A stretch of 64,000 nt of DNA, from assembly GCF_001553455.1 (NCBI RefSeq), contig NZ_BBOX01000121.1, forward strand, positions 1-64,000, given 5' to 3'. The notes beneath the pieces were generated by a model that was not told the origin of the DNA, ran no database searches, and saw nothing but the letters and a program-made list of their open reading frames with translations. The stretch is from Streptomyces hygroscopicus subsp. hygroscopicus (GTDB lineage: Bacteria; Actinomycetota; Actinomycetes; Streptomycetales; Streptomycetaceae). The position numbers and the translations under genes were made by a program. Position 1 is the first letter of the stretch. Every line of letters starts with the position of its first letter. This document shows, one piece after another, positions 1-64,000 of the stretch.

Positions 1-130
1 GCCAGAGGGAGGGCGTGCCGGGGTTGGGAGGGGCGTGCCGGGGGCGGGGCCGGGGTGCCGGGCTGGGGACGGTGTGGCGGGGGCGGAAACGGCGTGCCGG
101 GGCTGAGAGGGCGTGCCGGGGGCCGGGTAG
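1..130. repeat. G-rich degenerate short repeats
   Basis: The first 130 bases are built from imperfect copies of a GGGGCGTGCCGGG-like unit. I see no supportable coding frame here or in the rest of positions 1-487, apart from a short hairpin at 195-213. The G-runs on one strand could fold into quadruplexes, but that is inference from composition only. Confidence 0.5.
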
Positions 131-194
131 GGGCGAGGCGGCGGGCCCGGCGCACACGTTGCCCGGCCCCTCCGTCCCGCACGCCCGGCCATTC

Positions 195-213
195 GGGTGA
201 CGTGGCGTCACCC
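195..213. promoter_or_regulatory. 8-bp inverted repeat (GGGTGACG/CGTCACCC)
   Basis: A perfect 8-bp inverted repeat with a 3-base centre (TGG). It could be an operator for a gene outside the left edge, or the stem of a weak terminator. It lies about 275 bp beyond the 3' end of the ribosomal protection gene, so it is unlikely to be that gene's own terminator. Confidence 0.35.
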
Positions 214-487
214 TTCTTGTGGTGGCCTACGTCGGATGGATTACTGAAAGTGTGCGGTGGAGCCCCCGCCGGTTTCTTGCGGCGCTGGGGTCGCCGCGTC
301 CTCGCCGGTGCCGGGCGCCAGGCGTACCGCGAGGAGGGCCGGGCGGGCGTTCCGATGCCCGTGGTCGCGCGCCGGACCGCCGTGAGCGCGAGCGGGTCCA
401 GCCCGTCCGGTCCCGTCCGGGCCCATCCTCCTTTCCCGTCCTCCTTCCCGCGCAGGGTGCTTGTGCCCGCGTCGCCGCGCCGGGGAG

Positions 488-2707
488 CTAGGACCCGAGG
501 GCCGGGGCCGCTCCGGCGCGCAGCGGCCGGTCGGCACACGGCCGGGACCACCACACGCCCTGGCCGTGCGTCAGCCGCGGCAGGACGCGCTCGAACCCGT
601 GCACCCGGCGGACCGGGATCTCGCCCCGGAGCAGCCGGCCCGTGGCACCGTCCACGCTCTCGCCGATGTCCGCCTCGGCGGCGGCGAGACGGGCGGTGAC
701 CGCGGCGAGCGCCTCCGTCGGGATCTCCAGCTCGAAGGCGTGGTACGGCTCGTACACCCGCCACCCGGCCCGCTCCAGGGCCTGCCCGAGCACTCGTGGG
801 GTGACCTCGCGGAAGTCGCCCGCGGTGCTCACGGGGCCGATGAACCCGGAGCGGACGAGCACGACCCGGCAGTCCGTCACCGAACGCCCGCGCGGCCCGC
901 GGAACAGCGTCTCATGCACGGTCTCCTCGATCGCGGTGTGGAACGCGCGGGGCAGCGCGCCCAGTTCGGTCTCGTAGCCGAAGACCACCCCGGCGCCGCG
1001 TGCGGTGGGTTCGACGCGCAGTCCGACGGTCGCCCACGGCCCGGTGTGGCCGGTGCGGGCGATCTCGTGATGGGCCTCGCCGACCCCCGAGGGGCGTTCG
1101 ACGAGCACCGGGCGGCTCGGTTCGAAGTCGGCCTCGATGCCGTAGTCCTGCACCAGCGTGGCCGCGATGATCTCCTTCTGGACCTCCCCGTACAGCAGCA
1201 CCGAGGTGGCTCCGCCCGGCATCGCCCGCGCGTGGATCAGCGGGTCCTGATCGGCCAGGTCGAGCAGCGCGGTGTGCAGCCGGGACGCGGCGGCGGCGCC
1301 GGGCTCGCGGGCGTGGACGAGGGTCTGGAGGCTGGGCGCCGCGAAGTGCGGCTGCTGGGCGCCGTCCCTGTTGTCCCTGTGGGAGCTGTGGGCGCTGCCA
1401 CCGCTGTCGTCTCCGATGGACCTCTGGGTGCTGTCATCCCTGCCGTCTCCGTTGAGCCTGTTGGCGCTGTTGGCCCTGGCGGCCCTGCCGTCTCCCTCGT
1501 CCCCCTCCTCTCCACCGGCGGACGGTCCCGGGGCGGCTCCCAGCCGGTCGCCGACCCGGACCCCGGGCAGCCCCTTGATCCTCGCGATGTTGCCGGCGGT
1601 CAGCGGTCCCCGTGCGGACTCCGCCCGCCCGATGACCTCCAGGGCGGTGATCTGCCCGGTGTGCTCGGTCACGGCGCCGCCGGGCTCGCGGCGGTACAGC
1701 GTCACCCGCTGCCTCAGCCGCACCTCACCGGAGAACAGCCGCAGATACGCCGTACGGCCGCCCCGGGCGCCGCCGCTGGGGTTCCCGCCGCGGTTGCCCT
1801 TCCCCTTGCCGTTCCCGCCGCCTTTGCCGTTTCCCCTGGCCGTGCCGTGTCCGCCGTGCCCGCTGTGCCCGCCGGGTCCGCCGCCCCCGTCGCGCTCGAC
1901 GGCGAAGACCGTGCCCCGCGGCTCCGGCCCGCCCGGTGCGGGCGGCACCAGCCGCGCGACCCCCTCGACCAGCGCCCCGACACCCTGTCCGCTGAGCGCC
2001 GAGCCGAAGAAGACCGGATGCGCCAGCCCCTCCGCCGTACGGGCCGCCAGCGCGGCCCACACCTCCTCGGCCGAGGGGAGCGGACCGTCCACGACCCGCG
2101 CGAGCAGCGCGTCATCGGTCTCGGCCAGCACCTCGGCCGCCTCGGTACGCACCCCAGGATCGTCCAGGGAGCGCGGCCGGACGTGGGCGTTCCGTGTGCC
2201 CAGGTCCCGTACCTCCGTCAGGGGGACGAGATGCGGTGCCAGGGTGCGCCGGATGTCGGCCAGCAGCCCTTCGTCACGGGCGCCCGCACGGTCGATCTTG
2301 TTGATGAAGAGCAGCACCGGAAGCCGCAGCCGCCGCAGCGTCTTCATCAGCACGCGGGTCTGCGCCTGGACGCCCTCGACGGCGGACAGCACGAGGACCG
2401 CGCCGTCGAGCACCCCGAGGGCGCGTTCGACCTCGGCGATGAAGTCGGAGTGCCCGGGGGTGTCGATCAGGTTGATCTGGGTGTCCCCGGTGGTGAAGGA
2501 CGCGACCGCGCTCCGCACGGTGATCCCGCGCTGCCGCTCGATCTCGCCCGTGTCGGTCTGGGTGTCCCCGGCGTCGACGCTGCCGAGCCGGTCGATCACC
2601 CCGGCGTCGTAGAGCAGCCGCTCGGTGAGGCTGGTCTTACCGGCGTCGACATGGGCGAGCACGCCGATGTTGAGGGTCGTCCGTGAGACCCGTGGAGAGC
2701 TGTGCAT
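488..2707 (-). CDS. TetM/OtrA-like ribosomal protection GTPase
   Basis: A translation-factor GTPase of the tetracycline ribosomal protection class (EF-G-like), which releases drug from the ribosome using GTP. The G1 motif AHVDAGKTS is near residue 18, G3 DTPGHSDF near 85 and G4 INKID near 135. The C-terminal half matches EF-G domains IV-V and includes GPVSTAGDF, the equivalent of the TetM loop (PVSTPADF) that reaches the drug site. Family members are usually about 640 residues. This one is 739 because of two low-complexity insertions, one Gly/His/Lys-rich near residues 270-315 and one Asp/Ser/Asn-rich near 395-455. I chose the ATG at 2707 because the GTPase domain begins directly after it; further upstream the frame loses protein character. 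It stands alone, 430 bp downstream of a TetR gene on the same strand. Whether it confers resistance or is a housekeeping paralogue cannot be told from sequence. Confidence 0.85.
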
Positions 2708-3138
2708 GGATGCTGATGTCCTCGAAAACGGTCGTCCGGTGGGGGAGTTGAGTCGTTCCGAGGAATCGGCGCATCTGATGCTCTCCTGCTCGTGGGGTTC
2801 CTGGTCGCCGGACATCCTGGACAGGAGGGCGGGCGGAGGCAACCGATTTTTCACCCGTGGGCGGCCCGTCGGCAGGCGGGACGGAATCACCAGCCCTGTG
2901 GCCAGGTCACCGGGGGGTACCGGCGGGCCGGTGCCGCGCTGGTCCACCCGGACCTCGGGCACCCTCGGGCACCGGCGACCTCCGCACCGCGCGTCAGGGC
3001 GCGGCGCTCGACGGCATGCGGCTGACTGAGTGTTGCCGTTCACCGAAAGGCCGGTGCAGACGTTCCAGATGGTGGGGCGACGGCGTGATGGCGTGACGAG
3101 GTGAGGGGGGAGCGCGGGCGCGTCGGGGGAGGGTGGCG
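2708..3138. other. Intergenic region, possible long leader
   Basis: No supportable gene is seen. The stretch would hold the promoter and 5' leader of the ribosomal protection gene. Tet(M)-type genes often have attenuator leaders, but I could not identify a convincing leader peptide or terminator/antiterminator pair. Short GC-rich direct repeats (GGGCACC) occur near 2955-2985. Confidence 0.35.
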
Positions 3139-3744
3139 CTAGGAGGCGAGGCGGCGGACGATCCGGCGCAGTTGGTCGGCGTAGTGCTCGCGGAACTCCG
3201 GTGAGTCCGGGTCGGCGCCGAAGAACCGGCGCACGGCGTGCGGCATCGTCGCGGGTGCCGCGACCATGCTGACGCACAGCAACATCGCCATAGCGGGGTC
3301 GATCTCCTCCGCGATCTCTCCTTCCGCCTGGCGGCGGCGCAGGTCGGAGAGGTCTTCGGGGTCCTCCTCCGGTACGGCTCCGGCCAGACCGCACCAGGCG
3401 TTGAGGCGGGTCCCCCGGGGGTCGGCGAAGGCTTCCTCCAGGTAGCGGGCGACGAGCTGATCGAGGGGGAGCGCCGGATCGTTGAACGCCGCCTCGCGCC
3501 GCAGCCACTGGCGGCCCAGCTCCTTGTAGAGCCCTTCCTTGCCGCCGAAGTGGTAGGTGATGAGCTGCTTGTTGAGGCCCGCCCGGTCCGCGATGTCCTG
3601 GACGCGGGCGCCCGCGTAGCCCTTCTCGGAGAACTCGTCCATGGCCGCCTCCAGCAGCAGCCGCCGGGAGCGCTCGGGGTCCAGTTTGCGCTCCTCGGGG
3701 GCGGGGGCGGGGGCGCGGCGGGGCCTCTTCGGCGTCCCCTGCAT
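3139..3744 (-). CDS. TetR family transcriptional regulator
   Basis: A 201-residue one-component repressor. Residues about 20-70 form a TetR helix-turn-helix with the usual [19 protein letters not shown] start and [17 protein letters not shown] recognition region. The rest is an all-helical ligand-binding and dimerisation domain typical of the family. A basic Pro/Ala-rich stretch ([14 protein letters not shown]) precedes the HTH. It is transcribed divergently from the NAD(P)-binding gene at 3907, and a perfect palindrome lies between the two starts. It therefore very likely represses that gene and itself in response to an unknown small molecule. Confidence 0.9.
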
Positions 3745-3840
3745 CGTGGTCAGCTCCTCTTCTCCTGCTCGGTCCGGACAGGCTAGCCGGGGGCGTCCGG
3801 GCGGCCCCCCACCATGGTCTCATCTATGCGTTTGACAAGA

Positions 3841-3856
3841 TCATCCAGTTGGATGA
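3841..3856. promoter_or_regulatory. Palindromic operator candidate TCATCCA-GT-TGGATGA
   Basis: A perfect 7-2-7 inverted repeat in the gap between the divergent tetR and NAD(P)-binding genes. It starts 4 bases after a TTGACA hexamer at 3832-3837, so bound repressor would block polymerase. Size and placement fit a TetR operator; its ownership is inferred from position. Confidence 0.6.
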
Positions 3857-3906
3857 AGTCTGCCTCCGGGTATCGACGGAACGCAGGAGAAACGAGGAGG
3901 CACAAC

Positions 3907-4728
3907 ATGTTCGTGGTGACCGGAGCCACCGGGAACGTCGGCGGCCATGTGGTGAAGGAGCTGGTCGAGGCGGGCGCCGAGGTGGTCGGGCTCACCCGCG
4001 ACCCCGAGACGGCCCGGCTGCCGGAGGGCGTCCGGGCGGCCAGGACCGAGGAACTGCCCCTGGAGGGCGCCACCGGGCTGTTCCTCAACCCGGCGGTGGT
4101 GTGGCAGCTGGGCGCGGACCCGCTGCTGACGCGGGCCAGGGAGTGCGGGGTGCGGCGGATCGTGATGCTGTCGTCCTCGTCCGTCCTGGACGCGGGCCCG
4201 GACAACCCCATCGGCACCCGCCACCTCGGGCTGGAGCGCGCGATCGAGGGTTCGGGGCTGGAGTGGACGTTCGTCCGGCCGGGCGCGTTCGCCGCCAACG
4301 CGATGCAGTGGGCGGATCAGATCAAGGCCGGGGATGTGGTGTACGGACCGTACGCCGAGGCCCAGACCGCCCCGATCCACGAGGCCGACATGGGCGCGGT
4401 CGCGGCCCGCGCGCTGCTCGACGACGCGCTGGTCGGCCAGGCGCCCGTGCTGTCCGGACCCGAGTCGCTGACCTTCGCCGACCAGGTGCGCATCATCGGC
4501 GAGGCCATCGGACGGCCGCTGCGGTACGAGGAGCTTCCCCGGGAGGTGGCGCGGGAACGGATGCTGGGCGGGCACCTGACCCCGGACATCGCGGACTCGC
4601 TGCTGAACATGTTCGCGGAGTGCGTCGGCCGCCCCGCCGAGATCTCCCAGGAGACCGAGCGCGTCACGGGCCGCCCCGGGCGTACCTTCGCGCAGTGGGC
4701 GGAGGACCACGTGGCCGCGTTCCGCTGA
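3907..4728 (+). CDS. NmrA-like NAD(P)-binding protein
   Basis: A 273-residue atypical short-chain dehydrogenase of the NmrA/NAD(P)H-binding type. The N-terminus MFVVTGATGNVGGHVV carries the Rossmann TGxxGxxG motif. The family includes NAD(P)H-dependent quinone reductases and redox sensors that lack the full catalytic Tyr-Lys pair. I see no YxxxK here; a Ser-rich segment (MLSSSSVLDAG) sits where that site usually lies. The start at 3907 is preceded by a strong AGGAGG ribosome-binding site; an upstream in-frame ATG at 3814 lies before the promoter and operator and is rejected. Likely controlled by the divergent TetR. A strong hairpin follows the stop. Confidence 0.85.
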   Translation: MFVVTGATGNVGGHVVKELVEAGAEVVGLTRDPETARLPEGVRAARTEELPLEGATGLFLNPAVVWQLGADPLLTRARECGVRRIVMLSSSSVLDAGPDNPIGTRHLGLERAIEGSGLEWTFVRPGAFAANAMQWADQIKAGDVVYGPYAEAQTAPIHEADMGAVAARALLDDALVGQAPVLSGPESLTFADQVRIIGEAIGRPLRYEELPREVARERMLGGHLTPDIADSLLNMFAECVGRPAEISQETERVTGRPGRTFAQWAEDHVAAFR

Positions 4729-4743
4729 GGCGCTCCGGCGCCG

Positions 4744-4780
4744 ACACCCCAGCCCCGGGCGCGCGCTGGGGCTGGGGTGT
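4744..4780 (+). terminator. Strong hairpin terminator
   Basis: A perfect 13-bp stem (ACACCCCAGCCCC at 4744-4756 and its complement at 4768-4780) with an 11-base loop, 15 bases after the stop of the NAD(P)-binding gene. There is no U-tract, which is common for Streptomyces terminators. Confidence 0.75.
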
Positions 4781-4980
4781 GTTCGGGGGCTGGGGTGCGC
4801 CCTGGGGCTGGGGCGTGTTCGGGTCGGGGGTGCGCATTGGGTCTGGGGTGGTCCGTGGCTGGGGTGTGCCGGTGGGCCTGGGATGGTCCGGGGCTGGGTT
4901 GCGCATCGGGTCTGGGTGCGCTCGGGTCTGGGGTGGTCCCGGGCTGGGGCGTGCCGGTGGGCCCGGGGGCATGCCGGTGG
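4781..4980. repeat. Degenerate GGGCTGGGGTGTG-type repeat array
   Basis: About 200 bp of imperfect copies of the right arm of the preceding terminator (GGGGCTGGGGTG variants), apparently grown from it. No gene is supportable between 4729 and 5192. The plus strand is strongly G-rich, so quadruplex formation is possible. Confidence 0.55.
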
Positions 4981-5192
4981 GTGCTGACGTTCCGTTCCCC
5001 TGGGAGCCGCCCGGGGGAGCGCCGGGGGGAGCGACCAGGGAGCGTGGGGAAAGGGCTGGACGCGGGGCGCGTACGGCGGGTGTGGCGGGTGTGGCGGGTG
5101 CGGGTATCGCGGGGGCGGGGCGGGGGCGGTCGTGGGGCTGGGTACGGGCATACGGCTAACCCGGCGGGGCGGAACAGGCCCGTGCGTCCGTG

Positions 5193-6368
5193 TCAGGAGG
5201 CGGTGCGGGTGCCCCGCTTGCCCGGCTGCTTCTTCGCGGTGGTCTTCTTGGCCGCGGTCTTCTTCCCGGCCCCGGTCTTTGCCCCGGTCTTCTTCCCGGC
5301 GGCTTTCTCCGCGGTCTTCTCCGTAGGCTCCTGTGCCGCCTCCTCCGCGGACTTCGTCCCGCTCTTCCTCGCCCCCGCCGTCTTCTTCCCGCCCGCGGGG
5401 GGCTTCTTCGCGGCGGCGGCCTTCTTCGCCGGGGCCTTCTTGGCGGCGGCTTTCTTCTCCGGCTTCTCCGCCTTCTCTGGCTTCTCCGGCTTTTCCGGGG
5501 CTTGCTTCGCGGCGGCCTTCTTACGGCCGCGCAGATGGGTGACCGTCGCCTTCTCGCGCTCCGCGCCCTCCTCCCCGGCCTCCTCCTCGCCCCGGGCCCG
5601 CCGGGCGCTGCGGACGCTCTCCTGCAGCGCCGCCACCAGGTCGACCACCTGCGCGCCCGCGGGCTGCTCGCCGGGCTCGGCGACTGGGACGGCGCCGGAC
5701 ATCTTCGCCGCCACCAGTTCCTCCAGCGCCTCGTGGTACTCGTCGCGCAGGTCGCCCAGGTCCACCTCGCCGAGCGTCTCCATCAGAGTGTCGGCGAGGT
5801 CCAGTTCGGCCGGTTTGACGGTCACCTTCTCCTTGGGGGCCACCCCCGTGGACTCGCGCACCTCGTCCGGCCAGACCAGCCGGTGCAGCGCGAGGGTGTC
5901 GTCCACGACGCGGAGCACCCCGAGCCGCTCGCGGCCACGGTGGGCGTATTTGGCGATGGCGACCTTCTGGCTGCGCTTGAGCGCCTCGCGCAGCAGGGTG
6001 TACGGCTTGGCCGCGGCGGCGCCACCGGTGCCCAGGTAGTAGGCGTCGCCCATCTGGAGCGGATCGATCTCCGAGGCGGAGACGAACGCCTCGATCTCCA
6101 GGGTGTGGGTGGTGGGCAGCGCCAGCGCCGCCATGTCCTCGTCAGTGATGGGGATCAGCGCGCCGTCCGCGTCCTCGTACGCCCGCCCGATCTCGCTCGT
6201 CTCGACCGGCTCGTCCTCCAGCTCACAGACCTTGCGGTAGCGGATGCGACCGCTGTCGCGGGTGTGGATCTGCCGGAACGAGATGGAGTGATCCTCGGTC
6301 GCCGGATACATCTTGATCGGAATGCTCACCAGACCGAACGAAATGTTCCCGTTCCAGATAGATCGCAT
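5193..6368 (-). CDS. ku: Non-homologous end-joining protein Ku
   Basis: Bacterial Ku, a ring-forming homodimer that binds DNA double-strand ends and recruits LigD. Residues 1-250 match the Ku core, starting MRSIWNGNISFGLVSIPIK. After residue about 280 comes a tail of about 110 residues made of Lys/Ala/Pro repeats (KKAAAKKAPAKKAAAAKK type), like histone H1 tails. Such tails on actinobacterial Ku bind DNA and help threading. Total length 391 is long for the family (usually 270-320) because of this tail. An AAGGGA ribosome-binding site precedes the ATG. The gene is divergent from the LigD polymerase gene with only 30 bp between start codons, which fits a joint NHEJ unit. Confidence 0.95.
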   Translation of the reverse strand: MRSIWNGNISFGLVSIPIKMYPATEDHSISFRQIHTRDSGRIRYRKVCELEDEPVETSEIGRAYEDADGALIPITDEDMAALALPTTHTLEIEAFVSASEIDPLQMGDAYYLGTGGAAAAKPYTLLREALKRSQKVAIAKYAHRGRERLGVLRVVDDTLALHRLVWPDEVRESTGVAPKEKVTVKPAELDLADTLMETLGEVDLGDLRDEYHEALEELVAAKMSGAVPVAEPGEQPAGAQVVDLVAALQESVRSARRARGEEEAGEEGAEREKATVTHLRGRKKAAAKQAPEKPEKPEKAEKPEKKAAAKKAPAKKAAAAKKPPAGGKKTAGARKSGTKSAEEAAQEPTEKTAEKAAGKKTGAKTGAGKKTAAKKTTAKKQPGKRGTRTAS

Positions 6369-6398
6369 ACTTGATCCCTTTCATGAGATTCTTATCGT

Positions 6399-7520
6399 AT
6401 GTCCCCGATCGCGGAGGTGGAGGGGCGGCGGATCGCGCTCAAGAACCTCGACAAGGTCATCCATCCGGCCACCGGCACCACGAAGGGCGAGCTGCTGCAC
6501 TACCTGGCGTCGGCCGCGGACCCGCTCCTCGGCCATCTGCGGGGACGGCCGCTGGCGTTCCTGCGCTACCCGGACGGGCCCGACGGACAGAAGTTCTTCA
6601 CCAAGAACCCGCCTCCGGGCACCCCCTCCTGGGTGACGACCGCCGAGGTCACCCGCCATGAGGGGGAGACCGCGCGGCAGGTGCTGGTGCAGGACCTGCC
6701 CTCGCTGATGTGGGCGGCCAACCTGGTGGTCGAGTTCCACGCCCCGATGTGGCGCGACGACCTGGGCGTGGGCATCGCCGACCGGCTCGTCTTCGACCTC
6801 GACCCCGGACCGCCCGCCACGATCGTGGACTGCCGCGCCGTCGCCGTCTGGCTGCGCGAACGGCTGCGCGCCGACGGCCTTACGGCTTACGCCAAGACCA
6901 GCGGCTCCAAGGGGCTGCATCTGCTGGTGCCGGTGGAGCCGACCGCTTCCCGGCGGACCACCGCCTACGCCAGACGGCTGGCCCAGGAAGCCGCGGTCGC
7001 CCTGCCGGACCTGGTCGCCCGCAAGATGACCCGTTCGCTGCGGCCGGGGAAGGTGTACGTGGACTTCAGCCAGAACGCGGCCGCGAAGACCACCGCCGCG
7101 CCGTACACCCCCCGCGCCCGCCCCGAACCGGCCGTCTCCACGCCCGTCACCTGGGAGGAGGTGGAGGAGTGCCGCACTCCCGAGGCGCTGTCCTTCCTGA
7201 TCGACGACATCCCCGGGCGGCTCGACCGCCACGGGGATCTGCTCGCCCCGCTCCTTGACCCCGCGCGGGCGCGCCCGCTGCCGACGGGCGGCGGGAGGGG
7301 TGCCGACTTCGGGGGCGGCGGCGAGGAGATCGACGACGAGGACAGCGGAGAGGGCTGGGACGAGAACGGCGCGGACAGCGGAGAGGGAAACGAGGAGGGC
7401 GGCGGCGCGGAAAGCGGCGAGAACAGCGGCGGCGAGAACAGCGGCGGTGACGACAATGGCGAGGCCAGCGGTAAGGACAGCGGCGGTAAGGACAGTGGCG
7501 AGGGCGCGGCCGGCCGATGA
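6399..7520 (+). CDS. ligD: LigD-type NHEJ polymerase/primase
   Basis: Stand-alone polymerase domain of LigD (archaeo-eukaryotic primase fold), which fills gaps with ribonucleotides during end joining. The catalytic DxD is visible in LVFDLDPGPP (near residue 130), followed by AYAKTSGSKGLHLLVPV, the conserved block with the later catalytic and nucleotide-binding residues. The domain ends near residue 290. The last 80-90 residues are an acidic Gly/Ser/Asp/Glu tail with GEN/SGG repeats, unlike anything needed for catalysis. In many bacteria this domain is fused to the ligase; here the next gene encodes the ligase separately and overlaps by 4 bp (ATGA). The start at 6399 is only 30 bp from the Ku start. 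Confidence 0.92.
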   Translation: MSPIAEVEGRRIALKNLDKVIHPATGTTKGELLHYLASAADPLLGHLRGRPLAFLRYPDGPDGQKFFTKNPPPGTPSWVTTAEVTRHEGETARQVLVQDLPSLMWAANLVVEFHAPMWRDDLGVGIADRLVFDLDPGPPATIVDCRAVAVWLRERLRADGLTAYAKTSGSKGLHLLVPVEPTASRRTTAYARRLAQEAAVALPDLVARKMTRSLRPGKVYVDFSQNAAAKTTAAPYTPRARPEPAVSTPVTWEEVEECRTPEALSFLIDDIPGRLDRHGDLLAPLLDPARARPLPTGGGRGADFGGGGEEIDDEDSGEGWDENGADSGEGNEEGGGAESGENSGGENSGGDDNGEASGKDSGGKDSGEGAAGR

Positions 7521-8470
7521 CCCCCCGTGAACTGCCTCTCCAGCCGCCCGTGGACGTGGCGCTGGCCCGCGCCGTTCCCACCCTGCCGACCGCCCCGCCC
7601 GGACGGCGGCTGGCGTACGAGCCGAAGTTCGACGGCCATCGGCTGCTGATCTTCCGGCTGGAGGACGCCGTAAGGATGCAGGCCCGCTCCGGCCGCATCA
7701 TCACCCGCGCCTTCCCCGATCTGGAGACCGCCGCCCGGCCGCTTCCGCCCGGCACCGTCCTCGACGGTGAGGTGGTGGTGTGGGCCGGCGGCCGTACGGA
7801 CTTCGCCGCCGTCCAGAAGCGTGCCTTCGCCGCCTCCGGGTCCCGGGCGAGCCGGCTCGCCCGGGAACTGCCCGCCTCCTACGCCGCCTTCGACCTGCTC
7901 GCGACCGGTGCGGAGGATCTGCGGCCGCTTCCGTACGCACAGCGCCGCGCCCGGTTGATGGCGCTCCTCGAACCGCTCGGCCCGCCGTTGCAGGCCGTCC
8001 CGATGACCACCGATCCGGGCCTCGCCGCCACGTGGTACGAGGCGCTTCCGGAGATCGGCGTGGAGGGCCTGGTCATCAAGGACCTCGACCAGCCCTACCG
8101 GCCGGGCCGCCACTGGCGGAAGGTGCGCCATTCGGAGACCCGGGACGCCGTCGTCGTCGGCGTCGTCGGCCCCCGGCTCCGCCCGCGCGCCCTCGCGCTG
8201 GTGCTCCCCGGCGACGACCAGCCCGTGATCTCCGCCCCGCTCTCCCCGGGCGTCCGCGCCCAGCTCACCACGGCCCTGCGGGAACGGCCTGACCGGCCTG
8301 ACCGGCCCGCACCCCAGCCCCCGCCCGGCGAACTCCCCACCGCACCGGACCGGGTCGGCGCCGAGATCGCCTACCTCCCGATCGCCCCGGACCTGACGGT
8401 CGAGGTCCGCCAGGAGAGCACGGTCCGCCACGCGGCGACGACGGTCATCCGCCTCCGTGTCCCCGACTGA
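7517..8470 (+). CDS. ATP-dependent DNA ligase (LigD ligase domain)
   Basis: A 317-residue ATP-dependent ligase of the LigD type that seals breaks after Ku and polymerase action. Motif I, EPKFDGHR (near residue 35), holds the adenylated lysine. RSGRIITRAFPD is the motif Ia region, LDGEVVVW is motif III, AAFDLLA is motif IIIa, and EGLVIKDL is motif IV with WRKVRH as motif V. A short OB-fold follows. It overlaps the polymerase gene by ATGA, so translation is coupled. Together with Ku it makes a complete three-gene NHEJ set. Confidence 0.92.
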   Translation: MTPRELPLQPPVDVALARAVPTLPTAPPGRRLAYEPKFDGHRLLIFRLEDAVRMQARSGRIITRAFPDLETAARPLPPGTVLDGEVVVWAGGRTDFAAVQKRAFAASGSRASRLARELPASYAAFDLLATGAEDLRPLPYAQRRARLMALLEPLGPPLQAVPMTTDPGLAATWYEALPEIGVEGLVIKDLDQPYRPGRHWRKVRHSETRDAVVVGVVGPRLRPRALALVLPGDDQPVISAPLSPGVRAQLTTALRERPDRPDRPAPQPPPGELPTAPDRVGAEIAYLPIAPDLTVEVRQESTVRHAATTVIRLRVPD

Positions 8471-8584
8471 CATCCCCGCTCCGCGCTGCCGCCCCGGGCC
8501 GAGCGGCGGGTCGGGTCCCGGGCCGAAAAGGCGACCCGGGCGGCGGGCCGGGCCTCGGGCCGAGGTGGCGACCCGGGCGGTGGG

Positions 8585-9595
8585 TCAGGGGCCGGGCCGG
8601 GTACCGGCCGCCGAAGCCTCCGGTCCTTCCGGGTCCGGCGGCCCGGTGACCACCGCCGTCACCCGGCTGCCCGGGGCCAGTTCACCCCGCTCCACCAGCC
8701 CGTGGACCCCCCACAGCATCTTCGCCACGTACCGCCGCTCCAGCCGCACCCCGTGCCGCTCCTCGAACCGGGCCGCGAACGCCTCCAGCTCCGGCGGGAC
8801 CCGCCCGTAGCCGCCACCGTGGTAGCCGTGCTCGATCCGCCAGGTGCCGAACGCCCGCCCCCACCCGCGCCGGTGCAGCTCGGCCACCTCGCCGTCCAGA
8901 TACCCCTCCGCCCCCTTCAGCACGGCGAACCCCACCGCCCGCGCACCGGTCGGGAGCGCGGCCGCGATACCGGCCAGCGTGCCCCCGGTGCCCACCGCGC
9001 AGCACACCACATCGCCCGGCCCCAGGTCGGGCAGTTCCGCGACGAGCTGCGCCGTGCCCTGTGCGGCGAGCACGTTCGTACCGCCCTCGGGGAGGACGTA
9101 AGCGCGCCCCCACCGCTCTTCCAGCCCCCGCAGGAGGTCAGGATCACCCTCGCTCAGGCCGCGCAGCGTCTCGCGGTAGGCGGAGCGGGTGACGAAGGCC
9201 AGCTCCATACCGTGTTCCTCGGCCCGCGCCAGCGACCAGTTGCGCGGCGCGTCGGCCAGCTCGTCCCCCCGGATGACCCCGACCGTCGACAGCCCGTACG
9301 CGGCTCCCGCCGCCGCCACCGCTCGGATGTGGTGGGAATACGCACCGCCGAAGGTGAGCAGCCGGGTGTGGCCCCGCTCGACGGCCGCGCGCAGATTCGG
9401 CGCGAGCTTGCGCCATTTGTTGCCGGGCACCAGCGGGTGGATGAGATCGTCACGTTTCAGCCGCAGCTCCACGCCCCGGTCGGCGAGCCACGGGTCGGGC
9501 ACGTCCCAAACCGGGGACGGCAGCCGGGGCCGCAGCGGGGCGGCGGTGTCTATCGGACGTCTCACCTGTCCATTCTCACCGCTGCGCTCGTTCAC
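8585..9595 (-). CDS. PLP-dependent ACC deaminase/D-cysteine desulfhydrase family enzyme
   Basis: A 336-residue fold-type II PLP enzyme. The expected PLP lysine is in VPGNKWRKL near residue 60; FGGAYSHH and VGTGGTLAGIA (a phosphate-binding glycine loop) follow in family order. Relatives deaminate 1-aminocyclopropane-1-carboxylate or split D-cysteine into pyruvate, ammonia and sulfide; substrate cannot be set from sequence. It sits tail-to-tail with the LigD ligase gene across 114 bp of GC-rich repeats and runs in the same direction as the solute-binding operon upstream of it, with 18 bp between them. Confidence 0.85.
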   Translation of the reverse strand: MNERSGENGQVRRPIDTAAPLRPRLPSPVWDVPDPWLADRGVELRLKRDDLIHPLVPGNKWRKLAPNLRAAVERGHTRLLTFGGAYSHHIRAVAAAGAAYGLSTVGVIRGDELADAPRNWSLARAEEHGMELAFVTRSAYRETLRGLSEGDPDLLRGLEERWGRAYVLPEGGTNVLAAQGTAQLVAELPDLGPGDVVCCAVGTGGTLAGIAAALPTGARAVGFAVLKGAEGYLDGEVAELHRRGWGRAFGTWRIEHGYHGGGYGRVPPELEAFAARFEERHGVRLERRYVAKMLWGVHGLVERGELAPGSRVTAVVTGPPDPEGPEASAAGTRPGP

Positions 9596-9613
9596 CGGCC
9601 CGCTCGGGGGCGA

Positions 9614-10513
9614 TCAGGTCTCGCACGAGGAGTAGCGGTTCAGGTCCTCGGGGTCGGGCCGGAACCGGTTCTCCCAGTCACCGGGATAGGCGTGGACCAG
9701 CGCCTGCAGCTGGACCTTGACGTCGGCGGCCCACTCCTCGGTGAGGTAGGTGCGCAGGGCCCGCAAGAGCTTCTTGCAGTCGGCCGTGTGGCCCTTCCGC
9801 AGTCCGATGCCGTAGCGGTTGATCTGGCCCGAGGTGATGCCGGGGGCGACTTTGAGCGGGACCTTGCTGTTCTTCTGCTGCTCCACGAAGCCGTAGAGCA
9901 GCGCCTCGTCGGTGAACACCGCGTCGACCGCCTCGGCTTGGAGCTTGCGGACGCAGGTCGAGTAGTCCGTTTCGATGTGGCGGGTCGTACCACGGGGCAG
10001 CTGCGCCACGGCCGATGTCGATCCCTCGGCGGTACAGATGACCTTGCCCGCGACGTCCTTCTCGGTCTTGAGGCCCTGATAGTCCTCGCGGATCAGGAAG
10101 CCCTGTCCGGTGACCAGGTAGGGCCCGACGAAGTCGACCTGCCTCTCCCGGTCCGGGGTGATGGAGTAGGTCGCGATGACCAGGGTCGAGGATCTTTCCT
10201 TGAGCTCCTGCTCCCGCTTGGCGGAGACGATGTCGTGGAACTTGGGATTGAAGTCGAGTTCCCTGCCCAGGTAGTTGGCCAGGTCGACCTCGAGGCCGCG
10301 GTCGGTGTGCGCGGCGTGCAGATTGAACCCCGGCTGGTCGGTCTTCCCGCCGATGAAGACCGTGTCGTGCAGGACGGACTTCTCGTCCTTCCCGTCCGAG
10401 CTTCCGCTCGGGCCGCATGCCGTCACGGTGGCCAGCAGTAAGGCGGCCACCGTCCGTACGGGTCGTCGAACACCGGGCCGTCTGGAGTCCCGGGCGTACG
10501 TCGTGTGTATCAA
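9614..10513 (-). CDS. Family 3 solute-binding lipoprotein
   Basis: A 299-residue extracellular solute-binding protein of the glutamate/glutamine ABC transporter type (SBP_bac_3). The signal peptide ends in a lipobox, LLLATVTAC, near residue 33. The periplasmic-binding fold includes GLEVDLANYL, VIATYSITPDRERQVDFVGPY and AVFTDEALLYGF, the usual blocks of the family. The start is a TTG at 10513 with a GGA ribosome-binding site, 9 bp after the stop of the membrane-protein gene, so the two are one operon. No permease or ATPase gene is next to it, which is unusual for a true ABC importer; it may act as a sensor or signalling receptor. Confidence 0.8.
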   Translation of the reverse strand: MIHTTYARDSRRPGVRRPVRTVAALLLATVTACGPSGSSDGKDEKSVLHDTVFIGGKTDQPGFNLHAAHTDRGLEVDLANYLGRELDFNPKFHDIVSAKREQELKERSSTLVIATYSITPDRERQVDFVGPYLVTGQGFLIREDYQGLKTEKDVAGKVICTAEGSTSAVAQLPRGTTRHIETDYSTCVRKLQAEAVDAVFTDEALLYGFVEQQKNSKVPLKVAPGITSGQINRYGIGLRKGHTADCKKLLRALRTYLTEEWAADVKVQLQALVHAYPGDWENRFRPDPEDLNRYSSCET

Positions 10514-10522
10514 TGGGCGTTC

Positions 10523-11263
10523 CTATCCATCCAGATGAGCCGAGACGACCGAGAGGTCCAGTGCGCAGTTCTGTTCCGCGGTCAACCGGACGCTGAGCTT
10601 GATTTCCTTCTTGCCCTCTCCCAGGTCGAGCACGAACCTCTCGCCGGCCGCCCGAGTCTGCGGGAGGTCCTGCCCGGCGCCGGTCGGGAGGGTCACGGTG
10701 AGTTTGCTGCCGGGTGTGCACAACGGATCGGCGCGGTTGTGCTGGGTCAGGCCGAAGGTGATCGTGAGCCGCGGTTGCGGATCGTCGGTATGGGCCAAGG
10801 CGACAACGGTGTCCCCGTTCTCCAGCGGGCGGGCCGAGGAGAGGGTGAAGCGGATGTCCACCGGGCGGCTGTCCAGGTACATCCATACGCCCCAGGCAGG
10901 CAGGCCGACGATCAATATCGCCAGAGGGATCACGACCAGGATGAGCGGCGGCCACAGGGGCCGCTCCCCCTCCGCGTCCCGGTGCCTGATGAGCGGCAGC
11001 ATCGCGGCGACGAAAGCCAGGAGTGCCCCGGCGGTCACCCCGACCACTCCGGCGTCCCCGCCGAGCGCGAGCCAGATCGAGGCCGATGCGAGAAGGGTGA
11101 CGAGATCGACGAGGATCAGCAGGGCGAGCAACCGATCGTCGGTGAGGGCGTCGCGAAACCGGATCGCCCTGCCCGACAGCCACGCCGGGAGCCGCCGGCC
11201 GGCGCCGGAAGCGGTCGCATCTCCCGGCGGGTCCGGCGGGGCAATGTTCGTATCGTCGGTCAC
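10523..11263 (-). CDS. Membrane protein of unknown function, partner of solute-binding protein
   Basis: A 246-residue protein with four hydrophobic stretches (about residues 45-65, 70-95 and 105-130, the first possibly split), followed by an outside domain of about 110 residues rich in beta pattern with two cysteines (PLCTPG, QNCALD) that could form a disulfide. The N-terminal 35 residues are Pro/Gly-rich and cytoplasmic by charge. I do not recognise the family. GTG start. It is the first gene of a two-gene operon with the solute-binding lipoprotein, so the pair may act together at the cell surface. Confidence 0.7.
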   Translation of the reverse strand: MTDDTNIAPPDPPGDATASGAGRRLPAWLSGRAIRFRDALTDDRLLALLILVDLVTLLASASIWLALGGDAGVVGVTAGALLAFVAAMLPLIRHRDAEGERPLWPPLILVVIPLAILIVGLPAWGVWMYLDSRPVDIRFTLSSARPLENGDTVVALAHTDDPQPRLTITFGLTQHNRADPLCTPGSKLTVTLPTGAGQDLPQTRAAGERFVLDLGEGKKEIKLSVRLTAEQNCALDLSVVSAHLDG

Positions 11264-11588
11264 GCGAACAGATTACGGTCGGGGCATACCGGACAACAGG
11301 CTTCCGCCGTAACCGGGTTGGGCGCCCACGGGGCGGGCGTACACTGCGCGGCGCCCGGGCCTGGCGACCCCGTCACGATGTGATCCCGTCAGGGGTGACT
11401 CCGTCAGGAGTGACCCAGTAAGGATGGGGGCGCGGACGCCGACGGGTATGACGGTGCCGATGCCGATGCCGATGCCGATCGCGTCCGGGGCATCGGGGCC
11501 CTGGGCCGCCTCGCGAGGGCGCTCGCCGAGCCCGCCGCCCGACGGCGGGGGCCGACGATCAGGGGGTGAGCCCGCGACCGCGGGGTCC
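11264..11588. other. Intergenic region with GCCGAT hexamer run
   Basis: No gene is supportable. Positions about 11454-11480 carry four tandem copies of a 6-bp GATGCC unit, and the rest is GC-rich sequence. The region lies between the start of the membrane-protein operon and the end of the methyltransferase gene, so it should contain the promoter of the former. Confidence 0.4.
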
Positions 11589-12437
11589 TCAGGAGAAGCG
11601 GGCGATCGCCGTCATCGTCGGCCGCAGGTTCCGTACGGCGGGCAGCCACCGCATCAGGGGCGCCACCGCCCCGTAGTAGAAGCCCCGCCCGCGCGGCGGC
11701 GGCACCTCGCGCACGTCCGTGATCGCCGGATGGGCCGTCCGCACCTTCGGCAGCTCGCCCGCGTCCATGCCCCACGGCATCGGCGGGGTGCGATAGCCCT
11801 GCGCGGTGCGCATCTCGCCGCGCATCGTGCGGGCGCTGAACCACCGCGGCACCGCGTCGAACACCAGCGCCCCGCCCCGGAACCGCTCGGCGCACCCCGC
11901 GATCAGGTCCCGCACCTCGGCCGGCCGCAGATACATCAGCAGTCCCTGGGCGGTGATCAGCACCCCGTGCGCCGGATCGACCTCGTCCCGCCAGGACAGG
12001 TCGAGCGCCGAGCGGGCCAGCGTGCGCCGCCGCTCCTCGTCCGGCAGCAGCGCCCGCCGCACCTCGGCGGTCTCCGGCAGCTCCACGCCCAGCCAGCGCG
12101 CCCGCCCGTTGTCCACCCGCCAGAACTGCGTCTCCAGTCCCTCGGCGAGCGTGACGACCGTGCCGTCCGGATGCTCGGCGAGGAAGGCCCGTACGGCGGC
12201 GTCGAAGGTGCGGACCCGCAGCGCATGGCCCTGCGCCAGCAGCGGGCCGGGCGCCCCGAAGGTCTCCTCGAAGGGGTAGTCGATACGGTCGACCAGCTCC
12301 ACGGCCTTGGGATCGTCGAGCACGGTCCGCGGCCGGCGGGCCTCGGCGGCCCGCATGTAGAGGTTCCACAGCAGGGTCTCGGGCACCCCGCTCAGCTCGA
12401 CACGCCGACCCTGGCCGTCCGGCCCGGCGTCCGCCAT
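11589..12437 (-). CDS. Class I SAM-dependent methyltransferase, LCM family
   Basis: A 282-residue O-methyltransferase of the leucine-carboxyl-methyltransferase-like family (PF04072 type), common in actinobacterial secondary metabolism. Seen in order: ETLLWNLYMRA near the N-terminus, VVTLAEGLETQFWRVDNG (the SAM-binding strand, with GLETQ in place of the usual GLDTR), WLGVELPE with the acidic residue for the ribose, and ITAQGLLMYL. The start at 12437 is supported by GAGGAG 8 bases upstream; a further in-frame ATG at 12509 lacks one. It is a single-gene unit with no biosynthetic neighbours, so its substrate is unknown. Confidence 0.82.
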   Translation of the reverse strand: MADAGPDGQGRRVELSGVPETLLWNLYMRAAEARRPRTVLDDPKAVELVDRIDYPFEETFGAPGPLLAQGHALRVRTFDAAVRAFLAEHPDGTVVTLAEGLETQFWRVDNGRARWLGVELPETAEVRRALLPDEERRRTLARSALDLSWRDEVDPAHGVLITAQGLLMYLRPAEVRDLIAGCAERFRGGALVFDAVPRWFSARTMRGEMRTAQGYRTPPMPWGMDAGELPKVRTAHPAITDVREVPPPRGRGFYYGAVAPLMRWLPAVRNLRPTMTAIARFS

Positions 12438-12611
12438 GGCGTCGTCACTCCTCGCACGTGCGTCCCTCGGCGTTTCGTCCACCGCTCTCCCACCGCCATT
12501 CAACCTCACCCGGCGCCTCGGCCGGTACGACGAGATGCCCCGACCCGTTCGAGGTGCCTCAGCCGGTACGAGGAGGTGCCCCGCCCGTACGGAAATGCCC
12601 CGCCCGGTACG

Positions 12612-12770
12612 GAACGGTGAACGTCTCGGACGGCGAACGCCTCGAACGGCGGCGCCCCCGGACGGTGAACGCCCCGAACGGCGAACGCCTCGAACGGCGA
12701 CGCCCCGGACGGTGAACGCCCCGAACGGCGGACGCCCCGAACGGCGGACGCCCCGGACGGCGAACGCCCC
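12612..12770. repeat. 16-bp tandem repeat (10 units)
   Basis: Ten head-to-tail units of GRACGGYGAACGCCYC form (one is 15 bp), for example 12660-12675, 12676-12691, 12707-12722, 12739-12754 and 12755-12770. A looser set of related repeats precedes them at 12537-12611. The last unit provides the left arm of the following terminator, suggesting the array grew from a terminator arm by slippage. No gene is supportable between 12438 and 12820. Confidence 0.85.
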
Positions 12771-12802
12771 GGCCCCCGGACGGTTCCGGGGCCGGGGCGT
12801 TC
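12762..12802 (-). terminator. Terminator of the carnitine operon
   Basis: A perfect 15-bp stem (12762-12776 with 12788-12802) and an 11-base loop, 18 bp downstream of the thioesterase stop. It can act on both strands. Confidence 0.8.
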
Positions 12803-12820
12803 AGGAGGGGCGGCGGTCGT

Positions 12821-13294
12821 TCAACCCGCCTCGGCCGGGACCGGGCCGATCGCCCGGCCCGCCCACTCGGGGGCCTTCTCGACCAGGTCCGTCAGCCGCT
12901 CCCGCACCTCCTCCGGGAACGGCGCCGAGCGGCCCTCCTTCTGGTCGATGTGGAGCGCGAGCAGCTCCGTCGTGGCCACGGGGGCGCCGTCCGGCTCTCC
13001 CACGTGCATCTCGTGGGCGAACCGCACCTTCTTCTCGTCCACGCCGAGCACCCGCGTACGGATGGTGAGTTCGGCGCCCTCGTCGACCTCGTGCAGATAC
13101 CGGATGTGCGACTCCACGGTGTAGAGGGAGCAGCCGGTCTTCTCGCGGTAGGCGGAGTCCAGCCCGGTCTCCACCATCATCTCGTCGGTGCTGTGGCCGA
13201 AGACGAGGACGTAGAACGCCTCGCTCATATGGCCGTTGTAGTCGATCCACTCGGGACGTACGGTCTGCCGGTAGTCGGGGAGCGTGGTGCTCAC
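12821..13294 (-). CDS. cdhB: Betainyl-CoA thioesterase-like protein
   Basis: A 157-residue hot-dog-fold thioesterase (4HBT). The WIDYNGHMSEAFYVLVFGH block near residue 16 contains the conserved Asp-Tyr-Asn-Gly-His of this branch. In Pseudomonas carnitine degradation, the protein next to carnitine dehydrogenase hydrolyses betainyl-CoA to glycine betaine, and here the same neighbours are present, so I assign that role. The GTG start overlaps the dehydrogenase stop (GTGA), giving translational coupling. It is the last gene of the operon and is followed by a strong terminator. The function rests on gene order plus fold; a general acyl-CoA thioesterase is the alternative. Confidence 0.82.
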   Translation of the reverse strand: MSTTLPDYRQTVRPEWIDYNGHMSEAFYVLVFGHSTDEMMVETGLDSAYREKTGCSLYTVESHIRYLHEVDEGAELTIRTRVLGVDEKKVRFAHEMHVGEPDGAPVATTELLALHIDQKEGRSAPFPEEVRERLTDLVEKAPEWAGRAIGPVPAEAG

Positions 13295-14304
13295 TTCTCG
13301 TCTCCCATGCTGCTGGTGGTGCTTGCGTTGCCGTCCGTCCCCTCGGTGCGCTGCCGCGGCAGCCGGCCGGTCGCCCGCAGGACGTCGATGACGCCCTGGT
13401 CGCGCTCCGCGACGAGCTGCGCGATGGTACGGCCGCCCGCCGCCTCGTCACAGCCGTCGACCATGGCCGTACGCAGCGTGTCGTCCAGCTCAGGCGCCTC
13501 GAGGCGGGTCCACGGAGACTTCAACGAGGGTCCGAAGTGGTCGAGCATATGTGCCATGCCTCCCTCGCCGCCCGCCAGGGCGAAGGTGAGGCAGGGGCCC
13601 ATGAACGCCCACCGCAGCCCCGGCCCCTCGGTGATCGAGTCGTCGATCTCCTTCACCGTGGCCTCACCGTTCGCGACCATGTGCAGCGCCTCGCGCCACA
13701 GCGCTTCCTGGAGCCGGTTGGCGATGAAACCGGGCAGCTCGCGCTCCATGGTGATGACGGACTTGCCCGCCGCCTCGTAGAAGTGCGAGGCCCACTCGAC
13801 CGCCGCGGCGTCGGTCTGCTTCCCGCCGACGACCTCGACCAGCGGAATCAGGTACGGCGGGTTGAAGGGGTGGCCGACGACGAGCCGGCCGGGGTCGGCG
13901 GCCTCGGTCTGCATATCGGTCATCGGATAGCCGGAGGTGGAGGACGCAATGATGACGCCGGGCGGGGCCGCCGCGTCCAGCTGGGCCAGCAGCGACCGCT
14001 TGAGCTCCAGCTTCTCGGGGGCGCTCTCCTGGACGAACTGGGCGTCGGCCACGGCCTCCGCGACGGTCGCGGCGACGGTCAGCCGGTCGGGGGAGGCGCC
14101 GTCGGCGAGGCCGATCTGCTCCAGGGCGGGCCAGGCGGCGGCCACGAGGCGGCGCAGCTTCTCCTCGGCGTCGGGGGCGGGGTCCCAGGCGGTGACGTCA
14201 TAGCCACGCGCCAGGAAGTGGGCGACCCAGCCGCCGCCGATGACTCCGGCGCCGACACAGGCGACGCGGCGGACATGGTCGGGGGCGCAAGGGGACGAGG
14301 GCAT
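13291..14304 (-). CDS. cdhA: L-carnitine dehydrogenase
   Basis: A 337-residue member of the 3-hydroxyacyl-CoA dehydrogenase fold. The NAD-binding loop is CVGAGVIGGGW near the N-terminus. SSTSGYPMTDMQ replaces the usual acyl-CoA dehydrogenase Ser-Ser-Asn/Thr segment, VGHPFNPPYLIPLVEVV is the catalytic-His block, and PGFIANRLQEALWREALH is the C-terminal helical domain. Carnitine dehydrogenases oxidise L-carnitine to 3-dehydrocarnitine. The ATG at 14304 has a GAGGA site 7 bases away. A second in-frame ATG at 14409 overlaps the preceding stop as ATGA and would add a Pro/Thr-rich repeat extension encoded by the tandem repeat; I prefer 14304. Confidence 0.88.
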   Translation of the reverse strand: MPSSPCAPDHVRRVACVGAGVIGGGWVAHFLARGYDVTAWDPAPDAEEKLRRLVAAAWPALEQIGLADGASPDRLTVAATVAEAVADAQFVQESAPEKLELKRSLLAQLDAAAPPGVIIASSTSGYPMTDMQTEAADPGRLVVGHPFNPPYLIPLVEVVGGKQTDAAAVEWASHFYEAAGKSVITMERELPGFIANRLQEALWREALHMVANGEATVKEIDDSITEGPGLRWAFMGPCLTFALAGGEGGMAHMLDHFGPSLKSPWTRLEAPELDDTLRTAMVDGCDEAAGGRTIAQLVAERDQGVIDVLRATGRLPRQRTEGTDGNASTTSSMGDEK

Positions 14305-14323
14305 ACCGGTCCTCAGAGTGGGA

Positions 14324-14379
14324 GTGGGAGTGGGGATGGGGAACGAAGAGGGGGTGGGAGTGGGGATGGGGAACGAAGA
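14324..14379. repeat. 26-bp direct repeat, two copies
   Basis: Two identical 26-base units start at 14324 and 14354 in the short gap between the cleavage-enzyme and dehydrogenase genes. They contain G-runs on the plus strand, C-runs in the mRNA. They would code for a duplicated Phe-Pro-Ile-Pro-Thr-Pro motif if the dehydrogenase started at 14409. Confidence 0.8.
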
Positions 14380-14405
14380 AGGGTGGGGCGAAGGGGGACG
14401 CGGGC

Positions 14406-15299
14406 TCATCCGCGGGGCTTGAGGCCGAGCCGCTGCCGGGCCTCGTCGGGCGTGGCCACCTTCGCGCCCAGCAACTCGGTGATCTGGACCGCGCGCTCGA
14501 CCAACTGGCCGTTGGTGGCCTTGACGCCCCTGCTGAGGTAGAGGTTGTCCTCCAGCCCGACCCGTACGTTGCCGCCGAGCAGAATGGACTGCGCCACCCA
14601 CGGCATCTGCATCCGGCCCAGCGCGAAGCTGGCCCACTGGGCGCCCTCGGGCAGCATGCCGACCATCGCCTGGAGCACACCCGGGTCGGCCGGGGCGCCC
14701 CACGGGATACCCATGCAGAGCTGGAAGACGGTGGGGTCGTCGAGCAGCCCCTCGGCCAGCAGCTGCTTGGCGAACCACAGCTGCCCGGTGTCGAAGATCT
14801 CCAGCTCGGGGCGTACGCCCAGCTCCTGGATGCGCCTGGCGCCGGTGCGCAGCATGTCGGGGGTGGAGACGTAGAGGTTGCTGCCGTCGCCGAAGTTGAG
14901 CGACCCGCAGTCCAGGGTGCAGATGTCGGGGAGCAGCTCCTCGACGTGGGGGAGCCGGTCCAGGCCGCTGACCAGGTCGGTGCCGGGGAGGTGGGTGAGC
15001 GGGTGCTCGGGGTCGATGACCAGGTCGCCGCCCATGCCCGCGGTGAGGTTGATGACGACGTCGGTGCCCGTCTCCTTGACCCGCTCCACGACCTCCCGGT
15101 AGAGCCGCGGATCGCGGGCGGGGGCGCCGGTCTCGGGATCGCGCACGTGGATGTGGACCACGGCCGCCCCGGCCTCCGCGGCCTCGACGGCGGAGCGGGC
15201 TATCTGCTCGGGGGTGATGGGTACGTGGGGGCTGCGGCCCACCGTGTCACCGGCGCCGGTGAGGGCGCAGGTGATGATGACGCTGTCGTTCATGGGCAT
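14406..15299 (-). CDS. cdhC: 3-dehydrocarnitine cleavage enzyme (BKACE family)
   Basis: A 297-residue TIM-barrel enzyme of the beta-keto acid cleavage family (DUF849). Members condense a beta-keto acid with acetyl-CoA and split it into acetoacetate and a new CoA thioester, using zinc. Visible zinc-ligand and active-site blocks are [24 protein letters not shown] (His-x-His) and [10 protein letters not shown], with [15 protein letters not shown] near the C-terminus. With carnitine dehydrogenase and thioesterase downstream, the expected reaction yields betainyl-CoA plus acetoacetate. The start at 15299 has GGGAG 8 bases upstream; ATG at 15293 is the alternative. First gene of the cdhC-A-B operon. 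Confidence 0.88.
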
Positions 15300-15311
15300 G
15301 GGCGTGTCTCC

Positions 15312-15349
15312 CTCTCTCGCGGTGCGCAACCTCTCTCGCGGTGCGCAAC
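15312..15349. promoter_or_regulatory. Tandem 19-bp direct repeat upstream of cdhC
   Basis: Two perfect, adjacent 19-base copies (15312-15330, 15331-15349) lie 13-50 bases upstream of the cdhC start and just past the regulator's stop codon. Perfect tandem repetition beside a ribosome-binding site suggests either a protein-binding site or recent slippage. Role is unproven. Confidence 0.5.
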
Positions 15350-15358
15350 GGCCCGGGC

Positions 15359-16486
15359 TCAAGGCTCGGGCCGGTCGGACGGCCCGGCCTGATCGGTCCG
15401 GGGCCGCCGTGCGGTCAATTCGGTGTCCACGTAGGCGTTGCAGGCGATGTCCATGTCCTCGGGGCTCGTCCCGCGCTCGCCGGGCGCGGTGGCCAGCACC
15501 TGGGTGGCCAGCCCGTCGATCAGGGCGGTCAGGCGCAGCGCGCTGAACTCCGGGTCGACGGTGCGGAAGACCCCCTGCTCGATCCCGCGCCGGATCACCT
15601 CGGCGACGGTCTGCCGCCACTGCCGGTAGAAGTCGGCGTGCAGCCGCCCGATGGCCGTGGACCGCGCGGCCTCGGCCCACAGGTCGAGCCACACCAGCCA
15701 CTGCTGCCGCTGCCGTTCGCTGTACGGCACCTGGAGCGCGATCAGCTGCCGCAGCTCCTCCCGCGCGTCGTCGGCCTCGGCGATCCGGGCGGCGCGGCGC
15801 ACGGTGTCCTCGTCCATGCACCAGCGCACGGCGGCTTCGAGCAGTTCGGCGCGGCCCGGGAAGTGGTAGTGGATGGTGGCGGTGCTGGTGTCGCAGGCGG
15901 CGGCGATGTCGGCGACGCGTACGGCGTGGAAGCCGTGCTCGGCGATGAGCCGCACCGTCTCCCGCACGATCTGGAGCGGCCGCCCGCCTTCGGGCGGCGC
16001 GGTGGCCGGGGCGGGCGGCCGGGGCGCACCGGCCGCCGCGTGAGCTCCCCCGCCGGCTCTGCTGGCTCCGTCGGTCCCGCTGGCCCGGCTGGCCCCGTCG
16101 GCCCCGCCGTCGGTCGCGCTGGTCCCGTCTGGCCCGTCGGCCCCGTCTGCCCCGCCGTCGGTCGCGCTGGTCCCGTCGGTCGCGCTGGTCCCGTCGGCCC
16201 CGTCGGTCGCGCCGCCGCCGACCGTGGTGTCGGTCGTCGTGGTGCCGACCGAGCCGCCGCCGGTCGTGCTGTCGGTCGCCGTGGTGCCGAGCAGCCACCC
16301 GGCGTCCACGTTCCCGGCATCGGCGATCCGCGCCAGCTCGGCCACGGTGAAGCGTCGGCTCCCGCTGAGCGAACGCGAGAGCTTGGACGGGTCCATCACG
16401 ACCCGCCGGGCGAATTCGCGCTGGGTGCAACCGGCTTTCCCGATCACCTGGCGTACGCGTTCCGCCACGTCGAACTGTTGCCGCAT
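15359..16486 (-). CDS. Fused XRE-TetR transcriptional regulator of carnitine operon
   Basis: A 375-residue regulator with two DNA-binding domains. Residues about 1-65 are a Cro/CI-type helix-turn-helix ([21 protein letters not shown], then [12 protein letters not shown]). Residues about 75-165 are a low-complexity linker of Ala/Thr-Asp-Gly repeats. Residues about 180-230 are a TetR helix-turn-helix ([19 protein letters not shown]), followed by a TetR-like ligand domain. Both HTH types in one chain are uncommon. It is directly upstream of and co-directional with the cdh genes (59 bp gap), so it probably senses carnitine or a catabolite. I use the ATG at 16486, since the HTH begins directly after it and GGTGG precedes it. 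Pseudomonas uses an AraC-type regulator here instead. Confidence 0.82.
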
Positions 16487-16606
16487 GGCCGCCACCGTAC
16501 GGAGACGTTGAGATAAGCGCAATGAGTGCGGGGAATGAAAAGCCCGGTTCGTCTGCATTTATTCAGCATTCGCACCGGAATTTCACCGGAGTAATACCCC
16601 CGGCTG

Positions 16607-16620
16607 ACTGACTCGTCAGT
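16607..16620. promoter_or_regulatory. Palindrome ACTGAC-TC-GTCAGT, operator candidate
   Basis: A perfect 6-2-6 inverted repeat 121-134 bp upstream of the XRE-TetR start, size and symmetry fitting a TetR operator. The surrounding gap (16487-16867) has no supportable gene. Confidence 0.5.
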
Positions 16621-16867
16621 TGAGATCGACGGTTCGACGCAGCGCGCGGGCCGGACCGCGCACGGCCTCGGTGAGCCGTTCGTTCAGCGCCCTGATCCGG
16701 CCTGAGCGCGTACGGCGGATCCGCCGCCGGACCGCGACGTACGGGGTCCCGTCGGCCACCCGCTGGGCCACGACTCCTCGCCTTCCCGTCGGCGAAACGG
16801 TCCGGGCGGGGGCGCCCGCGGGCCCACCGGCCCGGTCCTCTGGTACTCGACTGGTACTCGACGGCGG

Positions 16868-18160
16868 TCACTCGCCGGAGCGCTCCGCGGGCAGCGGCTT
16901 GCCCAGCATGCGGCAGGTCGCCGCTTCGACGAGGGCCTTGTTCGCGGTCGCGGCCGTCTTCTCCTTGATGCCGAAGTTCGTGCTGGTCAGGACCGCGACG
17001 CTGCGGTGTCCGCCGGCGTCGGTGTAGATCTCGCTGGAGTAGCCGGGCAGCCCGCCGGTGTGCCCCCAGACGGTGCCGCAGGACGTGTTGACCTTCATCA
17101 GGCCGAGTCCGTAACCGCCGCCTTCCTCGGGGGCGGCGACGGTGGTGCGCATCTGCTTCATCTGGGCCTTGGGCAGCAGCTCGCCGGACATCAGCGCGGT
17201 CAGGAAGCGCTGCCAGTCCTGTGCGGTGGAGACCATGGCTCCCGCCGCCCAGGCCCAGCTCGGGTCGATGGCGGTGGTGTCGATGTTGCCCTCGGGGCGT
17301 TCGGGGCCCTTGAATCCGACGCCTTCGGGCAGCTCCACGGTCGGGGAAAGGATGTCCTTCAGGCGCTTCGCGTCCGGCTCGTAGCCGGTCACATGCTGCT
17401 TCCCGGTGGGCCAGTCGGCGTTCGTGGCCAGGAACGAGTCCTTCATCCCCAACGGCTTGGTGATCTTCTGCTCGATCAGCTCGGCCATGCTGCTCCCGGT
17501 GGCCTTCTCCAGGATCAGGCCGAGGGCCGCGTAGTTGGCGTTGCTGTAGGAGTACTTCCTCCCGGGCTCGGCCGGCGGATCCTGCTCGGGAGTGATGGCC
17601 AGGAGGTCCTCCGGCCGCCAGGTGCGCTGCTCCTGGCCGGTGAGGGAGGGCAGGAACTCCGGCGTCAACAGGAAGTCGCCCAGACCGCTGGTGTGGTTGA
17701 GCAGCATCCGGACGGTGATGTTCTCACCGCCCTTGACCAGTCCGGGCAGCCACTTCTCCACCGAGTCGGCCAGGCTGATCCTGCCCTCGGCGACCTGCTG
17801 CAGGACGAGGGTCGCGGTGACCGTCTTGGTGTTGGACCCGACTCTGAACTGGTCGGTGGCGGCGATGCGGTGGTCGTCCTTCGTCCAGGCGGCCTGCCGA
17901 GCGATCTCCACGGGCGTCCCCTTGCCGCGGTCGACCCGGACGATCACCCCCAGGGAACCCCCGTCCGCCGCCTTCTGCGCGAGGTCGGCCAGCCGCTCGT
18001 CAGCCGAGGCGCCCTGCTCGACCGACGTCTTCGCCGCGCTCGACTCCGCCTCCGACTCCGCGTCCGAGCAGCCCATGAGGGCCGCGCTCATACCGGTCGC
18101 CAACGCCACGGTGAGCGCCGCGCGCAGGATCCGGTGGCGGGACGACGTGTGTGCGGACAT
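16868..18160 (-). CDS. Serine hydrolase lipoprotein, beta-lactamase class C/D-alanyl carboxypeptidase fold
   Basis: A 430-residue exported serine hydrolase. The signal peptide ends in LMGC, a lipobox. Active-site signatures of the penicillin-binding fold are present: SxxK as SNTK (VGSNTKTVTA), YxN as YSN (KYSYSNANY) and HTG in WGHTGGLPGYS. The SxxK lies near residue 115. Such proteins act as DD-carboxypeptidases, esterases or peptidases rather than true beta-lactamases. The start at 18160 has AAGGGA; a GTG further out at 18259 would bury the signal peptide and is rejected. Single gene. Confidence 0.88.
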   Translation of the reverse strand: MSAHTSSRHRILRAALTVALATGMSAALMGCSDAESEAESSAAKTSVEQGASADERLADLAQKAADGGSLGVIVRVDRGKGTPVEIARQAAWTKDDHRIAATDQFRVGSNTKTVTATLVLQQVAEGRISLADSVEKWLPGLVKGGENITVRMLLNHTSGLGDFLLTPEFLPSLTGQEQRTWRPEDLLAITPEQDPPAEPGRKYSYSNANYAALGLILEKATGSSMAELIEQKITKPLGMKDSFLATNADWPTGKQHVTGYEPDAKRLKDILSPTVELPEGVGFKGPERPEGNIDTTAIDPSWAWAAGAMVSTAQDWQRFLTALMSGELLPKAQMKQMRTTVAAPEEGGGYGLGLMKVNTSCGTVWGHTGGLPGYSSEIYTDAGGHRSVAVLTSTNFGIKEKTAATANKALVEAATCRMLGKPLPAERSGE

Positions 18161-18489
18161 GGCAGTTCCCTTCGGCACATGACGGTTGCTTCGCGCGGCG
18201 GGACCCGGGTGTTCTTCCCGCTGCCTGGCCTGGTGGCGGCCCGTCCGCACACCAACCATTCAGCCAGCGGCAGCCACCTGGTACATCGCTCGATGGCGGG
18301 CTTCCCGCGGGCGCCGGGTCACTCCTAGGAATGACGAGACATGGCAAGGAGTGACGTGGCCGGGCGCGGCATCGTGCACGCCCCGTCCACCGGGCAGGGT
18401 CAGGAGCGTGCGGACGCGTGAGGACGGGGCCTGATCCGGCAGGAAGCGGGTCAGGAAGGTCAGGGCGCCCCGAAATCTGTCAGAACGCG
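18161..18489. other. Intergenic region, nothing recognised
   Basis: About 330 bp between the lipoprotein start and the response-regulator stop. It should hold the lipoprotein promoter. I see short GC-rich direct repeats (GTCAGGA variants around 18398-18460) but no gene or convincing terminator. Confidence 0.4.
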
Positions 18490-19161
18490 TCAGGACAGCG
18501 TGTTCCTGGCCAGCACCGCCGCCTGCGCCCGGCTCTGGCACCCGGTCTTCGCGAGTATGCGGCTGACGTGCGTCTTCACCGTGTGCAGGCTCACCACGAG
18601 CCGGTCGGCGATCTCGGCGTTGCTCAGCCCGTCCCCGACCAGCCGCAGCACATCGCGCTCCCGCTCGGTGAGGTCCCTCAGCCGGGCCAGTTCCTGGTCA
18701 CTGGGTCGCTGCCGGCCGCTCAGATGCCCCTCGATGATCCGGCGGGTCACCGCCGGGCTCAGCGCGCTGTGTCCGGCCGCCGCCGCCCGCACCGCCCCGG
18801 TCAGCTCCTCGTACGAACTGTTCTTCAGCAGGAATCCGGACGCCCCGGCCGCCAGCGCCTCGTCGACGTACTCATCCAGGTCGAACGTCGTCAGCATGAG
18901 CACCTGGCTCCGCCCCGGTCCGAGGAGCCCCCGGCGGCCCAGCTCGGCCAGCGCCCACAGCCCGTTCCGGCGCGGCATGCGGATGTCCACCAGCAGGACG
19001 TCCGGCCGCAGCCGCGCGCACGCCTCGACGGCCTCCTCGCCGTCCCCGGCGGTACCGGTCACGGTGAGGTCGGCCTGACTGTCCAGGATCGCGCTCAGAC
19101 CGGCGCGGATGATCGGCTCGTCGTCCACCACGAGCACGCTGATCTGCTCAGGCACCGGCAT
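18490..19161 (-). CDS. LuxR/NarL family response regulator
   Basis: A 223-residue two-component output protein. The receiver domain has the acidic pair in VVDDEP, phospho-acceptor Asp in VLLVDIRMP (near residue 55) and the conserved Lys in GFLLKNSSY. The C-terminus is a LuxR-type HTH (LTERERDVLRLVGDGLSNAEIA, then VSLHTVKTHVSRIL). The start overlaps the kinase stop by 14 bp, so the two are translated together. Confidence 0.95.
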   Translation of the reverse strand: MPVPEQISVLVVDDEPIIRAGLSAILDSQADLTVTGTAGDGEEAVEACARLRPDVLLVDIRMPRRNGLWALAELGRRGLLGPGRSQVLMLTTFDLDEYVDEALAAGASGFLLKNSSYEELTGAVRAAAAGHSALSPAVTRRIIEGHLSGRQRPSDQELARLRDLTERERDVLRLVGDGLSNAEIADRLVVSLHTVKTHVSRILAKTGCQSRAQAAVLARNTLS

Positions 19162-20383
19162 GCTCCCACGGCATCGTGGCCACGACGCGGAAGCCGCCGT
19201 CGCCGGTCGGTCCAGCGGTCAGTTCGCCGCCCAGCGCGTCCACCCGCTCACGCATGCTGACCAGGCCGAGCCCGATCCCCGCACCGGCCGTGCCGCGCCG
19301 CACCCCGCGGCTGTTCTCCACCTCGCACCGCAGTCGGCCGGCTGTGCCGTCGACGGTGAGCCGGACCGGCGCGCCGGGCGCGTGACGGCGGGCGTTGGCC
19401 AGCGCTTCCTGCACGATGCGGTACCCCGCCGTCTGCACCGGAGTCGGCAACGACTCCAGCGCGGTCTCCGCCGTCCCCATCCGCACCTCGACCGTTCCCC
19501 CCGCGGCGCGGTGGCTGTCCAGCAGGGCACCCAGCTCACCGAGTCCGGGCACCGGTTGCAAGGGGGCCGCCTCCGCGGGATCGCGCAGCATACGCAGCAG
19601 GTCACGCAGCTCGCCACTGCTCTGCCGACCCGCCGCCGCCAGCCCGTCGACCTGGGCACGGGCCCAGTCGGGCAGCTCGTCGCCGCGGGCCCGCAGGGTC
19701 TCGGCGTGCACGACGAGCAGGGTGAGCGAGTGGGCGACCACGTCGTGCATCTCGCGGGCGATCCGCGCCCGCTCCCGCTGCGTGGCCTGCGCCGCCTCCA
19801 GGCGCTGGGCGCGCCTGGCCTCGACCGCCCGCTGCTCGGCCGCGACGAGCAGCGCCCGCCGGGAACGTGCGGCGAAACCCATCGCCCACGCCAGTGGCAT
19901 CGGAGCCAGGGCGGCGAAGACGTCCAGACCGCCCCGGAGCTCACTGGCGCCGACCGTCATCCAGTTCACCCACAGGCCGACCAGGACCATCACCCCACCG
20001 CCGAGCAGCGCCGACCCGGTGCGCAGCCAGCTGGTGTAGCGGCTGCCCAGGTTGTAGAGCAGCGCGGCGAGCGGCACGAAGACCAGCGGGGTCAGCTTGC
20101 CCCCCTCGCCGGCACTCGTCACCAGCGCCGCCACGAGCGCACCGAGCCCGGCGACGAAGGCCGTCACCGGCACCCGCCGTCGCAAGCCCAGAACCACCAC
20201 GGCCACCGCCTCGTAGCCGATGAGGGACGCCCACGCCGGCCCCGACGTGTCGACGTACGGCTGCGACAGCAGCGGCGGCAGCAACGCCAGGGCAGCCAGT
20301 CCGGCATCAGCGCTCCACCTTGGCCACTTGCCGTCAACCACATTCATCCGCCCGACACTATGCGCCCGCGCGTCGCTCTTCAT
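19148..20383 (-). CDS. NarL-type sensor histidine kinase
   Basis: A 411-residue membrane histidine kinase (HisKA_3). Five or so hydrophobic helices occupy residues 20-180 with very short outside loops, so it likely senses a membrane-linked signal. The phospho-acceptor His is in RIAREMHDVVAHSLT (near residue 220). The ATPase domain has the N-box VQEALANARRHA and the G-box GAGIGLGLVSMRERV. It precedes its response regulator with overlap. The ATG at 20383 sits after AGGAG but with very short spacing; ATG at 20347 is a possible alternative. Confidence 0.92.
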   Translation of the reverse strand: MKSDARAHSVGRMNVVDGKWPRWSADAGLAALALLPPLLSQPYVDTSGPAWASLIGYEAVAVVVLGLRRRVPVTAFVAGLGALVAALVTSAGEGGKLTPLVFVPLAALLYNLGSRYTSWLRTGSALLGGGVMVLVGLWVNWMTVGASELRGGLDVFAALAPMPLAWAMGFAARSRRALLVAAEQRAVEARRAQRLEAAQATQRERARIAREMHDVVAHSLTLLVVHAETLRARGDELPDWARAQVDGLAAAGRQSSGELRDLLRMLRDPAEAAPLQPVPGLGELGALLDSHRAAGGTVEVRMGTAETALESLPTPVQTAGYRIVQEALANARRHAPGAPVRLTVDGTAGRLRCEVENSRGVRRGTAGAGIGLGLVSMRERVDALGGELTAGPTGDGGFRVVATMPWEHAGA

Positions 20384-20399
20384 CGCTCCTAAGAGCGAC
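20372..20399. promoter_or_regulatory. Inverted repeat over the kinase start codon
   Basis: GTCGCTCTT (20372-20380) and AAGAGCGAC (20391-20399) form a 9-bp inverted repeat whose 10-base loop contains the AGGAG site and start codon of the kinase gene. The mRNA hairpin would expose or hide the start; on DNA it could be an operator. Confidence 0.45.
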
Positions 20400-20503
20400 T
20401 CGCGCGGTCCCGGGCCGGTGTGCGGGCTGGGTGGCGTCGCGCCGCTCGGTGGGCCCGGCCGCGCGGCCGCGATGGGTGCGGCCGCGATGGGTGCGGCCGC
20501 GGC

Positions 20504-21163
20504 TCAGAGGCGGCAGCTGATCTCCATGCCGTCCTCGATGGGGAAGGTCACGTTGTGGTAGCCGTTCGCGGGGTCGCGGACGTACTCGAGATACGGCCGC
20601 AGTGCGCCCTGGCACTGGTCGACGTCGTCGGCCACGACGAGCGTGCCGGGCCGCAGGCGCGGTTCGAGCAGCCGCAGCACCGGCCGGCACAGGTCCTTCC
20701 AGCCGTCGAGCAGGACGAAGTCCACCGGGCCTTCGAGGTCGGCGAGGGTCTCCTGGGCGTCCCCCTCGAGCACGGTGATCAGGTCGTCCAGCCCGGTTTC
20801 GGCGAAGGTCTTGCGGGCCGCGGCGATCTTGTCCTTGCTCATCTCCGTGGTGAAAACGTGCCCGGTGCCGTTGTCCCGTACGGCGGCGGCCAGGTGGAGC
20901 GTGGAGATCCCGAAGGACATGCCGAACTCGACGACCGTGGCCGGGCGGACGGCGCGGACGAGGTTGTAGAGCAGCTTCCCGCCTTCGGCGGAGATCGGCA
21001 TGTAGATCTCGGACGCGGCGTCGGCGAGTTCCTGGTGGGCCCCCGACCCGGGCGTCACACCCCCGAGGCGCGAGGCGACGTCCCCGTCCTGCTCGGCCAG
21101 TTCGAACATGCGGGTGATGGCCGCCGCGACCCGCGGATCGGCAAGCGTGCTGGTGTGTGTCAT
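20504..21163 (-). CDS. SAM-dependent O-methyltransferase
   Basis: A 219-residue class I methyltransferase of the catechol/caffeoyl-CoA O-methyltransferase-like group. Motif I is VVEFGMSFGISTLHLA (residues about 72-87), an acidic residue for ribose binding follows in VFTTEMS, and FVLLDGWKDL (about 148) and LVVADDVDQCQG (about 178) carry metal-ligand aspartates. The substrate is unknown. It is alone, in line with the two-component genes but separated from the kinase start by 120 bp containing three copies of a 15-bp GATGGGTGCGGCCGC-like repeat. Confidence 0.85.
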   Translation of the reverse strand: MTHTSTLADPRVAAAITRMFELAEQDGDVASRLGGVTPGSGAHQELADAASEIYMPISAEGGKLLYNLVRAVRPATVVEFGMSFGISTLHLAAAVRDNGTGHVFTTEMSKDKIAAARKTFAETGLDDLITVLEGDAQETLADLEGPVDFVLLDGWKDLCRPVLRLLEPRLRPGTLVVADDVDQCQGALRPYLEYVRDPANGYHNVTFPIEDGMEISCRL

Positions 21164-21439
21164 GAGCGCCAGAGTAGACGCGACGTTGAGTCTTGTCTAG
21201 CGAGCAGACGTAGGCCGGGAGACGCATGCGTTGTTCTGGGGGAGGCGAGATGACAGGCCGCGACAGACGACACCGGGGCCGTCTCCAAGGCGCTGATCGC
21301 CCGGGCACGGCACGACTCGGTGTCCGCCCGGGACTTCCCGCCACCTCGACGGGCAGCGCCACCGCGACCGTCGTCCGTCGTCCGCCGGACTCTGGACGCC
21401 GCCCGCGCCGTGGGCCGGGGGAGCCGCCGAGACCGGGGC

Positions 21440-21600
21440 ACCGACGGCCAAGACCTGGGTCTGCCAGTCGGCCGGGACCCGGGTCTGCCAGCCGACCGAG
21501 ACCTACCTGCCGGCCGGGCAAGACCTGAGCCTGCCAGCCAGTCGGCCGGGACCCGGGCCTGACGGCCGAGACCGGGGCCGGCTCATGGGCCCCCGTCTGC
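21440..21600. repeat. Degenerate 24-bp repeats in intergenic gap
   Basis: Between the methyltransferase start (21163) and the hydrolase stop (21715) no gene is supportable. Imperfect copies of a GTCTGCCAGTCGGCCGGGAC-like unit fill about 21460-21590. Confidence 0.5.
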
Positions 21601-21619
21601 TTCCGTGCGCTGATGACCG

Positions 21620-21660
21620 AAGAGCCGGTCGGTGAGGAGCTAGCTCACCGACCGGCTCTT
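21620..21660 (-). terminator. 17-bp perfect hairpin terminator
   Basis: Arms 21620-21636 and 21644-21660 pair perfectly with a 7-base loop, 55 bp beyond the epoxide-hydrolase stop. It can end transcription from either side. Confidence 0.8.
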
Positions 21661-21714
21661 GGTGACATGCGCCCCGGGGCGTACGCGCAGCGCCCCGGCC
21701 GTACGCGTAAAACG

Positions 21715-22716
21715 TCAGGCGGCGGAACTGGGCCGGGCGGGGAGCGAGACCAGCCAGTCGACCAGCAGCCGGTTGATCTCCTCCGGGTGCTCCTGCTGGA
21801 TCCAGTGGCCGCAGTCCTCGAGGATGTGCGAGCCGACGAGACCGGGCAGCGTGCTGGGGTACGCCTTGATCGCGTCACCCATCCAGGTGGTGGAGGCGTC
21901 CTGGGCGCCACCGATGAACAGCGACGGCTGGGTGATGGGCGCCCCGTCGAACGCGGCCATGTCCTCCCAGTCCCGGTCCATGTTCCGGTACCGGCTCAGC
22001 GCCCCGCGCATCCCGGTCCGCTCGAACTCGCCGGCGTAGACATCGAGGTCCCGCTCGCTCAGCCAGCCCGGCAGCCGCCCGGCGGGGAACCGCTCGCGCA
22101 GCGTGCCGCCGCGCGCCAGGAAATGCGGGTCGGGCAGGTCGGGCCCGGGCATGGTGTCGGCGGACAGTGCCGCGTAGATGCCCGCGAGCCAGCCGCGGAC
22201 ATCGGGCTCGATCTCCGCCTCGGCCCGGCCCGGCTCCTGGAAGTAGGAGACGTAGAACTCCTCCTCGCCGCCCATCTGGGTGAAGATCTCACTGGGCCTG
22301 GGGCCACCGCGCGGGGCGTACGGCACGCTCAGCAGCCCGACCGCCCGGAACACGTCCGGCCGCAGCAGGGCGGAGGCGGCGGCGATGTTCGCCCCCCAGT
22401 CGTGACCGATCACCACGGCGGATTCCTCGCCCAGCGCCTCCACCACGGCGGCGTTGTCCGACACCAGCTCGCTCATCCGGTACGCGTCCACCGCCTCGGG
22501 CTTGGACGAACGCCCGTACCCGCGGACGTCGACGGCGGCCACCCGGTACCCGGCCGCGGCCAGCACCGGCAGCTGATGGCGCCACGAGTACCAGGATTCC
22601 GGAAAGCCGTGGACGAGCAGCACCAGTGGCCCCGTGCCCTGCTCCACGAGGTGGATCCGCCCGGCGGGCGAGGGGACCAGGCGATGGGTGAGGTCGGTCA
22701 TGGGCGTCTGCGGCAT
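21715..22716 (-). CDS. Alpha/beta hydrolase, epoxide hydrolase type
   Basis: A 333-residue hydrolase. The oxyanion motif HGFPESW, nucleophile elbow VIGHDWGANIA (Asp nucleophile) and late His in DCGHWIQQEHPEE match soluble epoxide hydrolases and haloalkane dehalogenases; HGFPESW and cap-domain tyrosines favour epoxide hydrolase, which opens epoxides to diols. The start at 22716 is chosen because GGAGG lies 5 bases upstream; ATG at 22701 is the alternative. Divergent from the GYD gene with a 450-bp gap. Confidence 0.88.
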   Translation of the reverse strand: MPQTPMTDLTHRLVPSPAGRIHLVEQGTGPLVLLVHGFPESWYSWRHQLPVLAAAGYRVAAVDVRGYGRSSKPEAVDAYRMSELVSDNAAVVEALGEESAVVIGHDWGANIAAASALLRPDVFRAVGLLSVPYAPRGGPRPSEIFTQMGGEEEFYVSYFQEPGRAEAEIEPDVRGWLAGIYAALSADTMPGPDLPDPHFLARGGTLRERFPAGRLPGWLSERDLDVYAGEFERTGMRGALSRYRNMDRDWEDMAAFDGAPITQPSLFIGGAQDASTTWMGDAIKAYPSTLPGLVGSHILEDCGHWIQQEHPEEINRLLVDWLVSLPARPSSAA

Positions 22717-23169
22717 GGATGCCTCCGGGAGCACTGTGCTGGGTGGCCACGCGGCGGCGGCCGTCCGCACCGATCATGCCGCGCGCTCCGCCGTGCGGGC
22801 GACGCATGTTGCCGGTTCGGCAAACGGTCGACGGCCGGTCAATCGGCGCGCAGCCGAGAGCGCGGCTCGCGGGAGCCTGGTCTTCCCCGCTCCCCGCCGT
22901 AGACACCGGCCACCGGCGGCGCGGGGCTCGGCCACCGCCGGCGCGGGGCTCGGCCGCGTCAGGACCTCGTCCGCCGGTCACGGCCCGTGGCGCCCACGGA
23001 AGACCCAAGCGGGGTAAGCGCACGACGTCGCAGGCTCCTTGCGGGCACCGACCGAAGCCCGCCCCTCGTGGCCGTAGCCGACCCGTTCCCCTCCGTGCAT
23101 ATAGTGCGCTTTCTATCCAAACCCCACAAAATCGTCCTGACGGGATTCCTCTCATGGAGGTGAGGCGCC
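22717..23169. other. Divergent intergenic region with direct repeat
   Basis: No gene is supportable. A 16-bp direct repeat occurs at 22918-22933 and 22940-22955. A TATAGT hexamer at 23100-23105 could be the -10 box of the GYD gene, but I see no good -35 box. Confidence 0.4.
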
Positions 23170-23466
23170 GTGGCGACCTACATCACGCTGCTCAACTGGA
23201 CCGAGCAAGGGGTTCGCGCCTACAAGGACACCGCGAAGCGCACCGAGGACTTCTCCGCGGCACTGAACAAACTCGGCGCGCGGCTCGTGGACATCTACTG
23301 GACGATCGGGCCGTACGACCTCGTGTGCGTCATCGAAGCCCCCGACGACGAAACCGCCACCGCGGCGTCCTTGCAGCTCAGCGGCCTGGGCAACGTCCGC
23401 ACCGCGACTCTGCGGGCCTTTGGCCGCGAGGAAATGGGGCGCATCATCGCCAAGACCGGCGACTGA
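23170..23466 (+). CDS. GYD domain protein
   Basis: A 98-residue ferredoxin-like-fold protein of the GYD family (PF08734), named for a conserved Gly-Tyr-Asp, here GPYDLV near residue 47. The start is a GTG preceded by GGAGGTGAGG. Its function is not established in the family; it may be a dimeric small-molecule binding protein. Stand-alone gene with its own promoter region. Confidence 0.85.
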   Translation: MATYITLLNWTEQGVRAYKDTAKRTEDFSAALNKLGARLVDIYWTIGPYDLVCVIEAPDDETATAASLQLSGLGNVRTATLRAFGREEMGRIIAKTGD

Positions 23467-23488
23467 GACGGCGCGATCATCGTCAGCG

Positions 23489-23544
23489 TCTCGCACACCC
23501 CTCTCGCTCGGTGCCCTCCTCTCGCACACCCCTCTCGCTCGGTG
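23489..23544. repeat. 25-bp direct repeat, two copies
   Basis: Identical 25-base units at 23489-23513 and 23520-23544 in the gap between the GYD gene and the end of the SpoIIE gene. Confidence 0.85.
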
Positions 23545-23673
23545 ACCCCCTCTCACCACCCCCGAGCCTCGCCAGCCCGCCGCATGCGTACTCGCACATG
23601 GGTCAGCCGACTTCCGACCGAGGGCGAGCCCGCTCGTCATTCCCGTCCAGCAAGGCTTGTCCCGATTGACCGT

Positions 23674-26460
23674 TCAGGGCGGGATGTCCTGCTCGGTCCA
23701 GATGATTTTGCCGTTGGCGGTGTACCGGGTGCCCCATCGCTGGGCGAGCTGGGCCACGAGGAACAGGCCGCGTCCGCCTTCGTCGGTGGTGGCGGCATGG
23801 CGTAGGTGGGGCGAGGTGCTGCTGCCGTCGGAGACTTCGCAGATCAGGCTGTCGGCGCGGAGCATGCGTACCTGTAGGGGGCCGGTCGCGTAGCGAATGG
23901 CGTTGGTGAGCAGTTCGCTGAGGATCAGCTCGGTGGTGAACTGCAGCTCTTCCAGGTCCCAGTCAGCCAGTTGCCGGGTGACGGCGGTGCGCAGAGTGGA
24001 GACGACTTCCGGGGCGGAAGGCAGCTTCCAGGTGGCGATCTGCCGGGTGTCGAGTCTGCGGGTGCGGGTGACCAGCAGGGTGACGTCGTCTTGCGGAAAA
24101 GCGGGGAGCATGGCGTCCATGACTGCCTGACAGGTCGCTTCCGGCGGTCGCTGCGGATGAGCCAGGGCCTGGCGCAGGCGCTCGACTCCGGCGTCGATGT
24201 CACGGCGGTGGTCCTGGAGCAGGCCGTCACTGTAGAGCACCAGTTGGCTGCCGGTGGGCAGTTCGAGTTCGGCTACTTGGAAGGGCAGCCCGCCAAGGCC
24301 CAGGGGTGGTCCGGGGGGCAAGTCGGCGAGAGTGACGTGTCCGTCGGGGGTGACCAGGGCGGGAGGGGGATGGCCGGCACGGGCCATGGTGCACTGGCCT
24401 GAACTGGGGTCGTAGATGGCGTACAGGCAGCTGCTGCCGGTGATGCCGTGGCCGCCGCCTGAGGCGAGTGCGTCGTTGTCGAGGCGGATGACCAGATCGT
24501 CGAGATGGCTGAGCAGTTCGTCCGGGAGCAGGTCCAGAGCGGCGAAGTTGTGGATGGCGGTGCGCAGCCGGCCCATGGTGGCGGCCGCCTGGATGCCGTG
24601 GCCGACGACGTCGCCGACAACCAGCGCGACACGGGCACCGGACAGGGGGATGACGTCGAACCAGTCGCCGCTGACGCCCGCGAGTGCCGGCAGGTAGCGG
24701 TACGCGGCCTCGACCGCGCCCTGCTGGGGGAGCCCTTGGGGGAGCAGGCTGCGCTGCAGGGCAACGGCCATGGTGTGTTCGCGGGTGTAGCGGCGGGCAT
24801 TGTCGATGCATACCGCGGCGTGGGCGACGAGTTCCTCCGCGAGCGACAGGTCGTCGTTCTCGAACGGGTCCGGTTTCTCCGACCGGTAGAACGTGACCAC
24901 GCCCAAAACGATGCCCGAGGACCGGAGCAGAACCGTCATCAGGGAGTGGATGCCCTGCTCGACCAGCAGCTTCTCGGTGCGGACCGGATCCTGGGCCAGC
25001 CAGCCGGGGGCGAGGGTGAGGTCCGGTTCGAGGATCGACTGCCCCGTGGCGAGGCATCGCGCCTGGGGAGTCGTCGGGACGAACTCGAACTGTGTGTCCA
25101 TGTGGTAGAAGGGGCAGTCCGCCCGGATACTGCCCACGGCCATGCGGTGCAGTGGTCCGCCGGTCTCGGCGGCTTCTTCCCAGCTCAGCACCGACTGCAG
25201 CAGGTCCACCGTGACGAAGTCGGCGAGTTGCGGCACTGCCACGTCAGCCAGTTCCGCAGCGGTTTGAGCGACGTCCAGGGTGGTGCCGATGCGCACACCG
25301 CCTTCGCTCAGCAGTTGCAGCCGCCGCCGCGTCTGCATGGCGAATCGACCCACCGTCGGCTCCCCGACGAGCAGCAGACGTCCCGCTTCGCCGCTGCCCG
25401 GGTCCGATGTCTCGGCGGCCTTGGGTGCCTTGGTTGCCTTGGGCGCCTTGGGTGTTCCGGCAGGCTCGGGTTCGGGGCGCTGGGGACTCCAGCGCGCGGG
25501 CTCGGCCGTTTCCGGCTCCGCGGGGCGTGGAAGCCGCGTGCTGTGCCCGGACGTAGAAGGCAGGAGAGCCTCGACGGCGGCTCCGCTGATTCCCGAAGGG
25601 GTGGTCACCGGTCGGCACAACAGCATCGCTGTCCGGCCGGTGGACAGCATCACCTCGGCAGCGGCGACCGCGCCGGAGCAGAGCAGCTCGGTGGCCTTTT
25701 CCTGCAGGACCTCCTGGTCGCGCCGGCTCAGACCGGTGTCGCCCAGTGCTTCCACGCTTGCCGCGCCCTCGCCGGTGACCGCGACGGCCGTGCAGCCACG
25801 ACGTCTGGCCTGCACGTATGCCTGAAGCACGGTGCGTTCCCGCTGTGAGCAGGTGTCGAGGATCTGCTGCTCGATGGAGTTGCGTGCCTTCTGGATGAAG
25901 GACTCCATCGCCGGACGCGCGTCCGACGCCCGGCATGTGAGGTTGACGGCGCCGTCGATGCGGCCGCTGAGCGGGTTGAGCACGGGAGCGGCGAAGCACG
26001 CGAACCCCTGCAGGCACTCCGCGAAGTGCTCCGGCCCTCGCACGTGGTGCAGCCTGCGTTCGGCGAGTGCGGTCCCCAAGCCGCAGGTGCCCGCCAGCCG
26101 CTCGGCGTACCGGAAACCAGGGAGGAGCTGGATGGCGTCGAGGAGTGGGTCGAGTGAGCGGTCTCCGGTTCGCCGGACGAGCACCGTTCCGTCACTGTCC
26201 GTGATGATCAGGCTCACCGGGCCCAGGAACGCGGGCTCGACCCGGCCCAGGACGGGCAGGGCCGCGCGCACGAGAGGGGACTCGAGATCGAGGTTCGCGT
26301 CATAGGGCAGCTCAAAACGATCCGGGCGGAGCCCGAGGTCGCGGCAGCGCTGCCACGACTGCAGGATCGGCGCCCTCACGCCTTCGACCCGGTCGCCCGA
26401 GGCGAAGCGCTCACGCGCCCGTGCCATGGGATCGTTCCGCTGTGCCCAGAACTCGACCAC
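23674..26460 (-). CDS. AcoR-type sensor fused to GAF, SpoIIE phosphatase and RsbW-like ATPase
   Basis: A 928-residue signalling protein. Residues about 1-210 resemble the N-terminal sensory region of AcoR-type activators (RERFASGDRVEGVRAPILQSWQR class opening, then a GAF-like domain). A Pro/Ala/Lys linker lies near 315-350 and a second GAF domain at about 355-560. A PP2C/SpoIIE phosphatase spans about 585-790 with metal aspartates in GDWFDV, GDVVGHG and DDVTLLV. A HATPase_c/RsbW-like kinase domain fills 800-928 (ELLTNAIRYA, DEGGRGLFLVAQLA). Phosphatase plus ATPase modules normally act on anti-sigma-factor antagonists. The GTG start at 26460 has GAGGAGG upstream. The gene lies next to acetoin/butanediol genes, so it may link that substrate to a sigma-factor switch. 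Confidence 0.88.
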   Translation of the reverse strand: MVEFWAQRNDPMARARERFASGDRVEGVRAPILQSWQRCRDLGLRPDRFELPYDANLDLESPLVRAALPVLGRVEPAFLGPVSLIITDSDGTVLVRRTGDRSLDPLLDAIQLLPGFRYAERLAGTCGLGTALAERRLHHVRGPEHFAECLQGFACFAAPVLNPLSGRIDGAVNLTCRASDARPAMESFIQKARNSIEQQILDTCSQRERTVLQAYVQARRRGCTAVAVTGEGAASVEALGDTGLSRRDQEVLQEKATELLCSGAVAAAEVMLSTGRTAMLLCRPVTTPSGISGAAVEALLPSTSGHSTRLPRPAEPETAEPARWSPQRPEPEPAGTPKAPKATKAPKAAETSDPGSGEAGRLLLVGEPTVGRFAMQTRRRLQLLSEGGVRIGTTLDVAQTAAELADVAVPQLADFVTVDLLQSVLSWEEAAETGGPLHRMAVGSIRADCPFYHMDTQFEFVPTTPQARCLATGQSILEPDLTLAPGWLAQDPVRTEKLLVEQGIHSLMTVLLRSSGIVLGVVTFYRSEKPDPFENDDLSLAEELVAHAAVCIDNARRYTREHTMAVALQRSLLPQGLPQQGAVEAAYRYLPALAGVSGDWFDVIPLSGARVALVVGDVVGHGIQAAATMGRLRTAIHNFAALDLLPDELLSHLDDLVIRLDNDALASGGGHGITGSSCLYAIYDPSSGQCTMARAGHPPPALVTPDGHVTLADLPPGPPLGLGGLPFQVAELELPTGSQLVLYSDGLLQDHRRDIDAGVERLRQALAHPQRPPEATCQAVMDAMLPAFPQDDVTLLVTRTRRLDTRQIATWKLPSAPEVVSTLRTAVTRQLADWDLEELQFTTELILSELLTNAIRYATGPLQVRMLRADSLICEVSDGSSTSPHLRHAATTDEGGRGLFLVAQLAQRWGTRYTANGKIIWTEQDIPP

Positions 26461-26532
26461 CCCCGACTACCTCCTCGCCCAGGACCCCCAATCTGGGCCA
26501 GTCTAACTTTTGGTGCTTTTCTCCGTAAAGAG

Positions 26533-26550
26533 ACATTTCATGGGAAATGT
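26533..26550. promoter_or_regulatory. Palindrome ACATTTC-ATGG-GAAATGT
   Basis: A perfect 7-4-7 inverted repeat 73-90 bp upstream of the SpoIIE-fusion start, in an unusually AT-rich patch. A plausible operator; the binding protein is unknown. Confidence 0.5.
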
Positions 26551-26765
26551 GCTTGAGGGGCTGCTGACGGCCACGGCGGGGGGCTGTCCAGCGTCGTCGG
26601 GGCGGCCCCGGCCGGCCGACCGGGGCCGGGGCGCGGGGAGAGAGGGGACTCCTCCGGTGGATCTCGACAGCGGGCGAGGGGCGGACGGCGGGATCAGGCG
26701 GCAACTGTGACCGGATCGGGTGGCGGGAGCTGGGCGGGCACCGTGCGATGACGGCCTCGGACGCG

Positions 26766-26861
26766 CCGGGCGACCGACCCCCCTTCGGTGTGCTCGGCCG
26801 GGCGACCGACCCCCCCTTCGGTGTGCTCGGCCGGGCGACCGACTCCCCTGCGGTGTGCTTG
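26766..26861. repeat. Three tandem 31-33 bp repeats
   Basis: Three head-to-tail copies (26766-26797, 26798-26830, 26831-26861) of a unit starting CCGGGCGACCGAC lie between the butanediol dehydrogenase stop and the SpoIIE-fusion promoter. No gene is supportable in 26461-26911. Confidence 0.85.
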
Positions 26862-26911
26862 GCGGGGCGGCCGGCACCGGCTCGTGGCCTGGGCTCGGAC
26901 CCGGTCGGTCC

Positions 26912-27970
26912 TCACCGCGGGCGCACCAGGATCTTGACGTTCTCCTCCTTGTTGTTCACCAGTTCGTCGAAGCCGCTCGTGACAATGTCATCGAGACCGA
27001 TGCGGCCGGTGATGAACTGGTGCGGGTCGACCCGGCCGCCCGCGACCAGCGCGATGGTCGCCGGGTGGTCGTTCGCGTAGGCGAGGCTGCCGACCACCTT
27101 GACCTCGCGGAACACCAGGTCGTTCAGCGCGACCTTGGCCTCGTGTCCCCAGATGGCGACGTTCACGCAGGTGCCGCCCGCCCGCGTGGACCGGATCGCG
27201 GACTTGAGGACGGCGTCGATGCCGGCGCATTCGAAGGTCACATCGGCATTGCGGCCCTTGGTCAGTTCTGACACCGCCGTGGCGATGTCCGTAGTGGTGG
27301 GATCGAGTACGTGGTCGGCGCCGGCCGCGACCGCTTTGGCCTTGCGTACGTCCGCCGGCTCCACAACGATGATCGACTCGATGCCGACCGCGCGCAGCAC
27401 ACCCGTGGTCACCAGGCCGATCGGTCCCGCACCGAACACGATGGCGGTGTCGCCGGGGCGGGCGCCGGACAGCCGTACGGCGTGGTAGGCGACCGCGAGT
27501 GGCTCGATGAGCGCGCCCACGTCGGTGCCGAGCTCACCGAGCGGATGGATCCAGCGCCGCTCCGCGACGACGAATTGCGAGAATCCGCCCCCTCCGCCGG
27601 AGAGGCCGACGAATCCCAGCGACTGGCAGACGTTGTACATGCCACGCCGGCAGGGGTCGCACCGGCCGCATACGAGGTAGGGCTCGACCACGACCCGGTC
27701 GCCTACGCGCAGGTCTTCGACACCGTCACCGAGTTCCCGGACCACTCCCGCGAACTCGTGACCGAGAGTAATGGGTACGGTCTCGCCCGTGAGGGGGTGC
27801 GGCGCGCCTTTGGCCGGCGCGAAGATGGGCCCCTCGAGATACTCATGGAGATCGGTGCCGCAGATGCCGCACCATTCGACCTCGACCTTGACGGTGCCCG
27901 GCCGTGTCGCCGGTTCCGTGACATCGTCGATCCGGATATCGCCCGGACCGTAGAAGCGTGCTGCCTTCAT
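26912..27970 (-). CDS. Zinc-dependent 2,3-butanediol dehydrogenase
   Basis: A 352-residue medium-chain dehydrogenase of the (R,R)-butanediol dehydrogenase/threonine dehydrogenase branch, interconverting 2,3-butanediol and acetoin with NAD. Catalytic zinc ligands are in CGICGTDLHEY and LGHEFAGVV; the structural zinc loop is CGRCDPCRRGMYNVC; the NAD-binding glycines are in VFGAGPIGLV. Acetoin made here can enter the aco operon 4 kb away. ATG start; no close operon partner, only a decayed membrane-protein gene upstream. Confidence 0.88.
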   Translation of the reverse strand: MKAARFYGPGDIRIDDVTEPATRPGTVKVEVEWCGICGTDLHEYLEGPIFAPAKGAPHPLTGETVPITLGHEFAGVVRELGDGVEDLRVGDRVVVEPYLVCGRCDPCRRGMYNVCQSLGFVGLSGGGGGFSQFVVAERRWIHPLGELGTDVGALIEPLAVAYHAVRLSGARPGDTAIVFGAGPIGLVTTGVLRAVGIESIIVVEPADVRKAKAVAAGADHVLDPTTTDIATAVSELTKGRNADVTFECAGIDAVLKSAIRSTRAGGTCVNVAIWGHEAKVALNDLVFREVKVVGSLAYANDHPATIALVAGGRVDPHQFITGRIGLDDIVTSGFDELVNNKEENVKILVRPR

Positions 27971-28059
27971 TCTCGGCTCCCTTGCCGGCGGATAGCAGTG
28001 GTACAGCGGGGGACGTCCTATGGGGCGGTCGTGGTTTTGGTCGTCGCATCAGCCGGCTC

Positions 28060-28816
28060 CGGCAGGCCATCGGCAGGCCATCGGCAGGCCATAGGAGCGG
28101 AACCCGACGACGTACAGCGGCGTCACGAGGGCGAATCGGTCCATGAACCCGAGCGCGCTGCCGAGCGCGTTGTCGTGCGGGTTTCCGGCTGCGACCGGTT
28201 CATGGAGCAGCGTGCCCGCCGCGAACCGGTAGTAGGTGAGAAAAGTCAAGATGCCAAGGGCCAAGGGCCAAGGCGACGGCGACACGCGCTGCCGGATTGG
28301 CGGCAAGGCCGATATTCGTATTCGTGGGCTTGTTGCCGAAGGTGTCGGCCCATGCAATCAGCCACGCGACAGTCCGACCAGCCTATCACCGCGAGCACCC
28401 AGGCCGAGAAGACGAAAAGCACGAAGAGCGCAGCCGCGAAGTAGCCGAGACCGCCTTTCCATGAGGCCGTGAAGTCGGCGCCGAGGTGCCCGAAACCCGC
28501 CGCGAAAGCGTAGGTGACCCCCACCGCGAACACCGCGGTCGATGCCGTTTTCGCTGCTCCTCTGAGCGGCCGGCGCAGTAGGCCGAATCCGAAGAACTCG
28601 TGGTTGGCCCCCGACCGGACGACGAATAGCAACGCCCAGAACAAGGCGGCATCGAAGGACGGCGGGTAAAGCTCGAACGGGCTCACCCGCGGGTCGCCGA
28701 GCAGGTAACCAGCCGCCGAACGTGCCGCCGAACGTGATGACGAGCACTACGGCCAGATCGCCGATGCCGTGCATCAGCGAACTCACGGTTCGCCTGGTGG
28801 GGAGGGGCTCGGACAT
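28060..28816 (-). pseudogene. Frameshifted integral membrane protein
   Basis: Three reading frames on the minus strand continue one another. The first runs from ATG 28816 through GDLAVVLVITFGGTFGGW. Near 28709 it must shift for the protein to continue (GDPRVSPFELYPPSFDAALFW, then several hydrophobic helices ending in VFSAWVLAVIGW). Near 28250-28380 it shifts again to LGILTFLTYYRFAAGTLLHE and ALVTPLYVVGF. About four to six membrane helices can be counted. Family not recognised. The 3' end runs into three copies of a 12-bp repeat (about 28060-28092). Two independent shifts argue for a dead gene, although a sequencing error could explain one of them. No gene is supportable from 28817 to 29156. 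Confidence 0.65.
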
Positions 28817-29047
28817 GGCCGCACTGAGCTTTCTATGAGCGGAGGAGGAAGGACCCGGTGCGCCGCGGAACTCCCGCCCGGTGGAGTAACACGAGCCCCC
28901 GCACCCGCTGCCGTCCGTACGCGGGTGCCGGGCTCTCCGCGGAGCGCACCTTCATTGCAGGGACCGCCGGAATCCTCTGAGACCGCCTTCGCGGAGTCGC
29001 GGATCACCGCGCAGTCGCGCTGATTACACGCCCTTCCGGACGAGCGC

Positions 29048-29083
29048 GACAGGGTTGCACGGAATTGCATGGAGTTGTTGCAC
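29048..29083 (+). promoter_or_regulatory. TTGCAC direct-repeat operator upstream of acoR
   Basis: TTGCAC at 29055-29060, TTGCAT at 29065-29070 and TTGCAC at 29078-29083, the first two exactly 10 bp apart (one helical turn). The 23 bases from 29048 match, in inverted orientation, the site before acoX at 20 of 23 positions. It is 74-109 bp upstream of the acoR start. Confidence 0.7.
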
Positions 29084-29156
29084 GGCGGTAGCGCGTGGTT
29101 CATACGGCGGATACGCTCCCCCCGACTGGCGCGAAGGTGCGGGAGGTGCGGTGAGC

Positions 29157-30353
29157 ATGCACAGTGCGATCCCTCAGGGCCGGAGCTTGCCTGATTACGC
29201 CCGCGACCTGGTCCGGATGCATGAAGCCGTCATCGGCGGAAGCCGCCCCCCGCTGACGCCCCGCCCCCTCGTCTCCCGCTCCTGGACGCGCATGCTGCGG
29301 ATGGGCCTGGCGGTGCAGGGCGGGAACCCGCGCGTTTCCGTGACGGAAGAAGAGATCGCACGCCGGCGGTACGCATCGCCCATGCGGAGCGCTGCCCAAG
29401 AATTCATGCACGTATTCGCGGCGAATCCGGACGCCTCACACATGCTTTTGGTGGTCGCGGACGCAGAGGGTGTCGTCCTCTGGCGAGCAGGTGCGGCATC
29501 GGTGCGGCGCCGTGCCGACGCGCTCGGTTTCACCGAGGGCGCGGTCTGGACGGAGGCGCAGGTGGGCACCAATGCGATCGGCACCGCGCTCGCCGAGGCC
29601 GCACCGGTGGAGTTGCTCTCCGGTGAACACTTCGAGCAGGACCAGCACGCGTGGTACTGCACCGCCTGCCCGGTCCACGACCCCCGCACCGGGGATCTGC
29701 TGGGCGTCGTCGATATCAGCGGCCCTGCCCTCACGCTGCACCCGGCGATCGGCGCATTGGCCGAGACCGGGCGCCGTCTCATGGAGGCCCGGATCTGGCG
29801 GTGTCACCAGGAGCACCTTGAGCGGCTTCGGCAGTCGGCCGAACCGCTGCTGGCCGCCACTTCGGGTCCGGCGCTGGTGGTCGACGATCACGGGTGGGTT
29901 GCGCACAGCTCCGGCGTCGCCGTGGGCGCGCGGATTCCCGCACCGGCTGCCAGGCAGACCCTCGCTGTGCCCGGTTATGGCGCCTGTGTGCCCGAGCGTC
30001 TGCCGAACGGCTGGCTCGTCCGGCCATCCAGCGGCGGCCGGAAGGTGCTGCTCGAACTCGATCTGTCCAGCACCCCGTCGCTGCAGGTGCACGCCGGTGA
30101 CACGGCATGGCGCCGGCTCATCACCAAACGGCACGCCGAAATACTGGCGCTCCTGCACCGTGCGGGTCCCGCCGGCATGTCGGCCGAAGCGCTCAGCCAG
30201 GCATTGTTCGGCGATGCGGGACACCTCGTGGCGGCGCGGGCCGAGGTGTCGCGCCTTCGCCGCCGGCTCGGCGGGATCGTGGCGACCCGGCCCTACCGTC
30301 TCACCGACGGCGTCCACCTGACCGTCACGCACGGCGACCACGGTGAGCCCTGA
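29157..30353 (+). CDS. acoR: AcoR-like GAF/winged-helix regulator of acetoin genes
   Basis: A 398-residue regulator. The N-terminal half (residues about 10-200) matches the AcoR sensory region: LVSRSWTRMLRMGL opening, then a GAF domain with EAQVGTNAIGTALAEAAPVEL and the GEHF...WYCTACPVHDP block. Classical AcoR then has a sigma-54 AAA+ domain and a Fis helix. Here both are absent, replaced by a linker and a C-terminal helix-turn-helix near 325-375 (ITKRHAEILALLHRAG, then AEVSRLRRRLG). It therefore does not depend on sigma-54. I place the start at ATG 29157; a GTG at 29151 is possible. Upstream lies a TTGCAC repeat site, also present before acoX. Confidence 0.82.
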   Translation: MHSAIPQGRSLPDYARDLVRMHEAVIGGSRPPLTPRPLVSRSWTRMLRMGLAVQGGNPRVSVTEEEIARRRYASPMRSAAQEFMHVFAANPDASHMLLVVADAEGVVLWRAGAASVRRRADALGFTEGAVWTEAQVGTNAIGTALAEAAPVELLSGEHFEQDQHAWYCTACPVHDPRTGDLLGVVDISGPALTLHPAIGALAETGRRLMEARIWRCHQEHLERLRQSAEPLLAATSGPALVVDDHGWVAHSSGVAVGARIPAPAARQTLAVPGYGACVPERLPNGWLVRPSSGGRKVLLELDLSSTPSLQVHAGDTAWRRLITKRHAEILALLHRAGPAGMSAEALSQALFGDAGHLVAARAEVSRLRRRLGGIVATRPYRLTDGVHLTVTHGDHGEP

Positions 30354-30798
30354 CACCGGGACCAGAGCGGGAGCGGCATGCATCTGCGGTTGGTGACGCC
30401 ACCGCCCACCGCGCTGCGCAGGTACCGGTCCGATCACCTGCGACGCGACTGATCTGCTCGCCGCGCCGCGGTTAGCGGCTGATCTGCTCGCCGCGCCGCA
30501 GTGAGGCGCACGGCACCGGCCGTGCGCCGGTACCGGTGTGCGGTCGCCTGTGGCGCACGAGTTCCCGCGGCTCGGTGCATTCCGTCCCCGGCCGTATGCG
30601 GGCCGGTGATCCAGGGAGGCTTTCGCTCGACCGGGACCGACGAGGTCGCGATGCTGACCGTCCATGAACACGCGTTCGCGGAGGCGGCCCTCATTGACGA
30701 AGCCATCGCGGACGTCCCGCCGCGGGAGCCGCCGTGGCGTCCGGCCGCGCACGTGTCATGGGCCCACGGTCGGATCACCGCGCTGTCCACACAAGGCG
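30354..30798. repeat. Intergenic region with 21-bp direct repeat
   Basis: No gene is supportable between acoR and the acoX operator. CTGATCTGCTCGCCGCGCCG begins both copies of a 21-base repeat at 30449-30469 and 30479-30499 (30-bp spacing). A weakly protein-like plus-strand frame near 30650-30785 has no recognisable domain. Confidence 0.5.
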
Positions 30799-30847
30799 TT
30801 GCGCCCGATTGCGTTCACCGCTGTGTGCAATGTCGTGCAACCCTGTC
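30799..30847 (-). promoter_or_regulatory. Paired operator upstream of acoX
   Basis: On the minus strand, TTGCAC occurs at 30840-30835 and again at 30830-30825, 10 bp apart, preceded by GACAGGG as at the acoR site. On the plus strand, looser copies TTGCGC (30799-30804) and TTGCGT (30809-30814) face the opposite way with the same 10-bp spacing. The whole lies 84-132 bp upstream of acoX. Most likely the binding site of the AcoR-like regulator. Confidence 0.7.
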
Positions 30848-30930
30848 CCGCCGATCCGGTTCCGCAGTCCCATGACATCCGTGGCCGGAGGACGCCGGCC
30901 ACACATCGGATCGTGAAGGGGCCCTGCGGC

Positions 30931-31971
30931 ATGACTGCGGTGGGCATTGTGGCCAACCCTGCCTCCGGCCGGGACATCCGGCGGCTGGTATCCGGCGCAT
31001 CGGTTTTCCCGACGGCCGAGAAGGCCAGCATGGTGCGGCGCATGCTCACGGCGCTGGGCTCGGTCGGCGTCGAGACGGTACTGGTATCCGTCGATCTCGG
31101 AGGGATCTCCGCGGCCGTCCTGAGAGGCGTGCGGAACCGGGCGGCGAAGGAGACGCCATGGCCGCACGTCCGCTTCGTCGATGACGATGCCGTCACCGAC
31201 AGCGCCCAGGACACGGCCAACGCGGTCCGCCGCATGGTCGCGGCCGGCGCGAAGGTGATCATCTGCCTCGGTGGCGATGGAACCGCTCGCGTGGCCACGG
31301 CGGCGTTGCTCGCCGGCCCCGGGTGCGACGTGCCGTTGTTGTCCCTGTCCACCGGTACCAACAACGCCTTCCCGCAGATGCGTGAGGCCACCGTCGCCGG
31401 CCTGGCGGCCGGACTGGTGGCCACCGGCGCCGTCGACCACGGCATCGCCACCACCCGGGCTCACGCACTCGAGGTACGCACCGGGCAGCGGACCGCGCTC
31501 GGACTGGTCGACGTCGCGGTGTCCACAGAGCCCTATGTCGGCTCCCGCGCACTCTGGCACCCCGACGCCCTCACCGAGCTGTACTGCACCTTCGCCGAGC
31601 CGGACGCGACCGGCTTGTCCTCCATCGCGGGCCTGCTCTGCCCCAGCCCGCGGGACGAACCCGGGGGTGTCGCGGTGCGTCTGTGCCCGGCGGAGCAAGC
31701 ACCCACCGTGATCAACGCGCCGATCGCCCCGGGTCTGGTGCTGCCCGTCGGGGTGGTCGCCTGGCGGCCCCTGCGCACCGGCGAGCTGGTGGAGATCGGC
31801 ACCACCCGCGGCGTGGTGTCCTTCGACGGCGAGCGCGAACTGGAACTGGTGGGCACGACGGGTGCCACGGTGCGGCTCGCAGAAGACGGGCCGCTCTGTG
31901 TCGACGTCACCGCGGTGATGAGCCAGGCGGCACGAGCCGGCCTGTTCCGCAGCGATCGCCCCGTGGTCTGA
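30931..31971 (+). CDS. acoX: AcoX, ATP-NAD kinase-like acetoin catabolism protein
   Basis: A 346-residue member of the NAD kinase/diacylglycerol kinase fold found in acetoin operons. ANPASGRDIRRLV at the N-terminus and CLGGDGTARV (GGDGT motif, near residue 115) are the family's nucleotide-binding features; STGTNNAFP is the next conserved block. Its precise biochemical role in acetoin breakdown is not established. It is the first gene of the acoXABC run, 45 bp before acoA. The ATG at 30931 follows AAGGGG at slightly long distance. Confidence 0.88.
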   Translation: MTAVGIVANPASGRDIRRLVSGASVFPTAEKASMVRRMLTALGSVGVETVLVSVDLGGISAAVLRGVRNRAAKETPWPHVRFVDDDAVTDSAQDTANAVRRMVAAGAKVIICLGGDGTARVATAALLAGPGCDVPLLSLSTGTNNAFPQMREATVAGLAAGLVATGAVDHGIATTRAHALEVRTGQRTALGLVDVAVSTEPYVGSRALWHPDALTELYCTFAEPDATGLSSIAGLLCPSPRDEPGGVAVRLCPAEQAPTVINAPIAPGLVLPVGVVAWRPLRTGELVEIGTTRGVVSFDGERELELVGTTGATVRLAEDGPLCVDVTAVMSQAARAGLFRSDRPVV

Positions 31972-32016
31972 GGACGACCGGACCGACAAGAGCCCTCGAA
32001 GAAAGGACCGTCAACG

Positions 32017-33012
32017 ATGACACCCACTCAACCGGCCAAGGCCACGTCGGGGCTCGACCAGAAGGCACTGCTGGAGGCGTATCGCACCATGCGCACCATC
32101 CGCGAGTTCGAGGAGCGGCTGCACCTCGAGTTCGCCACGGGTGAGATACCGGGGTTCGTACACCTGTACGCGGGCGAGGAAGCCTCGGCCACCGCGGTCT
32201 GTGCCCACCTCGACGAGCGCGATTCGATCGCCAGCACGCACCGCGGCCACGGGCACTGCATCGCCAAGGGCGTGGACGTCAAGGAGATGATGGCCGAGAT
32301 CTACGGTCGTGTCACGGGGTCCTGCCGGGGCAAGGGCGGCTCGATGCACATCGCTGACCTGTCCAAGGGCATGCTCGGCGCGAACGGCATCGTCGGCGGC
32401 GGTCCGCCCCTGATCTGCGGCACCGCCCTGGCCGCCAAGCACCAGGGGACCGGTGGCGTCGGCGTGGCGTTCTTCGGTGACGGGGCGAGTAATCAGGGGA
32501 CCACCCTGGAAGCGCTCAACCTCGCCTCGGTGTGGAACCTGCCCGCGATCTTCGTGGCGGAGAACAACGGCTACGCGGAGGCCACGGCGGCCACCTGGTC
32601 GGTGGCCTGCGACAACATCGCCGACCGTGCCGTCGGATTCGGTATGCCGGGCGTGATCGTGGACGGCTTCGACTTCTTCGCGGTGTACGAGGCCGCGGGT
32701 GAGGCGATCGAGCGGGCCCGCGAAGGCGGCGGACCCACCCTGATCGAGGTCAAGTTCACCCGGTACTACGGCCACTTCGAGGGCGACCAGCAGACCTATC
32801 GCGCCGATGAGGTGGCGCGGGCGCGGGCGTCGCTGGACTGCCTCAAGCAGTTCCGTGAGCGCGTCACCGCTTCCGGCCGGCTGGACACGGCCGCGCTGGA
32901 CGGTGTCGACGGGGAAGTGGCCGGTCTCATCGAGGCCGCGGTGGCGGAGGCCAAGCAGGCCCCGGTGCCGACCGCACACGACCTCACCACCGACGTCTAC
33001 GTCACCTACTGA
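32017..33012 (+). CDS. acoA: Acetoin dehydrogenase E1 component, alpha subunit
   Basis: A 331-residue thiamine-diphosphate enzyme subunit. With AcoB it cleaves acetoin to acetaldehyde and an acetyl group passed to the lipoyl domain of AcoC. The TPP motif begins FFGDGASNQG and ends VAENN about 27 residues later; STHRGHGHCIAKG and GKGGSMHIAD are typical E1-alpha blocks. AAAGGA precedes the ATG. acoB follows after 24 bp. Confidence 0.95.
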   Translation: MTPTQPAKATSGLDQKALLEAYRTMRTIREFEERLHLEFATGEIPGFVHLYAGEEASATAVCAHLDERDSIASTHRGHGHCIAKGVDVKEMMAEIYGRVTGSCRGKGGSMHIADLSKGMLGANGIVGGGPPLICGTALAAKHQGTGGVGVAFFGDGASNQGTTLEALNLASVWNLPAIFVAENNGYAEATAATWSVACDNIADRAVGFGMPGVIVDGFDFFAVYEAAGEAIERAREGGGPTLIEVKFTRYYGHFEGDQQTYRADEVARARASLDCLKQFRERVTASGRLDTAALDGVDGEVAGLIEAAVAEAKQAPVPTAHDLTTDVYVTY

Positions 33013-33036
33013 CCCCCGACTTCCAGGAGCACGGTC

Positions 33037-34050
33037 ATGGCACGCACGATCAGCTATCGCGAGGCGGTCAACGAGGCGCTCAGGCAGGAGATGGAGCGCG
33101 ACGGGTCCGTCATCATCATGGGCGAGGACAACGCGGGCGGCGCGGGCAGCCCCGGTGAGGACGACGCATGGGGCGGTGTCCTCGGCGTGACCAAGGGGCT
33201 GCAGCAGCGATTCCCGGGACGGGTGCTGGACACGCCGATCTCGGAATCGGCGTTCGTCGGCGCCGCGGTCGGCGCCGCGACACGTGGCCTGCGCCCGGTG
33301 GCCGAGCTGATGTTCATCGACTTCATGGGCGTCTGTTTCGACCAGATCTTCAACCAGGCCGCCAAGTTCCGCTACATGTTCGGCGGCAAGGCCGTCACAC
33401 CGGTGGTGGTGCGGACCATGTACGGAGCCGGTCTCAACGCCGCCGCACAGCACTCCCAGTGCCTGTACCCGCTCTTCACCCACATCCCCGGCCTCAAGGT
33501 CGTCCTGCCCTCCAGCCCGTATGAGGCCAAGGGCCTGCTCATCCAGGCAATCCGCGACAACGACCCGGTCATCTTCTGCGAGCACAAGGCGCTCTACGAC
33601 ATGACCGGCGAGGTACCCGAGGACAGCTACACCATCCCGTTCGGCGAGGCCGACGTGGTCCGGGACGGTGACGATGTCACCATCGTCGCCCTCGGCCGCA
33701 TGGTCTCGGTGGCCGAGGAGGCGGCGGCCGAGCTGGCGCGGCAGGACGTCCAGGCGGAGATCATCGACCCGCGCACCACCAGTCCCCTCGACCGCGACAC
33801 GATCCTCGAGAGCGTCGAGAACACCGGCCGGCTTGTCGTGGTCGACGAGGCCACCCCACGCTGCGGCATGGCCGCCGACATCTCGGCCCTGGTGGCGCAG
33901 GAGGCGTTCGGCGCCTTGCGGGCGCCGATCGAGATGGTCACCGCCCCGCACACTCCGGTGCCCTTCGCGCAGCCCCTGGAGCAGCTCTACATCCCGGACA
34001 CGCAGAAGGTGGCCAACGCCGTCAAGAAGACCCTGGACTGGAAGAAGTGA
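33037..34050 (+). CDS. acoB: Acetoin dehydrogenase E1 component, beta subunit
   Basis: A 337-residue transketolase-like E1-beta chain. The opening RTISYREAVNEALRQEM and the segments FPGRVLDTPISESAFVG and EVVDPRT-like IIDPRTTSPLD are characteristic; the C-terminal transketolase domain holds the interface for E2 binding. Pairs with AcoA as an alpha2beta2 enzyme. The acoC start overlaps its stop (GTGA). Confidence 0.95.
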   Translation: MARTISYREAVNEALRQEMERDGSVIIMGEDNAGGAGSPGEDDAWGGVLGVTKGLQQRFPGRVLDTPISESAFVGAAVGAATRGLRPVAELMFIDFMGVCFDQIFNQAAKFRYMFGGKAVTPVVVRTMYGAGLNAAAQHSQCLYPLFTHIPGLKVVLPSSPYEAKGLLIQAIRDNDPVIFCEHKALYDMTGEVPEDSYTIPFGEADVVRDGDDVTIVALGRMVSVAEEAAAELARQDVQAEIIDPRTTSPLDRDTILESVENTGRLVVVDEATPRCGMAADISALVAQEAFGALRAPIEMVTAPHTPVPFAQPLEQLYIPDTQKVANAVKKTLDWKK

Positions 34051-35180
34051 CGGACCCCGTGAGCACCGAAGACACCATCACGAAGGTCACCATGCCCAAG
34101 TGGGGCCTGTCGATGAAAAGCGGCAAGATCACCAGCTGGTTCGTGGCCGAGGGCGACGAGGTGGCCGAGGGCGACGAACTGGCCGACATCGACACCGACA
34201 AGATCACCGGAGTGCTCGAGTCGCCGGTACCGGGTGTTGTGCGGCGGGTCCTCGCCGAGACGAACGAGGACGCCCCTGTCGGCGCCACTATCGCGCTGAT
34301 CGCTCCGGCCGACGTGCCCGAGGAACTGATCGACGAGGCCGCCCGCGCGGCGCGCGAGGAACTGGACTCCGGCGCGGTCGACGAGGTCGCCGGGCCTGCC
34401 CTCGGGACAGTGCGGGTGGACGGCCGTACGCTCTCCTACGCGACCCTCGGCACCGCGGCGGAGACCGTGCTGCTCATACACGGCTACGGCGGCGACAAGA
34501 ACTCCTGGCTCTTCGTACAGGAACCGCTGTCGGCCCGCGCCACCGTGCACGCGATCGACTTGCCCGGCCACGGCGACTCCACCAAGGACGTCGGCGACGG
34601 TTCCCTCGACACCCTCGCCGGCGCGGTGGCCGGTTTCCTCGACCAGCAGGGCATCGAACGCGTCCACGTGGTCGGGCACTCACTCGGTGGCGCCGTGGCC
34701 ACCGCTGCCGCCGCCCGCGAACCTGGCAGGATCGCGTCGCTGACCCTCGTCGCACCCGCCGGCTACGGCGACCAGATCAACGCCGACTACCTGCGCGGAT
34801 TCGCCCGCGCCTCGTCACGGCGGGAGCTCAAGCCGCACCTGACCCAGCTGTTCGCCGACCCGGGACACGTCACCCGGCAACTCGCCGACGACCTGATGAA
34901 GTACAAGCGGCTCGACGGCGTACAGCAGGCGCTCGACAGCCTGCTCGGCACGCTTCTCAATGGCGACCGCCCCGGAATCGACGCCGCCGGTCTGCTCCGG
35001 GAATTCACGGGCCCGGTCAGGGTGGTGTGGGGCCGCGCGGACCAGGTACTCCCGGCGGCCAACGCGGCTGCGCTGGAAGGCCGCGCCCAGATCGCCTATG
35101 TCGACAACGCCGGGCACATGGTCCACATGGAACAGCCCTCTGCCGTCGTCGACGCCGTGGCCGGGACCCTGGACGGCTGA
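34047..35180 (+). CDS. acoC: Acetoin dehydrogenase E2: lipoyl domain plus alpha/beta hydrolase
   Basis: A 377-residue dihydrolipoamide acetyltransferase of the acetoin type. Residues about 10-85 form a lipoyl domain with the modified lysine in DTDKITG. Instead of a 2-oxoacid dehydrogenase-style catalytic domain, residues about 125-377 are an alpha/beta hydrolase fold with nucleophile elbow GHSLGGA, an acid in GRADQ and the late His in AGHMVHME, as in other AcoC proteins. GTG start coupled to acoB. No dihydrolipoamide dehydrogenase (E3) gene follows, so E3 must be shared with other complexes. Confidence 0.93.
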   Translation: MTDPVSTEDTITKVTMPKWGLSMKSGKITSWFVAEGDEVAEGDELADIDTDKITGVLESPVPGVVRRVLAETNEDAPVGATIALIAPADVPEELIDEAARAAREELDSGAVDEVAGPALGTVRVDGRTLSYATLGTAAETVLLIHGYGGDKNSWLFVQEPLSARATVHAIDLPGHGDSTKDVGDGSLDTLAGAVAGFLDQQGIERVHVVGHSLGGAVATAAAAREPGRIASLTLVAPAGYGDQINADYLRGFARASSRRELKPHLTQLFADPGHVTRQLADDLMKYKRLDGVQQALDSLLGTLLNGDRPGIDAAGLLREFTGPVRVVWGRADQVLPAANAAALEGRAQIAYVDNAGHMVHMEQPSAVVDAVAGTLDG

Positions 35181-35324
35181 GGATACGAGTCGTCGTCCTG
35201 GCCGACGGCCATGAGCACGTCGCGCGCACCCTGACTCATGCCGTCGGTGCGGCGACCTGCCCGGAGTGTGAGCAGCGCTTCGTGGCCGTCGAGCAGGCCG
35301 TCGCCCGTTCCGCCGGAGGACCGC

Positions 35325-35404
35325 GTCGGGCCGGCGGGGCTCGAACCCACGCCCGGAACCGGGCCGGCGGGGTTCGAACCCGCGACCGGAACCGGGCCGG
35401 CCGG
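35325..35404. repeat. 33-bp tandem repeat with tRNA T-arm-like core
   Basis: Two and a half units of a 33-bp repeat whose core reads as a tRNA T-arm (GGGTTCGAACCC). The 21 bases at 35366-35386 match the T-arm region of the tRNA-Arg at 50145 in the same orientation with three mismatches. It could be a relic attachment site marking the left edge of the island, or chance in palindromic sequence. No gene is supportable in 35181-35564. Confidence 0.5.
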
Positions 35405-35564
35405 TAGACCGCGCGACGGGCGGCGGCAGGGCACGCCAAGCGCTCCGGACGTCAGATGCGGCCTTCAGGTTGCTTCCGCCTCAAATTTTTTCGAATGTGG
35501 CATACAACCGTATGGCTCCTTCATGGGTCCTTCACACGCAAGCCACAGAACCCTTGGGGAGAAC

Positions 35565-36212
35565 GTGTACCACCGCACCCGTATCAGACGCACCCGTATC
35601 AGACTCGTCGCCACCGTCGCCGCTGCCGGCATCTGCGCGCTCGGCCTCACCGCCTGCGACTCCGGCGACTCCGGCGACACCGTCACCGACAAGCCCAAGG
35701 CCAAGGCGTCGGCCAGCGCTACGACCGGCGAGAAGCCGGCCGCCGAGAAGCCGGCCGCCGAGAAGCCGGCCGCCGAGAAGTCCGCCACGCCCGACGTCGC
35801 CAAGGTCGGCGACACCATCGCGCTGAAGGGCCTGGAAGACGGCAACAAGCTCGACGTCACTGTCGTCAAGATCGCCGACCCGGCGAAGTCCAGCGATGAG
35901 TTCACCACACCCGGGTCCGGCAAGCGATTCGTCGGCGTCCAGTTCAAGCTGGTCAACACGGGCACCGCCGCTTACAGCGACAGCCCCGCAAACGGCGCCA
36001 AGATCACCGATGTCGACGGCCAGCAGTTCGATTCCACCTTCGCCGACATCACCGCGGGCCCCTCCATGTCCAGCGCCGTGAGGCTGAAGCCCGGCGGCAA
36101 GGCGTTGGGCTGGATCGTGTTCGAAGTCCCCAAGGCATCCAAGACGGACACGATCCAGTTCGCCATGAACTCCGGGATGGCCAACCAAACCGGTGAATGG
36201 AAGCTGTCCTAG
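35565..36212 (+). CDS. DUF4352-type lipoprotein
   Basis: A 215-residue exported lipoprotein. A basic N-terminus (HRTRIRRTRIRL) and hydrophobic stretch end in the lipobox GLTAC near residue 31. A linker of repeated EKPAA units (four copies) follows, then an immunoglobulin-like beta domain of the DUF4352/telomeric-repeat-binding-like type (FVGVQFKLVNTGTAAY; GWIVFEVPK). Such domains are found in surface lipoproteins of unknown role. I use the GTG at 35565, which has GGGGAG before it; earlier in-frame starts would bury the signal peptide. Two hairpins follow. Confidence 0.85.
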   Translation: MYHRTRIRRTRIRLVATVAAAGICALGLTACDSGDSGDTVTDKPKAKASASATTGEKPAAEKPAAEKPAAEKSATPDVAKVGDTIALKGLEDGNKLDVTVVKIADPAKSSDEFTTPGSGKRFVGVQFKLVNTGTAAYSDSPANGAKITDVDGQQFDSTFADITAGPSMSSAVRLKPGGKALGWIVFEVPKASKTDTIQFAMNSGMANQTGEWKLS

Positions 36213-36311
36213 CGTCCGCTGACCGACCCGGCAGCCTCCACTGCTCTGACCTCGACAACCGTGTCGTCCACACCCGCCACGAGGGCCGGCGCCACGGACG
36301 CCCTCTGCGGC

Positions 36312-36364
36312 GACCCCAAGAGGGGTCGAGCCCATAAGGCCCCGGACCATGATCGGTCCGGGGC
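36312..36364 (+). terminator. Tandem hairpin terminators
   Basis: GACCCC-AAGA-GGGGTC (36312-36327) and a 10-bp stem at 36339-36364 (GCCCCGGACC/GGTCCGGGGC) followed by GTTTGG, about 100-150 bp after the lipoprotein stop. Confidence 0.7.
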
Positions 36365-36444
36365 GTTTGGCTGGTGCCCCCGGCAGGGCACCACGCAGCA
36401 GGATGACCCCACTGACCTGCGGAATCTGATCGACAGGCTGGTGA

Positions 36445-36759
36445 TCAAGGGCAGTTTCGTACCCGTGTCGTGGGGTGGAGCGGGTCGACGAATGGCGAGA
36501 GGTCAAGCTTCGCGGCGTCGCACAGCTCCCGCCGCTCGATCCCCGCTTCATCACCCGAGGCCGCCGCAAGCTGGTCAGCCTGGTTGTTGTCATAGGCCGA
36601 CAGCACCTTGTACGCGGCCAGCCGCCGCAGTTCCTCGGGCGGCAGCCACACGGCAGTCAGTTCCGGGAACGACTGGTTCCCCGGCCTGCCGGCCTCGGCC
36701 ATCACCGGCTTGTAGTTCAGCCACGACCACGCATCGATCACGAACTGGCGCAGGCCCAT
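36445..36759 (-). pseudogene. Phage protein fragment, probably portal N-terminus
   Basis: About 104 residues from an ATG with GGAG before it (MGLRQFVIDAWSWLNYKPVM), ending soon after PEELRRLAAYKVLSAYDNNQA. Content and position, downstream of a terminase remnant on the same strand, suggest the start of a phage portal protein whose C-terminal bulk is gone. The portal call is inference; I cannot match a domain with certainty. Confidence 0.5.
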
Positions 36760-36799
36760 CTCCACTCCCAGGAAGTCGGCCCCGCGCCAACATCAAACC

Positions 36800-37288
36800 C
36801 TAGCCGCCGTCCACCAGGCCCGCCGTCGCGCTGTGGGGCAGTCCGTGACGAGTCCGAGGAGTGCGCCCCGCGCCACAGGGCACCACCGCGCGCACCGTCT
36901 TGCCACCGCCTGCCCTGCCGGTCACGGTCACCGAGCGAGCCAGCCGGTGAACCATCGGCCAGCCGAAGCCCCCGCCGCCGACCCGGTCCGAGATACGCCA
37001 CTGCGGACGAACCAGGCTGGAGTCGCCCACGGCCACCTCGACGGCGTCCGGCAGAGCAGCCAGGCTCAGCACGCAGCGGCCTCCCGCGTGCCGCAGGGCG
37101 TTGGTGACCAGCTCCGACACCACCAGCGCCACGCTGTCGGCCGCCTTCCTGCCAACATCGAATCGCAGACACTCCACGAAGGCGCGGGCGCCCTCACGGG
37201 CCATGGCGATAGAGCCCGGCCGGTTCATCGAGACAAAGATCGTCAGCGTCGCCGGTCCGGCCACCGGCAGGATCTCCACCTCATCCAT
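36800..37288 (-). CDS. RsbW-like ATP-binding protein
   Basis: A 162-residue HATPase_c protein of the anti-sigma-factor/SpoIIAB-like kind that abounds in Streptomyces. N-box [13 protein letters not shown] and the G-box [15 protein letters not shown] are visible. The ATG at 37288 is chosen because the domain begins right after it and GGGGTGAGG precedes it. It is divergent from the hsp20 gene. It may bind a stress sigma factor or an antagonist, but no partner is adjacent. Confidence 0.8.
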
Positions 37289-37413
37289 CAGCCTCACCCC
37301 GTACTCCGGCGCGTTCACCACGGCAACTGCCTGCCCTGTGTCGTGTGCCCCGCACAGCCGGTCACTCACACAACAACCCGCCACGACGGACAACAGGAAA
37401 GTTGCGCCCAGGC

Positions 37414-37442
37414 TTGTCAATTTTCGCCGGGCGAGCTATACC
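37414..37442 (+). promoter_or_regulatory. Vegetative-type promoter of hsp20
   Basis: TTGTCA (37414-37419) and TATACC (37437-37442) separated by 17 bp, 43 bp before the start codon. This is close to the HrdB consensus. No HAIR (HspR) or CIRCE element is evident nearby. Confidence 0.65.
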
Positions 37443-37484
37443 GGAAAACGCGGTGAACGCACTGGCATCCCGACGAAGGGAGTG

Positions 37485-37913
37485 ATGACGATGCTGATGC
37501 GCACCGACCCGTTCCGTGAGCTGGACCGCCTCACCCAGCAGCTCCTGGGCACACCAGCCCACCCCGCGGCCATGCCGATGGACGCCTTCCGAGCCGGCGA
37601 CACCTTCGTGGTCGAACTGGACCTCCCCGGCGTCGATCCCGAGACCATCGACCTCGACGTCGAGCGCAACGTCCTGACCGTCAAGGCCGAACGCCGGCCC
37701 AGTGCAGGCGAAGGCACCGAAGTCGTGGTCGCCGAGCGACCCACCGGCTCCTTCAGCCGCCAGCTGTTCCTCGGCGAGACCCTGGACAGCGAGCGCATCG
37801 ACGCCTCCTACGACGCCGGCGTGCTGCGCCTCACCATCCCAGTCGCCGAAGAGGCCAAGCCCCGCAAGATCGCCATCAGCGGCGGCAGCAGCCGCAAGCA
37901 GATCAGCAGCTGA
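37485..37913 (+). CDS. Hsp20/alpha-crystallin small heat-shock protein
   Basis: A 142-residue small heat-shock protein, very near the length of Streptomyces Hsp18 (143). It opens [18 protein letters not shown]; the alpha-crystallin domain spans about 40-130 ([20 protein letters not shown], then [11 protein letters not shown]). It holds unfolded proteins for refolding. AAGGGAG precedes the ATG. The DUF2267 gene follows after 81 bp, a common pairing in actinobacteria. Confidence 0.93.
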
Positions 37914-37994
37914 CCCCCTCAGGGGCGGGGGCCATCGCCCCCGCCCGCGCCCCCGACCACCACACCCTTCCGAGACGCGGGACCGGGAGGAACC

Positions 37995-38393
37995 ATGCCC
38001 ATGCACTGGGACGCATTCCTGGCAGCCATCCAAGAACGCGGCGAGTACGACTCACCCGAAGAAGCCGAACGAGCCGCCCGCGTCGTCCTCGCCCTACTGG
38101 GCGCACACCTGGTCGGAGAAGTGCGCGCCGAACTCGCCGCCCGCCTCCCCGACGCCTTGGCACTGGTACTCCTCAACCCCCTCCACTGCCACGAACCGCT
38201 CCCACCCGAACGATTCATCCGGGCAACAGCCGCATGGATCGAAGGCGCCACCGAACGCACCGCCACCTGGGACGTCAGCGCCGTGCTCAGCGTCGCGGCC
38301 GACCTCGCAGGCGAAGAACTGATGAACCAGATCCTGCTCCAGCTCCCCCCGGGCTATGACCTACTCTTCGGCCGCCCACAACCAGTCCGATGA
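37995..38393 (+). CDS. DUF2267 protein
   Basis: A 132-residue all-helical protein of the DUF2267 family: WDAFLAAIQERGEYDSPEEA, AELAARLPDAL and a C-terminal helix pair. Function is not established; the family is often near heat-shock and general stress genes. GGGAGGA precedes the ATG. Its 3' end overlaps the terminase remnant on the other strand by 33 bp. Confidence 0.85.
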   Translation: MPMHWDAFLAAIQERGEYDSPEEAERAARVVLALLGAHLVGEVRAELAARLPDALALVLLNPLHCHEPLPPERFIRATAAWIEGATERTATWDVSAVLSVAADLAGEELMNQILLQLPPGYDLLFGRPQPVR

Positions 38394-38903
38394 CCGCCTC
38401 TGCCGACGACCACTAAGCCTCTGATCATCCCCACCCCGCGGAGACGGCATCGTCGGATCCAGGAACAGATCCCACAATGCCCACACCGCCGAGTCCAACA
38501 GGTCCGGAGAGTCCTCCGTCTCGCCCTGCCCGACAAACATCGTCATCTGCTCTTCCAGCTCCGCAAACACCCTCGCCAGACCCGCATGAGAGACCCGAAC
38601 CTGCTCGTACAACTGCGCTACCGGAGCCGCCCTCGCCCGCTTTCCACGGGTCGCGTGAACGATTCGCCAGTTCACCGTCGGGTCGACCTGCTCCCACAGC
38701 GCGGGGAGGTAGTCGCCACCGCTGTTGGCCTCGATCATCACGCAGTCCGCCCGGTGCTCGTGGTACAGCGCGGCGGCCCGCTTCATCGCCTGCGTCGGCG
38801 TGTACCGGTCCTGCTCGCAGTGCAGCAGATACCCGCGGGGACGGTCGTCACCGAACATCGTCTCCGCCGGCCAGCCGCGCCCGGCGACGGTGGAGGCGGT
38901 CAT
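38361..38903 (-). pseudogene. Phage terminase large subunit, C-terminal fragment
   Basis: About 180 residues matching the nuclease half of a large terminase: YLLHCEQDRYTPTQAMKRA, ALYHEHRADCVMIEANSGGD, WRIVHATRGKRARAAPVAQLYEQ, then SPDLLDSAVWALWDLFLDP with the late acidic metal ligand. The ATPase half and the first catalytic aspartate region are missing. It is a 5'-truncated relic of a prophage packaging gene, on the same strand as the portal-like fragment downstream. Confidence 0.8.
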
Positions 38904-39110
38904 GTCCGCGTTCTCTGTGCGATGTGCGTGACTCAACGTTACGTCTGATGACGTTCCTCGGTGTACATGTCGCAGACGGTGATATTGCTGGCCAGTTGGC
39001 CGCTGGGCAGGTCCGCGCCGCCTTGGCCAAGTCGCGCCCTACCTGGGGATCGTCCGGTCTGGTGCCATGGTTGGGAGGCCGGGTCGGGACACCATCGGGT
39101 TGGGGGTGCT

Positions 39111-39218
39111 GTGGGGACATCCACGCGATGGAAGGGACCGAACGGCGACCGATGGAGCTCCGCGGCGAGGCGGCTGGCTCGCTGGCGGGAGGACTCGCGC
39201 AACGCGGATCAGCGGCTA
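39111..39218 (+). pseudogene. qatB: QatB-like protein, 5' part (split by transposon)
   Basis: The GTG at 39111 begins MGTSTRWKGPNGDRWSS and runs 36 codons to the transposon insertion point. MGTS is the typical opening of QatB proteins. The frame continues exactly, across the 5-bp target duplication, into the 3' part at 41770, giving a rebuilt protein of 262 residues. Upstream, where qatA would be expected, only about 170 bp of unassigned sequence separates it from the terminase relic. Confidence 0.7.
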
Positions 39219-40203
39219 GGTGTACTGACCGGGCACGTTGATCAATCGTGAGAATGGCGGCTGGTTGCCGCACGCGGTGTGGGGCCGGTGGTGGTTGTAC
39301 TGGTGGAGCCAACCGGCCAGTGCGTCGCGTCGTTCTTGCTCGCTGGTGTAGCAGCGGGCGTAGGCCCAGCCATCGGCCATGGTGCGGGTGGAAGCGCTCG
39401 ACCTTCCCGTTCGTCTGCGGGCGGTAAGGGCGCGTGAACTTCGAGGTGATCGAAAGCGCTTCGCAGTTGTCGCGCCACAGGTACGAGCGGTACGCGCCGC
39501 CGTTGTCCGACAGGACCCTCTCAATGGTGACGCCACGGTCAGCGAACCAGTCGACAGCCCGGTGCAGGAAGCCGACGGCGGTGACGGCTGTTTCGTCGTC
39601 GTGGACCTCGGTGTAGGCGACGCGGGAGTGGTCGTCGATGACGGTGTGCACGAATGCGTATCCGACCCTCGGGCCGCCGTAGGCGTTGCGTGACTTGCTC
39701 TGCGTCGCGGCGCGGTGCTTCTCGCCTTGGTGGCGGCCGACGTAGCGCCAGCCGCCACCGTCGGGGATGTTCCCGAGCTTCTTCACGTCCACGTGCACCA
39801 GTGATCCCGGATGGTCGTGCTCATACCGGCGGACGGGCTCACCGGTCTCACGGTCGACGTAGGCGAGTCGGTTCAGGCGGGCCGATCGCAGGATTCGATG
39901 CACTGTCGACGGGGCGATATTGAGTCTCGCAGCGAGCTGGACCGGCCCTTCCCGCAGACGTAGTCGCAGGCTGACGCACCTCTTTGTCACGGTCTTGGGT
40001 GTCTTGGCCGGAGAGCTCCGCGGTCGTGAGGATCGGTCCTGCATGGACTCGCCTGCGAGGTAGCGATCGACCCAGCGCTTCACGGTCGGCCAGGACACCT
40101 GGAAGCGGGCCGCGACTTCGCTGACTGGCCAGCCGTCGTCAGCGACGAGTCGAGCGACTTTCAGCCGGTGGCGCGGGGTGAGGGCCGCGTTCGAATGCGA
40201 CAT
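39216..40203 (-). pseudogene. IS481-family transposase with single-base frameshift
   Basis: A DDE transposase with N-terminal HTH (LVADDGWPVSEVAARFQVSWPTVKRW) and RNase H-like core: first Asp in GSLVHVDVKKLG, second in VLSDNGGAY and Glu in TNGKVERFH. At about 39386-39388 one extra base in a G-run (minus-strand C-run) shifts the frame right after the Glu. The true C-terminus (MADGWAYARCYTSEQERR to INVPGQYT) continues in another frame to the stop at 39216, inside the target duplication. Without the extra base the protein would be about 328 residues. It may be inactive, or be rescued by frameshifting, or the base may be a sequencing error. Confidence 0.85.
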
Positions 40204-40221
40204 TTCTGAGCTCCTAGACAG

Positions 40222-40260
40222 GCTGAAGGGCCGGCCATGGTGTGTGGCCGGCCCTTCAGC
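40222..40260 (-). terminator. 16-bp hairpin terminator
   Basis: Arms 40222-40237 and 40245-40260 pair perfectly with a 7-base loop, 30 bp past the VOC stop and 18 bp before the transposase start. It insulates the transposase from read-through out of the passenger gene. Confidence 0.8.
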
Positions 40261-40290
40261 TTGGAGATATGCGGGGAGGGATAGTGCAGG

Positions 40291-40656
40291 TCAGTCGACC
40301 GGGGAGACTCGGATGAGGTTGCCGTCAGGGTCCGTAATCACGAACGTGCGGCCGAAGACAGCATCATGCGGCTCCTGCACAACGTGGACCCCCTTCGAGG
40401 CCCACCTCGTGAAGATCTCGTCAATCGCCTCCGATGGCCCCGGCACCATGAGTCCGATCTCTGTCGTACGAGGGAGGCTCGGGACCGCGTGCTCGCTGTA
40501 GCCCGTCCACAGTGCGAACAGGACACCGGGGGCAGCTTCGAAGGCTACGTAGTGGGGACTGGTGAAGGTCGGTTCGATCTCGAACAGGTCGCTGTAGAAG
40601 GCGGTGGCGGCCTCGGCGTCGCGGACGCCGATCAGGAACAGGTTCGGTGCGGGCAT
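40291..40656 (-). CDS. VOC family (glyoxalase-like) protein, transposon passenger
   Basis: A 121-residue vicinal-oxygen-chelate fold protein: NLFLIGVRDAEAATAFYSDLF at the N-terminus and FVITDPDGNLIRV at the C-terminus are the paired beta-alpha-beta-beta-beta modules. Members include glyoxalases, dioxygenases and antibiotic-sequestering proteins; metal ligands cannot be placed with confidence here. GAGGAG lies before the ATG at 40656. It is divergent from the WYL regulator, which probably controls it. Confidence 0.85.
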   Translation of the reverse strand: MPAPNLFLIGVRDAEAATAFYSDLFEIEPTFTSPHYVAFEAAPGVLFALWTGYSEHAVPSLPRTTEIGLMVPGPSEAIDEIFTRWASKGVHVVQEPHDAVFGRTFVITDPDGNLIRVSPVD

Positions 40657-40752
40657 GGAGTGCTCCTCAACTCGTTGATTTCTCGGTCCAGCACCCAGTG
40701 GATCAACCAATCGCGACGGAACCTGTCACCTTTTCTGAGAACATGGGTAAGC

Positions 40753-41718
40753 ATGAAGGCTTCAAGGCTCCTGCATCTCCTGCTGCTCCTGCAGACCCGT
40801 CAGCGGCTCACTACCACGGAGCTCGCCGCGCGTCTTGAGGTGTCCCGGCGGACTGTGCTGCGGGACGTCGAGGCGCTATCGACAGCGGGCGTGCCCGTCT
40901 ATGCCGAACGTGGGCGGAACGGCGGGATCGTCCTGCTCCCCAGTGCACGGCTCAGCGCATCCCATCTGGAACCACCAGAACTGGAGGCCCTATCCGTGGC
41001 CGGCTTGGACAGCGCACTACGTGAGCGAATGGGCCTAACTGCGGTGTGGGAGTCGGCCGAGCGCAAGATCGCCGCCCGCCAGGCTGCAGCACCTGAGTCG
41101 CCGAGCCCGCTGCGCCTGGCTGACCTTGTGCTTGTCGACAGCACCGCGTGGTTTGCTGCCCCCGAGGCAGCGGTCGAAGTATCGGATCTGGCCTCGACCC
41201 TGCGACACCGGCGACGCCTTCGAATCCTGTACCGGCGCAGCGCCGAGAGCCAGGCCTCGACACGGGTGGTCGACCCGTACGGGATCGTGGCGAAATCAGG
41301 TCGCTGGTATCTCGTCGCCGATGACCAGGGCGACAGCCGGCTGCTCGCTCTGGAACGACTGTCGGCCTTCGAACAGCTAGACGCACCAGCCGTGCTCCAA
41401 CCAGGCGAAACCCTCCGCACCAGATGGGCCGAGTTGAAGAAACGCACTGAGGAGCAAGATCGCGTGAGCGTGACCATCCGCCTGCCGGAAAAGGGTCTCG
41501 ACCTGGCGCGGCGCATCCTCGGCACCCGCATCCACCATGTCTCCGACGCGGAAAAAGGCTCGTGCGTCGTCGTCGTGCGCTACCCCGACATCGAGTCGGT
41601 GCGTCAGCTTCTGCAGTTCGGCGACCACATCGAGGTGCTCGCCCCTGAGACGGCCCGCGCACGCATCAGTCAGCTCGCCAGGGACCTGGCTGACAGGCAC
41701 TCAACCCCCGCATCGTGA
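40753..41718 (+). CDS. HTH-WYL family regulator, transposon passenger
   Basis: A 321-residue transcription regulator of the DeoR-like HTH plus WYL-domain class. The HTH is at residues 5-50 (LLLLQTRQRLTTTELAARLE, SRRTVLRDVEALSTAGVPVYAERG). The WYL domain follows near 140-230, with the segment GRWYLVADD, then a WCX-type C-terminal extension. Such proteins sense ligands or nucleic acid and often sit in defence or mobile contexts. It is divergent from the VOC gene across 96 bp and ends 25 bp before the right transposon end. Confidence 0.88.
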   Translation: MKASRLLHLLLLLQTRQRLTTTELAARLEVSRRTVLRDVEALSTAGVPVYAERGRNGGIVLLPSARLSASHLEPPELEALSVAGLDSALRERMGLTAVWESAERKIAARQAAAPESPSPLRLADLVLVDSTAWFAAPEAAVEVSDLASTLRHRRRLRILYRRSAESQASTRVVDPYGIVAKSGRWYLVADDQGDSRLLALERLSAFEQLDAPAVLQPGETLRTRWAELKKRTEEQDRVSVTIRLPEKGLDLARRILGTRIHHVSDAEKGSCVVVVRYPDIESVRQLLQFGDHIEVLAPETARARISQLARDLADRHSTPAS

Positions 41719-41769
41719 TTGCCGATCAGGTCCCCTGTTCTCAATCAACGTGCCCGGTCAGTACAGCTA

Positions 41770-42450
41770 GAAGAGATCGCCGCAGACCATTTGCGTGCCC
41801 TGCACGAGACGCTCCGCGCCGATCGATCGGCTTTCGGGTTGTATGACACGGCCTGTGTAGCCGGTGAACGGCTCGCCGGGGTCCTGGGCTCGCTGGCCAC
41901 TGAGGGCGCCGAGTCCTCGGACGCGCTCGTCGCACGTCTCGTCTCGGAAGTCGGCGGAGACGGTGGCACACTCGCCGACGCCGCGGTGCGCAGAGGGGTG
42001 GCCGCGGCGGTCCGCGATGTCCGGGACAGGCATCCCGAGATGGACGACGCCATGAACGGGAATGGCGCGGGCGGTGGCTTTGCCTGGGACATCCTGTGCG
42101 ATCTCTACCAGGTGTTCTTCGCCGATATGGTGGGGGAGTTCCTCCGGTCCGTTGTTGCCGAGCACGTCAAACTGGCCGTACCGGTGCTCATCGCGACCGA
42201 TCCGGAAGGCAGGATCGCCGACTGGGTCGCGGAGAATGTGGTGGACCTGGTACCGAATCCCTGCGAGGCGTCCGCCGAAGTAACGGGCCACGCGCAAGCC
42301 GTGGACACCGCGCAATCGGTGGTGGGCGTTGCGCAGGATCCCCCGACCGCACTGCCCAAGATCGCCGAATCACTGGTACCGCGGGCGGTCGGCAAGGTAC
42401 TCGGTCTGATCCTTGAGGAGACCACCGGAGAAGCGGGAGCCGCGGCATGA
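41770..42450 (+). pseudogene. qatB: QatB-like protein, 3' part (split by transposon)
   Basis: 226 residues in frame with the 5' part: EEIAADHLRALHETLRADRSAFG follows the lost junction DQRL. The helical C-terminal half includes WDILCDLYQVFFADMVGEFL. No good start codon exists within it; a TTG at 41719 lies inside the transposon and could give a chimeric product. The stop overlaps the qatC start (ATGA), as expected for qatB-qatC. QatB is an accessory protein of the Qat anti-phage system; identity rests on MGTS start, length 262 and coupling to qatC. Confidence 0.7.
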
Positions 42451-43769
42451 CCGGTTCCGACCATTTCCTGTGGTGGCGTGGCCACAGCGCGGACCGGCCT
42501 CGCGATGACCGCTGGACGGAGATCGGCGAGGAAGCCTTTCAGGAAAAAGAGCGCCGCATCACCGGCCGGCACCACCTGCCCGGTCCGGTCCCCGACTGGG
42601 CGGAGGACCTGTTCCGCGTCGCCAGGGCGGCGTTCATTGCCGGCAAGTACGTACGCCGTACCGGCGTGCGGGACCGGTGGACCCGCCGCATCAGCCTCGC
42701 CGTGCCCGTCACGGAACACGAGCGATGGCAGAGCGCAGCCGTCCGTACCCATCTCACCGCACTCCTCCAGATCCTCACCGGGGACCTCTGGCATGTGGAC
42801 TTCCGGCCTCTCACCGGTCACCAGGTCGAGGAGGCGATGATCTTCCCTGACGACCCGCGTGCCTCCGAAGTCGCGTTGTTCTCCGGTGGACTGGATTCCC
42901 TCAGCTGGGCAGCCACCCGCTCGCGCGCCGACGACCCCCGACCGCTGCTGCTCGTGATGTTCCGCGAAATCGGCCTACTACGTCTCCAGCAGCGGGTGTA
43001 CAAGGCCGTCGAGCGACTGGGCGGACACCGGCAAGTAATGCTGCTACCGATGAGCCAGACCCCGGCGGGTGACGGCTCCGGACTGCGGCTGGAAACCTCG
43101 TCCCGCACCCGCGGTCTGCTGTACGCCGCCGGCGCGATCCGCGCCGCTACCGCGCACGGAGTAACCACCGTCCACATCCCCGAGAACGGTCAGCTCGCCC
43201 TCAACCCCCCCTTGACGCCAGCACGTTCGGCGGCCTGCTCCACCCGTTCCGTGCACCCATGGACGCTGGGCCGTCTGAACGCCTTGCTAACCGCCGTGGG
43301 TGACGCCGGAACTGTGGTACGGGTGGTCAACCCCTTGGGGCGGCTGACGAAAGGCGAGGTGTGTAAGGCTGGGCGTGATGCAGGTCTTACCCCGTCCGAC
43401 CTGGAATCCACCCTGAGCTGCGGCAAGCCACCCGCCCGCCGCAGCGGCGGCCCTCGCATTGCCAATTGCGGCGTTTGCTTCCCGTGTCTGGTACGTCGCT
43501 CCGGGCTGCTCCACGCAAACGGCACGGACGGCACCCAGTACGAGGCATTGCCATGGGCGGATGACCTACCCTTCGACCGGGGCACCGACTGGCGCGCACT
43601 GCATCTGTGGCTGCTCGACCGGTACAGCCTCACGGATGTCCTCACCGATACTCCGCTGCCGCCGGATACAGACCCGGCGGTGGCGTTCGATTTGATCAGG
43701 CGCGGGCCGGAGGAGCTGGCCCGGCTGCTTCAGATCGCGGATTCGGCCAAGGCTGCTGACGCGGCGTAG
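42447..43769 (+). CDS. qatC: QatC, QueC-like protein of Qat anti-phage system
   Basis: A 440-residue protein whose second half is QueC-like. The ATP-binding PP-loop is ALFSGGLDSLSWAA (near residue 155), and a cysteine cluster near 340 (SCGKPP, then NCGVCFPC) matches the QueC zinc site. QueC makes 7-cyano-7-deazaguanine, but this protein has a long extra N-terminal half, as in QatC of the Qat defence system, where the chemistry is put to anti-phage use. Start coupled to qatB by ATGA. Neither qatA (ATPase) nor qatD (TatD-like nuclease) is present nearby, so the system is incomplete as seen here. Confidence 0.8.
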   Translation: MTGSDHFLWWRGHSADRPRDDRWTEIGEEAFQEKERRITGRHHLPGPVPDWAEDLFRVARAAFIAGKYVRRTGVRDRWTRRISLAVPVTEHERWQSAAVRTHLTALLQILTGDLWHVDFRPLTGHQVEEAMIFPDDPRASEVALFSGGLDSLSWAATRSRADDPRPLLLVMFREIGLLRLQQRVYKAVERLGGHRQVMLLPMSQTPAGDGSGLRLETSSRTRGLLYAAGAIRAATAHGVTTVHIPENGQLALNPPLTPARSAACSTRSVHPWTLGRLNALLTAVGDAGTVVRVVNPLGRLTKGEVCKAGRDAGLTPSDLESTLSCGKPPARRSGGPRIANCGVCFPCLVRRSGLLHANGTDGTQYEALPWADDLPFDRGTDWRALHLWLLDRYSLTDVLTDTPLPPDTDPAVAFDLIRRGPEELARLLQIADSAKAADAA

Positions 43770-44079
43770 GCGGCGATGTGGGGCGCGAGTCACGACTCCC
43801 CCAGACCTGCCGTCATCCGAGTTAGCGACCGAGCCTGGGCGGCCGCCTGGCGAATATTTAGCCCCTGCCAGCACTGTGCCGCGAAGGATCCGTGTGATCC
43901 CGATGTGCTCCAGTCACTCCTGCACGCCAAAGCGAGGCTCCGGACCGGCTCGGCACCGAGCTGCTCGGGCAGGCGACCGGTCGCAGTGCGGGCGGGGTCG
44001 CTGTTGTCACTGGCTTCCGGTATCAATCAATGCGGAATGATCGCTGAACACGGTCGTGGATCACAGGGTGGGGTAACAA
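43770..44079. other. Intergenic region, nothing recognised
   Basis: About 310 bp between qatC and the nuclease-like gene, where qatD would be expected. No TatD-like coding sequence, terminator or repeat is evident. A mirror-type GAGTCACGACTC palindrome lies at about 43787-43798. Confidence 0.4.
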
Positions 44080-45228
44080 GTGACTGATCAGCCAGTATTC
44101 GTCCTGGGAAATGCTCTGCAGGCCCTGGAGCCGACCGCGTTCGAGACCGAGGCGGAGTTCCAGGAGCTCCTCGCGCGCCATCCACGGGTACTGGATTTCG
44201 GCTCGCTTGCCGATGGGCAGTCGTTGCGGCTGGTACTGGTGGCACGGGAGATGGGTGTTCCGACGAGTGGGGAGAGTGGTCCGGCGTACTGGCTGGACCA
44301 TCTATTCGTCGACGCTGACGGGGTGCCGACGCTGGTGGAGGTCAAGCGAGCGAGCGATACTCGTATCCGGCGTGAAGTGGTGGGCCAGATGCTTGACTAC
44401 GCGGCGAACGGAGCGCGCTACTGGCCCGGAGCGCTGCTTCAGCGCTCTTTCGAGGAGACCTGTAGTGCGGACGGACGACCGCTGGACGAGGCGTACGGGG
44501 AACTGCTCGGTGACCGCTCCCCTGAAGAGTTCTGGTCGACGGTCGAGGAACGGCTGGTCGCCGGGCAAATGCGGCTGCTGTTCGTCGCGGACCGGATTCC
44601 GCTGGAGCTGAGAGCGATCGTCGAGTTCCTCAACCGGCAGATGCGGCAGACTGATGTGTACGCGGTCGAATTGACCCAGTACCGAGGCAACGGAGACCTC
44701 CGCGTCCTCGTCCCGCGTATCCACGGGGAGGTCGCCACGGCAGCGAAGTCCCCTTCCGGCCGCCGCACCAAGCAGCGGACCACGCGTGCCGACATGGATG
44801 CGGTCATCCGGGCTCGGCTCGCCCCGGAACTGAGTCGGATAGCAACCGCTCTGCTCGATCATGCGACGGTCAGGGGACGGCTGGAGGGCGGAACGGCCAA
44901 GTATCCCAGCATGTCGGTCTACTATCCGGTCGCCGGTCGGCAGGTGCCGTTCTGGACGTTATCGTTGTACGACAACCCCGTGAAGGAGGAATTGGCCTTC
45001 AGCTTCGGATCGATCACTCATCACCTTGGTCTCGACCGCGCTGCGGCGTTTGCGAGGTCTCTGCCGGCTGTCCCCGAGCTGGCGAAGAAGCTCGAGGTGC
45101 AGCGGGAGAAGGGCTACAAGGGCTGGCCGTCGGTCCCTCTATCCGCCCTCGCAGCCGAATCCGGCGCGGTCGAAGGGATCCTGGCGGCAATCCAGGAGCT
45201 CATGGACGACCAGGAAACCTCCGCCTGA
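44080..45228 (+). CDS. PD-(D/E)XK nuclease-like protein (NucS-type fold, DUF)
   Basis: A 382-residue protein. Residues about 65-110 hold a nuclease-like core, YWLDHLFVDADGVPTLVEVKRA, in which the D and ExK of PD-(D/E)XK enzymes are placed as in NucS/RecB-type domains, followed by EVVGQMLDYAANGARYW. The C-terminal part (about 225-380) has no domain I recognise. GTG start with GGTGGGG before it. The island setting between qatC and other defence-like genes suggests an anti-phage role, which is inference. Single gene. Confidence 0.7.
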   Translation: MTDQPVFVLGNALQALEPTAFETEAEFQELLARHPRVLDFGSLADGQSLRLVLVAREMGVPTSGESGPAYWLDHLFVDADGVPTLVEVKRASDTRIRREVVGQMLDYAANGARYWPGALLQRSFEETCSADGRPLDEAYGELLGDRSPEEFWSTVEERLVAGQMRLLFVADRIPLELRAIVEFLNRQMRQTDVYAVELTQYRGNGDLRVLVPRIHGEVATAAKSPSGRRTKQRTTRADMDAVIRARLAPELSRIATALLDHATVRGRLEGGTAKYPSMSVYYPVAGRQVPFWTLSLYDNPVKEELAFSFGSITHHLGLDRAAAFARSLPAVPELAKKLEVQREKGYKGWPSVPLSALAAESGAVEGILAAIQELMDDQETSA

Positions 45229-45490
45229 GTGGCTCGGTGAATGGACGTCGGCAGCAAGAAGCCGGGGAGGGTGATTCCGGGATGTCCTCAACGTATTATT
45301 CCCTCGTGGCCAGCGTGTGGCTCTACCTGGAAGATGACCTCCGGGGCCGGTCGCAAGCCGGCGCTAACGGAGACGAATGAATGCGCCGCATGGAGTGGCG
45401 TATGTCGGCTGTGAGGATTGTCGCGCAGCTCCTCCAGATGGGCAGGTGCACCCTGTTCCCACGATCAATTCGTGCCGTGCCTACCGCGCT

Positions 45491-46657
45491 TCACTCATGG
45501 GCTCGTGTTGCCTCCGGAATCTGTGACGGAGGCGGTACCGAGCGCGGCCATTTGCCATCTTCCAACGCCCCCAGAACTTCCTGCTTGATCTGAGCTCGCT
45601 GACCGCTGCTGACGAGTTCTCTGGGCAGATAGCCATCGCGTACCTCGTAGGGGCGCAGTGCGGATCGGATGAGCGCGTATTCAGCCGGGTGCATATCGAC
45701 GAGAAGCTGGCTGGCTGCTTCTTTGGCCTCGGCCAGGGCGACAATGAGAGGGCTTTCCCGCTCACGCTCGCGCAGCGCCTGGCTGAGCTGGCGAACGCAA
45801 CGCTTGTACTCCATGCGTCGCTGCTGGACCGCTGCGAGGAAGCGCCGGGCGTTGAGTACTTCCAGGGCTTCCGCTTGGGGGATCGTGTAGAAGCTGTCCG
45901 GAAGACTTCCCAAACCATGCGGCGTCTTGGCTCGTGCACGCCCCACGACCATGTACCCGAGGGCTCTCAAGGCGTTCTCCCATCGGCCCAAAAGCAGCGG
46001 ATGGCGCAACGCCATGTTGCGTTCTTCCTGGTCCTTGGCATCCTTGGCGGCGGCGTTCCGCACCGCAAGGTCCGAGGCCGCTATCAGCGCCTCAACGTCC
46101 GGGCTACGTGGTGCCGTGATCAGGCCATTGGAACAGGCGTAGGCGAATTCCTCATGTACATCGTGGAAAGCTGGGGTCTCAGGCACGTCGCCCAGTTGTC
46201 GGCGGGCGCGCTCCTCTTGGACAAGACCGGCGTACTCATCGGAGAACACCTGCCTCAGCCAACCCTGTGCGGTGCGGTGGGAGCTTGTGCCGTTCTTTCT
46301 TTCCGCGCTGTTGTTGAAGTCGTTGCGGCGTAACTTCTTGGCAAGTACTCCAGCCTCGTGACAGCGGTTGCGTACGCGGCGGAGGCGGTACTCGGTGCGC
46401 TGCAGGCGAGGATCGTTGGTGTAGCGCATCCGTTCGCACGCGACCTGGAGCTCTCCGCAGGCGCAGAGCAGTGCGTCCTGCCAGTCCAGGCGCCATTCCG
46501 CCTTCCGCAGCAGGCGACGGGTCTTCTGCGGGATGTAGCCATTGGTGGCTTCCGCGATGGATACGGTCACGAGGTTGTCGAAGCTGCGCGTGATCAGCGG
46601 CACGAGCTCGTCGCTGGGGATGTGCTCGACGTCGACAAGCTGCAGTCTCTCCACCAC
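45491..46657 (-). CDS. Hypothetical protein of unknown function in defence island
   Basis: A 388-residue, mostly helical, soluble protein with high Arg/Glu/Leu content and two likely coiled-coil stretches (about residues 75-120 and 285-320). No signal peptide, membrane helix or catalytic motif is visible. GTG start with GGAAGG about 5-8 bases upstream. It lies alone between the nuclease-like gene and the integrase relics; base composition is lower in GC than chromosomal neighbours. I do not recognise the family. The gap at 45229-45490 shows no gene. Confidence 0.6.
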   Translation of the reverse strand: MVERLQLVDVEHIPSDELVPLITRSFDNLVTVSIAEATNGYIPQKTRRLLRKAEWRLDWQDALLCACGELQVACERMRYTNDPRLQRTEYRLRRVRNRCHEAGVLAKKLRRNDFNNSAERKNGTSSHRTAQGWLRQVFSDEYAGLVQEERARRQLGDVPETPAFHDVHEEFAYACSNGLITAPRSPDVEALIAASDLAVRNAAAKDAKDQEERNMALRHPLLLGRWENALRALGYMVVGRARAKTPHGLGSLPDSFYTIPQAEALEVLNARRFLAAVQQRRMEYKRCVRQLSQALRERERESPLIVALAEAKEAASQLLVDMHPAEYALIRSALRPYEVRDGYLPRELVSSGQRAQIKQEVLGALEDGKWPRSVPPPSQIPEATRAHE

Positions 46658-46799
46658 GCCGACCTTCCTGCCTCCGGCTAGTACGCCTTGGCGGGACGCA
46701 CCATTTGCCCTTACTGCTGCATCAGGCTAACGAGAAGGCTTACAGGACGCAGCCAGAACGCTGCAGTCAGTGAGTGGAGTTGTGCGTCGCCCCGCTCCG

Positions 46800-47095
46800 G
46801 TGGTAGGCGCGTTCGGCAGGCCACACAGTGGGCCGCTGCCGGGTCGGACTGGCGGGCCGGCGATTTGGTGTTCACCACGCGCAGCGGTCTGCCGTTAGAG
46901 CTGCGCAACCTCTACCGGTTCGGCTGGATCGCGGTGGCTGCTGGACCGCCACGGGTGCGTCTGCACGACACCCAGCATGGATGCGCCTCGCTGTTGTTCG
47001 CGGCCGGGTTCGCCCCGCGCGTCGTGATGGAGATCCTGGGCCACTCGCAGATCGCGGTCACGATGAACCTCTTGATGGCAAGGCCTACAGAGTAG
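46800..47095 (+). pseudogene. Tyrosine integrase fragment with broken active site
   Basis: The catalytic-domain remnant of a phage or AICE-type integrase: DLVFTTRSGLPLE, then RVRLHDTQHGCASLLFAAG and PRVVMEILGHSQIAVTMN. The normal HxxR box (HDTRH) here reads HDTQH, so the catalytic Arg is lost. After VTMN the family sequence breaks off before the nucleophile Tyr. It has neither N-terminal half nor C-terminus. Confidence 0.75.
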
Positions 47096-47323
47096 GAGCA
47101 GGTTGCTCGCTTCGTCTGGCCCACCGAGGCTGCTGGGGGTGATGTGGGCTCGTTCGAGATTGGCGCGTTGCCATGAGGCTTGAGCAGTGGCCCGCTTCTC
47201 TCGCTCAGAGAACCACCCGCAGGCGAAGCAACGCGGCTCATCAAGCAACAGGTGAGGTGCGAAATCACCTTTTCTCGGACTTTCGTTCCAATGTCGAGAA
47301 ATATTCCATTTACTCGGTACGGA
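47071..47323 (-). pseudogene. HNH endonuclease fragment
   Basis: From an ATG at 47323, about 80 residues show a CFACGW cysteine pair, LERAHITPSSLGGPDEASNL (the HNH His and Asn) and LCRPCHQEV (second cysteine pair and last His), the zinc-framed HNH pattern. It then runs into the antisense of the integrase fragment, so its end is lost at a recombination joint near 47070. Confidence 0.65.
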
Positions 47324-47981
47324 CATAGGCCCCCCTCTGGCTGCTGCCCGCAGCATGCCAGCCGCCTATGACATCACAGCCTGGGCTTGGGCGAGCGGCT
47401 CATGGTGTTAACCCGCGAGGCGGGACGTTTTCAGCACCGCTTCAGGAGAGAGGCTGAATGATCTGCGGCTTTGCAGGTCGAGGAAGCAAACGGCTACCCG
47501 ACCGCGGGACGCCGGTGTTGACCGTTGTTGTCCCCTGCATCTGGCACGTTTGTGGCACGAACCTCAGCCGGCGACAGCCAGCCACGACGGCGGGTGCGCC
47601 GGCCGACCGGGCGCGCATGTGTCTCGTTGCACCCCCACCGGCGTCCACCACGCTGCCAGAGCCGTCGACCAGAGCAAGCTACGACGGCCAGCACGCGATG
47701 ACGGTGCCTGGGCCCTCAGCTTGGGAGGCTCGGGGAAAACCTCACGGGCGGTTGCATCGCCGAGCAGCGGTGGGGCGGTCCAGTGCCTCCTGCTCAGCCA
47801 CCTGCCCCCGGTGTTCCCCGCCAGTGCCCGTGATCCGGCACGGAGCTGGCACACCTGTCCGTCGTCGACTGTGACCTCAGGCCGGAAACTTCGCTTCCGG
47901 ACACGTAAGTGCGGAAACGTAGGTACTGTAGGCATTCATCGCCAGGCTCGGCGGGGGCGGGTGTAGTGGCACGGAGGGGCA
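47324..47981. other. Intergenic region, nothing recognised
   Basis: About 650 bp without a supportable gene on either strand, between the HNH fragment and the AIPR gene. It probably contains further decayed mobile-element sequence and the AIPR promoter. Confidence 0.4.
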
Positions 47982-49688
47982 ATGGACAGGGTTACTCGTG
48001 GGCTGATGGAGAGCTGGGTAAAGGATGCGGGAGTTGGGCATCTGAAAGAATACGTCGCCTTCGAGCGCTTCGTTAACTTCATCGTCCTCTCCCGCCACCA
48101 CGACCAGCAGTTCAGCGTTGAAGATTTCTCATGCGGTGACGACGGAACGCTCGGAATCGATGGCTTTGCACTCTCCATCAACGGTGAACTCGTTTCCGAT
48201 ATGGCGGAGCTGGAAGACGCACTTACGGGTGGCGGGGCAATCGAAGCTTCGATCACGTTGACGCAGGTGAAGACATCGGCGAGTTTCGGCTTGGGCGATC
48301 TGAGTATTTTCTCGGACGCCTCGATTACTCTGCTTACAGAGGATGAGCCTCCTCACCCCAACCTGGAAATTCAGCAGAAGATGCTCCACAGGGTCTTTGA
48401 TGAATCGAGTCGTTTTCGCGAGAACCCCGTATGTCGCCTCTATTATGTGACCCTTGGTGCATGGAACAACCGTGGCCCCATCGTAAGAAAGATGAAGGAC
48501 ACTGAAAAGCGGCTCCTTGGATCAAACTTGTTCTCGCGCGTCGATTTTCACATCTGGGGCGCCAGTGAAGTTCAGAGGAATTGGCGCGCTATCGACTCCG
48601 CCCTTGAAGTGACAGTTCAGTTCGAGAATCGAACCACACTGCCTGAGGTAGAAGGGGTGCGTGAGGCGTACCTTGGGGTTCTTCCGGGAAGCGAATTCAT
48701 CAAACTCGTAACTGACGACGAAGGGGAAATCCGCAAGACGCTCTTCTTCGACAATGTCCGCGACTTTCAAGGTGAGACCGACGTAAACGCGGATATCCGA
48801 CAGACGCTGGCATCCGGCGACCGTAGCCGTTTTTGTGTCCTCAATAATGGGGTCACGGTAGTTGCGCATGACCTTAAGGCCACGGGAAATCGCCTGACTT
48901 TGATCGACTTTCAGGTCGTGAATGGATGTCAGACCAGTCACATCCTTCATTCCGAGCGAGAGAACTTGGACGGCGTTTATGTCCCCTTTCGCTTGATCGT
49001 CACTTTGGATGATGACGTAGCTAAGAGCATCACGAAAGCAACCAATAAGCAGGGTCAGGTAACCAAGGAGAACCTTTTCGCTCTATCGGAGCTGCAAAAG
49101 AGGATTGAAGCCTACTTCAATTCGTTTGAAGCGGAGCCCGGTAAGCGGATCTACTACGAACGGCGTTCGCGGCAATGGTCAGGTTCTGCTCAGGTTCGTG
49201 GTACGTGGAGGGTGATCTCTCTCCGTAACCTAATGCAGGCTTTCGCTTCGCTTTACCTCAGGATTCCTCACACGGCCGCACGCTATTACGGCGATCTTCG
49301 CAACCGCGTGGGTAACGACGTCTTCTCCGATTCCCATAACGAGGCCTACTATTATTCCGCCGCTTATGCGTTCTGTAAGCTTGATCACTTCTTCAGGAGC
49401 GGGGTGATCGCGCGAGAGTTGAAGCCTGCCCGGTACCATCTTCTGGCCGGGGTGCGAACGATTTATTCTGAGTCGAGCGGTCCGGAAAGAGTTGAAAGTA
49501 TTGACAAGGAGGCAGAAAAGGACTGTAAGCCTTTCAATGCTTTTTTGTGGGATGACGATCGCTATCTTGAAGCCGTCCAGACTTGCGCCGAAGCGCTGGT
49601 GAAACTTGCTGGCGGTCAAGAGATCAATCGTGATTTTGGGCGTACTCGGGACTTCACTGAGCAGTATCTTTCTGAGCTACTCAAATAA
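47982..49688 (+). CDS. AIPR family abortive phage infection protein
   Basis: A 568-residue protein of the AIPR family (PF10592), tied to abortive phage resistance and sometimes found with restriction systems. Typical blocks are FDNVRDFQG, FCVLNNGVTVVA and LIDFQVVNGCQTSH near residues 250-320. The N-terminal third resembles a nuclease-like domain with LTQVKTSASFG, an ExK-like QVK. GGAGGGG precedes the ATG. GC content is clearly lower than in the chromosome around it, with many AT-ending codons, a sign of recent transfer. Single intact gene in the island. Confidence 0.85.
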   Translation: MDRVTRGLMESWVKDAGVGHLKEYVAFERFVNFIVLSRHHDQQFSVEDFSCGDDGTLGIDGFALSINGELVSDMAELEDALTGGGAIEASITLTQVKTSASFGLGDLSIFSDASITLLTEDEPPHPNLEIQQKMLHRVFDESSRFRENPVCRLYYVTLGAWNNRGPIVRKMKDTEKRLLGSNLFSRVDFHIWGASEVQRNWRAIDSALEVTVQFENRTTLPEVEGVREAYLGVLPGSEFIKLVTDDEGEIRKTLFFDNVRDFQGETDVNADIRQTLASGDRSRFCVLNNGVTVVAHDLKATGNRLTLIDFQVVNGCQTSHILHSERENLDGVYVPFRLIVTLDDDVAKSITKATNKQGQVTKENLFALSELQKRIEAYFNSFEAEPGKRIYYERRSRQWSGSAQVRGTWRVISLRNLMQAFASLYLRIPHTAARYYGDLRNRVGNDVFSDSHNEAYYYSAAYAFCKLDHFFRSGVIARELKPARYHLLAGVRTIYSESSGPERVESIDKEAEKDCKPFNAFLWDDDRYLEAVQTCAEALVKLAGGQEINRDFGRTRDFTEQYLSELLK

Positions 49689-49907
49689 TGCTTGCACCCA
49701 AGGGATGGGTGGGTGAAGCGGATTTGGGTTGGTGCCGCTTTGGCGTGAGTGATCAGGGCCCCGTAAGCTTGCGGCGCGTCGGGCAGCCTGTGTACCTGCC
49801 CGTAAGCGCGACGTTGGGGCCATGACCTGCGAGGCTCGCGCCAAAGTGGCCACCCGTGGAGCCGACCGTCCCAGCCGCGACGTATCCCTTCTCTGGGCAT
49901 CAGGTGG

Positions 49908-50063
49908 CTGCCCCGCGTGGTGATGGAGATCTTGGGGCACTCACAGATCAGCATCACCATGGACGTCTACACGCACGTCGTGCAGGACACCCAGCGGGAG
50001 GCCATGGGCCACATGGACCGGATGCTCAGGACTAGGCGCCCCACTCGACCCGATCGCGGGTGA
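49908..50063 (+). pseudogene. Tyrosine integrase C-terminal fragment
   Basis: The last 51 residues of an integrase: LPRVVMEILGHSQISITMDVYTHVVQDTQREAMG, including the nucleophile Tyr in DVYTH. It ends 82 bp before the tRNA-Arg gene, which is the normal place for an integrase next to its attachment site. The rest of the gene is gone. No gene is supportable between 49689 and 49907. Confidence 0.78.
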
Positions 50064-50090
50064 CCGCCCGCGTTGATGTCGGACGTGGAC

Positions 50091-50138
50091 GTCAAAGGCC
50101 CCCAACCTACTCACGTGAGTAGGTTGGGGGCCTTTGAC
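50091..50138. terminator. 48-bp perfect palindrome, tRNA-Arg terminator
   Basis: A complete 24+24 bp inverted repeat centred at 50114/50115 (TCAC/GTGA), 6 bp past the 3' end of the tRNA-Arg gene on its strand. It would end transcription in both directions. Confidence 0.85.
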
Positions 50139-50144
50139 CTGCGT

Positions 50145-50216
50145 GCCCCCGGCAGGATTCGAACCTGCGACACCCGCTTTAGGAGAGCGGTGCTCTATCC
50201 CCTGAGCTACGGAGGC
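50145..50216 (-). tRNA. tRNA-Arg (anticodon CCT)
   Basis: 72 nt without encoded CCA. The 7-bp acceptor stem GCCTCCG/CGGGGGC pairs with one T-G; D-stem GCTC/GAGC, anticodon stem CCGCT/AGCGG with loop CTCCTAA, T-stem GCAGG/CCTGC with loop TTCGAAT. Anticodon CCT reads AGG. It is a common actinobacterial integration target, and integrase relics and a defence island lie on its 3' side. Confidence 0.95.
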
Positions 50217-50365
50217 CCTGCGTCAGGGCGGCATGGTCGTGCGTGCCGCCGCGTCGCACCGCCACAGTGTAGCGGGTCGGGTGCAGGGGCGTTTCGGGTG
50301 CTGGGTGGGGGCGTCCTCGGTCGGCTGGGGTGGTTGATCTGGTGCGACCCGGGTTCGTGGAGTGG

Positions 50366-52174
50366 TCAAGCGTGTTCGGTGGAGGTGTCCCGGCCCGGGG
50401 CGAAGGCCGCGATCGGGTTCTTCAGGGTGCCGATGAGCTGGAGGGCGCCGGCGGGGTCCTGGAGGTCGACCATCTCGCGGTTGTTGCGGAGCTGGAGGCG
50501 GTTGAGGCAGGACAGGGCGAAGTCCTCGGCGAACATGTCGTACTGGGCGAACTTGTCCGACAGGTGGGGGACGGACCGCTGGTAGGCCAGCACCGAGTCG
50601 GCGACCGTCCGCCAGAAGGTGTCCTCCTCCAGCAGGCCCTCGCTGACCAGGATGCCGTTGAGAAAGCGGAGGAAGCAGTCGAAGACGTCCGTGAAGATCG
50701 AGAGCAGCTTCTTGTCCTCCGGCACGTCGGCGCGGATGCGTTCGACGGCCGGGGGGAGGACCGCGGTGGGGTCCATGACCGCGATCTCCTCGGCGATGTC
50801 CTTGAAGATCACGCGATGGACGGCGCCGTCTTCGATCACCAGGATGACGTTCTCGCCGTGCGGCATGAAGACCAGGTCGTAGGCGTAGAAGCTGTGCAGC
50901 ACCGGGGTCAGGTAGGCGTCCAGGTAGCGGCGCAGCCAGGTGGCCGGGGTGAGGCCGGACTCCTCGATGAGGGCGCTGACGAAGGAGGCGCCGTGGGGGT
51001 CGGTGTGGAGGAGGGACGCCATGGTGGCCAGGCGCTGGCCGGGTTCCAGGGTCGGGACGGGGCTCTCACGCCACAGGGCGGCGAGCATCTTGCGGTACGG
51101 GGAGCCCTTGGCCGTGGCGGCCTCGTACTGGCGGTGGTGGTAGCCGATGGCGGCCCGCTCGCGGATGATCGAGAAGCGGGCGGCCCGGAAGACGTCGTCG
51201 GAGGAGATCAGGCCGGCCAGCCAGTCGTTGATGGCGGGGGTCGCCTCCATGTAGGCGGCGGAGAGGCCGCGCATGAAACCCATGTTGAGGACCGACAGCG
51301 CGGTTTTCACATAGTGCTTGGAGGGGGCGCTGGTGTTGAAGAAGGTACGGATCGACTGCTGGGCGAGGTACTCGTCGTCGCCGGGGCCCAGGCACACCAG
51401 ACGCCGCTGGGCGACCTCGGCGGCGAAGCTGACCGACAGCTTGTTCCACCACTGCCAGGGGTGGACCGGCAGCAGGTGGTAGTCGGCCGGGTCCAGGCCG
51501 AGGCCGGTGAGGGTGTCCGTGAAGCGGGCCAGGGTCCGCTCGCTCAGCTCGGCGTTGATCAGGGCGTCGTAGTCCAGGTCCGCCGAGGAGGTGAAGGTGG
51601 AGCGGTCGCGGCGGGCGGCGAGCCAGATCAGCTGGACGGGGCTTGCGGTCTCGGGGGCGTACGAGAGGTATTCATGCACGCCGAAGCCGAGGCGGCCGTT
51701 GTTGGCGACGAAGCAGGGATGGCCCTCGGTCATCCCGGTTTCGATCTCCTGGAAGCCGGACTTGGCGAGCTGGGCCGCGGCCACCGGCTCGGCGGCCAGT
51801 TTGTAGGCCGTACCGGAGAGGGTCGAGCTGATCTCCTCGAGGTAGACGGGGAGGATGTCCTCGCCGAGGCCGAGTTGCCGGCGCAGCTCGATGAAGAAGT
51901 CCAGTGCGTCCAAGGGGAGTTCGGCGCCGTCGCAGTCGTGGCGGGTGATGCTGTCCGCGTCGACCAGCCAGTGGTCCAGCGAGAGCACCTGGGCGGCGAA
52001 GCGGTAGGTCACCGCGGAGTCGTCGCTGGTCACGGCGTAGCGGCCGTCGGGGCCGAGCTCGGGGGCGAGCAGGCGCTCATGGGTGAACTCGGCGAGGGCC
52101 TTGCGGATGAGGAGGCGGCCTGCCCGGTCCCACAGGTCGGGGGTGAGGTGGGCGACGGCGTCGCGGGGGCTCAT
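50366..52174 (-). CDS. desD: Desferrioxamine siderophore synthetase (NIS, IucA/IucC family)
   Basis: A 602-residue NRPS-independent siderophore synthetase. DesD joins and cyclises N-hydroxy-N-succinyl/acetyl-cadaverine units with ATP to form desferrioxamine. Family blocks seen include GHPCFVANNGRLGFG (ATP-binding His and Lys-region), LLPVHPWQWWNK, STSSKHYVKT-like NTSAPSKHYVKTAL and the C-terminal FhuF-like part DLVFMPHGENVILVIEDG. The ATG at 52174 overlaps the desC stop (ATGA). Last gene of the desABCD run. Confidence 0.95.
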   Translation of the reverse strand: MSPRDAVAHLTPDLWDRAGRLLIRKALAEFTHERLLAPELGPDGRYAVTSDDSAVTYRFAAQVLSLDHWLVDADSITRHDCDGAELPLDALDFFIELRRQLGLGEDILPVYLEEISSTLSGTAYKLAAEPVAAAQLAKSGFQEIETGMTEGHPCFVANNGRLGFGVHEYLSYAPETASPVQLIWLAARRDRSTFTSSADLDYDALINAELSERTLARFTDTLTGLGLDPADYHLLPVHPWQWWNKLSVSFAAEVAQRRLVCLGPGDDEYLAQQSIRTFFNTSAPSKHYVKTALSVLNMGFMRGLSAAYMEATPAINDWLAGLISSDDVFRAARFSIIRERAAIGYHHRQYEAATAKGSPYRKMLAALWRESPVPTLEPGQRLATMASLLHTDPHGASFVSALIEESGLTPATWLRRYLDAYLTPVLHSFYAYDLVFMPHGENVILVIEDGAVHRVIFKDIAEEIAVMDPTAVLPPAVERIRADVPEDKKLLSIFTDVFDCFLRFLNGILVSEGLLEEDTFWRTVADSVLAYQRSVPHLSDKFAQYDMFAEDFALSCLNRLQLRNNREMVDLQDPAGALQLIGTLKNPIAAFAPGRDTSTEHA

Positions 52175-52995
52175 CGGGTCACTCCTTGTGCGGCACGGGC
52201 GGTCCGGGCGGCGTGGGCGGCGTGGGCGGTCCGGGCGTCGTCGTCGGTGGGGGCGGCGTGGGCGGTGGGGGATGTCTCGGCGGTCCGGGCGTCGCTCCCG
52301 GTTCTCGCGGTTCCTGCGGTCCCCTCGGTCCTGCCGGTCCCCGCAGCCCCCTCGGTCCTCTCGGTTCTTCCGGTTTCCGCGGTCTTCTCGGTTCTTCCGG
52401 TCCCCGCCGTGCGGGCCGCGTCCGCGGCGAGGGTTGTGCGGGCGGCCTCGAACCGCTCGCGGGTGCAGATGCTGAGGTAGGCGTCCTTCTCCGGTTTGGT
52501 GATCTGCTCGACGATCTCGAAGCCGACCGCCGCGTTGAGCGCGTGCACCGCCGTGTTGCGGACGTCCGGTTCGACGACGATGCGCCGGACGGCCGGATCG
52601 GCGAAGCAGAACTCCATGACGGTGGTGATCACGGCCAGGGTGAAGCCGTGCACCGGGGTGTCGGTCGGCGCGCACAGGAAGTGCATGCCGACGTCGCCCG
52701 GCCGGGACGGGTAGAGGCCGACGAGTTCCACGTGCGCCGGGTCGTAGCGTTCGGCCAGGAACGCCGGGCGGTCCTCGTGCAGGCCGATGAACGCGTCGTG
52801 GTGCGGATGCTCGTGGATCCTGCGGTACTCGGCGGCGACCTCCGCCTCGTCCGCCTCCCGCATCATCCAGAAGGACGCCTTGGGGTGGGTCACCCAGCGG
52901 TGCAGCAGCCCGGCGTCGGCCGCCGGGTCCAGGGCGCGGAGGGCGAAGGTGCCCAGGCGGGTGTCGGTGCGTTCGAAGAGGGTGAAGCGGGTCAT
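52171..52995 (-). CDS. desC: N-hydroxycadaverine acyltransferase with long repetitive tail
   Basis: A GNAT-family acyltransferase (IucB/RhbD-type) that acylates N-hydroxycadaverine with succinyl- or acetyl-CoA. Residues 1-190 carry the fold: [39 protein letters not shown] and [23 protein letters not shown]. Residues about 190-274 are an extra tail of Thr/Gly/Arg/Glu repeats ([17 protein letters not shown] type) and Ala-rich sequence not needed for the fold; usual DesC ends near residue 185. Overlaps desB and desD by ATGA. Confidence 0.92.
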
Positions 52996-54299
52996 GACAC
53001 GGTTCCCTCCGGTGCGCCGAACTCCTGGAAGGCGATGGACTTCTCGACCGGATAGTGCTCGCGCCCCAGCAGCTCACGGATGATCCACGAGTTGCGGTAC
53101 GGGCCCATGCCCAGGTCCGGGGAGGTGAGGCTGTGGGCGTGGGTGGCGCCGTTCTGGAGGAAGATGCCGCGCCCGGTGGTGTCGATGCTGTAGTTGCGGG
53201 CGACGTCGAAGCGGCCGTGGCGGTCCCAGCGGATGCGGTCGCGCACCGGGTCCAGGAAGGCGGGCACCTGGTAGCGGTAGCCGGTGGCCAGGACCAGCCC
53301 CTGGGTGGTGAGGGAGAAGTCCCGCTCCTGCTCGGTGTGGCGCAGCCCCAGGGTGTACGTGCCGGTGGAGGCGTCGTAGGAGGCGTCGGTGAGCGCGGTG
53401 TTGGTCAGCAGCCGGGTGGGCACCGGGCCGGTCACGCTCTTCTGGTACAGCAGGTCGAAGATGCCGTTGATGAGGTCGGCGTCGATCCCCTTGAACAGGC
53501 CCTTCTGCTCACCCTCCAGCCGGTAGCGGGTGTCCTCGGGAAGCGCGTGGAAGTAGTCCACGTACTCGGGTGAGGTCATCTCCAGGGTGAGTTTGGTGTA
53601 CTCCAGCGGGAAGAAGCGCGGGGAGCGGGTCACCCAGTTGAGCCGGTAGCCGCAGGAGTCGATGTCGGCGAGCAGGTCCTGGTAGATCTCGGCGGCGCTC
53701 TGGCCGCTGCCGACGATGGTGATGGTCTCCTTGGCCTGGAGGGCCTGCTTGTGCTCCAGGTAGTCCGTGTTGTGCAGCAGGTCGCCGCCCAGGCCGCGGC
53801 ACACCTCGGGCAGGTACGGCGGGGTGCCGGTGCCCAGCACCAGGTGGCGGGCGCGGTGCGTGGTGGTCTCGCCGGTGGCGGACCGCAGGGCGCGCACGGT
53901 GTAGAGGCCGTCGGCCTCGTCGTACTCGACGCCGGTCACCTCGTGGCCGAAGCGGACGGAGGACAGCTTCGCGGCGGCCCAGCGGCAGTAGTCGTTGTAC
54001 TCGGCGCGCAGCGGATAGAAGATCTCGCGGATGTAGAAGGAGTACAGCCGCCCCGATTCCTTGAGGTAGTTGAGGAAGGAGTACGGGGAGGTGGGGTCGG
54101 CCAGGGTCACCAGGTCGGCCATGAACGGGGTCTGGAGGGTGACGCCGTCCAGCAGCATGCCCGGATGCCAGTCGAAGTCGGGCTTGCTCTCCAGGAACAG
54201 TCCGTCGAGTTCGTCGATCGGCTCGATGAGGCAGGCCAGGCCCAGGTTGTAGGGGCCGAGCCCGACCGCGATGACGTCATGGGTGTGCGGGGTGGGCAC
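52992..54299 (-). CDS. desB: Cadaverine N-monooxygenase
   Basis: A 435-residue flavin-dependent N-hydroxylating monooxygenase of the lysine/ornithine N-hydroxylase family. It makes N-hydroxycadaverine with FAD, NADPH and oxygen. FAD site [10 protein letters not shown] at the N-terminus, NADPH site [11 protein letters not shown] mid-chain and the C-terminal LVLATGYRY motif are all present. The desC start overlaps its stop, and desA ends 26 bp upstream. Confidence 0.95.
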
Positions 54300-54325
54300 G
54301 AGGGTCTCCGGCGGGGGGAAGAAGG

Positions 54326-55903
54326 TCAGCTGGCGCGGGGCCGGCTGAGTTCGGGCTCGATGTGGAGGGCCAGGTACTGATCCGCGTGCTCGGCGAGGAG
54401 GTCGAGGACGTGGCGGATGTCGCTCAGCGAGGTCTCCGGGTTGAGCAGGGTGAACTTCAGGTGGTGGCGGCCGTCCACGACCGTTCCGGCGACGACCGCC
54501 GCACCGGAGGCGGCCAGCGCCTCACGCGCGTGCAGATTGGCGCGGTCGACGAGGTCGGGGTCGCAGGGGCCGTCGGACGGCGGTACGTAGCGGAAGACCA
54601 GCGTGGACAGCCGGGGCTCGGTGACGACCTGGTAGCGCGGATCGGTATCCAGCAGGGCCCATGCCTCGGCGGCCCGGTCCACCACCGCGTCGAAGAGGGC
54701 CCCGAGCGCGTCCGCGCCCATGATCCGCAGCGTCAGCCACAGCTTGAGCGCGTCGAAGCGGCGGGTGGTCTGGAGGGACTTGTCGACCTGGTTGGGGATG
54801 AGCTTCTCGGCGCTGCGCTCGGGGTTGAGGTAGTCCGCGTGGTACGTGGCGTGGCCGAGCGTGGCGCGGTCGCGGACCAGGACGGCGCTGGAGCTGACCG
54901 GCTGGAAGAAGGACTTGTGGTAGTCCACGGTCACCGAGTCGGCGCGCTCGATGCCGTCGAGCAGTCCGCGGCGGGTCGGGGAGACCAGCAGTCCGCAGCC
55001 GTACGCGGCGTCCACGTGCAGCCAGGTGCCGTGCCGGGCGCACAGCTCGGCGATCTCGGGCAGCGGGTCGATGGAGCCGAAGTCGGTGGTGCCGGCGGTG
55101 GCCACGACGGCCATCACGATCAGGCCCTCGCGACGGCAGCGGTCCAGCTCACGGGCGAGGGCGACGGTCCGCATCCGGCGGTCCTGGTCGCAGGGGACCG
55201 GGATGACGGCCTCGTAGCCGAGCCCCAGGATGGCGGCGGCCTTCTGGATGGAGAAGTGGCCGGCCTGCGAGGTGAGGATGCGCAGCCGCGGCAGGATCGC
55301 GGATGTGGCGATCGTCTCGCCGGCCGCGGTGGCCTCCTTCTCCACCAGCGTGCACGCCTCGTCGCGGGCGAGCAGCATCGCCTGCAGATTGGACTGGGAG
55401 CCGCCGCTGGTGAAGACGCCGTCCGCGGCCTCGCCGAGGCCGATGCGCTCGGCGGTCCAGTCGATCAGCCGGCGCTCGATCAGGGTGCCGCCGGCGCTCT
55501 GGTCCCAGGTGTCCAGCGAGGAGTTGACGGCGGACAGCACCGCCTCGCCCAGCAGCGCGGGGATCACCACGGGGCAGTTGAGGTGGGCGAGATAGCGCGG
55601 GTGGTGGAAGTAGACGGCGTCCTTGAGGTAGACGCTCTCCAGCTCCCTGAGCGCGGCGTCCGCGTCGCCCAGCGGCCGCTCCAGGTCGATGCCGGAGATC
55701 TCGGGGGCCAGCTCGGCGGGGGTGATGCCGGTGAAGGGGCGCTCGGTGCGGGCGACGGTGGAGGCCACCAGGCCGACGGCGTCGGTCACGGAGCGCCGGT
55801 AGCGCTCCGCCGTACGGCTGTTGAGGAGGTGGACCCTGCCATCCGCCGCCCCGGGTATCGGCTCCGGCGACGGGTCCTCAGCGGTCTGCGCGAGGAAACT
55901 CAC
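54326..55903 (-). CDS. desA: Lysine decarboxylase of desferrioxamine pathway
   Basis: A 525-residue group II PLP decarboxylase converting L-lysine to cadaverine, the first step of the pathway. Seen are [36 protein letters not shown] (Asp for PLP nitrogen) and [10 protein letters not shown] with the Schiff-base lysine. The GTG at 55903 is chosen because AAGGGA precedes it and the preceding in-frame residues lose protein character. First gene of desABCD; the 275 bp upstream contain G-rich repeats but no iron box. Confidence 0.93.
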
Positions 55904-56178
55904 GGTCTGTCCCTTCTGGAAATGGGCATGCGGGCGCGCGGATCCGCGGGCATGCGGCTGGTGGGGGAGAAGTGGTCCGCGGCCGACGGCGCGGAGGGCG
56001 TGCGGGGGCGCTGGACGTGGCAGCAGGGCGCGCACCGGCGCGCGCCCCCGAGCGGTGGCCGCTCGCCGTCCAGTGATGATGCCGTCGGGGATATAGGGGA
56101 GGGGGTGGGGATGGGGCTGGGGATGGGGCTGGGTGAGGGGGAATCGAGGAAGGGGAGCGGGAGAGCCCGGGAAGGGGG
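55904..56178. other. Gap between desA and siderophore-reductase gene
   Basis: Contains G-rich repeats of GGGGATGGGGCT type at about 56100-56145. I see no TTAGG-type iron box here, although desA in other Streptomyces has one. Confidence 0.45.
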
Positions 56179-57069
56179 TCAGTCCTCGGCCGCGGGGCGG
56201 GCGCCCGACACGGCCTCCTCGACCAGCTGTTCCTCACAGGCGCCCAGGCGCCAGTAGCCGGTGAAGGTCACGGCCTTGCGGTCGAAACCGCGTTCGCGCA
56301 CCAGATGGCGGCGCAGCTCCTTGACGGTCCCGGCCTCGCCCGCGATCCAGGCGTACGGAGTGCCGGAGAGCAGCCCGGTGGCGCGTACGGCCGCCACGAG
56401 CGGGGCGGAGCGCCGGGTGCCGGGGGCGACGGCGTCCCGCACCAGCCAGCTGATCTCGGCGTTCGCCCGGGTGCGCAGCTCCTGGACGTCCTCGGCGTGC
56501 TGGACCTCGAGCCACACCTTGGCGGGCAGGCCGGCGGGCAGCCATTCGAGGATGCCCGCGACGGCGGGCAGCGCGGTCTCGTCGCCGGTGATCAGCACCC
56601 AGTCGGTGCCGGGCGGCGGCCGGAAGTCGACACCGCCGTTGTCCTCCATGACCGGGCCCAGCAGGGTGACCCGGTCGCCGGGCTCGGCCCGCGCGGCCCA
56701 GCGGGCGGCCGGGCCGCCGTCGTGGTGCAGCGCGAAGTCCACATCGATCTCGTCCGGGTCGTGGCGCCGGGCGCGCACCGTGTACGAGCGCATGATGGCG
56801 CGTACGGACGGGTCCATCGCCCGCCAGGCGGTGAACCAGCCCTCCCCGTCCTCGACCGGGACCACCGGGGTGGTCTGGCCGGGGTGCGGCAGGAACAGTT
56901 TGAAGCGCTGGTCGCGGCCTCCGCTGACGAAGTCCTTGAGACAGCCGCCGCCGAAGGTGATCCGCGCGATGGACGGCCCGAGCGAGCGGGTCCGCACGAC
57001 CCGTACGTCGAAGAAGCGGAACGGAACGGCGGTGGGGGTGGTGGTCGCTGCGATGGTGGCGGTGGTCAT
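56179..57069 (-). CDS. desF: Siderophore-interacting FAD/NAD(P)H reductase
   Basis: A 296-residue ViuB-type reductase that releases iron from ferric siderophores. The FAD-binding domain (RSYTVRARR, the Arg-x-Tyr-Thr motif for FAD, near residue 95) is followed by a SIP domain (WVLITGDETALPAVAGILE; CEEQLVEE at the end). In Streptomyces the gene beside desE and desABCD is commonly this reductase, and I use that name by position. It starts 61 bp after the desE stop on the same strand. Confidence 0.9.
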   Translation of the reverse strand: MTTATIAATTTPTAVPFRFFDVRVVRTRSLGPSIARITFGGGCLKDFVSGGRDQRFKLFLPHPGQTTPVVPVEDGEGWFTAWRAMDPSVRAIMRSYTVRARRHDPDEIDVDFALHHDGGPAARWAARAEPGDRVTLLGPVMEDNGGVDFRPPPGTDWVLITGDETALPAVAGILEWLPAGLPAKVWLEVQHAEDVQELRTRANAEISWLVRDAVAPGTRRSAPLVAAVRATGLLSGTPYAWIAGEAGTVKELRRHLVRERGFDRKAVTFTGYWRLGACEEQLVEEAVSGARPAAED

Positions 57070-57130
57070 GGGGGGAGGGTCTTCCCTTCGCTTGCCTGGG
57101 GAGGCCGGGTCGGGGTGGTCGTCTGACCGG

Positions 57131-58156
57131 TCAGCTGACCTTCTTGGCGTCCTGGATGGCCTTGGTGAGGGACTCGACGAGGGGAGCGGCGCCGGCGTAC
57201 GAGAAGCGCGGCTCGCTGCTCCAGGGGGCGATCTGCCGTGCCTTGACCGCGGGGAGTTTGGACCAGGTCGGCTTGGCGGTCAGGTCCTTGGGCTGAAGGG
57301 TCGCGGTGCGATTGTCGAGGAAGAGCACGTCGGCGTCGTACTTGTCGGCGTTCTCCCAGCTGAGGCTCTCGAAGTAGCCGCCCTTGTCGGTGTGCTCGGG
57401 GACGACGAAGTCGACGCCCAGCTCGCTGAAGTAGATCAGGTCGGCGTTGATCTTCGGGTCGGAGACGTAGAAGAGATCGGCGCTGGCGGAGCAGGCCATG
57501 ACCTTGATCTTGTGCGACTTGACGGTTTTGCGCAGCGTCTCGGACGCCTTCTCGAACCGCTCCTTGGCCTCGGTGACCTTCTTGGCCTTCGGGTCGGCAC
57601 CGAGCGCCTCGGCCAGGGCGGCATAGCGCTTGATGGGCTCGAGCATGGAGATCCGGCCGGTGGAGATGGCGGCGCTGGGGGCCAGCTGGAGGATCTTCTT
57701 CTTGCTGTCGTCCGGGATGTAGAAGAGCGCGCCCGGGTCGTACATGTTGGTGATCAGCAGATCGGGGCTGAGCGAGGCGTACTTCTCGACGTTGAACTGT
57801 CCCCAGGTGTTGCCGAGGGAGGTCGCCCGGTCGACGGGGAAGTCGCCCGCCTGGACATCGGGTTTGCCGTTCTTCAGGGTGGTCGGCCCGAAGACGCCGG
57901 TGATCTGCCGCTCGATGCCGAAGTCGTAGAGCGCCGCCGCCGAACCGATGTAGGCGACGATGTGCTGGGGCCGGCCGTCGAGGCTGATCTTCTTCTTGCG
58001 GTCATCGGTGAACGACCAGGAGCCGCCGCCGTTACCGCCCCCGGACCCCGAATCGTTGTTGTCGCCGCAGGCGGTGAGCAGGGCGCCGAGTCCGACGGCG
58101 CCGCCCGCGGCGAGCAGTCCGCGGCGGGAGAGGGGGAGTGCTCTGGCCTGGTGCAT
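57131..58156 (-). CDS. desE: Ferric-desferrioxamine binding lipoprotein
   Basis: A 341-residue ABC-transporter substrate-binding protein of the FecB/FepB class that captures ferric desferrioxamine at the cell surface. The signal has a twin-arginine look (LSRRGLLAAGG) and ends in a lipobox, LLTAC, near residue 31. The mature part has HIVAYIGSAAALYDFG and LSPDLLITNMYDP typical of TroA-fold proteins. ATG at 58156 is used; a GTG at 58195 would add 13 residues. An iron box lies 63 bp upstream, so transcription should rise under iron starvation. No permease genes are adjacent. Confidence 0.93.
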   Translation of the reverse strand: MHQARALPLSRRGLLAAGGAVGLGALLTACGDNNDSGSGGGNGGGSWSFTDDRKKKISLDGRPQHIVAYIGSAAALYDFGIERQITGVFGPTTLKNGKPDVQAGDFPVDRATSLGNTWGQFNVEKYASLSPDLLITNMYDPGALFYIPDDSKKKILQLAPSAAISTGRISMLEPIKRYAALAEALGADPKAKKVTEAKERFEKASETLRKTVKSHKIKVMACSASADLFYVSDPKINADLIYFSELGVDFVVPEHTDKGGYFESLSWENADKYDADVLFLDNRTATLQPKDLTAKPTWSKLPAVKARQIAPWSSEPRFSYAGAAPLVESLTKAIQDAKKVS

Positions 58157-58218
58157 GAAGGTGCTCTCTCTCGATGCATACGGGGACATGGTCACGGGAC
58201 GGCGACCCGAGGACGTAG

Positions 58219-58236
58219 TTAGGTTAGCCTAACCAA
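58219..58236 (-). promoter_or_regulatory. Iron box (DmdR/IdeR operator)
   Basis: TTAGGTTAGCCTAACCAA, containing the inverted repeat GGTTAG-C-CTAACC (58222-58234), matches the DtxR-family iron box. It sits 63-80 bp upstream of desE. Confidence 0.88.
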
Positions 58237-58312
58237 TCTGTTTGTCCAGAGGGCGGGGGCGTTCCGAACCCCACATCGAGGGGTGTGCGCGGCGGTTCAG
58301 GGCGGGTTCACA

Positions 58313-58372
58313 GGTCCGGCGCTCAGGGGTCCGGCGCTCAGGGGTCCGGCGCTCACGGGTCCGGCGCTCAGA
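58313..58372. repeat. Four 15-bp tandem repeats (GGTCCGGCGCTCAGG)
   Basis: Units begin at 58313, 58328, 58343 and 58358 with single-base changes. They lie between the iron-box promoter and the small membrane-protein genes. Confidence 0.85.
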
Positions 58373-58544
58373 GGTCCAGGACCCGTCGGGGGCCGCGGCG
58401 GCGGGTGACGCAGATCGTCATCGTCTCGCCCGAGGCCCGTTCCTCATCGGTGAGCACCGGATCGTGGTGGTCCACCTCCCCTTCGACGGCGTCCGTCTCA
58501 CGAGTTTCACGCGTGCCCTCCTCGCTCGCGTGCAAAACCGGCAC
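58368..58544 (-). CDS. Possible 58-residue small protein
   Basis: From a GTG at 58544 a 58-residue frame ends DEERASGETMTICVTRRR and then GPRRVLDL, with an acidic middle (ETDAVEGEVDHHDP). Codon bias looks coding, but there is no clear ribosome-binding site and no family I recognise. A second frame with a better AGGAGG site overlaps it. Weak call. Confidence 0.3.
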   Translation of the reverse strand: MPVLHASEEGTRETRETDAVEGEVDHHDPVLTDEERASGETMTICVTRRRGPRRVLDL

Positions 58545-58578
58545 CCCATGCGTGCCGGCGCCCGTCAGGCACGGAAAA

Positions 58579-58605
58579 CGGCCCTTCCACTCAGTGGAAG
58601 GGCCG
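58579..58605 (-). terminator. Rho-independent terminator with T-tract
   Basis: Perfect 13-bp stem (58579-58591, 58593-58605) with a one-base centre, followed on the minus strand by TTTTCC. It ends the small membrane-protein operon 30 bp after its stop codon. Confidence 0.85.
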
Positions 58606-58634
58606 CGCGGGAAGGTGCCGGGTCGGCGGGCGGG

Positions 58635-58913
58635 TCAGCCGCCGAACTGCCAGAAGACGGAGTGGTTCAGCGTCAGCAGGACGATGAGCAGGACCACATC
58701 GGCGATGCCGAGCGTGAGTCCGAGCAGCGCCCGGCCCTTGCGGCGGGTCTCCCGGGCGATCGCGAGCGTCCCCAGGACGATCGCGCAGGGCCCGAAGACC
58801 GCGTTGAAGAGCAGCAGGCCGATCAGGCCGAGGACGAAGGAGGCGACGGCCATGCCGTCGGCGTCCCTGCGCGCCCTGACCGGTGAGGTGCGGGACGGTG
58901 CGGTGAGTGCCAT
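58635..58913 (-). CDS. DUF4190-type small membrane protein
   Basis: A 92-residue protein with two membrane helices (about 22-50 and 65-85) joined by a basic loop (ARETRRKGRALLG), the DUF4190 layout. A conserved Gly/Ala-rich ASFVLGLIGLLLF opens the first helix. Function not established. It follows the 51-residue membrane protein after 7 bp, so both form one operon. Confidence 0.8.
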   Translation of the reverse strand: MALTAPSRTSPVRARRDADGMAVASFVLGLIGLLLFNAVFGPCAIVLGTLAIARETRRKGRALLGLTLGIADVVLLIVLLTLNHSVFWQFGG

Positions 58914-58920
58914 GGGTTAC

Positions 58921-59076
58921 TCAGCTCCCCTTGTGTCCGGTGCGTTCGCGGATGAAGAAGATGAGCAGCCAGGCGCCGATGACGCCGGCGGCGGCCAGGA
59001 ACAGGGGGAGCGGGGTGTGCGCCGCCGCCCCCAGAAGGACCCCCATCAGGGCGAGTGCCGCGACGATGAAGAGCAT
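58921..59076 (-). CDS. Small two-helix membrane protein
   Basis: A 51-residue protein of two hydrophobic helices (MLFIVAALALMGVLLGAAA and FLAAAGVIGAWLLIFFI) ending in a charged tail RERTGHKGS. GAGAGAGG precedes the ATG at 59076; the upstream in-frame ATG at 59163 overlaps operator half-sites and is less likely. First gene of a two-gene operon divergent from a TetR gene, which probably controls it. Confidence 0.7.
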   Translation of the reverse strand: MLFIVAALALMGVLLGAAAHTPLPLFLAAAGVIGAWLLIFFIRERTGHKGS

Positions 59077-59132
59077 CTGTGCCTCTCTCGAAGTGACGGT
59101 CGGGATGCGGTTGGCGTGCGAGTGGTTCTTGT

Positions 59133-59166
59133 TCGGTGAACAGTTGGAATCACAAGTGTTCACTGA
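59133..59166. promoter_or_regulatory. TetR half-sites TGAACA...TGTTCA
   Basis: TCGGTGAACA (59133-59142) and TGTTCACTGA (59157-59166) are inverted half-sites spaced by 14 bp. They resemble the closer-set site at 59200-59221, so the divergent TetR may bind more than one place between the two genes. Confidence 0.5.
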
Positions 59167-59199
59167 CTTCTAGAGTACCCCGGCGCGGGCTGGATAAAT

Positions 59200-59221
59200 T
59201 CAGCGAACAGATGTTTACTGA
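59200..59221. promoter_or_regulatory. TetR operator candidate TCAGCGAACA-GA-TGTTTACTGA
   Basis: A near-perfect 10-2-10 inverted repeat (8 of 10 positions pair) ending 5 bp before the TetR start codon, well placed for autorepression. Confidence 0.6.
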
Positions 59222-59226
59222 ATGAT

Positions 59227-59994
59227 ATGAGTCACACGTCCGGGGTCCGGCAGGCCCAGAAGGCGAAGACCCGGCGCGCCCTGATGGACGCGGCGCTGCG
59301 GCTGCTGGAGGACCAGAGCCTGAGCAGCCTCGGGCTGCGGGAGGTCACCCGGGCGGTCGGGGTCGCGCCGGCCGCCTTCTACCGGCACTTCCGGGATCTG
59401 AGCGATCTCGGCGTCACCCTCGTCGAGGAGTGCCTGGGCAGTCTGCACCACATGATCCGCGCGATACTCGCCGATCAGGACGGTGACGAGGAGCGGATCG
59501 ACGCCACTGTCGAGGCGGTCGCCGAGCATGTCCGCCGCTATCCCGCGCACATCCGCTTCATCGCGCGTGAGCGGCACGGCGGGGTGCGCGCGGTGCGTGA
59601 GGCCATCGCCGCCGAGCTGGGCGGATTCGCCGATGAGGTGGCCGCCGCGTTCGCCCCGTCGCTCTCGCCGGAGGGCTGGCCGCCGGAGGATGTCCGGATG
59701 CTCGCGGAGCTGTACGTGGACCACATGGTGATGACGGCGACGGCGTTCCTGGAGGCCCAGGCGGCGGGTCGGGGAGTGCCCGGGGCGGGCCCCCGGGTGG
59801 GACAAGGGGAGCCCGGGGCGGTTCAGGAGGAGGCGGGAGGCCAGGAGGTGATCGGGGCGGGTCGCCCCGGTCCACTGGCGGACCCGCGGGAGGCCCGGCC
59901 CGGCCGTTCGGAGGACGAGCGGCGCGTTGCCGCCACCGCGCGCAAACAGCTGCTGCTGATCAGCCTCGGGCGCCGCCACTGGCGCGACGGGTGA
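59227..59994 (+). CDS. TetR regulator, FabR-like, with low-complexity insert
   Basis: A 255-residue TetR protein. The HTH is at residues 15-60 (ALRLLEDQSLSSLGLREVTRAVG, PAAFYRHFRDLSDL), and the C-terminus ends ATARKQLLLISLGRRHWRDG, as in FabR-type fatty-acid-linked regulators. Between about residues 178 and 230 there is a Gly/Pro/Glu-rich insert not usual in the family (typical length about 200). The last 35 bp overlap the convergent metalloprotease gene. Likely regulates itself and the divergent small membrane proteins. Confidence 0.87.
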   Translation: MSHTSGVRQAQKAKTRRALMDAALRLLEDQSLSSLGLREVTRAVGVAPAAFYRHFRDLSDLGVTLVEECLGSLHHMIRAILADQDGDEERIDATVEAVAEHVRRYPAHIRFIARERHGGVRAVREAIAAELGGFADEVAAAFAPSLSPEGWPPEDVRMLAELYVDHMVMTATAFLEAQAAGRGVPGAGPRVGQGEPGAVQEEAGGQEVIGAGRPGPLADPREARPGRSEDERRVAATARKQLLLISLGRRHWRDG

Positions 59995-61291
59995 TCTCCA
60001 CGACGTAGTCGCCGGCCGTGTTCAGGCCGGTGACGCGGACCCGCACCCGTATGCCGCCCACCTCCCCGCTGAAGGTCTCGCCGGGTGCGTAGGGCGCGTC
60101 GCTGAGCCCGGGGTGGACGTTGCGCTCCCGGGTGCAGCCGCGGCCGTGGGGGGTGGAGTCCATGACGGTGACGGGGCCGCCGCCGGAGTCGACACCGGTG
60201 TCCACCCAGGAGACCAGGACACCGGGTTTGCAGATGGCCTCGTCGTTGCCGCCCTCCGTCCGCGCCTCGATCGCGTAGCCGGTGGACGGCGAGACGGGGA
60301 CGAAGACGAGCTTGGTCCCGTCCGGCCGGTTCAGCGGGGACAGGGTGTGCGCGAAGACCCCGGAACCGGCGGCGCAGGCGATCTGCCGCGGGCGGAGCCA
60401 GCCGAGTTTCCACTTGTGCCAGGCCAGCAGGTCGTTTCCGGCGCCCCAGTCCTCGGACATGATGTCCCAGTGGCCCGCCTTGTCGCCGCCGTCCCGGGTG
60501 TAGAGGTCGGGCAGGCCGAAGACATGGCCGTTCTCGTGCGGCAGGACGCGGAAACCGGTGCGGCGCAGCGAGCCGGAGCCGTCGTCCTGGCGGCTGTAGA
60601 CGAACGAGACATTGGCCAGCGGAACGCCGTCGGCGGTCGGGGCCTGCTGGTTGTCGGCATAGGTGACAGACAGCACGGCGTGGGCGGCCGGCGGCCCGGC
60701 GTTCGGGGTGACCAGGACGTTCACCAGGTCGTAGCGGCGGAAGTCGACCTCGGGGTCGGCGGCCTTGGCGATATCGGCGACCAGTCTGCGGTAGCCCGGA
60801 TCGAAGGGGCTGCCGCGCTTGATGCCGTACGCGCGGAACGAGCGCGGCATCCGCAGCCAGTGGGCGATCGGCATCTCGGGGCGGTAGTCCAGCCGTCCGT
60901 ACGAGCTCTGCGCGAACCACCGGGTGGTCTGGGGGAAGAACTCCTCGAAGCGCTGGCGGGCGGTGCCCTGGCCGTGGACATCGGGGAAGTCGATCATGAG
61001 GTTGAGGGCCCGGACCGTGCCGGTGCTGCGGCTGTAGCCGCGGCCGGTGGGGATGCCCTCGGACATCTGCAGCCCCGTGCCGGGGGCGAGGGCGCAGGGT
61101 GCCAGGGAGCCGAGGGCCGGGCGCGCGGAGGGCGCCTGGGGCAGTTCGGGGTGGGTGGGGAGCGCGGGACGCGGGGCCGCCGCCGGGGCGACCACCGCCA
61201 CCGTGAGCACGGCGGCGGTGGCGAACGCGCTGCCTCGGCGGGGGCGGCGTATTCGTATGCGGTGGCGGGTGGTCCCCTGCGTCTGCTTCAT
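59960..61291 (-). CDS. M6 family metalloprotease, secreted
   Basis: A 443-residue exported zinc protease of the immune-inhibitor-A-like M6 family. A signal peptide (RRGSAFATAAVLTVAVVAPAAA) spans about residues 15-42. The zinc motif HExxH is HENGHVFGLPDL near residue 245, with the Met-turn-like DIMSEDWGAGN about 25 residues later. A C-terminal beta domain follows. The ATG at 61291 is used because the signal peptide follows; a stronger ribosome-binding site is not seen. It overlaps the TetR gene tail-to-tail by 35 bp. Confidence 0.88.
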   Translation of the reverse strand: MKQTQGTTRHRIRIRRPRRGSAFATAAVLTVAVVAPAAAPRPALPTHPELPQAPSARPALGSLAPCALAPGTGLQMSEGIPTGRGYSRSTGTVRALNLMIDFPDVHGQGTARQRFEEFFPQTTRWFAQSSYGRLDYRPEMPIAHWLRMPRSFRAYGIKRGSPFDPGYRRLVADIAKAADPEVDFRRYDLVNVLVTPNAGPPAAHAVLSVTYADNQQAPTADGVPLANVSFVYSRQDDGSGSLRRTGFRVLPHENGHVFGLPDLYTRDGGDKAGHWDIMSEDWGAGNDLLAWHKWKLGWLRPRQIACAAGSGVFAHTLSPLNRPDGTKLVFVPVSPSTGYAIEARTEGGNDEAICKPGVLVSWVDTGVDSGGGPVTVMDSTPHGRGCTRERNVHPGLSDAPYAPGETFSGEVGGIRVRVRVTGLNTAGDYVVEITRRASGGARG

Positions 61292-61615
61292 TGCCGACCA
61301 CGGTGTGCCGACGCCGACCGGGGCGCCCCTCGGATGCGCCGTGCGGGGGAATGGACTGCTCCGTCCGGGTGGCGGGGCCTCCGGGAAGGTGTGAGACAGG
61401 TCACCCGCGGACTCAGAAATTCCGGGGAGTGATTCCCCGTTTAACCGAGTGATCGCGTAAACGGGGACCGAATCCCCGGAAGCGTTGAACTCGAACATCC
61501 ATCACCACGGCCGGGCCCGGCGCCGTCGCTGGGCCGCCGGGCCGCCGGGCCGCCGGGCCGCCGGGCCGCCGGAGAACCGTACGCGCGGATGCCGTACGCA
61601 GAAGGGAGTGCTGTC
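61292..61615. repeat. Intergenic region with 8-bp GGGCCGCC repeats
   Basis: Five tandem GGGCCGCC units at 61531-61570 precede the second TetR gene. No gene is supportable in this divergent gap. The repeat could vary promoter spacing by slippage. Confidence 0.75.
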
Positions 61616-62266
61616 ATGGCCGCCGACACGACGATCGCGAAGCCCGCACAGCCTCGGCTGCGCGCGGACGCCCTGCGCAATCGGGAGCGTATTGTCGCGG
61701 CGGCCCGTGAGGCGATCGTCGAGCACGGGGCGGGGAGCCCCCTCGATGAAATCGCTCGACGGGCGGGGGTCGGCAATGCCACGATCTACCGGCACTTCAC
61801 GGACCGCCGTGAGCTGATCCACCATGTGGCGCTCTCGGTGATGTCCCGCGCCGCCGATCAGGCCGAATCCGCCCTGGCCGAGGAGCCCGACGGCTTCTCG
61901 GCGCTGGAGCGCTTCGTCCACGCCGCGGCGGACGAGCGCATCGGCGCGCTGTGCCTTCTGCTCTCCGATGGCATCGACAAGGAGCACCCTGACCTGATTG
62001 CCACCCGTGACCGTCTGTCCGCCGATGTCGAGGCCCTCATGGGGGCCGCGCGAGCCGGTGGACAACTGCGCACCGACATCGGCGTCGGTGATCTGATGGT
62101 CGCGCTCAACCAGCTCACCCGGCCGCTGCCCGGCAGCGCCTGCGTGAACTTCGACACCTTCGTGCACCGGCATCTGCAGCTGTTCCTGGACGGTCTGCGG
62201 GCTCCGGCGCGCTCCGAACTACCGGGGGAATCCGTGACCTTGCAGGACCTGCAGCAGCGGCCGTGA
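61616..62266 (+). CDS. TetR family regulator
   Basis: A 216-residue regulator. The HTH is at residues 20-70 (RERIVAAAREAIVEHGAG, then IARRAGVGNATIYRHFTDRRELI), and the C-terminal domain matches the SbtR/TetR_C class near ALVDLLQLFLDGL-like HLQLFLDGLRAP. GAAGGGAG precedes the ATG. It lies 175 bp before the co-directional MFS exporter gene, the usual repressor-pump arrangement. Confidence 0.9.
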   Translation: MAADTTIAKPAQPRLRADALRNRERIVAAAREAIVEHGAGSPLDEIARRAGVGNATIYRHFTDRRELIHHVALSVMSRAADQAESALAEEPDGFSALERFVHAAADERIGALCLLLSDGIDKEHPDLIATRDRLSADVEALMGAARAGGQLRTDIGVGDLMVALNQLTRPLPGSACVNFDTFVHRHLQLFLDGLRAPARSELPGESVTLQDLQQRP

Positions 62267-62441
62267 CGTAGATCGCACCGGCCGCCACCAGGCCACCGCT
62301 TATTCCGCGTGCGTTCACAGGTCTTCTGTACGTGCGTCGTCGCCTCTCGCTACCTGTTACCCGTCGGCTCGAACCGGTCTGACACCGACCGGCCTTACTC
62401 GTCCCATTTATCACTCTCCGCACTGCTAGGTAGGCCCATCC

Positions 62442-63950
62442 ATGCCCGAAACGGCTCAATACGTGGATCCCCGGCGCTGGAAAGCGCTGATATTCATCGC
62501 CCTCGCCCAGCTGATGGTCGTGCTCGACGCGACCATCGTGAACATCGCGCTGCCCAGCGCCCAGGCCGACCTCGGCATCTCGGACGGCAACCGGCAGTGG
62601 GTCATCACGGCCTACGCCCTCGCCTTCGGCGGACTGCTGCTGTTCGGCGGCAGGATCGCCGACCTGTGGGGCCGCAAGCAGACCTTCCTCGTCGGCCTCG
62701 TCGGCTTCGCGGCCGCCTCGGCCATCGGGGGCGCCGCGGTGAACACCGGCATGCTGCTGGGCGCGCGTGCGCTGCAGGGCGTGTTCGGCGCGCTGCTCGC
62801 CCCCTCCGCGCTCTCGCTGCTCGCCGTGATGTTCACCGACCCCAAGGAGCGCGCCAAGGCGTTCGGTGTCTTCGGTGCCATCGCGGGTGGTGGCGGCGCC
62901 GTCGGCCTGATCCTCGGTGGTGTGCTCACCGAGTACCTGGACTGGCGCTGGACCTTCTTCGTGAACATCCCGTTCGCCATCATCGCCGCGGTCGGCGCGA
63001 TCGCCGTGATCCGTGAGCCGGTGGAGAGCCACAACTCGTCCCGGCTGGACATCCCCGGTGTGCTGCTGGCCTCCACGGGTCTGGTCGCACTGGTCTACGG
63101 CTTCACCCGGGCCGAGTCCGACGGCTGGTCCGCGGGCCCGACCGTCGGACTGTTCGTCGCCGCGGCCGTGCTGCTGATCGCCTTCGTGATCGTCGAGTCG
63201 CGGGTCAAGGCCCCGCTGCTGCCGCTGCGCGTGGTCGCCAACCGGAACCGGGGCGGTGTCTACGCCTCGCTGGGCCTCGCCATCATCGGCATGTTCGGCC
63301 TGTTCCTCTTCCTCACCTACTACATGCAGGTCGTCAAGGGGTACAGCCCGGTCAGGACCGGCTTCGCCTTCCTGCCGATGGTCGCGGGCATGATCACCGG
63401 CTCGACGCAGATCGGCGCCCGGCTGATGACCCGGGTCCCGGCGCGGCTGCTGATGGGGCCGGGCTTCCTGGTGGCCTCGGTCGGCATGCTGCTGCTGACC
63501 CAGATCGACCTGGACACCTCGTACCCGGCGCTGATCCTGCCCGCGTTCCTGCTGCTCGGCCTCGGTATGGGTACCGCCTTCATGCCGGCGATGAGCCTGG
63601 CCACGCATGGTGTCGAGCCGCGTGACGCGGGTGTCGCCTCGGCGATGGTCAACACCTCGCAGCAGGTGGGCGGCGCCATCGGCACCGCGCTGCTGAACAC
63701 CATCGCGGCGAGCGCCACCACCGAGTACGCGAAGTCGCACGCGGCGGCGGCCTCCTCGCGCAAGGCGCTGGAGCTCCAGTCGATGGTGCACGGCTACACC
63801 TCCGCCATCTGGTGGGCGGTCGGCATCCTGGTGCTGGCCGCGGTGATCGCCATCACGCTGGTCAAGGCCGGACAGCAGGAGAACGGCGGCGCGGTCGCGG
63901 GCTCTGGCGACGGAGCGGCGGAGGACGCCATTCCGGTCATGGCGCACTGA
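62442..63950 (+). CDS. MFS drug:H+ antiporter, DHA2 (14-TM) family
   Basis: A 502-residue EmrB/QacA-type exporter with about 14 hydrophobic helices. The DHA signatures LDATIVNIALPSAQADLG (motif D1, with the membrane Asp), GRIADLWGRKQTFLVG (motif A), ARALQGVFGALLAPSAL (motif B) and GGVLTEYLDWRWTFFVNIPF (motif C region) are present. It exports hydrophobic drugs or metabolites using the proton gradient. Substrate unknown; likely repressed by the TetR upstream. The last 45 residues are a polar cytoplasmic tail. Confidence 0.93.
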   Translation: MPETAQYVDPRRWKALIFIALAQLMVVLDATIVNIALPSAQADLGISDGNRQWVITAYALAFGGLLLFGGRIADLWGRKQTFLVGLVGFAAASAIGGAAVNTGMLLGARALQGVFGALLAPSALSLLAVMFTDPKERAKAFGVFGAIAGGGGAVGLILGGVLTEYLDWRWTFFVNIPFAIIAAVGAIAVIREPVESHNSSRLDIPGVLLASTGLVALVYGFTRAESDGWSAGPTVGLFVAAAVLLIAFVIVESRVKAPLLPLRVVANRNRGGVYASLGLAIIGMFGLFLFLTYYMQVVKGYSPVRTGFAFLPMVAGMITGSTQIGARLMTRVPARLLMGPGFLVASVGMLLLTQIDLDTSYPALILPAFLLLGLGMGTAFMPAMSLATHGVEPRDAGVASAMVNTSQQVGGAIGTALLNTIAASATTEYAKSHAAAASSRKALELQSMVHGYTSAIWWAVGILVLAAVIAITLVKAGQQENGGAVAGSGDGAAEDAIPVMAH

Positions 63951-64000
63951 GGTACTGGTGCGCTGAGGTTACTGGCGTGCTGAGGTGCTGGTGCACTGAT
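63946..64000. repeat. 16-bp imperfect repeats after MFS gene
   Basis: Three to four copies of a CTGAGGTACTGGTGCG-like unit run from the MFS stop codon to the window edge, the array probably continuing beyond it. Confidence 0.7.

What the first reader, a model, noticed from the sequence alone, without database searches (positions are those of the whole stretch)
39111..42450. A qatB-like defence gene split by a transposon, rebuilt exactly
The 36 codons at 39111-39218 and the frame from 41770 to 42450 join across a GCTAG duplication into one 262-residue protein that starts MGTS and whose stop overlaps qatC by ATGA. This reveals a Qat-type anti-phage gene that simple gene calling would miss entirely. 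The frame match and target duplication are seen directly; the Qat name is inference from start, length and neighbour.
Basis: partly seen in the sequence, partly recalled or inferred. Interest (0 to 1): 0.8.

Follow-up and report, generated by a model that had tools for sequence, protein, structure and literature searches.

The report
Two-gene Qat defence cut by transposon
A Streptomyces-type anti-phage gene called qatB has been cut in two by a jumping gene, and its intact relatives turn out to be a two-gene version of the Qat defence system, found in bacteria most of which, among those checked, show no known way to make the small molecule proposed to fuel it.

Summary
Eight relatives of the same genus have the gene uninterrupted, collinear across the junction.

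The Qat name is right, though no QatB profile finds it. The predicted fold of an intact relative matches QatB crystal structures (Z 11.8; next chain 4.8). QatC is clear.

It is not four-gene qatABCD: qatA and qatD were detected in 0 of 54 named relatives. Their QatC falls in a supported Actinomycetota branch; 11 of its loci lie inside BREX/Pgl. 48 of 54 loci have a QatB starting MGTS.

Most likely QatC, an ATP-using QueC-like enzyme, modifies QatB's N-terminal glycine. But 15 of 21 Qat-bearing genomes, this one included, have no detectable CDG synthase (QueE) and none has Tgt, which argues against host-made CDG as donor. In this strain the system is probably dead: qatB is cut in its core and QatC has lost an otherwise invariant aspartate.

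The split gene is ordinary; the two-gene branch is the interesting part.

The parts
38915..39110 (+). upstream stretch conserved with the empty-site relatives (leader/promoter candidate)
   Evidence: blastn: 38915-39217 is 85% identical to G279; shorter stretches of it (80-86%) match G366, G391, G357, G036 and G154
39111..39220 (+). 5' part of qatB: 36 codons, GTG start, MGTSTRWKGPNGDRW tail motif and first helix
   Evidence: translation; collinear with intact relatives
39215..39220 (.). left copy of the 6-bp target duplication (GCTAGG)
   Evidence: NCTAGN at other copies
39221..41765 (.). IS481-family element with cargo; 22-bp identical inverted ends at 39221-39242 and 41744-41765
   Evidence: NF033577 259.8 bits, cut-off 224
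39221..40203 (-). IS481 transposase, frame broken near its C-terminal part in this copy
   Evidence: two overlapping frames here; one continuous frame in G150, G165 and G048
40291..40656 (-). cargo gene: VOC/glyoxalase-superfamily protein
   Evidence: PF00903 46.4 bits; kept in the G150, G165 and G048 copies at 87-97%
40753..41718 (+). cargo gene: HTH_11-WYL-WCX transcriptional regulator
   Evidence: PF13280, PF08279, PF25583; kept in the same three copies at 82-94%
41766..41771 (.). right copy of the 6-bp target duplication (GCTAGA)
   Evidence: GCTGGA in 5 of 8 relatives
41766..42450 (+). 3' part of qatB (helical core), TGA overlapping the qatC start
   Evidence: the search of G000 returns only the two pieces of this gene
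42447..43769 (+). qatC, 440 aa, with SGGLDS and the Cys zinc motif; carries Gly at position 66 where relatives have Asp
   Evidence: PADLOC QatC 9.2e-63; PDB QatC 3.6e-38; D in 53 of 53 other two-gene and BREX rows with a residue there and in 10 of 10 four-gene rows

Best explanation
The feature is a qatB gene of a naturally two-gene Qat defence unit (qatB-qatC, no qatA or qatD), disrupted by insertion of an IS481-family transposon that carries a VOC protein and a WYL regulator. In intact relatives QatB most likely loses its start methionine, presents an N-terminal glycine (GTS) to the active site of its partner QatC, and is modified there in an ATP-dependent reaction; the modified QatB or the QatBC complex then blocks phage growth. 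The insertion falls at codon 36, inside the second helix of the modelled fold, so the tail that carries the acceptor glycine is separated from the domain expected to hold QatC, and the system in this strain is probably dead. Shown here: the split, the element and its target duplication, the empty sites, the predicted QatB fold (of an intact relative), the QatC family, no qatA or qatD detected. Inferred: the modification, the defence activity and the loss of function.
For: Collinear intact relatives. Fold: AlphaFold model of the intact Streptomyces cavernae QatB, pLDDT 82.8, best matches 9y01_A and 9y02_A (QatB) at Z 11.8 and 11.7, next row 4.8. Profile link to Streptomyces four-gene QatB, probability 93.7, E 1.9e-7, over 38 columns. 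MGTS in 48 of 54 loci, with the extended pattern MGTS...GP. QatC motifs kept apart from D66. Published work on P. aeruginosa and E. coli Qat shows that QatBC alone defends against lambda and, for P. aeruginosa, that the MGTS glycine is essential (PMC13279940: abstract and sections 8-10 read, passages of sections 4, 6 and 7 seen).
Against: No QatB profile in PADLOC or NCBIfam and nothing in Pfam recognises these proteins, no PDB sequence search does, and Foldseek alone gave no match at E <= 0.001. QatC scores under NCBIfam's cut-off (213.6 against 280 bits). Z 11.8 is below the level of about 13 up to which the tool warns that helical models may match by common arrangement only. The MGTS starts were chosen by looking for that motif, although each coincides with the first residue of the profile match. 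Defence by a two-gene actinomycete locus has not been tested. CDG, the donor proposed for the reaction, appears not to be made in most of the hosts checked.
Confidence: 0.82

Rival explanations
1. The two-gene loci are remnants of qatABCD that lost qatA and qatD and are decaying; they have no function of their own.
For: Broken or partial copies exist: G047, G344 and G358 hold only fragments; L144 and L145 have no detectable qatB frame (L138 also has none, but its contig ends 323 bases before the match); the window's own copy is split.
Against: 44 two-gene and 11 BREX-embedded rows fall, with three further relatives in which no qatB was seen, on one branch (SH-aLRT 99, quick tree with long-branch warnings) apart from the ten four-gene rows. 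MGTS is kept in 48 of 54. Crude nonsynonymous to synonymous ratios per site between the intact relatives L094 and L095 are 0.30 (qatB) and 0.17 (qatC).
Confidence: 0.12
2. QatBC works as in the CBASS Cap9 reaction, using 7-carboxy-7-deazaguanine (CDG) made by the host.
For: QueC fold, ATP motif and an N-terminal glycine partner, as argued in PMC13279940 (section 10). Some hosts have the genes: G391, G036 and G297 have QueE, PTPS and a full-length QueC-type match close together, G279 and G225 have QueE and PTPS. PTPS is found in 16 of 21, this genome included.
Against: QueE undetected in 15 of 21 Qat-bearing genomes by both profiles used, including 10 of 13 with the two-gene form; Tgt in 0 of 21. 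The Tyr/Asp pair that reads CDG is Thr/Ser in all 55 two-gene and BREX rows (aligned through). Weakness: the QueE profiles ring in 10 and 8 of 14 control genomes, and C. glutamicum, the one actinomycete among the controls listed, is not among those that ring.
Confidence: 0.25
3. The 5' and 3' pieces are two separate genes and the fusion is a coincidence.
For: The 3' part is an open frame of its own with a TTG start inside the element.
Against: Eight relatives at 72-91% identity read through with no gap at the junction, and the flanks carry the duplication typical of this element.
Confidence: 0.01
4. In BREX-bearing hosts QatBC is not a free-standing defence but an accessory module of BREX/Pgl.
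For: In eleven distinct loci qatBC lies beside pglY, in ten of them with pglX on the other side and in L113 with the contig ending first; at least three changes of this trait on the QatC tree; BrxD, PglZ, BrxC/PglY and PglX of L015 confirmed by PADLOC.
Against: Most loci, the window's included, are not next to BREX. BrxD occurs in 87 of 384 genus genomes, and of these I know only four (G103, G161, G013, G264) with qatBC beside it. It could be ordinary defence-island clustering.
Confidence: 0.2

Closest known systems
qatABCD anti-phage system (P. aeruginosa, E. coli)
   Same: QatC with ATP motif and zinc site; QatB with MGTS start and, by prediction, the same helical fold; qatB directly before qatC.
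   Different: No qatA and no qatD detected; QatB too far for existing profiles (11% identity to the solved one in the structural alignment); first helix starts at residue 13 in the model, against a tail of 65 residues reported for P. aeruginosa QatB. The second substrate-site residue is Ser, where the paper reports an invariant Thr; 5 of 10 four-gene rows here have Ser too.
Type IV CBASS Cap9-CdnD
   Same: QueC-family enzyme acting on a partner with an N-terminal glycine (works-like, by inference).
   Different: Partner is QatB, not a CD-NTase; the CDG-reading Tyr/Asp pair is Thr/Ser.
BREX type 2 (Pgl) loci of Streptomyces
   Same: Eleven relatives of this qatBC pair lie inside such loci.
   Different: The window's copy does not; this genome's BrxD match lies on another contig (C122).
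IS481 family, cargo-bearing members such as TnRErm46 of Rhodococcus equi
   Same: IS481 transposase, NCTAGN 6-bp duplication, inverted ends beginning TGT, a regulator among the cargo (PMC6794481, passages).
   Different: Cargo is a VOC protein and a WYL regulator; about 2.5 kb; transposase frame broken in this copy.

Membership tests
qatABCD (four-gene Qat) | QatC: QueC-like protein with SGGxDS, RxRxxxF/Y, HP and the Cys zinc site | tested here: met
   PADLOC QatC 9.2e-63, PDB QatC, motif columns; NCBIfam cut-off not reached, 213.6 of 280 bits; Gly for Asp at 66 in this copy
qatABCD (four-gene Qat) | QatB fold | tested here: met
   model of the intact relative L094: 9y01_A Z 11.8, rmsd 3.9, 191 aligned; 9y02_A Z 11.7; next row 4.8; not among the rows shown by Foldseek alone
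qatABCD (four-gene Qat) | QatB sequence profile | tested here: not met
   0 hits in PADLOC, NCBIfam and Pfam; PADLOC 0 of 6 members of A1. PADLOC QatB models match the eight Streptomyces four-gene QatB in part: PDLC02211 six of 8, PDLC02213 two of 8 at E <= 1
qatABCD (four-gene Qat) | MGTS start of QatB | tested here: met
   window; 48 of 54 related loci
qatABCD (four-gene Qat) | qatA (KAP NTPase) in the operon | tested here: not met
   0 of 54 named loci and the window stretch; the same model finds it in its eight training loci and, independently, in L147 and L148; no close QatA elsewhere in 13 genomes
qatABCD (four-gene Qat) | qatD (TatD nuclease) in the operon | tested here: not met
   0 of 54 named loci and the window stretch; found in the eight four-gene training loci and in L147 and L148; in L109 the contig ends just after qatC
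qatABCD (four-gene Qat) | anti-phage activity | not testable with these tools
   needs plaque assays
Type IV CBASS (Cap9) | CDG-reading Tyr/Asp pair of the QueC-like enzyme | tested here: not met
   T266/S268 in the window and in all 55 two-gene and BREX rows
IS481 family | IS481 transposase | tested here: met
   NF033577 259.8 bits, cut-off 224
IS481 family | 6-bp NCTAGN target duplication | tested here: met
   perfect in G150, G165, G064; one mismatch here and in G048; consensus as in passages of PMC3053399 and PMC6794481

The most novel reading that the evidence does not exclude
[quoted passage not shown] the pair has been taken into BREX/Pgl loci at least three times, perhaps as a working partner.
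Probability: 0.45. Interest if true: 0.75.

Novelty: new variant of a known kind. Interest (0 to 1): 0.55.

Why it matters
The published work shows that QatB and QatC suffice in E. coli against some phages and leaves open what QatC attaches to QatB. Here is a whole branch that seems to use only those two genes in nature, hidden from current QatB profiles, and, where checked, mostly in genomes without a detectable CDG synthase. That makes the open question testable by a simple genetic experiment and points to a different donor. The BREX nesting suggests a link between two defence systems. The transposon itself is ordinary, but it provides a natural knock-out.

Tried and rejected
QatB profiles: Pfam, NCBIfam and PADLOC gave no hit for the joined protein, nor PADLOC for any of the six members of A1. 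PDB sequence searches with two QatB alignments found no QatB; the four-gene QatB alignment found 9vll_A at E 0.0027. Foldseek alone showed no QatB among the 50 rows listed and nothing at E <= 0.001; QatB appeared in the VIA-align re-ranking of Foldseek's candidates. A 5-bp GCTAG duplication was rejected for a 6-bp one after comparing other copies. Relaxed selection on this qatC is only suggestive: 14 nonsynonymous to 32 synonymous private changes, against 1 to 19 in L094, Fisher p 0.027; having two deviations at conserved columns is not unusual, as L106 and L132 also have two. QatA-like matches elsewhere in G366, G036 and G154 are weak, best E 3e-16 to 3e-12, 25-29% identity, and were taken as other ATPases. 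Viral contigs hold 33 QatC relatives at 24-30% identity; 130 plasmid records match, all under 60% identity. Rfam found only a tRNA in 34000-52000. Searches for print: Qat with BREX, Streptomyces and QueC together gave 0 papers; BREX with QueC gave 13, of which I looked at one, a table entry on qatABCD and CBASS; Qat with Streptomyces and 'defence systems' gave 0. The library lacks bioRxiv and most subscription papers, and PMC13376578 on QatB and QatC was not held. The named loci were found with a query made from the branch's own members, so the 54 are not a census of QatC.

Rows dropped: in the tree, L052, L061, L146, L150 and L158 were left out as too short; L016 and L045-L051 as likely duplicates of named loci; L018, L062 and L063 had not been put into. 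The 54 loci are L094-L146 and L157 of the 65 returned; the other eleven are L147-L156 and L158, of which L147 and L148 are four-gene. Several of the 54 are cut by a contig end (L109, L113, L118, L121, L124, L131, L138, L139, L142), so a missing neighbour there is weaker evidence. No count of QueE in Qat-free genomes was made, so I claim no association between Qat and the lack of QueE.
Full report
What was checked. The window lies in a 9.46-Mb genome of 679 contigs, on contig C121. GTG at 39111 opens 36 codons, VGTSTRWKGPNGDRWSSAARRLARWREDSRNADQRL, and the frame resumes after the element to give 262 residues ending in a TGA that overlaps the ATG of the next gene. Uninterrupted genes exist in relatives: a search of 199 genus genomes found five over the whole or nearly the whole length (G154, G036, G103, G161, G013), and a search of 392 with QatC led to seven more, G279, G366, G391, G357, G345, G312 and G264. 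In the eight that were aligned at the DNA level (G279, G366, G391, G357, G036, G154, G345, G312) there is no gap at the junction, identity is 72-91%, and all start with GTG.

The element. It has identical 22-bp ends and a transposase that matches NCBIfam IS481 at 259.8 bits, cut-off 224. Full-length copies with the same cargo occur in G150, G165 and G048, and partial ones in G090, G219, G064 and G180, of 295 genomes searched; 265 of the 295 have some match, the rest of those listed being shorter and weaker. The flanks of the copies with both ends show a 6-bp duplication of the form NCTAGN, as reported for IS481 (PMC3053399, one passage) and for the cargo-bearing TnRErm46 (PMC6794481, passages); the majority of IS481 elements make 6-bp duplications (PMC10045372, passages). 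The cargo is a VOC-superfamily protein and a WYL-domain regulator, kept in the three other full copies, whose transposase frame is continuous where the window's copy has two overlapping frames. The element is a new member of a known kind.

What the split gene is. The neighbour is QatC by PADLOC (9.2e-63) and by the solved QatC chains (3.6e-38), though under NCBIfam's cut-off. QatB is invisible to PADLOC, NCBIfam, Pfam and PDB sequence searches. Three lines tie it to QatB. First, a profile comparison with QatB of eight Streptomyces-type four-gene loci gives probability 93.7, E 1.9e-7, over 38 columns; PADLOC recognises those eight only in part, its two QatB models matching six and two of them, the first member weakly (E 0.017). 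Second, the N-terminus: MGTS in 48 of 54 related loci; in three no matching start was found and in three no qatB frame. These starts were picked by looking for the motif, but each coincides with the first residue of the profile match. Third, fold: the AlphaFold model of the intact S. cavernae protein (48-sequence alignment, pLDDT 82.8) has as its best matches the two QatB crystal chains, Z 11.8 and 11.7, with the next chain at 4.8. Foldseek alone gave nothing at E <= 0.001, so this rests on the second aligner; the tool warns that helical models below about Z 13 may match by common arrangement, but the gap to the next row and the coverage (191 of 215 residues) speak against that.

A two-gene Qat. 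Models of qatA and qatD made from eight four-gene loci of the genus (plus one qatD remnant) find both genes in those eight, as they must, and independently in L147 (Myxococcota) and L148 (Saccharibacteria), but in none of the 54 named relatives of this QatC nor in the window stretch. Of 392 genus genomes, 25 match this QatC: thirteen carry the two-gene form, the window's included; eight carry complete four-gene loci, one (G184) a four-gene remnant and three (G344, G047, G358) fragments. A search with one QatA, which does find the divergent QatA of G297 and G225, found nothing comparable in the 13 two-gene genomes; three have weak ATPase matches. On a QatC tree of 75 rows (quick method, SH-aLRT support), 58 lie on a branch with support 99, all Actinomycetota where named: 44 two-gene, 11 inside BREX and 3 in which no qatB was seen; the ten four-gene rows lie outside. 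The tool warns of long branches that meet, this branch among them, so its place among the outside rows is unsure. In the BREX cases qatBC sits beside pglY, with pglX on the other side in 10 of 11; BrxD, PglZ, BrxC/PglY and PglX of L015 are confirmed by PADLOC. The tree needs at least three changes of this trait. BrxD occurs in 87 of 384 genus genomes, so qatBC is a minority companion of BREX. PMC13329287 reports qatA near 34.3% of its QatC cluster, which leaves room for two-gene loci; it also says, without data, that qatB occurs at a similar frequency, which speaks against a large QatBC-only share unless divergent QatB was missed there as it is by the profiles here (section 7).

Mechanism. PMC13279940 shows that QatBC suffices against lambda, that the QatB glycine and QatC active site are essential, and that the reaction is unresolved. 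The two-gene proteins keep the tail (M1 G2 T3 S4, G9 P10 and W15 invariant in the 48-row alignment) and the QatC motifs, so the same kind of reaction is the best guess. Which donor is used is less clear. The residues that read CDG in Cap9 and QueC are Thr/Thr in the published QatC and Thr/Ser in all 55 two-gene and BREX rows; five of ten four-gene rows have Ser as well. I asked whether the hosts can make CDG. QueE is matched in 6 of 21 Qat-bearing genomes with one profile (none over its cut-off, G007 only weakly) and in 5 of 21 with another (one over its cut-off); 15 of 21 have neither, among them 10 of 13 with the two-gene form and 5 of 8 with the four-gene form. Tgt is found in none of 21, against 14 of 14 control genomes. 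A full-length QueC-type match other than QatC is seen in G391, G036 and G297 only. PTPS, the family of QueD, is matched in 16 of 21, this genome included. Limits: the QueE profiles ring in 10 and 8 of the 14 control genomes, with C. glutamicum not among those that ring; draft assemblies; possible salvage or phage-made CDG; no background count in Qat-free genomes. Within these limits the result argues against host-made CDG as the general donor.

This strain. The search of the window's genome returned only the two pieces of this qatB. The insertion falls at codon 36, inside the modelled helix 32-53, so neither piece has both tail and core. QatC carries Gly where 53 of 53 other two-gene and BREX rows with a residue there and 10 of 10 four-gene rows have Asp (position 66). 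That position aligns to residue 75 of chain 9vlk_A, whose numbering fits the E. coli QatC of PMC13329287, where 75 is the first residue of a listed motif. Private nonsynonymous changes are more numerous than in the nearest relative (14 of 46 against 1 of 20), which is suggestive only. The system is probably dead here.

Verdict. The split gene is an ordinary transposon insertion. The two-gene Actinomycetota branch, its nesting in BREX and the missing CDG route make it a new variant of a known kind.

Noticed in passing
window 44080-50216: Defence-island content after qatC: a PADLOC PDC-S11 relative (44080-45228), an unknown 388-aa protein (45491-46657, minus), an integrase remnant (46688-47092, just under Pfam's cut-off), an AIPR/AbiU-type protein (47982-49688) and a tRNA-Arg (50143-50216).
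   Followed up: partly
window 38361-38936 (-): Remnant of a phage terminase large subunit (Terminase_6C) just upstream of qatB.
   Followed up: no
window 35308-35411: ARAGORN calls tRNA-Ser(cga) on both strands of one stretch; Rfam does not confirm it.
   Followed up: no
L112, L113, L114, L115, L116, L118, L120, L123, L124, L015, L017: qatBC nested in BREX type 2/Pgl loci next to pglY.
   Followed up: partly
L125 (Streptomyces oceani) 11400-12347: A BrxD-like gene (227 bits) directly after qatC, without the rest of BREX detected in the fetched stretch.
   Followed up: no
L149, L151-L156, L158: Distant QatC relatives in Pseudomonadota, Planctomycetota, Chloroflexota and other records with neither qatA nor qatB detected by my models.
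   Followed up: no
L056, L063 (G332): One genome carries two closely similar qatABCD loci on different contigs.
   Followed up: no
G000:C122:35577-36884: The window's own genome has a BrxD match on another contig, 68% identical to the one in L015.
   Followed up: no
L173-L205: 33 viral contigs encode QatC relatives at 24-30% identity.
   Followed up: no
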